From: Ectocarpus siliculosus
Taxonomy: Eukaryota; Sar; Phaeophyceae; Ectocarpales; Ectocarpaceae
Direction of reading: 5' to 3'
NCBI GenBank assembly: GCA_000310025.1
Contig: FN648370.1
Location: 23,903-87,902, forward strand
DNA: 64,000 bases
Under the pieces are notes generated by a model. That model was not told the origin of the DNA and made no database searches. It was given only the letters and a program-made list of their open reading frames with translations. Numbering within the stretch: position 1 is the stretch's first letter; every line of letters starts with the position of its first letter. A program made the position numbers and the translations under genes. Below, one piece after another: positions 1 to 64,000 of the stretch.

Positions 1-640
1 TTTGTCTGCATGAGAGAGCCACCTTCGCCACTATTCCGACGTGGAGTGTTTCATGTGTGAGCCAAAAAAAAAGAGAAGGGTGAAGCACGTGCACGATGCG
101 ATACCTCCCACGTTGCACGGGCTGGTAGCCTGTTCGCCCCCATTGTTAACTCAACGGTAGAGAGAGAGTATGGTGGCTATGGAGAAGCTAGAGGCAGCCG
201 GTCCGGTGCGTGTGCACGTGCTGCTGGAGTACTCTACACGTATGCATAGGATATTCGGGAAAGATGCACACCAGACGAGAGTTCGTACAAGGTCAATCCA
301 AGTTATCCGCTGTTGTTGTTGTCTACAGCAGTAGTAGCGCGGCTGACACTCCGACCAAAAAACGTGAGCAAAGACGGCCACCCTTGGCGCGGTCCCGTTG
401 TAGTGAACGCCAATCTTGATTGCGACCACCACCACACCCAGCACACTTTGCTCGCTGGCCAAGACAAACATACTTCAGCTGCTTGTCAACAACATCACCA
501 GCAGTTTGCCGCCATGTCCTCTCAAACTCGTTGTCACAACAAATCAAACCGTTCCTCTCCGGACAGCAGCTGCCCACCACAGAACCTCCTCTCTCGCTCA
601 CAGCCTACCGGACTGCTGCCGCCTCACACCCACCACCTAC
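1..640. other. Left edge, presumed intron
   Basis: No exon could be supported here. The stretch lies downstream of the minus-strand exon ending at 641, so it is probably the first intron of that gene. It holds one exact copy of the dispersed 10-mer TACAGCAGTA at 324-333. Confidence 0.4.
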
Positions 641-851
641 CTGTGTACTCAAGCCGCCGGCGAGAGTGCATCCATTCTTCCGGGTGAATTACTTCCATTC
701 CCGCTTTGGATGCCTCCTCCGTGAGCTCTTGGAGCGAGACGTGCTGCTGATTCGGGTCATCTCCAAACTGTGTGTGTTCTCCGCCGACGGCTCTACACAA
801 AGCGCACCACGCCACGCACCCTAGCAGGAGGAGGTCGGTTCCACGCAACAT
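641..851 (-). CDS. First exon of a secreted or membrane protein (partial)
   Basis: The exon starts with ATG at 851-849 and runs 70 codons plus one base to a strong donor (ACACAG|GTAGGT, junction at 641/640). The first 24 or so residues look like a signal peptide: MLRG, then a hydrophobic core (LLLLGCVAWCAL) and small residues (CRAVGG) suited to cleavage. What follows is charged and polar (VSLQELTEEASKAGMEVIHPEEWMHSRRR), as expected at the start of a lumenal or extracellular chain. I do not recognise the family. The remaining exons must lie further left; none can be placed in 1-640, so the gene leaves the window. An alternative is a short unconverted ORF, but the signal peptide together with a consensus donor argues for a real first exon. 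Confidence 0.55.
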
Positions 852-2356
852 CGTCGTGTGTATGTCTGTTCTGCTGGAGTGTATCCACGAGGGAAGCAGG
901 TGAACTTGGGAGGCGTAGGTATAGCAGGAGTGGGTCGCCAGGCAGCAGTTGGATGTCACGATGCGTGAGTTTAGATCAGTGCGGGGGGGGGGGGGGGAGT
1001 GATGTGGTACGCAAAAAAAACGTCCACGACACGAAACCAAAAACTTAAAAACTTGGCACACCAAACAAAACGCACGTCGTCCCCATCATCACCGTCCCAT
1101 ATCTTGCCGTGACCGGTGACCTGCGCGTCATGAAGATTAAGATTTTTGTACTTCCCGAAGTATCTATAGGTGAGGTACAGCAGCCGGAGGAGGAACATAC
1201 AAGAGAGCGTCTCGTGTCTCGCATGTGCCGGGGCTCTGTGTCTTGATTCCTTGATCAATCGTGGTCTGCCGATCCGTGGTTGTGTATGTATACGTATGTA
1301 CAGCAGTATGTCACCATGCGTCCAACGGATATACCCCGTGCGTTCGCTGTACACACGAAAGAGATCTTTGATCATTTCAAGTTGATCATTTGCATTTATT
1401 TACAAATCCTTCCCTGTTCTCCACCCTCACACCAGTTATTAGTGTGGAGAGCGACAACACCGTCGTGCATCTGGACTTGCCTACTACGCGACTGACCAAC
1501 TTCGGCCATCCATGCAGCCCCCCCTCCCCGTGTTTTACGTGCGCGAAAAGAAGAGTTGGACGTATGCATATTGTAACCCAAGACGAGTGATGGAACACTC
1601 GAACTCGATCTGCGGAGTGTGTAAACACAAACCAGGGCACCTTGAGACTACAGGTTAGACTGGGGGTTGGTTTGAAGCCGTGCACCCCTTTTCGTCACCT
1701 GCCACGGACTTGTTCAGACGGACTTATTCAGGTTATGTGCATGTGCATACACATGGATGCAACAGGAACGCACCTGTCTACAACAGAACCTCTTCTATGC
1801 TACAGCAGTACTTTGTTATCAGTACAAAAGAGGAAATTATTCGCACGGCCACCTCCTCAAGGAAAATGCTACTTGGTATAGATTCATCACACCACCTACC
1901 CCCACCCAGAGACACGACACATACATACGTGTAGTGTAGAATACATCGCGATACGGCGCGACCGCCAGACAGAAGGGATTAGACACCACAGCACCCGCCT
2001 GCGGACAGCACCGCAGGCGCTTCCTTCATTCTACGCCCGATCACCGTCCACATGACATTTGTACACATCACTCCCGCCCCGCCATCAGTAGACTACATCA
2101 AAAGGCGTGATTGCAACACTCATCATCCCTCCAACCACGACCGGCCGTGGAACAACAACTACAAGAGCGCCGGCGGCGGTTCACCCCCAACCTCGTGTCC
2201 CTACAGCTGGACAGCAGATTTGCCGCCGCCCATTACGTAGAGTCTTGGGCTTATCTTTAACCGCAGGGGCCGTATGCACCTTGGCGCTGTAGTATAATAT
2301 ACAGGGACGAGGCTGTACACCGTCCATCTCTCCACAGCAAGCAGGTGCTCGGCTCG
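852..2356. other. Intergenic region between two minus-strand genes
   Basis: It separates the start of the secreted-protein gene from the stop of the F-box gene. I see no exon with splice support. It contains a G run at 982-996 and two exact copies of the 10-mer TACAGCAGTA (1299-1308 and 1801-1810). The part next to 852 must hold the promoter of the secreted-protein gene, but no clear TATA box was found. Confidence 0.4.
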
Positions 2357-5300
2357 TCATGGATCCCGGCCTGCCATGAAGGGCGCAATGCGTTCATCCG
2401 CTGTCTCGGCCGGACCAATCACTATGCGGGGACTAATCCATTCCAAGACAGTCGCGCAGAGCCCCGGGTCTTGCACCAGCCAATAAGGGACATTTCCCAA
2501 GACCGATCCTCTCGCTGATAGCCGTTGCACCTCAATCTTTGATAGCCTTGACGGACCCTGAGCCAGGAGATATTCCAGTAGGGCTCGGCCGTCCTGAAAA
2601 TCATTGCACCACCCGTGTAGATTCGGAAGTGAATGGCAGAGAGAGGTGTGTGTGTGTGTGTCAATGAGCACCTGTTGGCGATTTTCAACGCAACGTTCAA
2701 CAACAGCAGTAGTGGCTGCTCGTCCGAAATCGGATCATGGTTAATTAACGGCGCCGCACGTCCCTTATTCCTATGGCACTGAGCGGTGTAGGTTGAATTG
2801 AATCCCGTCGGCCGAAAACGCAACCACGAAGCCATCTGCCCGTCGCTATGTAGACATAGCTAAACTAGCATGGGACCTACCTGTGGCTGCTGGAGAAGTC
2901 CGTGCTGGGTGGAGACCACCATGCTCGTGAGCTCGGGGCATTTGTCGAGGATGAACTGCACCGTGGAAGGCTTTACCGGGCACTGATCGAGGGTGAGAGA
3001 CGTCAGTCGACCCATAGCCGGCGCGATGGCCTGTGGGTAGCGGGGAGACAAGAGCAAGTCGGGAAAATCTGCATTAGACACGGGGGTTGGAATCTTGGAT
3101 GCTCTCTTAGGATTGGCGATGGCAGTCTTCACCTTTCGTTCCCGCATGCCGTCCACACCACAGCGAGAAGACACGTGGTATGAAGCGGTTTCGAGGGACG
3201 CGTGTCGTTTCATTCCGAAGAAACCATGTAGGCTATCATTTACAAACAGTCTAACGAACAAGTTACACGACGAACGACAAAGGCAACATAAACAATCACG
3301 AACACGCGTGAAGGAGAGGATGAATCAAGCAGCCAGCACGAAGCGGCGAGAGACTTGCCAGCAAAAACTCTACCATGCCCCGAACTACTGCTGCTACCCT
3401 CTGCCGGCGCATTCGACAAACCTTGAGGCAGTGGTCGTTGACGCGGCCAGTTCTCACGAGGGTAAGCGTGCGCAGCCGGGGGCACGCAGACGGGTTGAGC
3501 AAACAACGCAGCCCAGCAGCGCCGATGTTGACCTGATCGATCGATTGTAGCAGCCGATTTTCATGGTGGTCGAAGCGTAAGTCGGTCGGCAGGCACTTTG
3601 TCGTCGTGGTCCGAGTAATGTTTGCCTTCGTCTTCAAACGAATAAGTGCGTGCTTTCGGCATGACATCGCTCACGTTGACGAAACACGGCATTTCGAATA
3701 CTGCTGTGATGCAGTGTGTTGCTGAACCTTGTCGTAATCGACTCGACCAAAAATAGATGGGTCGTAACGAAAAATGAACAAACTGAAAAAACAAACCGTA
3801 ACACTCTCATACCTTGTCCACAAGAGTAAGGGTCTCCAAATACGGGGCCCCCACCGCGGTAAAAGCCTTCATGCCGAGATCGTTTGGGTACATGCTGATA
3901 CTGTCTCCCGCCTGGTTGCTCCTGCATCACCAGACGAAAAAACAACATATGATGTATTTCAGCGAAGCAACCAGCTAGTATCTACCCTTCACCTACCAGC
4001 AAGCGAGATGCAAAAGCAGGGAAGGGAAGCATTCGTTGAGGGGAGAACTAGTGCGACACGAAACACACGAACACAAAACAAATACCTGCTGCCAATGTGT
4101 AGGCTTTTCAGTCTGGTGCAGCCTTCGAGAAGCACCCTCAGCCCCCGGTTGGAAGCATCCACCTCCAGCGCCAAGTGGTGCACTCCTACAGTACGCGAGA
4201 GGAGACCAAAATAGAACCCAACGAACAACAGCGGGTTTCAACCAATCACCTTCTAACAATAGAGACTGGATAGAACAGTTTATGCCAACATACGCCCCCA
4301 TAAACAAAGCAGAAATATGGCGAGAGATGATGAGAGAGAGCACCCATGGCAGAAGAACGATCAAGAGGATCAACCCATTCCCTTGAGCGTGTTGATTTGC
4401 CGCTCTTAACAAGCAGCGGGTACATCTAGGACGAGCGCCGGCTATTAATACGAGGAGCGGGTGTTGCGGACACAGGGTGCCGTGCCCCAACTGTGTCGCG
4501 TAGGGTGGCCAAACTGCTGAGCAATGTATGGACGTAGAACAAACTGCTGTACCTGGGAGGTGCTGCGCGATAACGGTCTCCACCGAGAACTGCGGCTGCG
4601 GCAATCTCTCGTCCTGAAAACAGAAGATCGAACATCGACAAAAAGCCGTATCACATCAGTGGACCCATGTTGAGAAAGTCGGCATGATAAACAATGAAAC
4701 AAAGAGCTTGATGGGCACGAGCTAATCAAACGAGGTTCCTGACAAAAAAATCAACCTGCAGGCCCCACTATTTTCTGTATGCGCCCGATCCCGTTTACTT
4801 TAGGATAGCATACCTCGGAGAGGGCTCCTCGAAACTGTCAGACTAGAGTGGCAATCTTGGTTCGGGCACGGGAAGGGTCCTAATCAGTGGCAACCTCAAC
4901 ACACAATCGTACAAATCGCCGTCGCACACCAGTCATGAACCACGCCTATCAATCCCACCCAATTCGCAAACAAGTCCTAATGCTGCATTCAAAACCAACC
5001 TCGACGTAGGTCTTCCAGAGGTTAAGGGTGGTGATGTGGCGACAGCTCTCGAACAACGTCACCAGCAGGTCGGGCGTTGATCCCATGGCTCCAAGATTGA
5101 GGCCTTGCATGTCCACCGTCTTCAGAAGCGAGAAACGCGGCTGCTTTTTTTCGGAACGATGGTGGTGTCGAAAGACGGGTACCGGGTAATTCGCATCGGA
5201 GGAAATCAATGGGGTTGGGACTTGTTATCTGCCGCATGCCACAGCATGCTGTGGCATTATCGGGCGACGAAGAACAGCGTTGCGGTCAGCGACAAAAGTT

Positions 5301-6948
5301 GGCGTTTTGATGGCGTAAAAAGGACAACGAAAAATGCGGCGAAACCACGCTTCCAAGCACAGTGTGCGTGCCCCATCTCCGCATGTTACATATTGCCTGT
5401 ACCCTCACGCAAGTAGAGTACCATATCGTACCTGCTGCACGACACTGCGTGCTAAAAAAAAGAGGGGCTGCCGGCTCAGAATGGACTGACGACCGGACTT
5501 CATGGTGCGCCTGCCGATAACATGCGCTCGCAAGTCCAGGGTCTCCCAAGCGTCTGGCGTGTCCAAAAGGCGGTGCATCTGATTGCAAGTCCGCTGGAGC
5601 GCGCACTTGGAAGTGGAGCACAGGTACGGCCTGCAATTACGCAGGGGGGCGGGGGAAAGGTACTATTATATTGATGCTTTCCCTAGTCCTTTGGCTGTTC
5701 ACTGACGAAGCATCTCAGGGGCAGTCGGAGCAAAGCTTCCAACTCTTGAAAGATTACTACGTGCTGTAGTATTACTATTTCACGTTCCGTTTCGATGTTA
5801 GCGTGCATAATCTGGTCGCAGTCTCTTGCACGGGATGATGCTCTAGCCGACGACGTATTGTTTGAGCGGCCTCCAGCGTTGTGGATTCGGGTAACACGGG
5901 GACAAACCGGAAGGGCCATGCATCCCTTCAATCCCCTCTACCAACTCTTCTAAAGGTTTTCAAGCGCCTGTCACCCCCCGAGGGCGTTTCGTGTTGGTTT
6001 TATCAGGTATAGCAGTAGCATAGAACCTGGCTCACCGAATGATTCCGTGGAGCACCACCTCAGTAGACAGTTCTGCCATCCAGCCCGTCCCTCGCCGCCC
6101 CCCCCCTCTCCCTACCCTTGAACGTGTCGCCGAGGAAACCGATGTCGAACCCCGTGTTTTTGTACACCTGATAGAACAGAAGGGTGGCCATATGACGCGT
6201 CACATCATAGCCGTAGCAACTACGCCAGGGAGGTATTTTGAGGCCAATTTTTTCAAGTCTACGGTAGCACTACCATGTACAGGCGCGAGCAGGTGTTTCA
6301 GGTCTGCCCACAGGACGTGTTGTATTGACAACATCCAAAGAAGCGAACGAAAAAACTGCTGCAAGGCATCGATCCTCTTCGTAGCAGTCAGGCGAACTCC
6401 CAGCTCTCTCCGAAACCCAATAAATATCTGGCCGTACTTGGCGGCAGATGCAGTTGCTCCATCGGTCGGTGGTCCGGAGCCTTCAGACTGCTGTGTGTAG
6501 CTTTCATCCTCAGAGTCATCGTAGTCGCAGTCCTCTACATTCCAGGCCACGGGAATCCCGAAAATTCCCGGAACTTTCCTCGGGCTCTTCCTTTTCTTGC
6601 ACCTCTCACCCGCCCCCCGTGTTCCATCGTCGTTCTCGCTTCGCGACGACTTGGAGGCGGCGGAGCTGCCGACGACACCAGCAGTAGCGCCTCCTCCGCT
6701 CTGGCACCGGCCTTTCCCTTTCTTCGTCGTCACCGCTCCCGAACTGCTGTTCTGACTGCTCTTGGCGGAGGACCTCGAGCTTGATTGGGCCGCGTTCCGC
6801 GGAAGGCGCGCTGCGGAGAACCGCGCCGGGCGGCCACTCCTACCGTTTGCGGCACTGCTGCTGTTGGCGCTAGCGCCACCTTGAGGACCCCGCGTTCGGA
6901 TTCGCGTTTCATTTCTTCTCCTTCTCGAGGCTCCGACGGTCTCATCCT
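2357..6948 (-). CDS. F-box / leucine-rich-repeat protein
   Basis: Exons (minus strand, 5' to 3'): 6438-6948, 6036-6258, 5432-5630, 5000-5140, 4553-4613, 4086-4185, 3813-3921, 3422-3595, 2881-3093, 2357-2671. From an ATG at 6079 the model closes in phase to a stop, giving 451 residues. The F-box spans the exon 2/3 junction: AELSTEVVLHGIIRPYLC, then ALQRTC and RLLDTPDAWETLDL. Leucine-rich repeats follow, for example LLVTLFESCRHITTLNLW, LRVLLEGCTRLKSLHI, PYLETLTLVDK, CPRLRTLTL and MGRLTSLTLDQC. Known family role: F-box proteins bind SKP1 and bring LRR-bound substrates to a cullin ubiquitin ligase. Upstream exons 6438-6948 and 6036-6258 add a Ser/acidic low-complexity head ending in YGYDVTRHMATLLFYQVYK, but a run of nine C at 6098-6106 puts them one base out of phase with the F-box. 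The true 5' end is not resolved; the F-box and LRR part is firm. Confidence 0.75.
6098..6106. repeat. Nine-base C run inside the F-box gene exon
   Basis: The run sits between the upstream coding stretch ending GFLGDTFK and the F-box beginning AELSTEV on the minus strand. With eight C the two frames join; with nine they do not. It is either an over-called homopolymer, a real frameshift, or a sign that translation starts at the ATG at 6079. Confidence 0.6.
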
Positions 6949-6955
6949 CTGCGAG

Positions 6956-7010
6956 TTATTATTATATTTATTATTATCTTTATTATTATTATTATTGTTG
7001 TTGTTGTTGT
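6956..7010. repeat. Trinucleotide (TTA/TTG) microsatellite
   Basis: This is a run of TTA/TAT-type triplets followed by TTG triplets, just upstream (minus sense) of the acceptor for the exon ending at 6948. On the minus strand it would read as poly-Asn if translated, but it is better explained as intron or leader sequence. Confidence 0.7.
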
Positions 7011-8154
7011 CGGCGACTAGACGTGTGTATGGTGGCGGGTGCGGTAACTTGTCGTGAACGTGGTCGGTTCGAAGGAACGTTCGCGGAACCTGAGAACCGT
7101 TGGCGACAACAGGGTTCCTCGAGCTATCGGAGGGACTTTGGTTGCTGTATTGTGTCGTGCATGCATACAATAGTTCGTGGAAACGGAGGACCGTTCTTGG
7201 AGATGTTCTTGGCACTGATCTTCATTCTGCTCTTAATTCGTGTTCTTCAGAACGTTCCACAGAAGACAACACTTCCATTCGAACTTACTCGGTAAACAAA
7301 CACTTTCGGAACAGTCCCAGAACCCGCGGCCCCATGCAACCCTCCGTAGAACGATCTAAAGAACGTTCTTCACTATGCTACATATCTTGAACGGCAGTTC
7401 TCCACGGCAGTGCCAAGGCTAGTCATGCATAGGGCAGCCGTGGGCGGGAAAAGTGACCAAGCGTCACACGTATTTAGTTAGTTATTGCTACACCCCATGC
7501 AGCATACGCTGCCGATCTGCGCTACTACACATGCACCCGACATGTCGAAGCCGCTATCACGGAAGACAAGGGTGATCTACTGCTGAATCGTAGACCATTC
7601 GGTGCACTCCATATGAGAGTTGCGACAAGACACAGAAGCGCGTGCTTCACACTTTACCTATATACCTCGTGCATCTCCCAAGCAGCGCCACTCCTCCTCC
7701 TCCTCTTGGTCGCCCGCGCGTGGCATCGTCAGGGTTGCGGAGAGGATCGGTGGCGTGCAGATTGTTGCGTACTGTGGGGAGGTATAATAAATACAAACAC
7801 ACGAAGAATACACGGCGGAGCCGCAGACGACGTGCGCAAAAGTGAAGAGATCATCAGACCATCACATGTGGAGCAGACACGCTGTGAGGACTATTAATAA
7901 TGTTTTGCTGAACAGCGGCAAAATGAGCGTGTCCTATCTGTGTGTTGGTCATAACCGGCTCCACCCACACCTTTCACGCTGAAAGAGATCACAACCATTT
8001 GAACCAATCGAGACCCCGACTTACAGGCGTACGAAAACAAGCCCACATCTGAGTTAACAAGGTGGCACACGCACCAGACGGCGCGCCGGGAGGACTGGGT
8101 GGAAAGGGAGGAGGAAGGTGTTTTGAAAGAAACATTGCTGTCGGTGCAGCGTAC
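7011..8154. other. Intergenic or leader region
   Basis: No exon with splice support was found. It includes the cluster of GAACGTTC sites at 7075-7368 and otherwise unremarkable sequence. It probably contains the promoter and any missing 5' exon of the F-box gene, plus 3' exons or the 3' UTR of the gene whose exon is at 8155-8303. Confidence 0.35.
7075..7368. promoter_or_regulatory. Cluster of heat-shock-element-like dyads
   Basis: The palindrome GAACGTTC, which fits the GAAnnTTC core of a heat-shock element, occurs at 7075-7082, 7250-7257 and 7361-7368. Further GAA and TTC units lie between, for example GGTTCGAAGGAACGTTC just before the first. The cluster lies upstream of the minus-strand F-box gene. 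The HSF link rests on the consensus only. Confidence 0.35.
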
Positions 8155-8303
8155 CTTGTCTACTGCGAAACTGGGCCCCTTGGAAAAGATACCATAAAAG
8201 ACTCTGCAAGACTCGGGGTAGATATCAATAGTCCTGGTTGCTGCCTTCTGCGTCAATTTCATTGCTTCTTCGCAATACTTTACAGAGGCGGACGTCGCTC
8301 TGT
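8155..8303 (-). CDS. Single supported exon of an unassigned gene
   Basis: Reading on the minus strand, the exon follows an acceptor (CGCGGTAG) and ends at a strong donor (GACAAG|GTACGC). It encodes about 49 residues: RATSASVKYCEEAMKLTQKA, then TRTIDIYPESCRVFYGIF and a tail SKGPSFAVDK. The amphipathic start suggests a helix. I cannot place the family and could not find partner exons with confidence on either side. The gene would read away from the cold-shock gene that starts at 8955, so the two may share the 8304-8954 interval as a two-way promoter. Confidence 0.4.
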
Positions 8304-8954
8304 CTACCGCGTAGTAGGCACAGGTAAGTAGCCCGACACCGCGGAGAGGAAGCGGACAACACAAAACAAAGCACCAACAGCGGCAGTAGGCAGGACGGTG
8401 CTTGCCGCAGCACATATTTTCTTTCCCGCACACTCTAAAACGAAAATTAACATTGGGATCGCGACGTGAGTTGCTTTGGCGCGCACACCTGATCGACAAG
8501 ATGTCTGTGCGGGTTCTAATCGCCAGCGATCACGAAACGCAGGCTCAAGGTGTGCAGCGCCTGCGTGGCAATGACTGCCGTGGGGGTGGCACTTTGAGGG
8601 TGGGGCCCCGCAAAATCAAATGGCTAATTTGTAGCTGCAGGGATATTCGGCCGCGTTGGGTTCGCCGTCCCCCCTTTGCTCATCTGCGCGGCTGTCTCTG
8701 GCAGGTTGCAGCTGGCAGGTTGCTCGACGGAGAGGGCCTCATTCCCATCTTAGACCAAGTCCTCTCAAGTTTCGTAGACGCCCGTAGGTGTCTTTGCGCC
8801 TCGCATCGGTAAAGAAAGAGACGCAGCAGGGTCGTGATTGCGGCTTTTACCCTCCGAGACAAGGGGAGGAGACGTGAAGGCAAGCGCAGGATCGCCAATC
8901 CACAGCACAGCAGCAGTAGCACGGCACAACAGCAGCGACATCCCTGTAGCAGCC
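8304..8954. other. Upstream region of the cold-shock gene
   Basis: No coding exon is supported. It should hold the 5' UTR and promoter of the plus-strand gene starting at 8955, and possibly of the minus-strand gene with the exon at 8155-8303. No TATA box stands out. Confidence 0.35.
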
Positions 8955-11900
8955 ATGGATAGACGTAACAACGGAGGCGGTGGGGATTATGGACCTGGTG
9001 ATGGCGGAGGAGGAAGGGCTGGCGGTAATCGCTATGATCGGTGAGCAGCGGCCTGCAGCCCCCCAGAAATGTGCATGGCACTGGCATATTGCCAGTCCGG
9101 CGCACGGATCGTGTGCGTTTGACGACTGGAGTCTGTAGGGCGCAAGGTTGCTGCAGAACGTCATCGTCCGACAGCTCTTGATGAAAATGTCCACCAGTTG
9201 AAACATTTCCGTCGTGTGGTCTTCACTCTCTGGTTGGAGACAGATGCATGTTTACTCGGTGCCTCTCAAGGGTTGTACTGGGCTTGTAAATTGTACTTTT
9301 TGGTGAGGAGCTTGTACGGCAGACGAACACGTACATAGAGTGCTCGGCATGTTCTTCCAAGACCTGTCTGGCCCAACGGACAATCATCATCCGCCGCGCA
9401 GCGGCCTGCGATGTGGTTGAAGGCCTCCTTGCGAAGTTGGTGACCGTATTCGATGTATGCTAGATTCCAAGACTTTGCTCGGTTTCCCTCAAGCGATGTG
9501 ACTGACTCAAGTTGTTCTCGCCCGTCTCGCCTTCCCGTTCGTCGCTCACAGCCAGCACGACCAGCAGAGCGACGCCGGCGGAGGTGGAGGTCGATGGCAG
9601 AACGACATGTACGACAACACTGCCCAACAGGTAAATTCATTGGCAAGTAGTCACAGCAGTATTGGTGTGTAGCCCCTACTGCACGTGTTGTGGTTTTGTG
9701 TGGTGCTGCTGTACATTTTGTAGATAGATCCCAAGGTCTTGTCGACGTCGCTGCGCTCATCCGGGATGCCTTCCAGCCGATAATCGAACGGCCGTACTGT
9801 TGTCAGACATGGCCTCTGTTCTTTGCAATTGCCTCGGTTCAGGCAGTATCTGTTGCCGCACGTTGAGTTCGTTGAATATAGCCTCGTCTTTTCTCCTCGC
9901 AGTGCAGCCCCAACAATCAATGGTATCACTTAGAAGTTTTGAGGTGCCCTGCACATGCTTCTGCACATGCTTCTGAGAATATCGACACCGGGTTTGCAAG
10001 CAGACGTCACACCATATCGTAACCCTCCTGTAGCATTGGACGCCCAAATGGGGACACTCTGGGGACAGCACTCAAATGCCTGTTTACCGCACCGTGGCCA
10101 TCACTATGCTCTGCTGCGTGAAACGTGGGTGGGAAACCGTGGTCTAGCATGCTTGTGTGAGGTGGTACGCTGTGATATTCGAGTATTGCTTGTGTGATGC
10201 CTGTGTGCCTCTACTGAGCATCCGACTTGCTGTACACAACCTCCCAAGCCGCGGGCTCCCTTGTTGGTAAAACTGCTGTACATAACCTAGTGTTGGAATT
10301 TGCTGACTTGGCTTCAGTAAAGAAAGTGTCCCCAGTGCATTTGGGGACACTTTCCACACTAAAGCCAAGTCAGCCTTTGGTCCTCGGGACTGTACAGCCT
10401 CTCCAAATGAGCGGATGCGTTTTTTTCTGGATCCATGGACCTGTAACTAACTGGGTACTAGGAGAGTTCAAGTCCAGCACAACTCTATTTACGGTAGAAG
10501 ACCTTCCATAATGTACCTTTCACGCCGCTCATATGATCTCAATGCAAGCTTTCTTCCTCACAAAGTGCTTTGCTCTGGATCGGGAAGCTGCGACCCCTCC
10601 GTCGAACCCCCCCCCCGCCGCCGCCGCCCAGGTACATGGCTGAACCAGAAGGCGTTTCTTCGGTCTCCCGCTGAGACTGACTTCTCCTCGTTGGCCAGTC
10701 GGTTAGCGCCGTCAATATCCATTTGAAGAGACAGACAAACCACAGACATAATTCATGACAGACAAAGACCATGCCGCCCGACAGAAGAAGGGGGGCTCCG
10801 CCGTCTAGATGCCGTCCTTGTTTTTTCCTTTCATCTAGACTTTCCTTCCAAGACTGACGCCTACTCAGTTGTCAACCAATTGTTGTAGTTAAATACCAGA
10901 GACACACATAAGCACGCATTCACACACCAACTCGTCTACCTCTTAAGTGTAGCTTGTTTCTCGCCCCCGATCCCCGGACTCCGGAAACGCCCGACAGCCA
11001 CGCCGGGGGAGCCACGGTGGAGGTGGAGGTGGAGGTGGAGGTGGCTATCGGGAAAGAGGCGGCTACCAGCACGACCAGCGCGACCACAGAGGCGATGGGG
11101 GGGGGAGGGGGCGCAGCTACGGTGGTGGAGGGGGTGATCGTTATGGCGGCGGCGGCGGGAGGCGGTGAGATACCCTCGCTGATGATGCACTCGAAGATGC
11201 GCACTTGATGCTGTGATATGGTCGAGAAGAGTCCTATTAGTACTACTACTGCATACCGGGGTCTGTATTGGGCCGCATATAGTTCAGCAATGCGTGTGAT
11301 ATTTGTCGTTCGATTGATCCCGCGTTTCTTGTCCGTGGTTCGAACTCGTCCAGCACTACGGCAATACGTATTCAATTTGTTCCACCCCATGTTAAACGTG
11401 TTAAGCCAGCTTGGGTAAACAACAACAGGTTTTCGTTTTTTGTCCGCTTCGACCCAAGCTTGCCCTCTACGCTTACGGCAGCAAATCACCCATGCCCCAT
11501 TCCCGCAACCCCCCCCGGTGTTTGCCATCGGGGTTGGGTTTGCGTCGCTTGGCAACGACGTTGTAGAACAAGCCCCCCCCTCGATGTTGAGGCATGGAAT
11601 AGAGAGGAAAAGACGGTAGCTGTACTGGGGAGTAGGAAGTGGTTTGAAAAGGCGGGAAGGGATATCGTTAGGATAGACAGACTAGGGAAGACATTTTTGA
11701 GCCACCTTTGGCAAAGTAGGAAGGAACGATTGGCCATCGGTGATCGGTCCTGTGGGAACAATGCTCCGTCCTCTCGAGGACGTGGTCAATGGTTTAACCG
11801 CTAAGGCATGAAAAACATAAGAGTATGCCCCCCCCCCCTCGGTGTTTGCCATCGGGATTGGGTTTTGTCGCTTGGCACCGACGTTGTAAAACAAGCCAAT

Positions 11901-14900
11901 TCACTTCGTGAACTCGGCAACCAGGTTACCGCTTTTTTTTACCTCTGTTTTTTTTTTGCGGTAACCATGAATGGTGGTCGAGTAGATCATGTTGTGCGGG
12001 GTCGAGAACCCTCACTCCGCGCAAAGGGGGATGATCGCACCACCTTGTGTTAATATGGTCGAGCATCCTCGAGGCAGTTACACAGTGCTTACAACTGTCT
12101 GGAAGTGATAGCACAAGAAAATAAATTAAGTCATACGCAGCTGTCATTCGTATGCAAGGAAGTAAGCACAAGATGCCGAACACCCTTAGCAGGATGCAGC
12201 GCACCCTTCATGCGACTCGCCGAATACCTCACGGCGCTTCGCGCTTGGTGATGTGAGAGCCTGGTCCGGTGAGAACCCGGCGTGCTCCGTCCCGGCTTTG
12301 TAGGGATGCGAGGTCAATGGTCTAACGACTACGGCATGCACGACTATGAGTACACCCCCCCCCCCCCCCCCCATCCCCATGTGAGGCGAACACGTTCCAT
12401 CCCTTGTGTGTACTCCGTCGCCCCCTCCTCTTAAACGGATCGTTGGCACGGGTAAAAATGCCGTTGATGGAATAGCAATCCCCACCTCCCCGTCGTCGTC
12501 CGTACTCGATGCCTCGATTTCTCGCGTCACCACGGTTTTTCTACCGTACCGTACCGTGTTGCAGGGACAACGCCCGTGGTGGTGGTGGCGGTTACAGGGA
12601 CTACCAGAACGACAACTCCTTCGCCGGTCAGTCGGCACAACAACAAAACTGGCCTACCCCAGGCGGAGCCGCCGGGGATTCTAGGGAGGGGGGAGAGGGG
12701 GGCGGGGGTGTTGGCGGAGGCGGTGAGCGCTGGCAGAAGCACGCGCAGGCGCTAAGTGGGAGGAGCGGCGGCGGTGGTGGTGGCTACAACGCGCAGCAGC
12801 GTCACGGCCAACAAAACCAGAGGTGAGAGTTTTCCACAAGAATCGGACATGATGATTCGAAGAAGCACAGAGAAGAAAGGTTTGGTGACTAACGTGTTCT
12901 CGCGTGCGGTATGAATCCCTAGGATGGATCAATTCATCAGCCGCTCGAGAGCGCGGTTGCTGATTCCCCCAAGCTTGCACTACGACGTTCGCACAAACGT
13001 CACCGCTCACTGATGCGTCGCCTGAAACGCCCGCCCATTCGACTCGCTCGCAGGCCCGAAGCCAGCGGTGAGAGAGAACAGGGACGAGTGTGCTCCATCA
13101 AGGAGTCGTTCGGCTTCGTTCGCTGCATGGACAGGCCCGGCGATCTGTTCTTCCACCTCACCGAGGCCCCTCCCAACATTAACGTCGGGGATGAGGTCGA
13201 CTTCTTCATCGGGATGGGCAACAGGTAAGCAACTTTTTATGCTGCATTTGTTGTCTTTAATAGCTTGTTTAACGTCTTAGCAGGAATGAGTAGTGGTGCA
13301 GGTGTCGATGGCTGTCGGTCGTGGTCTTTGCGACTCAGGGTGGTCTTTACAGAGGGCTTGGTGCGTTGCTCTTTGTCTCTTCGAGATCGCACACGCTACC
13401 GCCCAGTACTGGCGGTCCTTGCCACGCCACACCCAGGCTGTGCTCCTACCGTTCTTCTGTTGACGCTAGCTTGCTATACGTCTTGGGTAGGTCTTGCAGG
13501 TGCTGATGGATCTTGGTGGTGGTGGTGGTGGTTTTGCGACTACGCTGGTCTTTGACTCGTCGAGACCGCACGCGCTACTGTCCTTCACCACGCCACTATA
13601 TTGGTACCCAGAGTGTGCTCCAACCGTTATTCTGTCTACCAACCAGTGTTTCGTCATTTTTTACCTTTCTCGGTGTGCCAACCGTTCAACCGTTTCCTTT
13701 GTTCTCGCAGGAGCGGGAAGGACTGCGCCCTGAAGCTCAACCTTCTTCCGCCGGGAACCGTGTCATCAGAAATAATCCTTGACGGTGAGAGGTCGGGCTT
13801 GTGCTTTCGTTAGTGGATGTCTTCGGCGTTACAGGAGTACGACGGGAATTGCGTGTTGGTTGAGCGAGTAGTGTCGGGAGGATGTTTCAGAAACACGGAG
13901 CACTCGGAGTATTGTGGGAGGTTTCAGAAACACGGAGCACTCAAGGTGCAGCTGTCGCGAGATGCAAGTGCTTGAACAGTTCCAATATGCTTGGAGTTGT
14001 CGTCACCATGGACGGGTCACCATCACTCTATTGCCGTCATATTCAATAGGCAGTCTAGTCCACTTTATCTTAAGGTAGGGTGACACGACGGTGAGTGTTT
14101 GATTGCTCTTCCCTCAGTCTTCGTTCCGTGTTCACTAATAGATGGTGTTAAGCGGATGCGTCACGATGGTGTACCTGTACGCGGGGGTGGTTTGAAATCC
14201 TCCCCTCCCGGGGAGCGTTCAAATTGCATCCTCGGTAGACGTCGGGCACAGCAACGACACACGAAAGACGTCCGCGCCCTCTTCTTGATTCCCTGTCTGC
14301 TTATCATTGTTTTTTATGTATTTCCTCGCATGTTTCTACTTCCAGCCTCGTTTCTGGGAGTGATCGAGAGAGACATTCGCTCTTACCCTTCATCCATGCC
14401 GAGCACGCACCGAGCAAATATGATGGGGAGATCCAGACCGCAGGAGTACCAGCAATCTGAGGGGCTCATCAAGGTGAGGGTTAGATTACCTCAGGAAAAA
14501 AAATGAATTTTAGCCCTCAGCGGCACTCAGCTCCCGTGGTCTGCCTCGGCAAAAACTTGCTTCAAATCAGGTGCTCTCCGACTCCATGTATCGGAGGAGC
14601 CGAGTCTCAAAATGACAGAAATTAACCTCGCGTAAGGTGTTTTGAGTCTCTCTAGGACCGACCGGTCTGGAACGACCATTGGCCTACGGTTTTACATATC
14701 GCTGGTCCGATGTTTTCTAAGGCTGGGAGGTGTGACGAGTGAAACGGTTCCACGAGAAAGGTGCATGCGGTCCCCGCATGTTGCCCCAGTTTATTCCCAA
14801 CACACGTGGCGAAATTTGCACCGAGCGAGGCTTCCGTGCGTGAAGAGGACTAAAGACTGGGAAACAAGGGTGTAGGAGCGCGACAGCGGTGTGTAACGAT

Positions 14901-17900
14901 ATGCTATAATACAACCGGCAATTTCTTGTCACTTCCCTCACGGTGCCCCCCTCTCCTTGTAGATCACGGGCGCAGCCCCCCCCGAGGAGCCGGCCGCAGA
15001 TGATACCACGGCGCCCCCGGAAGGGGAGGTACAGCCGGCCGACGCAACGGAGGGAGGGGACGGTACCGACGCAACGGAGGGAGGGGACGGTACCGACGCA
15101 TCCCCTGAAACGGAAGCCGCCGTCGCAGGTGGGTCAGACGGGAGAAGTGTGGTCAGATTCGTCGCCATTGTTTTTTGTGTCTGGTGGAGGGGGAAGGTGT
15201 ACGTGTAGACCTCCTTTTTGTGTGTGTGTTTTTGTGATGACGTTGACGTTTGTGACTCTAGTCGCTGACGTTACGGTGGATGTATTATTCCTATCGAGGG
15301 TGATGGAGAAAGCGGTTATGAGGCAGGATTGGGAGGGGTAAACTTGTGAACATGAAATAGTTTTTTTCACGCACACTGCACGTCCAGATGTTGTCATGGC
15401 AATACCTCAGTCGAGATGACTATGCCATGCTGTGATAACACCATGGAATTCGAAGTTTACAGTGTTACAGTATGGATTTGTCGATACTGTAGTATCGCGA
15501 CTGCTGCTGCTGCTCTGCTGCTGCTGGACAATTTCGTAACGCCGGTCATTGTTTGTTCCCAGGTGTCGACGATGCCGCCGGCACCTCTGCTCCTGCCGCT
15601 ACTCCGGAAACGGAAGAGGCTGTCGCCGTGCGATCGACACAGCCGACTCTGGCTGGCGATGACAAAGGTAATCATCGGTTCGCGGCACTACGCTGTCTGT
15701 TGTGAAGTAGCATTATTGGGTCTTGGCTGCAATGGCCAAGGCTTGCTGCGTCCAACACTTTATCAGAGAAGAAGGTATCGCAATTTCTTGTTGTGTTGGG
15801 ACCGCATGTTGGTTCCTGAGGCATACATGTATGCTCTTGGTGTTCTCGTGTGGCATGACGGACGGAGCTGTTGGTACATGCTGTCTCCCTACCATGTTTT
15901 TACCTTCCCTTCGTTGACCCCCAAGGTGGGGTTATATTAGCTTGTCTCGGACGTCAAGGACGGCAGGGATGACGGGCTCATGTCATCATCGCGATACTGC
16001 TGTGAACAGTTCAGTTGTCTTGTGACGTATGCTTGGTGGACATCGTGAGAGGCAGGAATTTTCCACCACATAGCAAGACGACATCGTTGCCGTAATGTTG
16101 CCGCCGTGGCTGATTCAGGCGACACGGCGGCCCCGCTTGGGCTCCAGGGCGCGATGGTGACCTACCTCGTCACGGACGGTTTGGAAGAAGACGCCGGCTC
16201 CAGGTTTAGACGTGGAGACGAGGTCCGGTTCAAGGTAAATCGACGATGCGCGTTGTGTAGCCATCCCTTGATTGCTGTAGAAGGCGCCGACAACACTTGT
16301 CAAGCACCAACGCCGTCTTTTACGCTGGGGCGTATTTTCCCGTGGTCTTTCGCCGCCATCGCTGCCTGATGTAGCTGTTCTCTTATGGAACGACGTACGG
16401 TATGCGTATCGTTTTATACGTTGACTGTTTCCCCACATGTGTGCGATGGCCATTATTGTTTATCGGAAAAGTGTGTGCAAGAACAGGGACAATTGCTGTT
16501 CATGACACGTGATGCTTGTAGGCGTCACTAGAAGATGGCTGGAATGGGCTCAAATCGTGCTCTTCTGCACAGCTGAGCCCGCGTCATGTGAGGGGGGGGC
16601 ACGGGCTTGAAAGACGAAAATACACCACATGGGGCTTGTAAAACATGTTGACAGGCCTTCAAACATCGGCGATCGAGTCTGAAAATTGTGTGCGTGTTCT
16701 TTGATCGTAGCGTCCGCGTCGATAACTGTGCTGTCAAGACGCCTCTTGTGAACGTGTGGGACACACATGTGTGCTGCTTGGTGTTTTACTGCTGTGTGGC
16801 AGGTGAGCCAAGAGAAGGTCACCGGCAGGAAGCGGGCTGTGGAGGTGGTGCTGGTACGAACAAACAGGGAGAAGCGGGAAGGAGAGCAGCTGCAGAAGGT
16901 CAGTCGCCTGCTTCTCTTCGTCTTGTCGCATTGCATGCTGTTTTTGTTTAGGTAGTGAACCCCTATGTTGCGGGTTGCGCTGTTTTGGTGTTGTAAGGGT
17001 CAAATTCGTGTTACAACGTGTCAGCCCTCTCATCCATTGGACCGCCGTAGATCAACAAGAGTTCATCCTGTTATCGGCGGCCCACGACTGGTTGTGGAAG
17101 CACCTTCCGAAGATACGTGTCCTCCGCCCTCTGGCCTCACACTACATGTCCCCTACGGTGGTAGTATATTACCGCCCTTTCCCTCCTCATCTTGACCGTT
17201 GGTGTTCTCGGCGTTGCTTTCGTCTCTAGCTAATCGACAGCGGGGCGACGAAGCAGCAGGGTGTCGTGAAGAAGTTGACCCACGACTACGGGTTCTTGCG
17301 GTCGCTTTCTTGCCCCGAGACTGTCTACTTTAACACGGCTCACCTCGTACAGAGCAGGGAGGGAGAACGCCTGAGGGTGGGATCGCAGGTAAAGCCAACG
17401 CCGCACCGTGTGTTCTGCCGTTCGTGGCTTGCGTCTTTTTTTGGTGGTGTTGACGGTGTTGTCGTACGTGGACGTCGGAAACTGTGTCTCTCCCTTTCCC
17501 ACCCTCCTTGCCCAGGGAGCGTTTTTTTTTGCTAGAAGGCAAGAAGGCCTATTCAAATCGAACACGAAAATACACAACGCCCAAGAAACGCGTTAATTTG
17601 TTTGGTTATTCACCTGTAGCCCCATTTCTTGTTGCACCGACTGCTGTGCTGCTCACATGTAAGGTATTCCCGGAACAACAATACGCGTTTATTCATGTAG
17701 CTCAGTTTCTTACTTGCACCGACTGCTGTGCATCGGTTACATGTTGCACGGCACCATGCCGACGCGACACAGGCCGAGTTTTGGGTAGTGCCGGACCGCA
17801 CGAAAGACCGCCGGGAGAGCTTCCGAGCGCTGGAGATCAAGATCCTCCCTCCGGGAACCCTTACGCTGGAGGAGGAGACGCACAAGAGCCTCAGGGGCAC

Positions 17901-20852
17901 CGTGGAGAGAGCACCCACCTTTCCGCACAGGCAGAGCTTCGGCGGAGGCAGAGAAGGTAACTTTGCCGCGTTGTGGAGTTTAGGGGGTCGGAATTTCCTG
18001 GGAGTTGCCGGGTCTTACCGTCACTTTGCCGTTTGTGGAGCTTCGGAGAGTTGGAATTTCCAGGGAATTTCCGTGCTTTTTTCAGGGGGGAGTTTTTCCG
18101 GTTTTGACTGCTTTCGTTCTTGGCTTGGCTCTTGCTTGCTGCGCTTCGAATCTGTCCGCGCTAGAGGCATGCATGCTTGTTTTGTCTGGCAGTCATTCTG
18201 TCGTGTTCGCCGTGACGTGCCTGTTTAACCTTGGCCTGGTGGGGTGTGTACTCGACGGTCGGAAGACAACCGACGCTGCCGCAGGAAAGGAATAGTCATT
18301 GCTGTGCGTTACCGGGTACGCATGTGCTTGAAGCTGTTGCTGGCCTGCTCCGTTTGATCGTGCGACTACTGCTCAGCTTTTTGCGGTTACAGAAAACTTT
18401 GTGTGTGCGCTGTTTGTTCAGTGCCATCACTTGTCCAGCTTGTCCTTCGCCCCTCTTGGGTGTGATGGGTGTTGATTTGGCTTGTGGTAGGTCCGAAAGG
18501 TGTGTGCCGTCTAGAGACAAACGAACCACTGCTGAGTCCGGGTCGTGAGCCGTCGCTCACGGTCGTCTGTCAGCGATTGCTGTGTAATAGCCATTTTTTC
18601 GGATTTTCGTACTAAACCTCGCGTCAGCAGGCGCGGTCAGTTTCTCTCCAACACGCGTTGAAAAACGAGCCGCATTTAACTAACTTTCTGCGTGCCTTTA
18701 CAAACGCGCGTTTGTCCTTTTTGTAAAAAACCGTGTATGCTGCGACGTACTTATCGCTTTTTACGGCGGCGTTCGTCGGTGGTTGGTCTTCAGGCGGAGG
18801 AGGGGGTGGTGGTATGCAGCCGGGGTCCGCTCGATTCGCCATCCCCGCCCTTGATACTGCAGAGGAGGGAGAGGAGGCGTCGCCGGAAGGGGGCGAGGGG
18901 CCCGGTGAGTGTTTTGTCACCTTGTGGTTGGGAAGAGAGGAAACAAACGCCCGGCAATGGGGGTAGACGAGGTTGCCAAAACGTTGTACCGGGGCGTGAT
19001 GTCTATATCTATCCCGCGGGAGGCGGGGGGCTGTTGTGTATCGATTCCATGTTCGGCCGTTGTCGCGGGGGTTGTTGCAGGGGTAGGGCGGCGATATGGT
19101 AGGAGTGGAATTGCCGTCTTTTGTGTCGGGTAGGGCTTACCACGTCGAAAGGGACAACTGACTCGGCAGCGGCATTGGTGTTGGTGCTGGTGCTGGTGGT
19201 GGCTGTAGGACTCGTGGAGTGCATTGCACAGGAATGACTTGAGAACCCTGTTATCTCACGCGTGTTGGCGGACCACATACTGCACTGAGCACTGCTAGCA
19301 GGTGCCGCCAAACACCTAGGGACTTGTGTTGCCCGTTTGCGACCTAACGTTTGTTTGTTTCTCGGAGGAATTACTGCAGTGTTTGGATGAGAACTAGCGC
19401 TCCCTCGTTTACCCTGACATTGCACAGAAGTTGCGCCTGCCTTACCGCAACAGTTGTTCCAGCAGTCATTTGTTTTGTCTTGGAAGTACGAAGCCCGCCA
19501 GCCACCAGGGCCTCTATTGTCACATGGAGCAAGCAGCCTGCTGTTCATTTTCTGACATTTGTTTTTCGTTTCTTTTCCTTTTTTTTTTGCGTGGAAACAG
19601 GCGCGGCTACTGCGAAGGCGATTTCTTTGGTGGCGTCCCTAACCCACAAAGAGCTTGGGAAGAGCCAGGTACCCACTCTGGAGATGGGCGACATCATCGA
19701 AGCCGACCTATGGAAGTCCAAGCTTGGGGGGGGCTCGGTGAGATGGGGAAGAATCCCGGACTAATGGCACGGGACATGGCCGTTAGTTGCTTGCGTTGGC
19801 CGTCTTCTTTAGCATGGGCCGCTTGACCTCGTTTTTGTCTTGATGATCAGAAAGAGGGGAATAACTACCATGCGCTTGTGGCGGTGGGTGGAATTGTGAA
19901 GTGTGCACAACGAGATTGAGATGGTCTAGCGGGGGGCGAGGAGATAAAATTTTACGTTGAAGGGTGGCGGGAAACCGGTGGCATGAAGTTCGTGAGCTCT
20001 GGTCGAGCATGGAGCATATATCCGACGTGAGTCTCACGGAAAATCTCCCCCTTGTTGGCTTTTTTTTCCCCCAGACCCAGGTGAAGAACGTGAAGCTCGT
20101 GAGTTTTGGTGGTGAGCGTGTGGAGGGCGTGGTGAAGAACCTTCGGGACGGCGGTTTCGGGTTCATTCGACCCCTTGGTGGTACCGAAGATGTCTACTTC
20201 AGGATTAGCGATACTTGCAAGTGAGTTTTTCTACCGTAGATACAGCAGTGAGCGCCCGTATTTAGGAAGTCGGCAATCAAGAACTTCATGCTCAACATTT
20301 CATCAAGACAGAAGAACTTGAGCACCATTTGTGAGCCTTGTTAAGAACCCCAGCGCTAAAACCTATGTAGCCGTCATTTGTAAGGCTAATCCTAGGAACT
20401 AAGAACCCAGGCCAAAACTAAAGAGATTATTTTTTATGTGCGGGCGTTATCTGTACAGCACCATGGCAATGGTGTAAGCAAACGTCGTGCCCGTGGTTGT
20501 CGATTCACACAGACAAATAGTTTCACACGTTCTATGTACTTGGGAGATTTTTGGCCACGGCGAGACATGTTTGCGGAGCGACAGCAGCGTGTGTCCTGCA
20601 GCATCTATTCACCATGACCACCACGGTACACACGCACCCAACAGCCCCCCCCCCGCCACTGATTCACGCGTCCGCCAAACTCCGTCTTTTTCATCGGACG
20701 CTTGTCTCGTCTCGCTCGTCATCTCAGGAACTTGCCGGAGTTGAGGGAGGGGTCGGAGGTGATTTTCACGCAGCACGAGTCGGAGAGGGGAGGGGATAAG
20801 AAGCGGGCTACGCGAGTGGAGGTTTGCCCCAAGGTAAGCGAGAGAGAGAAGC

Positions 20853-20883
<31 letters not shown>

Positions 20884-23800
20884 CAGCAGAAGATGTGTCT
20901 TTCTTGACTGAGTGTTGAAGCACGGCTCGGTCGACGAAAGGGTGTTCTCAAGCATTGCTGACTTAACCAGCGGATGGGTGCCTCAAAGTTGGCTCGTGTC
21001 CCCGACGAGGTTGTTTCTTGAATCTAGAGCTCCCACACTCGTGCGTGAGTTCCATGGGGGGGGGGAGGGGGGGTGGGGTCCATGTTCAGGATAAGAGGGC
21101 TATAATTTTCCCGAATTGTCAAGGGAGAGGGAGATGATGTGTGAAGTAGTTTACCTTTGGTTGAAATTGGTGCCTGAGCGCTCATGTCCTCTGAGAGTTT
21201 CGTTGCGGTTTAACGTAGTTTGCACGGCCTGCATTTGGTGTGAGTTCGATCCTTGCTTGGCACGCGTCGACCCCAGGTTGACTTCATCCATTGTCCCATG
21301 CATGACTCAACAGAGCGGCGTTATTGTCCCTCGGGCAGCCGTTGCCGCTCTCGACATGGACAGCTTCAGATATCCGTAAGACACAGTGTGTTTGGTGTGG
21401 CCTGTCATGAACAACAGTAGCGAGGAGTGGTGCCTCCTTCTTACGCAGCTCTTTCAACATGTGCCCCTCTTTGTTGCCGGCAATTGTGGCGCTCCAGGGT
21501 ACGCTTAAGGTGGAAGTCCGTTTGGCCACCAGCGTGAGCGGCGTGGTGACGCGCGACGTCAAGGGAGGCGGGCAGGGCATGATCACCATCACGGACGGCA
21601 ACAACCTCGAAATGCCCGCACAAGTCAAGTTCCCGAAGGTAAAAGAAAGGAATCGAACAAGTGTCTGACTGCCGTAGCCGGTGCCGTTGTCGCCTTAACG
21701 CCTAAACCTGGTGCTTGGCTGCTTCAGCCGCTCTTGCTGCAACGTCTCAAGGTTAAGACAATCCTCGCTATGTAGAAGAAAAAAAGAAAACAGTTCCTTC
21801 CCCGAGGTGATGATTCTCGAGCACACACACGCTGATTAATCCCTTTGTACATAGTGTTTCGCTTTGTGTTCGAGTGCGTGCGATGGCGAAGTTCCATGCT
21901 TCTGAAGCCCCCATGCTGATTGGTTCCTTTGTGGTGAACGCGCTCCAGATTGCGGCTCAAGTAAGGGAGTTCGCTCAGAGCGAGGAGAAAGAGCTTGTAT
22001 TCCCGAGCGGACTTTCGGCCGGAGAACGAAACGCCGCCCACAGCCTCGCTGCAGGGGAGGGGCTAGGCCACGAGAGCAGGGGGGACGAGGGCAATCGGGC
22101 CTTGCACCTATGGAAGGTGATGACAATGCCGGGCTGCTGTATGAGTTTTCTTTCGAAGCCGTCTTGATTTGCAACCGGATTGTTGGGAAGATTACGAAGA
22201 TTCTGATGATTTGGTGTGTTTTGAAGGGGGGGGGGGGATGGAGACCTTGCGTAGCTTTTCGTTCCAGGAGGATACGTGACACGTTTGGTGCAATGAAGAT
22301 CGCCTGGAAAGTGCCAAGATTGCCTAATGACGCGGCGGTATGGTAGATGGTGCAATACTGGTTCTGGCACGAAGCACGGTGTGATGATGCTACCCTATGG
22401 TCTGACACGAGAAACATATTGGAGACACGAAAAGCACGATGCGGCAAACCATGCCCCTATAAGATGGGGACGACATGGAGTACGATGGACCAACACGATT
22501 GTGATGATAGTGATCACGACCATCTGTTTCGATGCTGCCGCTCCTAAATGACACTGTGGGTGTGTGGACGAAATGGCTTCGCGATCATGGAAAATACTGA
22601 CAGCCGGAGAGCGAGGAGGAGGCGGTGTCAATCAAAGAGGCCGAGAGCAAGAGGGCAGAACAACGATCCAACGCTATCAAAGAAAGAAGCAAGGTAAGCA
22701 GCAGAATTGCGCGTGTCATGAAACTCCGTGACTGTGTTTGCTATTAGCAGTTTGTGAAGATCTTTGGTTGTATGGCCACCGTTGTTTCAAAGCTTGACGT
22801 GGCATGGTCTTGACGTGGCATGGTCTAGACTACGCCTGCGGAGATAAGCAATGGTCAAGGTTGCCACTACCTGGGTTGTATTGTATTGTGCAAGAGTTGG
22901 AGGGCGACTTTGTACTTCTTTGTACGGCGACACAACACACGTACATGCCCAACACGATTGGTGCAAATCGCGCAACGTTGCCGTAGCTCGATCATATTTC
23001 ATTTCATCAGATGGCACGGCGTCTACCAATCAGTTTGTCTAGTCAACGACTCCTTATTCATTTTCTCTTTTCATGTTCTCTCTTTCTCTCCCCCTCTCCC
23101 CCCCCCCACCCCCCCCGGCCCCCTTTCCCCCCCCCCCCTTTTTCCCTGCCTCAAAGGGGGGGGGGCCCAAACCGTCCCCCTTTCCCCAAAAAAAACCGCC
23201 CTTCCCCAACCGGGAAAAAAAACCCAAAAACAAAAAAAGGCCCCCCACACCCACCCCCCCCAAAAGGGCGGGGGAAAGGGGGGCCCGGGGAAAGGACCCC
23301 CCCAAAAACCGGCCAAATCCAAACCAACTCAAAAATTTTGGAAGGAAAAAGGCTTTTCGGGGGATACCCCGGCCCCCCCAAAGGGGGAACCGGGNNNNNN
23401 NNNNNNNNNNNNNNNNNNNNNNNNNNNNNNNNNNNNNNNNNNNNNNNNNNNNNNNNNNNNNNNNNNNNNNNNNNNNNNNNNNNNNNNNNNNNNNCCCCTC
23501 CCCCCCCCCCCCCCCCCCCCTGCCTCCCTCTCTGACTCTCGCCTTTTCTCATGCTAGAACGGGGAGCGGTCGCAATCCGTCCCCTTTTCCCGAGAAGACA
23601 CTGCCTTCGCCAAACCGGACGACAAATCCCAAGACCAAGAAAAGGCCTCCAACACCAACACCCAGCAAGAGGCCGGAGGAGAGGGGGCACAGGGGAATGG
23701 ACCCCCCCAAAAGCCGTCCAAGTCCAAGCTAACTCAAGACTTTCGGACGGAGAAGGGCTTTGCGGGGTATGCCGCGGCCGCGCAGAGGGGGGACCTGGTT

Positions 23801-26800
23801 ACCTTCGACGTCGTGCTCAACAAGGGGTGAGCGAGCGTGTCTGTCTGTGTGCTGCGGTTGCTGTTCGTGTGCTGCCCTTTCTGACGTTGCCGCCAGCGAG
23901 TCGAAGGGTGACCGTGCTTGCTTTTGCTCGAGCTTGAGAGGTTGAGGGTGCCTGATCAGTCGCGTCGACTCCAGTTGTGTTTTGAATTTTAAAGGCTTGG
24001 GGTGGCGGTGATGTTTGACGGTTGGTGTCAGGAGATTGATTCGAGTCACATGTCGATTACGGTGATTGTTGTCGTTGTTGTATCCGGAGTGTCGAGTCGA
24101 CCTCACTCGGCTGTGTTTAGCAGGAAAGGACACTTGCTGTTGGGGCCACAGCCGGAATGGCCTCACTCCTCACATGAGCTCCCACCTCCCTGAACCTCCA
24201 AGGCAATAAGGCGCGGCATGCCGCACACGTTTGTAGGGGCGAAACCAAACCGATTTTTCGTTGTCTCTTAAAACTCTTGTATTGTACGTGCACCTATCAT
24301 ACCCCTCTGCAGGAGCATGAAGCGACGTGCGACCAACGTGAAGGTAACCAAGCGAGCTTCGCCGCAGGGCAGCAACGCCAACAGCTCATCGAACAGCGCC
24401 AGCGGTGGCGGCGGCGGGCAGGAGCACGGCAGCGGCCAGGACCAAGAGTACATGGGGGTGGTGTCGTTGGTGCAGCTGGAGAGGCACTACGGGTTCATTG
24501 AGGTGCGTTAACGTTAAGCCCTTAGGACCGCGACCGACTGGCGTTGGGTCTTCTGGGATGTCATGTCACATTATTCCAATTCCTGCTTGGCCTAAACCCG
24601 TGAATCTCATGGAAGCACACACTGCTTGGCGTCGCGCGCTCCCAGTGCTGTTTTTTCTAATCACGATGACGGCTCTCTTGTCCGTTGTTTGGAAAACGAA
24701 TGCACCAGGTGCTGGACATGGACGAGAGGGTATTCTTCCACCTGTCTGAGGTGCTGCCTGACGACAACAACAACAACATCGCCGCCACGCCTGCTGGTGG
24801 TGGTGGTGGTGGTGGTGGCGGTAGTGCTCCCACCGACAAAGACAGCAGTGGCGATGGTGTTGCTGAGCGCGCTGCCGAGGTGGAGGGCACCCCCTCCACC
24901 GCTGCAGGCAATGGAAATGCCAAGCCTACCCCGATCATCAAGAGAGGTCAAGAGGTGGCCTTCCGGATAGGACAGAGGCAGGGCAAGCCGCTGGGCCTTC
25001 GCGTGCGCAAGCTCCGACAGGGGACGCTCCCTACGGAGGAGTCGTTGCCCTGCCGTTTCGTGGGCGTGGTGGTGGTCCCCCCCAGGAACGTCGGAACCGT
25101 CGACAAGGAAAAGGTACAGCAATTATAATAGTATTGCCTTGGCCTGGTGCTGTTTTAGTGTTTGGTCAAAGGTATTGGTTTTCAGCCGAATCGGATTCAC
25201 CCTGAACGAGGTTGTCGCTGTCTCCTTCTGTTGAACGGTGCACCCGCTACAGGACGCGATGGCGAGTGCTGCTGGCATGGAAGGAGTGCTGGTCATGCTG
25301 CAGGAGAATTCTGCCGCTCAGGCGTCTGACAACGCCGCTACAGCCGAGGTACGCGGCTACTGTCGCGGCGCGTAGGTTGATACCACCAGCATATATTCTT
25401 TCACTCCGGCTCGAATCTTGCCGAACTTGGGGCGATGGAAGCTCTGCTCGAGGGTACAACGTTGCACAGCGTTGTTGCGCGGGAGACGCGGGTTGCTGCT
25501 CTTGCTGGCTTCCCCTCGTGGGCCGCACTTTCCTTCCTGCTCATTCCGTAAACCGGAAGCCTAACGGTTGTTACACCTACTGCGGTGCCCGACGTGAATT
25601 TCAAGTTGCGTACAACTGCTGTGTCCCTTCACCCAGGGTCTTACCCGCCCCTCCCAAAACAACCCCCCCCCCTCGGTGTTTGCCATCGGGGTTGGGTTTT
25701 CGTCACTTGGCAACGACGTTGTAAAACAAGCCAATTCACTTCGTGAACTCGGCAACCAGGTTACCGTTTTTTTTATTTTACCTCTGTTTTTTTTTTGGCG
25801 GTAACCATAGTGGTGGTCGAGTAGATCATGTTGTGCGGGGTCGAGAACCCTCACTCCGCGCAAAGGGGGATGATCGCACCACGTTGTGTTAAAATGGTAA
25901 CGCATCCTCGAGGCAGTTACACAGCAGTGCTTATAACTGTCTCTGGAAGTGATAGCACAAGATAATAAATTAAGTCATACGCAGCTGTCATCCGTACGCA
26001 AGGAAGTAAGCGCAAGATGCCGAACACCCTTAGCAGGATGCAGCGCACCCTTCATGCGACTCGCCGAATACCTCACGGCGCTTCGCGCTTGGTGATGTGA
26101 GAGCCTGGTCCGGTGAGAACCCGGCGTGCTCCGTCCCGGCTTTGTAGGGATGCGAGGTCAATGGTCTAAACGACTACGGCATGCACGACTATGAGTACCC
26201 CCCCCCCCCCCCCGTTCACGCGCCTCCTTTACCCCCGGCCTGCAGCTGCTGCCTGCGCCACCAGCAGAGGGGACGGCTCAGGGCGAGGACGGTGCAGGGA
26301 TAGCGATAGAAGAGTCGTCGGCACGGGAGGCCGAGAAAGAGGCCAGCAAGGCCCAGCGCATGCTATCCCTAGCGGGAATCCGTGTCGCGTCCCCCCCTCA
26401 AGATGCCGCCGCCGCCGCCTCTTCATCTCTGTCGAGCTCTATCGCTGAGCAAGCACCGTCCTCCTCCCTCCTGCTCAACCCGAACGGGGTTTCCTCCGGC
26501 AAGAGGCGTGCTAGTCGGGGTGGGGGGGGTGCAGCCCCGAAACCCCCTCCTCGTTTCTCCATCCTCTGCTTCCTGGCCGACACGGAAGGGAAGGGTGTGA
26601 CAGCAGCAACAGCAGGAGGAGGAGGACACGGAGAAGGCGTTACCGCGACCGAGACCGCGGCGGCCGGAGCCGTTGGCAGTGCCGTCTCTTACGGAAGGGG
26701 AGACTTGGTGGAGTTTACCGTGGTGGCCAGAAGGGGCCAGCGGCAGCAGAGCCATCGCGTCGGCGACGTGTCCCTCGTCACGAAGGCAGCGTATCCTTGC

Positions 26801-29800
26801 CGGTAAGCACTTTTGTGTTGTTGCGGCTAAGTGAAGGTGGGGGCCCAAGCCAGTGGGCATGGGTAGTCGCGTGCCGTACTGTGATGGTTCTATCGTTGGC
26901 GGAAGGGGATAGCAAAAGGTGTTGAGGTTGCGACCCACAGCCCGACATGCGGATTGATTAGTACTTACAGGATGAGGTCTTTTTTGAGGGCGGCAGAGCT
27001 ATAGTCCGTCTTTCTTTTCCCCTTGTTCCGTCTTCCGCAACGAAAACGGGACGACATGTTGCCCCTAGACGTTCACGAACGAAATCGTTCGTTCTAAGTG
27101 CCTGGCGCTCATCAGCGGGTTTCCAGGTATTGTAGAGGTAGTCCAGACTTTTCGTGCGAAGATGTCTCCACCGCGGTGATAGTACTGCTGTGAGTCGGTT
27201 ACACCAACATTTTCACCTGAACCTCCTACATATCCCACTGCTCTTTTGCTGCGCTTGCAGATGTGCTTCTCGACACTTGTCTCAAGTTCATGTGCATTGC
27301 CTCCATGTACTTGTTGTAGGAGTCGAGTTTCCGACGAACCTCTCACTCATTGTTGGTTTAAATACACAGCATAGACCGTACACCTTGGAAAAACGGGTCT
27401 GACATGTATGCCTCGGTATGTCCTTCGCGTCGGATTGTGCTTGTGAAGGAGGGGCAAGGTGCTTCAGGTAGACGCTAAGGCGGGAGTAGCTTATGTGGAG
27501 CTACTGCAAGTTCAATGCCAAGACGCAGACCAGGCATCTACGGAGAAGCCGAAGGAGGAGAAAGAAGTCGATGCCGCCGCCGAGGTCGCTACGACTGCAG
27601 ACGCTGCAACAGCACCTCCCGCATCACGTCTGACTGACTCGAGCACGGCTGAGGGGGCCTCCAGTCGCGTATTTTTCCTCCTTAAGGTGCGTGCATCCAC
27701 TCCAACTATTCGTTATGTACTTCTAAATGGCGATCCGCGGAACACTCACCGTGCGCCCAGACTGGCGTACTTGTTCCTGTGGCGCACGTTTGGGGCTTAC
27801 ATCTGATTTATTAGTAGATCCAGACAAACGCTAATGCGTTTTGTTGCTAGGAAAGGGCAGGGCGGGCAGGTACGTTGGCTCGATTGCAGGGTCTCGAATC
27901 ACGTTCTTGGCTTCGCAACGACGAGCCGATAGGCCGCATGGGCGTAGTAGCCCAGCGATTTCATCACTCTTGTATGGCGGTTGCTTGGGATGCAACCGTT
28001 TCAAGTGTATGAAGGATGTCACGGTCTTCTATGCTGCTGTCGCTTGCTGGAGACAGCAGGGGGCAGAAGCAGGTCGACCCGCACAGCTTTGTCGACCGTG
28101 GACCCGGACGTTTCCTGAATAAATTTCCTCACCACCGGAAGAAAGTGCTTAAGTGCACCACCTACCGTGGGTTGCTCAATATATCACCCCCCCCCCTGGA
28201 CCGATTTCAAACCTCGATTACACGACGACAAAGAGGATGCCGCAATCGAAGGATATGTTTGAAAGCTCTAGACCAGACGGTTCCAACGCCTCCCGCCGTT
28301 TTCGGCACCGTCACTTGTATTCCTGCCCAGAAGTCGAGCTTCGAAAATCGGTCCAGCGGGTGTGATTTCTTCTGCAACTTACTGTAACTTCCTGATGTGC
28401 TGTCTCCCGAAGTGCATGAGGCATACCTGTGACAGTGTGCCTACTTACTGTAACTTCCTGATGTGCTGTCTCCCGAAGTGCATGAGGCATACCTGTGACA
28501 GTGTGCCTGTGCCTCCATTCAACGTGTATCCCCACCACGCCTGTACAGCAAGCTTGTTTTGTCTCTCTACGGAGCGAGCATTCCACACCAACGTAGGGAT
28601 GCTTTTGGCAACTACAGGTAAATGACGCCGGCGGCGGGTATCCTGGAGTCGATTGAGTTGATCAGCCCTCGCCTCGCATCATCCACCGTGCCTTTGCGTC
28701 TCTGCTTTCTCGCGATGCTCCGGCCAAGCAGGAGATGGTCGGGGCTGCCGGCCCCCTGCGAAACGGCGACGAGGTGGACTTGATGCTGCCGACACCTCTC
28801 CAACGCGTGGCGTTGCAGACCAAGGGCGGAAAATCACCCGGTGGCGTCCACGCCGTGGGGGCTGTAAGAGTACAGGCGAGTGGAATCGAAAGGGGTTGGT
28901 GGTGGTTGGTGGATCAATCGCCTGTGGTTCGCGAGCGTTTTGCTGGAACTCATCAGCGTAGTCTCTGCCCATGAGCACTCCTTTTAGTGCGATGAATTCC
29001 GTCGTCAGCAGAACACACGCGAGCTTTTCGGAACGATAATGGCGGGGAACTCTTGCGTGATGGAGAGCGAGAATCGTGACGCATGAGTTCTGTATTCGGA
29101 GGGTAAGATCTGTCGAAACTTTGTGTCAATACACTCTGCCCGCCTCACTGTCTCGCAAGATTTTTAGCTTGGAGAAGTGGTGCTAGGGAGAATACGGTAC
29201 TTTCAGTATTTTCCCCCTTATCCGTTCCCTCGCACTTGTCGACCTCATTGCTATCGTTACTATTTACTACTACATCGTAACGAATTGTTCCTCGCTTACT
29301 TTTCTGGTGACAGGACCTCAAGAGTCTATCCGGGGCCCGGCAGCGGTTGAATATCACCCTCCGTGACTCCCAGAAGGGGCCTCAGGTTAGATCAGATACC
29401 CTGTGGTTTTGGCCGCCGCCAAACGGTGCATCTTTTCTTCGTGTAGGCGATCCATATCAAGTTCGGGATGTTGAAACGGCAGGAGTTGTACATACTCTGT
29501 CGAGGAGTCGAACGAACGCGTTAGCGAGATGTGGACAAGTGGTTTATTCTCCTTGACCTAGCGTCGCGTAGGTAGGAAACAAGAGTTGCTCGACTTTTGT
29601 ACCATGTCGATACCCACCCAGGTAGCTTCTGAGATAAGTGTAGCCCGACAGTTGGCTGTCGTTGATGTTGTCGAGTCATTTTTCTGGGCCTTTTGACGTT
29701 TGCCCCTTTCTCTAGTTTCTCCTGTAACTACCCCAGTGTCTCAAGGCATGGATGAAAAATGCACACGTTGACGATTTTGTCGCCCATAATCTCCTCGCTC

Positions 29801-30095
29801 TCGCCCGCTTTTTCTTCTGTGTGTGGTTGTGTTTTTTTCTTGCGGCAAATTGCGGCTTGCCTGAAAACAGGTACGTATGGCACTTGGTCCGGATGGCAAT
29901 GGCTTCAAACAGGGACACCGCGCCTCTCAGTCCCTGTACGAGAAAGCCGCTACTGTGCCTCCCTCGACCGACACCATGATGGTGACGGAGGAAGAGGAAA
30001 AGGAAAAGGAAAAGGAAAATGTCATCGCGACCGAGGCGGCTGTTGATGGAGCGGAAACGGTTATCAAAGACGAACAGCAAACGGGCGAAACGTAG
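8955..30095 (+). CDS. UNR/CSDE1-like multi-cold-shock-domain RNA-binding protein
   Basis: Thirty exons keep phase from ATG 8955 to stop 30093-30095 (about 1,631 residues): 8955-9040, 9552-9630, 10998-11164, 12565-12822, 13054-13224, 13711-13784, 14346-14473, 14963-15128, 15563-15667, 16119-16234, 16803-16898, 17230-17388, 17773-17956, 18794-18904, 19601-19737, 20075-20220, 20728-20833, 21314-21375, 21449-21638, 21892-21960, 22604-22693, 23558-23826, 24313-24502, 24709-25113, 25253-25348, 26246-26802, 27449-27686, 28732-28875, 29314-29385, 29871-30095. The first ~195 residues are Gly/Arg/Tyr/Gln-rich. Cold-shock domains with RNP1/RNP2-like pairs: SFGFV + DLFFHL (~197-254), YGFL + TVYFNT (~482-535), FGFI + DVYFRI (~695-728), YGFI + RVFFHL (~1035-1067); degenerate ones lie between, e.g. 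GKVLQVDAKAGVAYVEL. The tail MALGPDGNGFKQGHRA resembles SUZ-C. In animals UNR binds mRNA and controls its translation and decay. Exon 20's acceptor and exon 28's donor are the weakest calls. Confidence 0.85.
10302..10374. repeat. Foldback inverted repeat in intron 2 of the cold-shock gene
   Basis: Two arms of about 33 bases (GCTGACTTGGCTT... and its near-complement ...AAGCCAAGTCAGC) surround a core AAAGTGTCCCC-AGTGCATT-TGGGGACACTTT. The inner stem is perfect and the outer stem has a few mismatches. RNA from this stretch would fold into a long hairpin. It may be a tiny MITE relic or a small-RNA precursor. Confidence 0.7.
11508..11838. mobile_element. SINE-like C-flanked repeat, short copy A
   Basis: It starts with a C run and GGTGTTTGCCATCGGGGTTG and ends with ...GTCAATGGTTTAACC and a C run, matching the two ends of copies B and C but with a different, shorter middle. 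It abuts copy B, sharing the C run at about 11828-11838, in intron 3 of the cold-shock gene. Confidence 0.65.
11828..12372. mobile_element. SINE-like C-flanked repeat, copy B
   Basis: About 545 bases between two C runs, nearly identical to copy C at 25663-26213. Read on the minus strand it begins, after the G run, with a tRNA-like stretch: an A-box-like TGCCGTAGTCGT and, about 50 bases on, GGGTTCTCACC near the place of a B box. That suggests a tRNA-derived SINE with its head at the right end. No coding sequence is seen. It lies within intron 3 of the cold-shock gene. Confidence 0.65.
13310..13640. repeat. Diverged two-unit repeat in intron 5 of the cold-shock gene
   Basis: Two related units share TTTGCGACT...TGGTCTTT, TCGAGA(T/C)CGCAC(A/G)CGCTAC, CACGCCAC and TGTGCTCC(T/A)ACCGTT in the same order, about 215 bases apart. 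It is purely intronic. A shorter direct repeat, GTTTCAGAAACACGGAGCAC, occurs twice at about 13881-13940 in the following intron. Confidence 0.55.
15041..15094 (+). repeat. 27-base tandem duplication in coding exon 8
   Basis: Two exact 27-base units encode DATEGGDGT twice in the acidic linker after the first cold-shock domain. The unit length keeps the reading frame. Confidence 0.85.
20852..20884. repeat. (CAGC)n microsatellite
   Basis: A short CAGC/CCAG repeat directly after exon 17 of the cold-shock gene, within the intron. Confidence 0.8.
23090..23394. other. Low-quality read tail next to gap 1
   Basis: This is homopolymer-laden sequence that, block by block, mimics the good sequence at about 23545-23800, which includes exon 22 of the cold-shock gene. 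For example ...CCGTCCCCCTTTCCCC here matches ...CCGTCCCCTTTTCCCG there. It is not a real duplicate exon but the degraded end of a read over the same region. Confidence 0.75.
23395..23494. other. Assembly gap 1 (100 N)
   Basis: Exactly 100 N, the usual placeholder for unknown length, inside the intron between exons 21 and 22 of the cold-shock gene. C runs flank it. The read tail to its left suggests that the two contigs overlap. Confidence 0.95.
25663..26213. mobile_element. SINE-like C-flanked repeat, copy C
   Basis: About 550 bases between C runs, closely matching copy B including the tRNA-like minus-strand head (TGCCGTAGTCGTTTAGA). It sits in intron 25 of the cold-shock gene, ending about 30 bases before exon 26. 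Low divergence between B and C suggests a fairly recent spread. Confidence 0.7.
28377..28508. repeat. 66-base tandem duplication
   Basis: Two essentially identical units starting ACTTACTGTAACTTCCTGAT, at 28377 and 28443, in the intron before exon 28 of the cold-shock gene. Confidence 0.85.
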
Positions 30096-31339
30096 TAACG
30101 ATGGTGTTGGAGGAGGGCGGGGGCAAGGAGGCAGGGAATAATAACCTCAAGTTGCCGATGGCGGTGATATTGATCTTCTTGGCGTTGTGGTTGTGTAGTT
30201 TTTTGCCGTTTTCCCGTTCAGTGCGTGCTTACAGCAGAGGGCTAAAGGTGACAGGGATTGGCCCGGCAGTAAATCCTATGTGACGGTCTTGCACGCACAG
30301 TGAGGTTGAATGTTATTCGGATGTTGTCCGTGTCTTACAATTGTGTCCAAGCGTACTTGATTGATAGTGTATTGCGGCGTGCGAGTTTAATGACTCTACA
30401 CAACAAAGCCTGCATGTCGTTGGACGACTTGTGTCAAACCATGGACGAGAGGTTGTAGAGCTCCAGTGTTGAATGAGATTAGACTGTTGTTCCGGTAGGA
30501 GACTATTCGTCCCCTTTCCCTTTAAGTTGCAAATCACGTGCGTGCGTGCTTGCATGTCCGGTTCGACCTGAAGATTGTTAAGTGTTCAGCGCGCTAAAGC
30601 GCGGTGCTATGTTCATGCGTATTCTTCGCTGTTGGTGCCAATCGCCACAAGCAACTACTCCATTCCTCTTGCTGGGGTATGCGGTTCAACATGTTATTTA
30701 GTGGCCTTGCGCACGCGCCGCGCTCCACCGTCTCGAAGAAGTTGTTTTTGAGGAACGTCGTTGACTTGGCCCGTTTCTCCTTTCTCTCTCTCTCTCTCTC
30801 TCTCTGGCGTAAAAGAAGAGATGTGTATCTGTCCGTCAAAACTAACGAGTTTGCCGACGTGAAGCATCGAGCATGACCGCAACTCTTTTCCATCGCCCTC
30901 AGATGTCGTGTTTTCGCTCCCCGCCCAAGACACGACCGAACATTTTTCCCATGCAAGCCTGTTACTTCACGACTGATGGGAAACGCGAACACCGATAATG
31001 TCTCTGGAGACACGGTTGCACCTTTGTGTTGTGTCTCGAAAAAAGATCCATGTAGTTGGAGGAGGGTCTTGAAGGTTGCACGCGTACCCACATTTAATTT
31101 GTTCAATTGACTCCATAGTGCGTGCTAAATAGACAGGATTGTCAACCGACGCACTTGTAACACCTTTTTCCGTGTTAGGCGTGACGCGTATGGTTTGCAT
31201 GCGATGAGGAATGAATACGTGTCCAAGCAGCGTGCCACCGTGTACTTCGACGTGGTACAGTATGTGTTGTTGCTGGTGGTGTCAACATTTACACATAACT
31301 TGTCCACATAAGACCCCTCACTCACTGCTGTTTCCTTGG
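30096..31339. other. 3' flank of the cold-shock gene up to the palindrome
   Basis: It holds the 3' UTR of the cold-shock gene and a CT microsatellite at about 30782-30806. No exon with splice support was found before the inverted repeat begins. Confidence 0.45.
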
Positions 31340-32944
31340 TATCCCTGTTGAGGTACAGTAGCAGTGCCGTCAGATCAGATACCTACACAAGCTAGCCTCC
31401 TCTACAGACACACTAGCTGTTGCCACAAGCAAGGCGCTTCCAATCGCAATACAATACAGAACCCGGGGTCACTATGAAACATCCCCTCCCAGTGAGGCAA
31501 ACCCACGGTGTTGAAAATTTGAAAAATCGAGCCGCATTTTCTCAACAAAAATGTATCGACGGGCCCCCCTCCTCTCCGCTCCTCTCTGCCTCTCACTCAT
31601 ACCTCAGCCCTTGCAACTTCCTTGGCGTGGCTCAACAGCGCGCCATCACAGCGAGGGGAGAGGAACCGGCGGCAAAGCTGGGCCAGAGAGCTAGCAGAGA
31701 AGTGAAGAGGAGTCACTCGCGTGGTTCGGGTGAGTGGGGTGAAATCTTCACGCCAGCAGATTTTTTGCAGACGGGTGAGCTGAGATCTAGCCTGCAGCTA
31801 GCGCCGGAGGGCACACCCGTTTAACTCTCCGGGATCGCGAGGTGTGAATGGAGGGTACACCGAGGGGAGACAAGGGATGTTGGCATGGTGCTTGCTTTCG
31901 GTGCTCGCTGCTTTGATTCCCTCGTTGTGCGTCTGTCCAACTCCCTCTGCATGCCTTGTCTTTTTCGCCGAGCTGAACCGTCGCCCCCTCGGACTGCCGC
32001 TGGATCCCGTGCATGACATGGCATGGATGTGTAGAGCTACCCCCGCCTCTAGCCCCCTGCCACCGCTGGCACACGTGGTACCCTCCGCGATGCATGTTCC
32101 ATGCTCAACACACAGTGTTCGGCTTATCGAATCGGTGTGCAGAGGAGAGGGCAAGCATCACTGAAATATTTCCGGAGTGAAAGCGTCGCCAGCGGACGCT
32201 TTGGTTCCCCCTCATGTTTGCGTGAAACGACAGTCCACACATATATGACGTGTTTGTTCGAGCCTACCGTGGGCACGGATTTGGGAGTCAATCGAAATCG
32301 GTCGCGCTTCCAGTATAGCAGGCAAAGTCAACACAAAGCTAGGCTCGAGCCACTATCAGCAATAGGACAGGTGTACATGTGTCTCTCTCCATGAAATCAA
32401 ACGCTGGTGCTGTGTGTGTGAATGTATGTATGGGAACCGTTCTTCTTTCCACTAACCCGCTGTACTATCAGCAGTGTGTAAGTACCAGGAACGTTGTTCG
32501 TACACAACTAGTGGCCACTGCTGTAGCTTCAATAGTAGCTGTTGTGGGAAGAAGCCAAGGAAGCAGTTTTTCATGGTGCGGTGTAGGCTGTGCGTTGTGA
32601 ATGGGCGCAGGCGTGCCTGTCTCGATATGCACAACATCCCGGATTTTCGGGAGAGTCGGACCTTGACAACATGATTTTGAGTCCAATTGGTAACACCGTG
32701 CTGCTGCTGATACTGCTGCTGCTGCTGCTGCGTTACTGCTGTACCGAGGGTGTCCACACCATGGCGTCCAGGCTGCTGTACCCCACACCTGTGCGGCAGA
32801 GAAGAAGAGCGAGCGTGAAACTGGGGATTGTTCGTGGCGGCTTCCCTGTGGGTTTTTCACTCCCACTCGCTCACCACCCCACATTTTCCCTACGTGTCGT
32901 CGTCCGCTGCACGCGATCTCTCGCTGTTGTTCAGCTTCTTCAGG

Positions 32945-35900
32945 ATGAACATGATGTCGATGTTTGGCACGGCACCACCCAGTTGGTGCTCTCGGAGGGC
33001 AAGGGGGTGCTTGTCGCGCATTCGCTCGAAATACGGCTGGTGCTGCCGCAGGTAAAGTTCAAGTTTTGTTATGGGAGGGCACATTGAAAAATTGTAGAAA
33101 ATTGTACAAATACGCACACATGACAATGCCCGTGTGGTTTGTCACAACCACGCTGATACGTCCGTCAGTAGCTTCCGCAGCCATTTGGATGCACTCATTC
33201 GCGTTGCGGGAGGTACGATGGCTGTTTGGCGCTTTTGTACAGCAGCACTGCTTACTCGGTTTCCCATGCACATGTCACAAGTTTCGCCCGGCCAGAATCT
33301 AGAACACACCAAACTTTACCTGTACAGCATGCCTTTCTTTGCCGTGTGCCTTCAAGCACACTCTTCGCCATTTGTACAACCGGATTCAGCTAGTGTTTCG
33401 TTTGCTTTGGTTGGTTTTCGGAGTTTGATAATTGGGTGCATACATGTTTTTCACATGACTTCACGATATGGAGATCGTCCGGTGTAGGCCGTGTTTCCTG
33501 AGCATCGGCTTGTTTGTCGCTTTTACCACGGGGGAACCACAAACAAACTTGCAATACGTCCATCCTTTTGTGGGGTCGACATACCATATTTTTGGGCTTT
33601 TCGGGCGCTGTGGACAAATGGACCCCAAGTCCCGCCGAAGTGCCGAAGACACCAATACAGCGATAGTCCAAGGCCGGGCACAGAGTCGAGGATTCGTCCA
33701 TCCATGTAAACATCTCATATGACGTTGAGATGATGATCCAGTGTCGGAGGAAAAGCATGTAACAACTGATTGACGCTGTGGCTGTCTGGCTGTGCGTCGA
33801 TCGTTTGCACTACTGCTGCTGTTGCATGTTTTGGTGCACTTCCGCACAGAGACGATAGAATGACCACCCTTGAAGCGTCGCAACAACATGCATCGGACTC
33901 ACGTCCATACACTCCGCACTTACTTCGAGATTGAACAGCCCACTGTGGTCAATGTCATACGGTACTGAGATTCTGCCCTCGCCTAACGCGTGGTGGTTGT
34001 TTTCTCTCGTACTACTACTGTATGGCGCGCCGTCTTTCTTTTCTGTGCCAATACGTCACAGCAACCGCAGGTCAAGGAAGGTCACGAAGAACGACTACAT
34101 GGACGTCGCGCCTGCCAATCCTCTGGGACAGGTAAGGAAAAAGCTATGAAATTGTACTTGGTAGTCTGCAACTCAACCACCTGGACGTCTGAGAAATGAT
34201 TGTTTCGTGTATGTAAACGTATGCTCGGTAGGATTTTATTCCCAGCTTAGCGCACTTTGACTGCATGCGAACTACCTCCGACCCGCAAAAAGTAGACAAC
34301 AGGGGGTACCGAGGCATGCGTGGTATAACTGATCGGCAAACACAAGTTCAACTTCGACGCTTTCCCTTTACGGAACGAAGCTTGCACGCGTAGTTTCTCC
34401 GCATGCTGCGGAGCCAATGCATAAGCGATACTCTTGGTGACACTTGTTGTGTGCCGTGTTTGTTTGTGCAAATCCGTGTGCCTTGATCGACCAAATCGTG
34501 CTCGCAGTGGATTTCGTGGGCCCTACGCTCCTGTGGTGCCACTCGTCCGGCTCATGAAGATACTCTTCCTACTTGGGAAAGCGTGGCGGAGTACGATGAG
34601 GCTGGGCACACCATGAGGCCGTCGAGGGTAGTGTCGTCGGTTTTCCAGTCCATGGCCGAAGAAGACCCTGCCGCGACGAGCACTTTCTACTCAACTTCCT
34701 CTCCCGGTGCCACGTCTGTCCCCCGTTCGATGTCCGCATCTGCTTGTGCGGCTGCCGCTGCTTTTGCGGCGGCCTCCGCTTCTACTTCTGCCTCCGCTTC
34801 TGTCATTGAAGTGTCTCGCTCGGTTGCCACCGGCGCCACTTCACCAACCCCTATGTCGGCCACAGCCAACCCCACAGCCGCTAGTGGACACGGAGGCGTT
34901 GACCAGGCAAGGAACATCGAGGCCGGGGTGGACAACGTGGTTGACAAGGCGGCCGACGAACCGGAGGAGATGAAGGCCGGCAGCATTTTGGACATGAAGA
35001 ATGAGATCAACGACAACGGTGAGCACGACGAGGAAGAAGGCAAGATCGCGACAAAACTTATACTGGGCAGTAATTCAATATAGAGTTCAGACTATTGTTG
35101 TTTGTTTGTTGTTTTTGCTTTAGTACAAGAACGACGAATGAGTATTTACGACTTGCCTTAGTCGAGTTCACCGCTGTTGTCGTCGTCGATCTTGTACGAA
35201 AGAAAAAACACCAAACAAAAAAATAGACACTGAATTCCTGGCCTGTCCAGGAATGAATGAATTCAAGATGCTTATTATTATCTATTTTATGGAAGCCCTC
35301 TACTCTGGCTGAGCAGAGAGTCCGGGAGTGTGGTGGCTATATCCTGCCACCGGAGGTTGGCTATTTCCTTTGGTGCAATGTGGCGAGGAATGCCAAGCGT
35401 GACCGAGCGAGCTCAGTCAAGCTAGGGTGGCGAAGAGAGTGGGCGAGCCTTCGTGGACCCTTTTCCCATTCTCCTAAAGATTCATCAACTCTTCGCAGCC
35501 GTTGGGAATCGTAAGAGTCATAGACCCTCGAAGAACGGTAATCTATTATCACATATCCTCTCAGATCCTACTCTTTATGTACGTGTATCTGTGCTCCCTG
35601 AATCTCCATATCCTGACCTCCACAATTTGGTTGGTTGTTTGGTGTTTTTTCTTTCGTACAAGATCACAACGAATCATCTCTATCCACAGATAGATAAGAG
35701 TCTGAGATAAATCAGCAATGACTTCACATTGTGGCGAGGCGTCAGCGGACACTTCAAGAATGCATATGTACATGTGTGTTTCTGTGGTTTTTATGCAGAT
35801 TATTGTTGCTGCTGTGTCCGTCCGTTTCGCGATTTTCTTGAAACGTTTTCTACACGCTGTTCTGGTGGACTTGTCGCTGGACTGCTTGTACCAAATCTGT

Positions 35901-38900
35901 GCGCAGTTTGAGATGTAAAACTAGAGTCTACCACCAGTACCGCAGATCGACTACAGCAGTACAGCACCACATCTATCGCGTTTGTTCGTGCTTTACGCTG
36001 CGGCTCAGACGATCTTGGGTCGCCCCGAATCTCGGTGCTTTTGGCTCAAACAATTGGATATCTTTGTCTATATCCATGAGCCAGTCGGCAACAGTGCCAG
36101 TACCCACCCGGCATTGCGCATCTAGCAAACAACTCACCTCGTGGGGTTGTACTCGACATTGTCAAGCTGCCCTTGTAGTCGATAGTCCCGTGAGAAGTCC
36201 ACGCAACGCCCAACAGCCAGGACGATACAATGATGGGGAGACGAAAAACCCTTCTGAAAAATTACATTGTAGTGAAACGGCATAGGTTCTGCCGCCGAAC
36301 CACCTCGTCCTCCCGAGCTCCCGAGAGGCCCGGACAGAGTTAGCACTCTGCGCTCTGACCGTTCAAGCGCATACACATGCTGCTGCAGTACCCTAGCTTC
36401 TGTTGTTGTGCCTAGTGCAAGAAAGAGAGATCGGATCTCTCGATAGCCCTCATGGAGCCTAACAGCCGTGTTGGACCTTGAGCGGGTTCAAATGCTCGAA
36501 GCATGTCTGGCGTTGCCGTTCCTGCCGTGATCAGGGGTGGTTCCATTGGCATGTTCGGACCTGTTTCAAGTTAAAAAAGGTTGTTCGTGTCTGATCCAAG
36601 ACAGAAGTCCGGCTGTGTCGTACTTGTAACGTGTTTATTTATTCGGGAACACTCATCTTCACCTACGCAATCGCAGGTGGAGCGGCGGTAATGATGGGGT
36701 CTGTCATTGGTCAAGACGAGGAGGTTGAGGAGGCGTCCTTCATGCCCCCAGCATTCCGCAGCAGCGACGACAACGCCATGCGGAAGTGGGAGGCAAGAGA
36801 CGTCGCGATGAAGGTCATCGATGCCGAGATTGGCGGTGGCACGTTCGGTGAGCAACGAAAACAGCAGCACCGCGCGGACTCAGCGAGCGATGCACAGCTC
36901 GAACAGCTGCAGCACAGCCGAAACGTCTGTAAATCAACTCGTAAGTCGAACAGCTGCAGCACAGCCGAAACGTCTGTAAATCAACTCGTCGCGTTGTCAG
37001 ACGAATGTTGTCCCGGTGCACGGAGAACGTGATTGGTTTCAATGTCTACGAGAAGTAGACTACTGCTGTACTCAATTTGCCCTCTGCTGGAGATCGTCAC
37101 CGTATTGCCCTAGGTGCTAGGATAAAGAGTGCGTTCCCCTGCCCCCGTGACTAGAATTCGGCTTTAGAACGTTCATGCCATGTTCAACGCGGTGGAGGCT
37201 GGAACGAAGATTGAGTTAGACGGTGTATTTATTTATGGTGTAGTCTACCTGTGTTTCGCCGTTCGACGTGTAGTCTAGAGTGTTCGATCTACAGCAATGG
37301 AGAGTATCCGCCAAACAATTTTGTTGACGTTCCTGCGTACCAATCATGTGTTTATTGCGTTTTTTTGACGCGCTCTTGGAGCAGCCAGGGTCGTATTTGG
37401 TCAGACCAGCATCGGCATGCCTGTGGCCATCAAGGTCATCAACAGGGACAGCGACGCCTTTGGAAGCCAGGCAAGAGCGGTGATGTGTTCTTGTCCATGC
37501 AAGTTCTGCACTGAGAAGTGACCACGATGATCTTGGACGCACAGCCACAAGGTCGTCATATAGTTTACAGTAGGCTTAAGCACGCCCGGTGTTGAAAGTA
37601 TACAGTAACGCAAGAAATACAAAGGCCACTGTAGCGATAGCCCCTCGAGACTGCTTCTGCTGTACTTGCTTTCTGGCTTCTTGGCGCGGTTGCGAGCACC
37701 CATCGTGCTGCGTGCGTGCTCCATAATATACCGCGTGTCATGTACTCCTTGCTTGAGGTAGGTTAGCTTCGAAGTTTCACCAAACCTTTGAACAACTCCA
37801 TACTGTAGAACAATAGCTTTCAGCCACACGAGATTTGCAACCCTTCCGCGGGTGGCAGTCGCACAGCAAAATCCGGTTGCCATTCTACGTTTGAAGTAAC
37901 CCATTCACGGTATTCCCAACTCTACATTAGGGTCGCACCACCGAATATAACACCAACAAATCATGACGATTCCTGCAGGACAAGTACATCAACCGCGAGA
38001 TCCAGACCCTGACCATGGCCGCACACCACCCGAACGTGGTGGACATCCTCGGCACCCTTAAGACTCCCAGCACGTGAGATTCTACCAGTCAATCTCTCTT
38101 GGTGGATAGTGCTGTCTGAGGTGTATCCTTCACATGTCGCGCGCTGCCTGTCTGTACTTGTGCATGTCTGGGTTGTTTGCGACCCATGGTGGTACGAATC
38201 AGCAGGCCTTTTGAAGATGACAGCGTGTGCCGTACATGTACAGCATTCTAGTGTTGAAATCGAAAGGCGACTGAGGCCATCGAAAGGCGTTCTATCGACG
38301 TGCTTCGTAGGGTGGGGCGGGTTGTTGCATAGGAATCGCTATGTTGAGCACGTAGTTGTAGTAATGTTGTGTGCTAGAACCAAACGCTGTGCTCGGTACA
38401 ATGAATACTTGCTCACGTGTTTGGCGTTGTCTGACCCACGCTTACCTGGCCATCCCGTGTCGAACTCAACTACAACAGCACCTTCATGATCATGCCCCTT
38501 CTGCACTCGGACGTCGCGACTCTCCTGAAGGTGCGGTATGCCCTTGTTGGATGAACTAGCAGTAGTGCAATAGTGATTTGCTTAGGTTAGTGCGGGAACA
38601 ACAGACTCGCTGCTCCGGTCCTCACTTGTTTGCTCGTTTGTCGGCGTTGGTACTCCCGTCGGGATGAGAGGCGATTGAAATACATACCCAACAGCAGTAT
38701 TGATCATGTGTTGGTGTTGATGTAATCGTCTGAGAAGTGGCAGTTTTACCGGTCACGTGTTCGCTTCGGTGTCGAGTATCCATGGTTTGGCAGTCATGTA
38801 TCTGTTCTTTACAGCAGTAGTTCTCGAGGTGCACCAACGGAGTGTTTGCACGTTCCTGCGTCTACTATGTAGTCCGTCCAAATCTCCTATCGGCGGGATG

Positions 38901-41900
38901 TGAAATTTTCCTCCAAGGTTAAACTTTCGTCGTGGCTATCGTTTCTACGCTCGCAATGTTTGAAATATTTGGCGCGAGTTTGACAATCGTTACGGGTTTC
39001 TCTGACGTTCAATGGACGGGGAAGATCGTGAGAATTCCGTTCATTCGCACAACATAAGACCCGAAGGCACTTGAACACCGTGCGGTAACACGAAATACCG
39101 CGCTTCCTTTCCGCAATGAATGCAACAGGAGAAGCCCCTGCAAGAGAAGGAGGCCGTGACGATCTCCATCCAGATGTTCTCCGCAATCGAGCACGTACAC
39201 AGCAAGGGCATCCTGCACCGAGACCTGAAGCCGGCCAACTTGCTGATCACTAACGGTGAGAACAGCCTATGATAGGATGATAGGTGTACCTTTGTTGCGA
39301 ATTGCGATTGTACTCTGATTGTACTAATACTTAAACTGGTAAACACATCTATGGTACGGTGCTCCCTGTTTGGGAGGGAAGGGGTCGTACAAGCCGTCTC
39401 AGTGTACAGTGGTTGTGTCTCTTGGTGTGATTGTGCGATTACCGTAGGTCCAGGAGTTGTGCCTGTCCTATCGCTATGACACCACTGTGATATAGGAAGA
39501 GGACATGCACGTCACGGTGGTCGAGCGAGCTTGACCTCGGCGTTGTGGCATGGTCCGGCGCTTGGGCGATTGATTCTTAGCAAGGCTGGAAGCATTTCCG
39601 TCCCGTTCCTTGCTACACTAGTAGCACTTTGGCTTTCTGCAACGGAGTGAAGCAACCAATCACGACTGGGTACATGTAGGGGCAACAACGTCGGTGACCC
39701 ACCCACCCCGCTCCCTTCCCTTTGCAACCGCAACGTAATCGAAATGGACACGTTGACCGACATGAGCACAGACATGCAAGTTCGCCTCGCTGACTTCGGG
39801 TTCTCGAAGATGCTGGCGGAGGGAGAGACCACCATGACCGGGCTATGTGGTACCAAGGTGGGATGATGTTGCCCGATTACTGGTTATTGAAACCGTTCGA
39901 CGTGCGGCAACTTGTTGTGCCGGCCTTGGCGACGCACGTGCTGCAGATGCGGTGCATCTCGCTGTCGTCAAACGCGCTTCCGCATTGGCCGTGGAGCCGC
40001 CCGCCGCATCCTCCCTTGCAAACGTGGCTATTAGGGGCTTGTGGCGTTCTGCCTTGTAGAAGACACGGACCACCTTTTGCACATGGCATGGTGCGCGTCT
40101 GCGTAGAGCTATTGGGTTGCACTTGTACCCTATTCTCTCTGTGGCGCAGCTGCTGCCATGGCGTGTAGCTGTGTGTGTGTGACGTGCTTACGTAAACCGG
40201 CACTATTGAGGGGTTCCAAGGTGCCCAAACCGGCACTATAGTGGGCATCCCTGTTTAGTGTCGGTCTGGCACTAAGCAAGGCTCTGGCTGTGCCCAGGGA
40301 TTTGACCGGCACTATACCGGGCATTGGCACAATGAAACCGGCACTAAACTGGGACCCCCTCTGTAGCATTGACCGCGCTAACCGGCTGACCAATGAAAAG
40401 ACGTCAATCTCAGTGCGGAGGAAAAAATAAAGTGCTAGGCCACGATCTGGGACCCTGTGAGGGAGTGTCATGGGGGAGTCTAAATTTATGCAACTCTCCG
40501 AATTGAAGAATGGTTGTTTACGGGTCGATTGTACACCTCACGTGCCTCATGCACTGCATACAACACCCGCGGTCTTTCCGTTGTTTCTGCTGGCGGCACC
40601 CTATCGCCAGCCCTACCTATCTCCAGAGCAGGTTAACAGATCGCCCTACGGGATTGAGGCGGACATGTGGGCTGCCGGGGTGGTGGTGTCCGAGCTACTC
40701 ATGGGTGTCACGGTCTTCTGGTGGGTACAATACTAGAAGTACATCATGGCTCGTGGTTGCCAGTTGCAGTTGTATCCCTATTCTAGTGTAAACATGCGTA
40801 GACCTGCCTACAAAGCCAGGCGCAGAGGGTCGGGACCAGTGTACCAGAAACGGTACGGATTGTACGGGAGGTGCACTATGCTGCTTTGCCGTCGACTAGA
40901 AGAAAACACAACACGCATGTACAACTTCTGACCCTCCCGGCTCCCTCTTTCCCCCCACGCCTCTTGCGGAGTTCAGCCCGGACCCCAGCATCGACCTGGG
41001 ACCGATCTCTAAGGACATCTCGAGCCTCGAGGAGGGGGGGGACATCCGAATGAGGCTAGACCCGTACGATGAGTTGGAGAGGGAGAACATCCGAGCTGGG
41101 GTCTTCAAGGTGGACTCTGAGCGCGTCGGAGCGGTGGGAGAGGACTTCTTGAGGAAGGTGAATGGGATCGAGAAAGCGCGAGTGTTGTGGACAAAGCGTA
41201 AAGTAGTCTTCTCCCAGTGCAGAGCAGTGTGGCGTGTATGGGCATGCAACGATATATGTTGATATTGATCATGTGTTGTGCGGTGGTAAGATTCAGGGAG
41301 GGTAGATGGAATGGGGAATACATATCTAAGCGGACAAGCCGTACACGGTACACTATACTATCTATGTGTAAATCAGCGAAGCACTAAACTGCTATGAGCA
41401 TTGGTGGAGGATGACCTCGTCGATATTGGACACACTGCGCCGATCCGCAGTGAACATTCATTCACAATGTAGATTTCGTATGTACAGCGAACATTGCTCG
41501 TGAGTCTTGTAACGTCTGCCAGACCTCGGCTGGCTGTGCAAGACCTGTATTGACGTTGGGAGCTTCCAAGACTTGCGGGACCCTGCGACACTATGTAGGT
41601 GCCGAAACGACACCGCCTATGTTCCCTATTTCCCGGCCACGCTTTCTGTACCCCCACAGCTAATCGTCCTCGACCCGGCGGAGAGGATGTCCGCACGACA
41701 GGCGGGAGAGCACCCGTGGCTCGGAGACGAGGGCGCGGTGATGCTCAAGAGGGCTGAAGTGGAGGCGGTTTTGAAGGAAGCGCAAGAGACAGAGCAGGCT
41801 GAGAAGAACGAGAGGATGAAATTTCTCAGGTAGCTGTCAATGGTCGTTACCGTTTCTTTCTCAGGTGGCTTGCACATGTCAATTTTGAACGCCTGTTCGA

Positions 41901-42424
41901 CATCGATATTGTTTTCGGGCTTAGTCAGATCGCTTCGTCCCCCGTGTTTGGAATGATGTGTAGAAATAAGTAAGAGCAAAGTAATCAGAGATCCTTGGTT
42001 TTACGGCACGTGGTTGAACACTTTGAATGCACAGACTACGGTTTGCAAAGTCAAGGAGCCTGATCCATTTGAAGCCGTCGACGAAGTTCTTGTTCCCCTT
42101 GACAAAGTTCTCGTCGACATCGATCGTTGCTCTTGCCTTCAACTCGGCAGGAGCAAGAGGCGACGCCGGGTGCCAAAGATGGCGAGAGCGGCGAGGGTCC
42201 TGGCTCCCGTTGCGGAGGGAGCACTGCAGCCGGCTTCGAGCACCGCGGGCGCCGTGTCCATGCTCACCTCGGCAAGCGTGGGAGCAGCGACTGGGGCGGG
42301 GGCGGACGTTCCTCGTGCGATGATGGTGGCCGAGTCCGGGTCCACGGCGGTGCGGTCGAGCGAGGGAGAAGCATGTGGTTCGGGCGCGGGTGTGGTGCAA
42401 GCCCCGATCGGCCAGGAGCTGTGA
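32945..42424 (+). CDS. Serine/threonine protein kinase, left copy
   Basis: Thirteen exons close in phase to 676 residues: 32945-33051, 34071-34131, 34508-35018, 36677-36847, 37385-37470, 37979-38073, 38479-38530, 39129-39255, 39772-39857, 40611-40720, 40977-41157, 41660-41829, 42151-42424. A Ser/Ala-rich, low-complexity N-terminal region (about 1-270) precedes the kinase domain (about 274-550): glycine loop IGGGTFARVVF (278-288), VAIK with Lys300, helix-C Glu319 (NREIQTL), catalytic loop HRDLKPAN (Asp393), DFG (411-413), YLSPEQV in the APE place, DMWAAG, and LDPAERMSARQAGEHPWL (533-550). All catalytic residues are present, so it should phosphorylate Ser/Thr. The domain looks closest to CAMK-type kinases; that is my reading. 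A basic, then Ala/Ser/Gly-rich tail follows. The intron after exon 5 uses a GC donor (GCCAG|GCAAGA). The start ATG in exon 1 is chosen because it keeps phase in both copies. Confidence 0.88.
35189..35664. mobile_element. Small TIR DNA element (MITE-like), left-arm copy
   Basis: A 476-base element bounded by perfect 30-base terminal inverted repeats: ATCTTGTACGAAAGAAAAAA... and its complement ...CTTTCGTACAAGAT. It lies in the intron after the long third exon of the left kinase gene and carries no transposase. An inner hairpin, TTCCTGGCCTGTCCAGGAA, is present. The right arm has the same ends around a much shorter middle. Confidence 0.8.
36901..36994. repeat. 47-base tandem duplication, left arm only
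   Basis: GAACAGCTGCAGCACAGCCG and the bases after it occur twice (from 36901 and 36948). The right arm has a single copy, so this arose after the inverted duplication. It lies in the intron just after the glycine-loop exon. Confidence 0.85.
39920..40510. mobile_element. Transposable-element fragment inserted in the left arm
   Basis: A 591-base block absent from the right arm, where the flanks join directly (...CTTGTTGTG|TGGCTGTTT). Its right half has at least four subterminal copies of ACCGGCACTA, a pattern seen in DNA transposons that bind transposase near their ends. Its left half, on the minus strand, encodes a Cys/His-rich piece (HVCKGGCGGRLHGQC, then HRICSTC) like a zinc finger in some transposases. 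No target-site duplication or clear terminal repeat was seen, so the class is undecided. Confidence 0.6.
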
Positions 42425-42431
42425 GGGTAGA

Positions 42432-45097
42432 CTGATACCGTACCTTGGGACATGACGTTGCATCATCTGTTGTGTGTTTACTCTACAGCAGTTGAGGTGG
42501 GATTTCGTCGGTTTGGAAATAGTCTAGTCCAACAGAACCATGCTTGATGACAAACAACTTTACATGTGCAGCGCGGTGTTCCTGCTTCCCGAATTCCGAT
42601 AGGGATTCTCAGCGATGTTTACCTAAACATGTGGTATGTGGGAATTGATGTGGGTCGATTGGCCTTCAAGAGGCTCAGGTTGTTAAGAGGTTGATGGCGT
42701 CTTCATCCGCTTGACTTTAGACTGACTGCAGACCATTGCATGGTGTCTTGTGAAACTGCAAGTTCGGGGTACGAAATTGTTTGGGAGGTCGTGGTTGTTC
42801 CTGCGAGCATTTGGCGCACACATAGTGATTATTCCACGTTCCACATGTGTTGTTTAGAACTACCCAACCATCGCGTCGACTGCACGCATCAGATTTATCG
42901 TAAACTACTTAATGTTTAATCGTGTCTGGTGATATCCTGAGGGATACGGTACTGTTTAATTAAGTATTGAACTGTTTTTGAGTGTCCTAGGTTATTCCGA
43001 GCTCTGACCGACTGACGGCGGCACACCAGTGACCGCGCATTGTAGGACGCCGACAGACACATGTTCCACCAATATGCGGCACGACACTATGTCGTCTGAG
43101 CCTGGCACTATTCGAAAAGATGGTTGGAAAAGTCAGCGGTTATTGTTCTCGTGTCTTGAAGGTCTCCAAATTCCTTTGGAACCTTTCTTTCGCCGTGGAT
43201 ATCGTGATCGCGGGGCAGTAATATTGTGTGCAGTGTGCCAGACAAGTTTGACACTGCTAACCGGCGAAATAGTGACCGTTTCACACACCAACTTGAAAAC
43301 TAGCCGTAGAATCGGAGGTTAAACACTTCATTTGGGCTCGAAGGTTGCATCAACCAAGGCGGAGCTCCCTGTCACAACACTCTCCGCAGAAATTTTTAAC
43401 CATCCGCAGAAGAACACCAGGCTCACTAACAGCAATATATTCGTGTTCCCCTGTTCATACTGGCCATTACGGTATCAAACGCGTAGAAGTTGTATGGCTG
43501 TGCTCAGCATTGGAGAAGAACAGACTTCTGTGTATCATCCTGGATCAGCTTGTATGCAAAGGGTGCTGTCGGCTGGCTATAAGGAGCGTGCTTGCAGCAC
43601 CAAATGGAGTATTGTAGCGAAGGGAGCTTTTACCAACTTGCCACCTCTCTTTGTACCCGATCATGTAGCACACGACTGAGGGCGCGGTGGAGGGTGGCGT
43701 TTGCTTGAAAAGACGACATATCGACTAGCATCACATGTTATGCGATGCTCGGCCAGTGGATGAGGCCAAAAATTAGGCCGCATCTTGGTGGTGGCCACAA
43801 AAATCCGCCCGTCGAAAGGTGCATGCCGCCAAAAAAAAGGATGGATCATCACCTGCGGCCTGCACCGCGCTTAAAACGATGGCTACCACCAGACAAAGTG
43901 AAATGTTTGTCGCTCGACCATCTGTGGTACCAGTTTCTTGCCGACCTCCTCCACATCGTTGAGGACGACAAACAACAATCGGAAGCGATCACTGGCTAAA
44001 TGGGAAGAACGCTGGCCACATGTCCTTCTCCGGGAATCGCCTGTGGCTAAGGATATGTCCGAGAATCGGGGGTCACGGTCCTCCACCAATTGCCTTTGGT
44101 TACGATCGCTGGCGAGTTGGTTGAAACATACACACGTAATTGCATTGCAGGCCTGCCGGCTTTCCGGCCTTGTCCATTCACTTCATTGCATTACCATGGG
44201 GCTCCAGCTGTCGAAGGGTACTCACTCAGAAACACCGCGATTGATCAGATAAATGGAACAAATTCCCTACATAGCTCTCTATCACACAGTCACTCGTTGA
44301 GCGGCGATTCGAACCAGAAGAACAAAGGAAAGCAGCCATAATACGTTGTAGAAAGAAAACCCACAACGGCACATCAATCTCAGGCTGTTTCTCTTCCACC
44401 CTCTGCTTCCAGGAAGTCCCTCCCGCCTCCCCAACACCCGCACCCGCGTACTATATATAGTCAGCGACAATATTCACATCCGACCGTATTCGAAGCATGT
44501 AGAGCCCCCAAACGTTTCCTTCTTTTGTTTTCCCTCCCCTAATTTTCCCTCCTTCCGAAACGGGTTTGTACCAAGTATTACATACGTACAACAGTGTGTA
44601 GCAGGGCACCTACATGTTTTCACCATAAGCGGGTGACACGACCGGGACGCAAGTAACCACAAATGGACCAGCAGCAGAACAGCATAGGCGGGTTGTCAGC
44701 CCGCCTGGCTACGCCGCTTCAGCACCAACGGGCACACCTCAGGGCCTTCGTGATGAGTCGTTCGTCAAGATGCCTCCGTCTTTGCCCCAACAATGAAGTC
44801 ACAGAACAAGTCTCACCAACACAATTAACTAATTGTTCAAACCCAGGCTGCGGTACTAGGACGCTGGCATTGCGGCACTTCGCCGGATAGTACAAGCGCG
44901 GAACAATGTCACCCGGGACAGTGTGAAAGTTGATGGTGAGCGTCAATAGCTATATGGCACCACCCCCAAGGCAGACAAGAATCATTTCGTGCATATCTTG
45001 AGACGGACGGAGCCCCACCCCCTTTACAGTACACGCACAGCAGACGATGGAACGTCATGTCCCACGGTGTTGCAGCGTCGCGGGGGTTTGACCACAA
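42432..45097. other. Unique spacer between the palindrome arms
   Basis: 2,666 bases not shared by the arms, lying between the two convergent kinase stops. Several short ORFs exist but none has splice or family support. A small palindrome, CTATATATAG, occurs at 44450-44459. Termination signals of both kinase genes should lie near its ends. Confidence 0.6.
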
Positions 45098-45104
45098 TCT
45101 ACCC

Positions 45105-48100
45105 TCACAGCTCCTGGCCGATCGGGGCTTGCACCACACCCGCGCCCGAACCACATGCTTCTCCCTCGCTCGACCGCACCGCCGTGGACCCGGACTCGGC
45201 CACCATCATCGCACGAGGAACATCCGCCCCCGCCCCAGTCGCTGCTCCCACACTTGCCGAGGTGAGCATGGACACGGCGCTCGCGGTGCTCGAAGCCGGC
45301 TGCAGTGCTCCCTCCGCAACGGGAGCAAGACCCCTAGCCGCTCTCGCCATCTTTGGCACCCGGCGCCGCCTCTTGCTCCTGCCGAGTTGAAGGCAAGAGC
45401 AACGATCGATGACGAAGAGAACTTTGTCAAGGGGAACAACAACTTCGTCGACGGCTTCGAATGGATCAGGCTCCTTGACTTTGCAAACCGTAGTCTGTGC
45501 ATTCAAAGTGTTCAACCACGTGCCGTAAAATCAGGATCTCTGAATATTCTCTATGTATCATTCCAAACACGGGGGACGAAGCGATCTGACTAAGCCCGAA
45601 AACAATATCGATGTCGAATAGGCGTTCAAAATTGACATGTGCAAGCCACCTGAGAAAGAAACAGTAACGACCATTGACAGCTACCTGAGAAATTTCATCC
45701 TCTCGTTCTTCTCAGCCTGCTCTGTCTCTTGCGCTTCCTTCAAAACCGCCTCCACTTCAGCCCTCTTGAGCATCACCGCGCCCTCGTCTCCGAGCCACGG
45801 GTGCTCTCCCGCCTGTCGTGCGGACATCCTCTCCGCCGGGTCGAGGACGATTAGCTGTGGGGGTACAGAAAGCGTGGCCGGGAAATAGGGAACATAGGCG
45901 GTGTCGTTTCGGCACCTACATAGTGTCGCAGGGTTCCGCAAGTCCTGGAAGCTCCCAACGTCAATACAGGTCTTGCACAGCCAGCCGAGGTCTGGCAGAC
46001 GTTACAAGACTCACGAGCAATGTTCGCTGCCAGCCGAGGTCTGGCAGACGTTACAAGACTCACGAGCAATGTTCGCTGTACATACGAAATCTACATTGTG
46101 AATGAATATTCACTGCGGATCGGCGCAGTGTGTCCAATATCGACGAGGTCATCCTCCACCAATGCTCATAGCAGTTTAGTGCTTCGCTGATTTACACATA
46201 GATAGTTTAGTGTACCGTGTACGGCTTGTCCGCTTAGATATGTATTCCCCATTCCATCTACCCTCCCTGAATCTTACCACCGCACAACACATGATCAATA
46301 TCAACATACATCGTTGCATGCCCATACACGCCACACTGCTCTGCACTGGGAGAAGACTACTTTACGCTTTGTCCACAACACTCGCGCTTTCTCGATCCCA
46401 TTCACCTTCCTCAAGAAGTCCTCTCCCACCGCTCCGACGCGCTCAGAGTCCACCTTGAAGACCCCAGCTCGGATGTTCTCCCTCTCCAACTCATCGTACG
46501 GGTCTAGCCTCATTCGGATGTCCCCCCCCTCCTCGAGGCTCGAGATGTCCTTAGAGATCGGTCCCAGGTCGATGCTGGGGTCCGGGCTGAACTCCGCAAG
46601 AGGCGTGGGGGGAAAGAGGGAGCCGGGAGGGTCAGAAGTTGTACATGCGTGTTGTGTTTTCTTCTAGTCGACGGCAAAGCAGCATAGTGCACCTCCCGTA
46701 CAATCCGTACCGTTTCTGGTACACTGGTCCCGACCCTCTGCGCCTGGCTTTGTAGGCAGGTCTACGCATGTTTACACTAAAATAGGGATACAACTGCAAC
46801 TGACAACCACGAGACATAATGTACTTCTAGTATTGTACCCACCAGAAGACCGTGACACCCATGAGTAGCTCGAACACCACCACCCCGGCAGCCCACATGT
46901 CCGCCTCAATCCCGTAGGGCAATTTGTTCACCTGCTCTGGAGATAGGTAGGGCTGGCGATAGGGTGCCGCCAGCAGAAACAACGGAAAGACCGCGGGTGT
47001 TGCATGCAGCGCATGAGGCACGTGAGGTGTACAATCGACCCGTAAACAGCCACACAACAAGTTGCCGCACGTCGAACGGTTTCAATAACCAGTAATCGGG
47101 CAACATCATCCCACCTTGGTACCACATAGCCCGGTCATGGTGGTCTCTCCCTCCGCCAGCATCTTCGAGAACCCGAAGTCAGCGAGGCGAACTTGCATGT
47201 CTGTGCTCATGTCGGTCAACGTGTCCATTTCGATTACGTTGCGGTTGCAAAGGGAAGGGAGCGGGGTGGGTGGGTCACCGACGTTGTTGCCCCTACATGT
47301 ACCCAGTCGTGATTGGTTGCTCCACTCCGTTGCAGAAAGCCAAAGTGCTACTAGTGTAGCAAGGAACGGGACGGAAATGCTTCCAGCCTTGCTAAGAATC
47401 AATCGCCCAAGCGCCGGACCATGCCATAACGCCGAGGTCAAGCTCGCTCGACCACCGTGACGTGCATGTCCTCTTCCTATATCACAGTGGTGCCATAGCG
47501 ATAGGACAGGCACAACTCCTGGACCTACGGTAATCGCACAATCACACCAAGAGACACAACCACTGTACACTGAGACGGCTTGTACGACCCCTTCCCTCCC
47601 AAACAGGGAGCACCGTACCATAGATGTGTTTACCAGTTTAAGTATTAGTACAATCAGAGTACAATCGCAATTCGCAACAAAGGTACACCTATCATCCTAT
47701 CATAGGCTGTTCTCACCGTTAGTGATCAGCAAGTTGGCCGGCTTCAGGTCTCGGTGCAGGATGCCCTTGCTGTGTACGTGCTCGATTGCGGAGAACATCT
47801 GGATGGAGATCGTCACGGCCTCCTTCTCTTGCAGGGGCTTCTCCTGTTGCATTCATTGCGGAAAGGAAGCGCGGTATTTCGTGTTACGCACGGTGTTCAA
47901 GTGCCTTCGGGTCTTGTGTTGTGCGAATGAACGGAATTCTCACGATCTTCCCCGTCCATTGAACGTCAGAGAAACCCGTAACGATTGTCAAACTCACGCC
48001 AAATATTTCAAACATTGCGAGCGTAGAAACGATAGCCACGACGAAAGTTTAACCTTGGAGGAAAATTTCACATCCCGCCGATAGGAGATTTGGACGGACT

Positions 48101-51100
48101 ACATAGTAGACGCAGGAACGTGCAAACACTCCGTTGGTGCACCTCGAGAACTACTGCTGTAAAGAACAGATACATCACTGCCAAACCATGGATACTCGAC
48201 ACCGAAGCGAACACGTGACCGGTAAAACTGCCACTTCTCAGACGATTACATCAACACCAACACATGATCAATACTGCTGTTGGGTATGTATTTCAATCGC
48301 CTCTCATCCCGACGGGAGTACCAACGCCGACAAACGAGCAAACAAGTGAGGACCGGAGCAGCGAGTCTGTCGTTCCCGCACTAACCTAAGCAAATCACTA
48401 TTGCACTACTGCTAGTTCATCCAACAAGGGCATACCGCACCTTCAGGAGAGTCGCGACGTCCGAGTGCAGAAGGGGCATGATCATGAAGGTGCTGTTGTA
48501 GTTGAGTTCGACACGGGATGGCCAGGTAAGCGTGGGTCAGACAACGCCAAACACGTAAGCAAGTATTCATTGTACCGAGCACAGCGTTTGGTTCTAGCAC
48601 ACAACATTACTACAACTACGTGCTCAACATAGCGATTCCTATGCAACAACCCGCCCCACCCTACGAAGCACGTCGATAGAACGCCTTTCGATGGCCTCAG
48701 TCGCCTTTCGATTTCAACACTAGAATGCTGTACATGTACGGCACACGCTGTCATCTTCAAAAGGCCTGCTGATTCGTACCACCATGGGTCGCAAACAACC
48801 CAGACATGCACAAGTACAGACAGGCAGCGCGCGACATGTGAAGGATACACCTCAGACAGCACTATCCACCAAGAGAGATTGACTGGTAGAATCTCACGTG
48901 CTGGGAGTCTTAAGGGTGCCGAGGATGTCCACCACGTTCGGGTGGTGTGCGGCCATGGTCAGGGTCTGGATCTCGCGGTTGATGTACTTGTCCTGCAGGA
49001 ATCGTCATGATTTGTTGGTGTTATATTCGGTGGTGCGACCCTAATGTAGAGTTGGGAATACCGTGAATGGGTTACTTCAAACGTAGAATGGCAACCGGAT
49101 TTTGCTGTGCGACTGCCACCCGCGGAAGGGTTGCAAATCTCGTGTGGCTGAAAGCTATTGTTCTACAGTATGGTGTTGTTCAAAGGTTTGGTGAAACTTC
49201 GAAGCTAACCTACCTCAAGCAAGGAGTACATGACACGCGGTATGGAGCACGCACGCAGCACGATGGGTGCTCGCAACCGCGCCAAGAAGCCAGAAAGCAA
49301 GTACAGCAGAAGCAGTCTCGAGGGGCTATCGCTATAGTGGCCTTTGTATTTCTTGCGTTACTGTATACTTTCAACACCGGGCGTGCTTAAGCCTACTGTA
49401 AACTATATGACGACCTTGTGGCTGTGCGTCCAAGATCATCGTGGTCACTTCTCAGTGCAGAACTTGCATGGACAAGAACACATCACCGCTCTTGCCTGGC
49501 TTCCAAAGGCGTCGCTGTCCCTGTTGATGACCTTGATGGCCACAGGCATGCCCATGCTGGTCTGACCAAATACGACCCTGGCTGCTCCAAGAGCGCGTCA
49601 AAAAAACGCCATAAACACATGATTGGTACGCAGGAACGTCAACACAATTGTTTGGCGGATACTCTCCATTGCTGTGGATCGAATACTCTAGACTACACGT
49701 CGAACGGCGAAACACAAGTAGACTACACCATAAATAATAAATACACCGTCTAACTCAATCTTCGTTTCCAGCCTCCACCGCGTTGAACATGGCAAGAACC
49801 TTCTAAAGCCGAATTCTAGCCACGGGGGCAGGGGGATGCACTCTTTATCCTAGCACCTAGGACGATACGGTGACGATCTCCAGCAGAGGGCAAAAGTGAG
49901 TACAGCAGTAGTCTACTTCTCGTAGACATTGAAACCAATCACGTTCTCCGTGCACCGGGACAACATTCGTCTGACAGCGCGACGAGTTGATTTACCAGAC
50001 GTTTCGGCTGTGCTGCAGCTGTTCGAGCTGTGCATCGCTCGCTGAGTCCGCGCGGTGCTGCTGTTTTCGTTGCTCACCGAACGTGCCACCGCCAATCTCG
50101 GCATCGATGACCTTCATCGCGACGTCTCTTGCCTCCCACTTCCGCATGGCGTTGTCGTCGCTGCGGCGGAATGCTGGAGGCATGAAGGACGCCTCCTCAA
50201 CCTCCTCGTCTTGACCAATGACAGACCCCATCATTACCGCCGCTCCACCTGTGATTGCGTAGGTGAAGATGAGTGTTCCCGAATTCAAAAACACGTACGA
50301 AGTACGACACAGCCGGACTTCTGTCTTGGATCAGACACGAACAACAGGTCCGAACATGCCAATGGAACCACCCCTGATCACGGCAGGAACGGCAACGCCA
50401 GACATTCTTCGAGCATTTGAACCCGCTCAAGGTCCAACACGGCTGTTAGGCTCCATGAGGGCTATCGAGAGATCCGATCTCTCTTTCTTGCACTAGGCAC
50501 AACAACAGAGCTAGGGTACTGCAGCAGCATGTGTATGCGCTTGAACGGTCAGAGCGCAGAGTGCGAAATCTGTCCGGGCCTCTCGGGAGGACGAGGTGGT
50601 TCGGCGGCAGAACCTAGACTATGCCGTTTCACTACATGTAATTTTTCAGAAGGGTTTTTCGTCTCCCCATGGTGGTGTTGCGTGGACTTCTCACGGGACT
50701 ATCGACTACAAGGGCAGCTTGAAAATGTCGAGTACAACCCCACGAGGTGAGTTGTTTGCTAGATGCGCAATGCCGGGTGGGTACTGGCACTGCTGCTGAC
50801 TGGAATCATGGATCATACTTGTAGGCTAGACAGAGACCATGAGCAAAAGCACAGAGATTCGGGGTAACCCAAGATCGTCTAAGCCGCAGCGTTAAGCACG
50901 AACAAACGCGATAGATGTGGTGCTGTACTGTTGTAGTTGATCTGCGGTACTGGTGGTAGACTAGTTTTACATCTCAAACTGCGCATGGATTTGGTACAAG
51001 CAGTCCAGTGAGAACCCCACGAAGAAACAGCATGTAGAAAACGTTTCAAGAAAATCGTGAAACGGACACAGCAGCAACAATTTTTGTTTATTTTTGCGCG

Positions 51101-53623
51101 CCAAAAACCAAAGAAACGCACGTGTACATATGCATTCTTGAAGTCTCTGCTGACGCCACGCCACAATGATAAGTGATTGCTGGTTTATCTCGGACTCTTA
51201 TCTATCTATCTGTGTAGAGATGATTCGTTGTGATCTTGTACGAAAGAAGAAACACCAAACAAACAACAAATAGATAAATAATATGCAGTTTGAATTCATT
51301 CATTCCTCGACAGGTGAGAATACCCTTGCTCCAGGAATGCAATGCCTATTTGCTTGTTCGGTGTTTTTTCTTTCGTACAAGATTGACGACGACAACAGTG
51401 GTGAACTCGACTAAAAAAAAGGCAAGTCGTAAATACTCATTCGTCGTTCTTGTACTACAGCAAAAACAACAAACAAACAAATAGTCTAAGTCTACAAGGC
51501 ATTGAAGTACTGGCCAGTGTAAGTAAGTCGCGATCTTGCCTTCTTCCTCGTCGTGCTCACCGTTGTCGTTGATCTCATTCTTCATGTCCAAAATGCTGCC
51601 GGCCTTCATCTCCTCCGGTTCGTCGGCCGCCTTGTCAACCACGTTGTCCACCCCGGCCTCGATGTCCCTTGCTTGGTCAACGCCTCCGTGTCCACTAGCG
51701 GCAGTGGGGTTGACTGTGGCCGACATAGGGGGTGGTGAAGTGGCGCCGGTAGCAACCGAGCGAGACACTCCAATGCCAGAAGCGGAGGCAGAAGCAGAAG
51801 CGGAGGCCGCCGCAAAAGCAGCGGCAGCCGCACAAGCAGATGCGGACATCGAACGGGGGACAGACGTGGCACCGGGAGAGGAGGTTGAGTAGAAAGTGCT
51901 CGTCGCGGCAGGGTCTTCCTCGGCCATGGACTGGAAAACCGACGACACTACCCTCGACGGCCTCATGGTGTGCCCGGCCTCATCGTACTCCGCCACGCTT
52001 TCCCAAGTAGGAAGAGTATCTTCATTAACCGGACGAGTGGCACCACAGGAGCGTAGGGCCCACGAAATCCACTGCGAGCACGATTTGGTCGATCAAGGCA
52101 CACGGATTTGCACAAACAAATGGCACAAAACAAGTGTTACCGACAGTATCGCTTATGCATTGGCTCCGCAACATGCGGAGAAACTACGCATTCAAGCTGC
52201 ATGCCGTTTTGGGAAAGCGTCGAAGTCGAACTTGTGTTTGCCAATCAGTCATTCCACGCATGCCTCGGTACCCCTTGTTGTCTACTTTTTGCGGGTCGGA
52301 GGTAGTTCGCATGCAGTCAAAGTGCGCATTAAATCCTACCGAGCATACGTATACACGAAACAGTCATTTCTCAGATGTCCAGGTGGTTGAGTTCCAGACT
52401 ACCAAGTACAATTTCATAGCTTTTGTCTTACCTGTCCCAGAGGATTGGCGGGCGCGACGTCCATGTAGTCGTTCTTCGTGACCTTCCTTGACGTGCGGTT
52501 GCTGTGACGTATTGGCACAGAAAAGAAAGACGGCGCGCCATACAGTAGCAGTACGAGAGAAAACAACCACCACGTGTTAGGCGAGGGCAGCATCTCAGTA
52601 CCGTATGACATTGTTCACAGTGGGCTGTTCAACCTCGGAGTAAGTGCGGAGTGTATGGACGTGAGTCCGATGCATGTTGTTGCGACCCTTCAAGAGTGGC
52701 CATTCTATCGTCTCTGTGCGGAAGTGCACCACAACATGCAACAGCAGCAGTAGTGCAAACGATCGACGCCCAACCAGACGGCCACAGCGTCAATCAGTTG
52801 TTACATGCTTTTCCTCCGACACTGGATCATCATCTCAACGTCATATGAGATGTTTACATGGATGGACGAATCCTCGACTCTGTGCCCGACCTTGGACTAT
52901 CGCTGTATTGGTGTCTTCGGCACTTCGGCGGGACTTGGGGTCCATTTGTCCACAGCGCCCGAAAAGCCCAAAAATATGGTATGTCGACCCCACAAAAGGA
53001 TGGACGTATTTGTAAGTTTGTTTGTGGTTCCCCCGTGGTAAAAGCGACAAACAAGCCGACGCTCAGGAAACACGGCCTACACCGGACGATCTCCATATCG
53101 TAAAGTCATGTGAAAAACATGTATGCACCCAATTATCAAACTCCGAAAACCAACCAAAGCAAACGAAACACTAGCTGAATCCGGCCGTACAAATGGCGAA
53201 GAATGTGCTTGAAGGCACACGGCAAGAAAGGCATGCTATCCAGGTAAAGTTTTGTCTGTTCTAGTTCTGACCGGGCGAAACTTGTGACATGTGCATGGGA
53301 AACCGAGTAATAAGTAGTGCTGTACAAAAGCGCCAAACAGCCATCGTACCTCCGGCAACGCGAATGAGTGCATCCAAATGGCTGCGGAAGCTACCGACGG
53401 ACGTATCAGCGTGGTTCTGACAAACAACACGGGCGTTGTCATGTGTGCGTATTTATTTGTACAATTTTCAACGATTTTTCAATGTGCCCTCTCCCATAAC
53501 AAGACTTGAACTTTACCTGCGGCAGCACCAGCCGTATTTCGAGCGAATGCGCGATAAACACCCCCTTGCCCTCCGAGAGCACCGGCTGGGTGGTGCCGTG
53601 TCAAACATCGACATCATGTTCAT
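45105..53623 (-). CDS. Serine/threonine protein kinase, right copy
   Basis: Exons (minus strand, 5' to 3'): 53517-53623, 52432-52492, 51561-52071, 50078-50248, 49496-49581, 48898-48992, 48441-48492, 47717-47843, 47115-47200, 46843-46952, 46406-46586, 45685-45854, 45105-45378. Exon lengths equal those of the left copy, and the kinase motifs (IGGGTF, VAIK, HRDLKPAN, DFG, YLSPEQV, DMWAAG, HPWL) are intact. In the PYLSPEQV exon it reads NKLPYG and VVVFELL where the left copy has NRSPYG and VVVSELL; its Phe is the more usual kinase residue. The acceptor of exon 2 is changed from GCAG to GCAC at the expected border. The next AG, six bases on, would keep frame and drop two residues. The GC donor after exon 5 is conserved. 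Whether both copies are expressed cannot be read from the sequence. Confidence 0.85.
45982..46079. repeat. 49-base tandem duplication, right arm only
   Basis: CAGCCGAGGTCTGGCAGACG and following bases occur twice, at 45982 and 46031; the left arm has one copy. It is intronic in the right kinase gene. Confidence 0.85.
51233..51383. mobile_element. Small TIR DNA element (MITE-like), right-arm copy
   Basis: Same terminal inverted repeats as 35189-35664 (ATCTTGTACGAAAGAA...), now with two mismatches over 30 bases, around only about 90 internal bases. Together the arms show one element in a long and a short form at the same site. Confidence 0.78.
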
Positions 53624-53817
53624 ACTGGAGCTGAACAACAGCGAGAGATCGCGTGCAGAGGACGACGAAACGTAGGGAAAATGCGGGGTGGTGAGCGAGT
53701 GGGAGTGAAAAACCCACAGGGAAGCCGCCACGAACAATCCCCAGTTAGTTTCTCGCTCGCTCTTTTCTCTGCCGCACAGGTGTGGGCTAAAGCAGCCTGG
53801 ACGCCATGGTGTGGGCA

Positions 53818-54425
53818 CCCTCGGTACAGCAGAAACGCAGTAGCAGCAGCAGCACGGCGTTACCAATTGAACCCAAAATCATTCTCTCATAGCCCAACTC
53901 CCGACAATTCGGGGTGCCGTTCCTAAAACACACGGCCCCTTTCGCCCGGTGACAACGCGCAGCCAGGACCACAGCGTGAGAAGCTGCTTCTTTCACTTCT
54001 CCCCACAACAGCTATTATTGAAGCTACAGCAGTGCCCACTAGTTGTGTACCAACAACAACGTTCATGGTACTTACACACTGCTGACAATACAGCGGGTTT
54101 GCGTAGGAAAAACGACACCAGCCCTCGGTACAGCAGAAACGCAGTAGCAGCAGCAGCACGGCGTTACCAATTGAACCCAAAATCATTCTCTCATAGCCCA
54201 ACTCCCGACAATTCGGGGTGCCGTTCCTAAAACACACGGCCCCTTTCGCCCGGTGACAACGCGCAGCCAGGACCACAGCGTGAGAAGCTGCTTCTTTCAC
54301 TTCTCCCCACAACAGCTATTATTGAAGCTACAGCAGTGCCCACTAGTTGTGTACCAACAACAACGTTCATGGTACTTACACACTGCTGACAATACAGCGG
54401 GTTTGCGTAGGAAAAACGACACCAG
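53818..54425. repeat. 304-base tandem duplication, right arm only
   Basis: Units 53818-54121 and 54122-54425 look identical. They lie upstream of the right kinase start codon. The left arm has a single diverged counterpart near 32.4-32.75 kb. Confidence 0.9.
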
Positions 54426-54451
54426 CATACATCCTAAAATTGGCAACCTAC

Positions 54452-54474
54452 TGTAGACTAGACTAGTCTACAGT
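54452..54474. repeat. Perfect palindrome CTGTAGACTAG/CTAGTCTACAG
   Basis: A short inverted repeat, CTGTAGACTAGACTAGTCTACAG, just after the 304-base duplication. It is not present at the matching place in the left arm. Confidence 0.7.
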
Positions 54475-55569
54475 TCATACACACAGCAGTCAGTGTTTGA
54501 TTTCACGGAGTGAGACACATCTATACCTGTCCTATTGCTGATAGTGGCTCGAGTCTAGCTTTGTGCTGACTTTGCCTGCTATATACTACTGTAGAAGCGA
54601 CCGATTTCGATTGACTCGTCCCAAATCGGTGCCCACGATAGGCTCGAACAAACACGTCAGATATGTGTGCACTGTCGTTTCACAGCGAACATGAGGGGGA
54701 ACCAAAGCGTCCGCTGGCGACGCTTTCACTCCCCGGAAATATTTCATCAGTAATGTTTGCCCTCCGCTGTGCACCGATTCGATAAGCCGAACACTGTGTG
54801 TTGAGCATGGAACACGCATCGCCGAGGGTTCCACGTGTGCCAGCGGTGGCAGGGGGCTAGAGGCGGGGGTAGCTCTACACATCCATGCCATGTCATGCAC
54901 GGGATCCAGCGGCAGTCCGAGGGGGCGACGGTTCAGCTCGGCGAAAAAGACAAGGCATGCAGAGGGAGTTGGACAGGCGCACAACGAGGGAATCAAAGCA
55001 GCGAGCACCGAAAGCAAGCACCATGTCAACATCCCTTGTCTCCCCTCGGTGTACCCTCCATTCACACCTCGCGATCCCGGAGAGTTAAGCGGGTGTGCCC
55101 TCCGGCGCTAGCTGCAGGCTAGATCTCAGCTCACCCGTCTGCAAAAAATCTGCTGGCGTGAAGATTTCACCCCACTCACCCGAACCACGCGAGTGACTCC
55201 TCTTCACTTCTCTGCTAGCTCTCTGGCCCAGCTTTGTCGCCGGTTCCTCTCCCCTCGCTGTGATGGCGCGCTGTTGAGCCACGCCAAGGAAGTTGCAAGG
55301 GATGAGGTATGAGTGAGAGGCAGAGAGGAGCGGAGAGGAGGGGGGCCCGTCGATACATTTTTGTTGAGAAAATGCGGCTCGATTTTTCAAATTTTCAACA
55401 CCGTGGGTTTGCCTCACTGGGAGGGGATGTTTCATAGTGACCCCGGGTTCTGTATTGTATTGCGGTTGGAAGCGCCTTGCTTGTGGCAACGGCTATTGTG
55501 TCTGTAGAGGAGGCTGGCTTGTGTAGGTATCTGATCTGACGGCACTGCTACTGTACCTCAACAGGGATA

Positions 55570-55852
55570 TGGACAGTACACGTAGGAGACGGCTGTATGT
55601 GACCCTCGTCTTATTTGAGTGGGCGCATATTTGCACACGTTCTCGCCACCTCTGTAATGTTCATGACACGATCCACAGTGTCATACGGGCACCCGTTGTT
55701 ATTTATTTTTCAAGCACGGCGATGGTGGAGTCATCTGCTGGACTGAGAATGATCAGTTCGCCTCTCTTCTGTTCTCACCCGTAGACTGAACAAGACCTCC
55801 TTGAACACCTTCCACGTGGCGATCTCGAGACACACAGCACGTGTACATCCGG
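55570..55852. other. Flank of the palindrome
   Basis: Unique sequence right of the inverted duplication. Nothing supportable was found in it. Confidence 0.3.
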
Positions 55853-56645
55853 TCAAAGGATGTCCCTCTTGAACTGTTGATGTTCGAGCAAGTGGTTGAA
55901 CAGACGACATATTCGATGTTTGTGTCTCTCCTCAGTCGTGATCTGCACCACTGCTGTACAGCAGGAGGTTTGGGTAAACCTTCGGTGGTGTTGGGAGCGG
56001 ATTGCTACAGTTGGTATGCAGCAGCGAGAAGAGCACCCTTGGACAAATGAGAGCAAGTTGCACGCCCGACCGGTGACGGTAGAGTCCAGGTTGTCGCCTC
56101 CCTCCCCGCATGTCACAACGAGCTCGGGCTCCTGGTAGAAACAAAGGAGACCATTAGTTGGAGAGGCTTGCTCCAAATGTTCCAAAACGACTCCAATCAG
56201 ACTCATGATGACTTGCGCTTCTTTCTCGCTCAAGCATGTGAGATTCTGCCTCTTGGCGCAATGGAAAAGAGCTGCTGTCGTCGACTCTTCACGTCCGTCT
56301 GACAGCTCACTCACACACACGCCAGAGAGAACAGAGAACGCGCCATGCACACCTGCAGCAGTGCAGTCAACTTTTGGGAACGTTACGTTACCTCTGACCT
56401 GCCAACAGCTGTAGGCCGAGACACCTGACTGAGGAGATGCGAACAAATGTTTTACTATACTGCGCACCACATGCGAGTGTTCCTTCTCCTTCAATCAACT
56501 TCCACAAAACTTGAAATTCTTCAACGTTCCAGCACACCACGCTCTCGTCCCCCCTCCCCCGGCTTTCGTGTATACTGTACAACCAGTCGAGGCACACAGC
56601 GAAGTCCTGACCCCAAAATTGTGCGAAAAAACATCGCTTCAACAC
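55853..56645 (-). CDS. Possible exons of an unassigned minus-strand gene
   Basis: Two overlapping stretches look coding. One, about 56425-56606, follows an acceptor (TTGGGGTCAG) and encodes DFAVCLDWLYSIHESRGRG, then ESVVCWNVEEFQVLWKLIEG; a donor TCAG|GTGTCT closes it. The other, within 55853-56390, is open for about 180 codons and includes LSEKEAQVIMSLIGVVLEHL and EPELVVTCGEGGDNLDSTV. Introns between them would be very short, so the joining is uncertain. No family recognised. It lies downstream of the alanyl-tRNA synthetase stop, on the same strand. Confidence 0.3.
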
Positions 56646-57297
56646 CTACAATAACTACCAAGAGTAAAGGATAAACGCATGAGCGCACAAGAAAATAAAA
56701 CAGTTGTGTGACACGCCAGTGCACAACTTTCACAGGTAGGTGCGTCACTGCTCACGAAAAGCCATAGTAGAACGATTGAACGTTTGACTACCCACGCTGC
56801 CGGACCTGTACCTGCGAAAAGGACAAGCAACCCGATCAGCTTGGCCCCCTACAGAGCGCTTGTGGCTTTGGGCCATCTCAGCTGGGACACCATAAGCTTG
56901 CACTACGGGTCCCCTGATGGCATGCGGTCACTATTGCCTCCTTATGACCCAAACAAGTTTGCTCCTGAAACAAACCCGAGTCTGGCAACAGCCAAGCTTT
57001 TGCCACCTTCAACCAGCACTCCCTCCGTTCAAAAAGGCCTGTCCCTCTTACCCCCCCCCGGCCCCTTTTTTCTTTCCCTGATTTCGTTTTGTGATTCTCC
57101 ATCCACTCCTTGGCCATCCTCCCTCTGTTGTGTTTGCTTTCACACAAATCTTGCTTCCTTTCGTCTTGATCGGTCGATTTTTCGCATGTCGTGCCATGCG
57201 CTTGTGTTATTTCTTCACACCAATATTTCTTCCTTTCGTCTTAGTCGATTGTGAAAGACAATAATTGGTGCTACGCCGTGCGAACCAACCCGGGTTA
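56646..57297. other. 3' flank of the alanyl-tRNA synthetase gene
   Basis: It holds the 3' UTR of the synthetase and probably the promoter or 5' end of any gene at 55.9-56.6 kb. A pyrimidine-rich stretch with two similar CTTCCTTTCGTCTT blocks lies at about 57147-57243. No exon is supported. Confidence 0.35.
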
Positions 57298-60200
57298 TCA
57301 AACCGGGCCACGGGCAACCTCCATCGCCTTGTCAATTGTGTCAACGCCCTGACTGATGCCCTGCGCGCGGTCCCCCTTGCCTCCGCCCTTTCCCCCCCTG
57401 CCGGACGCATCAAGCGCACACTGAAGCCGAGATGACATGCATGCGCGACAAGGACAGCCGGAAGGGCAGCGTGGAGGGCGGGGGCATGAACACACGCGCA
57501 TACAAATGCTCACAAGTGTTCAAACAAGGAAACTAAAACGATCTTGCCAGAGAGCTGATTCGTCGTTTCAGTGCTGATACCGCATTTTGGGAGACACCAT
57601 ACCGCTGGGGCAGCTTGTAGAGCAACCGTAACACTTCCAAACGACACAAAGAACAGCAGCCTCGTGGTGCATGTGGAGCGCGTACCACACTTCCAAGTGT
57701 AACCTTCGGGTAAATCTTCGGACCAGGCTGTCTAGACAAAGAACGAACGCCCAACCGAAACATAGCCTTGAGTCTGTACGCGAGCATGGGAGTCTTCCTG
57801 ACCCCTCTATCGCAACCTAAGTGCCAGTGAATTATCATCACACCTGCACCCATTTGTTGGTGTCCTTCTTCGCAGCCTTAGAGTTGGGGATGAGGCCGCA
57901 GCACAGATACCGGTCAGCCTCTTCGTCCGCGGTGAAGAGCATCATGGACGTCTGGTTAACAGGAGGATAGCCATGCCAGGACGTGGGAGAAGGACGAAAA
58001 TTGAGGTTTGTAGTTGATACATGGTGGTCACAGGATGCCCAACATCGATTCAAGCGTTGTGGGGTACACTTGTACCGCGGTGTGCCCGGGACGGGTAGGC
58101 GCACAGACCTGTGTACCTGTAACATGTAACCGGCTTACCTTGCGAGAGAGTATACCCCTCAAGATATTGTATCGGCTCGCAAATGACCAATCCTGATTCA
58201 CATGAAAACTTCGCGCGTCGGTGTGTATGTATGTAGAGTGGCGCAACAGCAGTAGTACACATAACATAGTGCAACATGGTAGCACTTTGGCGCACGTGCT
58301 CACCAGTTCAGGACATGCCTTGGACACCTCGGCGAGGATCTTTACGGCGGACTTCGCATCGCACCCGAAGTCCGCGCGGAAAACCAGCTGTACGTACAAA
58401 CGCGAGAGGGTAGCGAGGAGTGGTTCTGTTACTATGACGTTCCACGGTCTGTGGCGAAGTGGTGGGCTCCTCGACAACATCGTGCGTAGGGACATCCGGT
58501 TCCCTCGACCCAATCGGACTCGTGCTCGGCGCAGTGGCACGCCAATACATGGTTCAACATAAGACTCTGGAACGAACACTGCAATGATTCGCTAATGCTG
58601 GCGCACACTCTAGCGTCCTGTGTTGACAACCTCGCAAAATAATCAAGACAGCAAGACTAGTCCGAAATCCAGACAAAAAGACTTGCCCAGAGCGAATAGC
58701 AGACTTGCTAGAGACCTGGCACCGACACAAATAGCCTGCCTCTTAAGCATGGGGCAAATACGCTGGAGCAGTGACACCATACTTCTCGGAGCTGCATATC
58801 TCTAGATAGCTTTCAATACCCTCGCGAGTCTGACGTCGCTCCTGCTACCGTTTGTTGTCCAAAGTGTTCAGATTTTAACACGAAATATTTCCAACTTTAG
58901 TACCTGGGTCCCACCAGCCTCCTTGGTCTTCTCGGCTTCCGCCTTGCCCACAGTGACCGCCTGTCCCACACGCTCCTCCATCACCTTCTTCTTCAGTGCC
59001 TTAGCCTAGAATTTGAAGCCATCACAGGTACGACGTCGAAATGCTGTGAGCAAACGCGCTATACGCCAAGCACAGTTGAGAAAACAGGTTCGGGTTCCAT
59101 GCATGCACCGTAACAAGTTTCCAGCTTCGGTGCGAGGCTCTCCTTGAGATTGTCCGAAAAAAACGCCCGCCGGCACCAGTGTATCCCCAACATACAATAC
59201 CACCACACTAACATCTCACAGTGCACTATTAATAGGGTTCTGCACACTGCATATTGTAGAGAATTGCAGGTCGTTCGCGTGTCCTCACAACACCTTCTAC
59301 ACACACAACGGCCGGCCGACAGCCAGTACTGAGGGATAAAAGCTACGACGGCAATGCCACGCCCATGGTGGCCCTACATGGATCACTCGTGCGCGAAGTA
59401 GTACAGAAATAAATTAAAGTACCTTTTGGACGAGGGTCGCCAGACGAGCGCGTAGTTTGTTCTTCGTCTTGACCGAGATAACTGCACCGTCAAGCTCCGC
59501 ACCCAGGCGTCGGACCTGAGAACGTCGTGGTATCGTGGTATCGTTGTATCAACGCACCAAGACTAAAAGCCGCCGCAACGCTTTCGTGTTTTGTACGAAG
59601 TTGATTCATAACACGGAAGTGGTCCGCCACAACAACGTCTTAGGGTCACCCGGCTCGTGATGATTGTATGTCCATTGCGTGCAATCGATGTGAGATACTA
59701 TAATAGCGGGCGATAGACACGATCAAGGGATAGAGCGGTCTTCCCAATATTGCATGAATATCGCGGAGGACAGCTACCCTCTACCCTGAGAGAAGACGAA
59801 CGGATAGCAAGTCTCGTGTCCCCACGGGCGCGACGGCAAACACAAGCTTTGAAGTATTGAGGTACTTACCGTAGTGTCGAGAGAGATATCTTCGATCCCG
59901 TCGGCCACGTCGAGCTGCTGTTCGAACGCCTTGGCCCTCTCAACAGCAGCAAGGGCCAGCCCGCGGGTCACTGCGACAATGCGCCGCACGCCCTTGGCGA
60001 TGCCCGCCTGTGCATTGCAATACCATAGAGCATCATGTTCCATCAGTCCGTGCATACGTCCCACCAACAACAGCATGGCCCTACATCACCGGATATCAAC
60101 TGCATGCACCTGACCGGTGGCCAGACGGCAAATCGTCACCCGTTGAACTTGATGCACGGCATCAAGTTAGAAGGATTCTGGCCGTCTGGTTGGGTGAAGT

Positions 60201-63200
60201 ACATATCCTCCGTGAGTTCTCTCCACGCATGTACTATTAATACTTGGCTTCATGGTCTTGTCTCGTGATCGTGATTCTCGACCATGGACACACAGCCTTC
60301 ATAGCGCACTCGTTGAAGCACAGGTATATCCATGTAAACTTGGCATGAACATCCTATGATTCCCGCTTTTTTTTTTTCTGTCGTCCCATATATTCTCGGC
60401 ACGTCTACACCTCTCAGTACACTCCATATTTGACGCACCAGCGGCATCGACGTGCCAGTTACGGATAAAGCCATCTCTGCACGTACAGGAACACGCCACA
60501 ACACGGCCATGCCCGGTACTGCTCTATCACCTCCTCTAGGATGACGAACGTCTCCGCCTCCTGGGTGTTGCTCAGGTGGGTTCCGCCGCAGAACTCCACC
60601 GAAACGTCAGACCAGGCCGAGTTCTCGGGGTCCTCAAGCATTGCCGGGACCTGTTGCAATTATAAACACCAATCAAATGAACCTCCAGCACGGTGTGCGA
60701 TACCATGCCACACCGAAATACATAAAACAGGACGTGATACATGGCATACATATTTCCTCCGAACCAGGCAGGTCTGACAAACCGACAAACTCTGCTATTC
60801 TAGCAGTTGTGACTTCAAGCCGACCTCCAGCCCTCGTTTCGCCGAGTCACAACGATATCGATATGGTACTCACTCATCCGTTCAACCACAAGTGCGCACG
60901 CTCAGTCACTCAAGTGTCAGCCGTTAAATTTCAATAGCATCCGAACTCGTTAAGATGGAGCTCTCGAGCTAATACCGGACTTCAGTTACACGCAGCTAAT
61001 CTGCACCTGCGAGGAAGAGCTTCGAGGCAAAACACATGTGCATGCGATAGGACGCCTGAGGTATACATGCTCCGCAGTGTTCGCGCACTTACATCCTGGC
61101 CGATGCTGAGCACTCTCACTGGGTCAGGATACCTCTCGCCAAACACGCCGCGGAGGCTCTGGATGCGCTGTGCCTGATGACGGTCGGCGAATGAATGGTG
61201 TTATTGCAGTGGTGACGAAAGCCACAAGCAAGCGACCATCAACGTGCACACCAGCCGTCCGGACAAAGTAACTGTCACGGTAGCTGCAAACGAAATAGAG
61301 CAACATGTTATCACTGGTCAGACTATCAGATATAGACAAACCAGTGTTGCACTCGGGTTAATCAATCCGTGGTGACCTCACTCTTGGTCTTGTTACGTCA
61401 TATGCATACCACAGAATAACTCCGACCACCACTATTGAAGAACGGCAACGGTAGTTGAGGCTGCTGCTCTTCTGAACAACAAGATGCCGCTGACGGCAGC
61501 CAAGAAATGAGAAGGTAAGTGAATCCACGATCAAGAACCAAGAACCAACGCTCTACGCTTTACCTGTTCGAGGGGCGCGACGAACGCGTAGACCGGCAAG
61601 TTTTTGTTGATCTTGTCGTTCACCAAGTCCTCCACATCGGCTACCTGGTGACATCAAATTGCCGTCAACACCGCATCGAAAACAACAAGGCAACAAGCGG
61701 TCGTTAGGCCATCACGCAACAACCAATCCTGATCGTACCTTATTGTAGTAACACAAGAGCCAACAGCTGGAGCCAGCAGCATCATCTCCCACAGATGCAA
61801 TGTAAAACCGCACTACCGCACCATGAACGGCACCAGCACTTTGGTATTCCCTATTTCCTCAAAACGAAGCTTTCCGGGAACACCCAGGGCGAAGATCTCA
61901 CCCATAGCCGGCAGCAACTCCAACATCACCAACCACAGGAAACGATGGGAACTTGACAAAGAACAATAATCGTTGCGACACTGACACGAAAGGACCGTCA
62001 GCCGCGTATGTGTACGTACCTAGAGGGGAATGGCAGCTAGTTGCACCGCTGAATTGCAATGGAAGACTGTATACAGATTTGTTATTTTTTGCTTTGTGGT
62101 TCGTTCGCTGGGCTCTTCGAGCACAAAAACTCAGCTGTGTGAGCTGTTCGAGCTTGAGAAAAGTCACTGATGGCCGCTGGCAGCTGATTCACACCAACTG
62201 CTTCATCTTAATCTTGCATGACGCCATCATGACACTACTACTACACTCTGATGAGCCCGCTGCGGAGGCGCGCCTCGTAATGATGATAGAAATGAACCCA
62301 CCTGTTCAGCCGTGAGAGATCCTGACCACGAGAAGTCGAATCGAAGTTTCTCATCGTCGAGGAAAGAGCCCTTCTGGTCGCACATGCCATCAGAAGGATC
62401 CAACACCTTCACGAAAACAAAGAGAGAGCGAACGCGAGAGAGAGACAGAGAGAGAGGGGGGGGGGGGGGGGGGGGGGGGGGCGGTGTTTTTTTTTTCCCT
62501 CCCTTTTTTTCTTTTTTGGGCCTCGCGCCCCCCGCGTTGTCCCCCTTTTTGGGTTTTTTTGCCCGTGGGGGTTGGTGCCTGTGTTTTTTTGGGGTTCCTG
62601 TTTTTTTCTGCTTTTTTCCCCCGTTCCGGGGGGGGGGGGGGGCGTTTTTTTTCCCCCGGGGTTGGTGGGGGCCCCCTTTTTTCGTGTCTTTTTTTGTTGC
62701 CTCCTTTTTTTTTGTTTTTGGGTGGTTTTTTTCCCTCTCNNNNNNNNNNNNNNNNNNNNNNNNNNNNNNNNNNNNNNNNNNNNNNNNNNNNNNNNNNNNN
62801 NNNNNNNNNNNNNNNNNNNNNNNNNNNNNNNNNNNNNNNGGGGGGGGGGGGGGGGGGGGCGACGTGACATTTCGTCTCCAACAACATCTTACACTGATTG
62901 GCACAAACGACAACAGCGCTGCACACCACTTGTGGATATTGAGCACAGAAGGACTGGTGCCTGAAAAATCAACGGCGTCAAAAGTTGTCGACGCTTCTCA
63001 CCACGGAGCGAGAGCGAGAGCGAGCGCTTTGAATCGCCAGAGGTTGGTGGAGGCCGCAGTTAGTCGTGTACTTCATGTAGAGCTACAGAAAGTAGTGATA
63101 GTGAGTGCATGTCGTCCCTACGTCAAGCAGCAGTCAAATGACCCCACCACAAGACTGTGCACGTGTACGTAAAATATCTGCCGAGCATCAATCGACAGGA

Positions 63201-63542
63201 AAGACTCCACAGCAAGCAGTAGGAAAGTGGAGAATGCAGTGTGACAAATGAACGATGCAGAGCGTACGTAGATAGCATACGCGGTACAATCGTCAGTGCA
63301 AAAGATGGAGCCATGGTCGTCAAATCTCTCAAAACGGCCTGCTGGTATGTATACGGATTTAATACTTTTGGGTTGGATGTACCGCGACAGCCGGCTGTAC
63401 CGTTCTTTCAGACTCTACCTACCTTTCTGAGGGCGAAGTTGAGGACGTGCGTCATGGTGTGGTTCGGAGCCACATTGGCCCGCCTCTCGTAGTCTACCTT
63501 GCACACCACGTCGCTCCCCACTGACAGTGTGCCGGCCTTGAC
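57298..63542 (-). CDS. alaS: Alanyl-tRNA synthetase, C-terminal part
   Basis: Exons (minus strand, 5' to 3'): 63423-63542, 62302-62406, 61564-61644, 61093-61173, 60531-60650, 59870-60007, 59423-59515, 58904-59005, 58304-58387, 57844-57951, 57298-57420. Together they give 384 residues and a stop. The enzyme charges tRNA-Ala; this part holds the editing domain, which removes wrongly attached Ser or Gly, and the C-terminal domain. Diagnostic motifs: [14 protein letters not shown] (HxxxH), [25 protein letters not shown]...[41 protein letters not shown] (CxxxH) and [17 protein letters not shown] helical linker ([20 protein letters not shown]) and a [15 protein letters not shown] tail follow. Family length is about 900-970 residues, so the catalytic half lies beyond the right edge. 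Every intron seen is phase 0. The acceptor of exon 62302-62406 is the least certain border. Confidence 0.95.
62430..62739. other. GA/G-run and low-quality read tail next to gap 2
   Basis: A GAGA microsatellite leads into a G run (62457-62480) and then almost adenine-free, homopolymer-rich sequence up to the gap. It looks like a failed read end rather than genomic sequence. It lies in an intron of the synthetase gene. Confidence 0.7.
62740..62839. other. Assembly gap 2 (100 N)
   Basis: Exactly 100 N with G runs on both sides, in the intron between synthetase exons 63423-63542 and 62302-62406. Confidence 0.95.
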
Positions 63543-64000
63543 CTGCACCACACGGCACGGCATAAATTCACATCAGAGACAGGGACTTTCACACGAAACA
63601 GATAGCTACAACATAGAGGCGGCAGCATGGACGATGCACAAAGGTGTTCCACCGTTCATCACGGAAGCGGCTGCCCTGCGGATGGCATGCTGCTGTGTGA
63701 ACGATGAAAAACAGAAAGACCATTTTCACCAACAGATAGTGATCATCAAGCGACTGTTCTCCTGTTGCTCCGTAAGGTACATTTGGCTACATGAAAGAGT
63801 GCTGTTTCGAATGGCTACTCATTTACCCGCACGTCTTGGACTTGTGCCGGCCGCTCGCTACACTCAGTTCACCAGCTCCGTAGTGCTGTTGGCAATAGCT
63901 GGCAACGATATCACTTCTTATCCCAACTCGAACCGACGCCAAGGAGGACACACATACGCTAGGCATGATATGCATAACAAGGTAGAGACGAACGGCTTTG
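63543..64000. other. Intron of the synthetase gene, right edge
   Basis: No further synthetase exon with a good splice border and family match was found in these bases. The next upstream exon should lie beyond 64000. Confidence 0.5.

Follow-up and report, generated by a model that had tools for sequence, protein, structure and literature searches.

Two open copies of a predicted protein kinase gene in a tail-to-tail palindrome of Ectocarpus siliculosus with unevenly diverged arms

In Ectocarpus siliculosus, a complete gene for a predicted Ser/Thr kinase is present twice, with the 3' ends of its copies facing each other, in the two arms of a long palindrome. Both copies are open, and the divergence between the arms forms a regional mosaic in which nearly identical tracts alternate with stretches that differ at more than a tenth of their positions. 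The analysis covers a stretch of 64,000 nucleotides (contig FN648370.1 of assembly GCA_000310025.1, positions 23,903 to 87,902 of the forward strand), hereafter the window, and all positions below are counted from its first letter. The arrangement was probably generated by an inverted segmental duplication of the kinase gene, followed by gene conversion acting in patches from arm to arm.

Results

Structure of the palindrome

Alignment of the window against itself with blastn resolves the inverted arms into four minus-strand blocks, each with E = 0.0, on either side of a unique spacer:

31340..42488, plus strand: arm 1, 11,149 bases, sharp outer edge (self-blastn)
42489..45021, no strand: unique spacer, 2,533 bases
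45022..55569, minus strand: arm 2, 10,548 bases, sharp outer edge (self-blastn)
31340-32727/55569-54131, minus: block 1, 89.0% identity (self-blastn)
32454-35287/54099-51268, minus: block 2, 91.3% identity (self-blastn)
35627-39919/51270-47053, minus: block 3, 94.5% identity (self-blastn)
40511-42488/47052-45022, minus: block 4, 93.7% identity (self-blastn)

These blocks, together with the open reading frames found in both arms, bear out the original prediction of a tail-to-tail palindrome of a complete kinase gene. The arm lengths first proposed (about 11.1 and 10.5 kb) agree with those measured here, and the proposed spacer of 2.7 kb is corrected to the 2,533 bases listed. At the outer edge of the arms (31340/55569) identity begins sharply: the 100 bases shown before and after the palindrome are unrelated, the flanks share no similarity over 3 kb on each side outside the arms (E up to 1e-3), and the outermost 798 aligned columns of the arms themselves contain 12 differences. 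At the inner edge, similarity weakens gradually before its end. Apart from the arm ends, nothing else in the window resembles the spacer, which also contains no Pfam domain in six frames at E up to 0.01. The only runs of N in the window, at 23395-23494 and 62740-62839, both fall outside the palindrome; the sequence beside these two 100-N gaps, at about 23300-23520 and 62456-62860, is rich in homopolymers and looks doubtful.

Two copies of a predicted kinase gene

Nine exons taken directly from the sequence splice in phase into a kinase core, and an extra 5' exon (34613-35018) joins this core in phase. The resulting 10-exon model, a reading of the genomic sequence alone without RNA, begins with an ATG at 34613 and closes with a TAG whose last base is 41833:

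34613..41833, plus strand: kinase copy 1, 10-exon model, 492 aa (spliced reading; Pfam PF00069 on the nine-exon core)
34613-35018, 36677-36847, 37385-37470, 37979-38073, 38479-38530, plus strand: copy 1, exons 1-5
39129-39255, 39781-39857, 40611-40720, 40977-41157, 41660-41833, plus strand: copy 1, exons 6-10
45681..51966, minus strand: kinase copy 2, 492 aa (10-exon model mapped from copy 1)

Copy 2 is open throughout and differs from copy 1 at 11 amino acids; the identical exon lengths that had been proposed for the two arms are found for all ten exons of the model. At both ends of each of the nine introns, the terminal six bases match between the arms, with a single mismatch close to the acceptor of intron 1; intron 3 is a GC-AG intron, with a GC donor, in both. 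The nine-exon core matches Pfam PF00069 (E = 6.9e-52), and among solved structures the closest sequences, in the best 60 of 2,620 matches, are AMPK alpha and CaMK chains. VAIK and HRDLKPAN are present in both arms and DFG in both spliced products, in keeping with the earlier claim of intact catalytic motifs in each copy. Both copies are predicted Ser/Thr kinases of the PF00069 family, closest in sequence to AMPK alpha and CaMK, and both are presumably expressed. Of the 13 exons initially proposed, ten are supported, and the remaining ones may sit in untranslated or terminal parts of the gene. A putative 3' exon at about 41999-42421 carries 6 synonymous and 5 nonsynonymous changes in one frame; inspection by eye only found no junction that would connect it in phase in each of the arms.

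Searches for relatives of the kinase confirmed none of 9 pattern matches in viral contigs and one of 42 in prokaryote genome contigs, the latter being a distant bacterial kinase with 34% identity over query residues 76-189; no eukaryotic relative of the kinase was found in either set of contigs.

Neighbouring sequence

Around the kinase gene, Pfam scans in six frames (E up to 0.01) found no domain in 31340-36300, 41832-45030, 26400-31339 or 55570-60500. A scan of 1-9850 likewise found no domain, and a scan of 16600-26399 yielded one R3H domain (21943-22116, plus strand, E = 2.7e-10) and two weak matches under Pfam's cut-offs, to a cold-shock domain at 20123-20212 and, in the 21500-26399 scan, to DUF1635. 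In all, the frame scans covered 1-9850, 16600-36300, 41832-45030, 55570-60500 and the minus strand of 60400-63990, and 36301-41831 was searched as the spliced model. In 60400-63990, scanned in three minus-strand frames, the sole match was to tRNA_SAD (60534-60608, minus strand, in the open reading frame 60459-60659; E = 1.8e-06, 28.3 bits, cut-off 24). The protein fragment with this match also carries what we take to be an alanyl-tRNA synthetase motif, and the palindrome may have a gene for that enzyme on its right-hand side. Rfam gave no matches at gathering scores. Elsewhere in the window, a direct repeat (11829-12368/25663-26213; 552 aligned columns, 94.7% identity) whose ends carry runs of C is perhaps a mobile element, and an exact 66-base tandem duplication occupies 28377-28508.

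Arm-specific indels and tandem copies

Up to 42488, the arms are separated by 53 indels, 12 of which span at least 10 bases. The insertions and tandem duplications previously proposed to be specific to one arm are evident in the sequence:

35288..35629, plus strand: arm-1-only stretch, 342 bases, inside intron 1
36899..36989, plus strand: exact 47-base tandem duplication, arm 1 only
39920..40510, plus strand: arm-1-only stretch, 591 bases, inside intron 7, degenerate ACCGGCACTA-type repeats
45980..46078, minus strand: exact 49-base tandem duplication, arm 2 only
53818..54426, minus strand: exact 305-base tandem duplication, arm 2 only

A 289-base gap in the alignment falls inside the 305-base exact duplication listed for arm 2. 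The 591-base stretch represents either an insertion in arm 1 or a deletion in arm 2; since inspection by eye revealed no clear target-site duplication at this or at the 342-base stretch, either of them could be an insertion or the trace of a deletion.

A regional mosaic of divergence

With gaps excluded and arm 1 taken as far as 42430, the arms align over 10,012 columns, of which 379 (3.79%) differ and 96.2% agree. Divergence between them mainly follows position. A two-state segmentation, with starting rates chosen by us and then fitted, divides the arms from the outer edge inward into segments differing at 1.5, 10.5, 2.9, 13.5, 2.4, 14.6, and 1.4% of columns. The least diverged stretch of 2,000 aligned columns contains 7 differences; in 2,000 shuffles the corresponding count averaged 60.3 and never fell below 43. 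This test presumes a single rate along the arms, and uneven constraint or uneven prior allelic divergence would also break it. The most similar region forms a well-defined core:

37480..39919, plus strand: tract of near-identity as placed in arm 1, largely intronic; 10 differences in 2,083 non-exon columns (0.48%)

Upstream of this core (31340-36676 minus exon 1), 304 of 4,510 non-exon columns differ (6.7%; Fisher p = 1.7e-38 for the comparison with the core), a figure to which simple repeats and indel-rich stretches contribute and where the alignment is less certain. Tracts of near-identity are hence present in presumably neutral sequence, set between more diverged stretches.

The coding exons had been proposed to be far better conserved than the introns. 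All ten exons together differ at 18 of 1,479 columns and the introns at 151 of 4,705 (Fisher p = 1.4e-5), but this overall contrast is produced by intron 1 alone, which has 115 differences in 1,264 columns, against 11 in 406 for exon 1 (p = 6.8e-6). Exons 2-10 (7 of 1,073) and introns 2-9 (36 of 3,441) are about equally alike (p = 0.28). On these counts, the contrast belongs to the 5' end of the gene and not to the kinase core, and exon-specific conservation fails as a general rule. Among the 7 differences in exons 2-10, 5 change the amino acid; the ten exons together contain 7 synonymous and 11 nonsynonymous changes, with a pN/pS of 0.48 that is indistinguishable from 1 (Fisher p = 0.16).

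Discussion

Two intron-bearing copies of one gene lie near each other in opposite orientation, between flanks that are unrelated, an arrangement that conforms to an inverted segmental duplication. Such an origin is argued for by the self-blastn blocks, by the equal lengths of the exons, and by the intron ends common to both arms, including those of the GC-AG intron. In the proposed process, duplication of a segment of about 10.5-11 kb would have placed a second, oppositely oriented copy of the whole kinase gene at a distance of 2.5 kb, along with some 3.3 kb before the start codon and 0.65 kb after the stop codon, yielding two converging genes. The arms would then have diverged as single bases changed and as small indels and tandem copies confined to one arm arose, and parts of them, above all the core at 37.5-39.9 kb, would have been re-homogenised by gene conversion between the arms. 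The case for duplication with later conversion draws on the unevenness of divergence, far beyond that of the shuffled alignments, and on the contrast between the core and the upstream sequence; being a comparison of the two arms with each other only, it assigns conversion neither direction nor date. Gene conversion in other palindromes has been reported to be GC-biased, although such a bias is not a requirement. The core of arm 1 is not raised in G+C (0.511, against 0.518 and 0.524 in its flanks), and a GC bias of conversion is therefore not seen here.

Gene conversion, as suggested in the original prediction, fits the mosaic of identity, but the same pattern could be produced if the inverted duplication had joined two different alleles of the locus from a diverse population, so that the patchy differences existed beforehand and no later conversion was needed. 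The patchiness, ranging from 1.4% to 14.6% by segment, would also resemble mosaic heterozygosity, and nothing in the present data separates such a joining of alleles from conversion. We regard it as a rather unlikely account of the locus.

Assembly error provides a further alternative, in which two haplotypes of one locus, or the two sides of a chimeric join, were placed tail to tail. The low-complexity, doubtful-looking sequence beside both N gaps lends this some plausibility, and exact tandem copies such as those of 47, 49 and 305 bases can arise as assembly faults. The palindrome itself, however, contains no N, and its arms differ at 3.8% of aligned columns in addition to their 53 indels. 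Furthermore, two alleles should share their flanks, and those of the palindrome are unrelated over 3 kb on each side. It is this lack of relation outside the arms, together with the sharpness of the outer edge, that makes alleles of a single locus unlikely and an artefact improbable, in agreement with the earlier view, likewise formed from sequence, that the palindrome is not an echo of assembly.

Purifying selection on two needed copies of the kinase could, on the other hand, create a mosaic without any conversion. Both reading frames are open, and exons are more alike than introns both overall and in the comparison of exon 1 with intron 1. Moreover, the segment of low divergence at 34459-35052 (2.4%) overlaps exon 1, which, together with the far fewer differences of exon 1 than of intron 1, indicates that selection explains part of the mosaic. 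Selection on the protein does not, however, explain why introns 2-9 match between the arms about as closely as exons 2-10 do, and the pN/pS ratio is not distinguishable from 1. As an explanation of the whole mosaic, selection without conversion is thus quite doubtful, and duplication followed by patchy conversion is the reading we favor. A palindrome of this kind could in principle give rise to hairpin RNA or to copy-number change, but it is highly improbable that the arms have been actively maintained over the long term in this lineage while read-through double-stranded RNA from the convergent pair regulates the dose of the kinase.

Inverted gene pairs are already known in other eukaryotes, and the locus fits these known kinds. 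Long inverted repeats of Caenorhabditis hold convergent and divergent pairs of paralogous genes, for which gene conversion is discussed and so, on the basis of earlier work, is a stabilising role of central asymmetry (PMC1803023). The Ectocarpus pair resembles them in its inverted paralogs, its spacer, and its arms of near-identical coding and intergenic sequence; two of the Caenorhabditis examples described have spacers of 126 and 414 bases, unlike the 2.5 kb found here, and in both cases the structure is also present in related species (PMC1803023). In the human Y-chromosome palindrome P6, conversion tracts have a mean minimum length of 2,068 bases, and the present locus is similar in having big inverted arms kept alike in multi-kilobase tracts, but arms of the P6 type are more than 99.9% similar (PMC3723533), whereas those described here are patchy and agree at 96.2% of aligned columns with gaps left out. 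The pair is also comparable to convergent tandemly arrayed genes, neighbouring duplicates on opposite strands, in a survey restricted to vertebrates in which the convergent and the divergent type each account for 3-14% of such pairs (PMC2547482).

The locus offers a clear example of an inverted gene duplication in which both copies are open and divergence shifts sharply along the arms. It also illustrates how a regional mosaic of identity can look like exon conservation across most of a gene. If sequenced relatives exist, the palindrome could serve to quantify how much its inverted arms exchange sequence.
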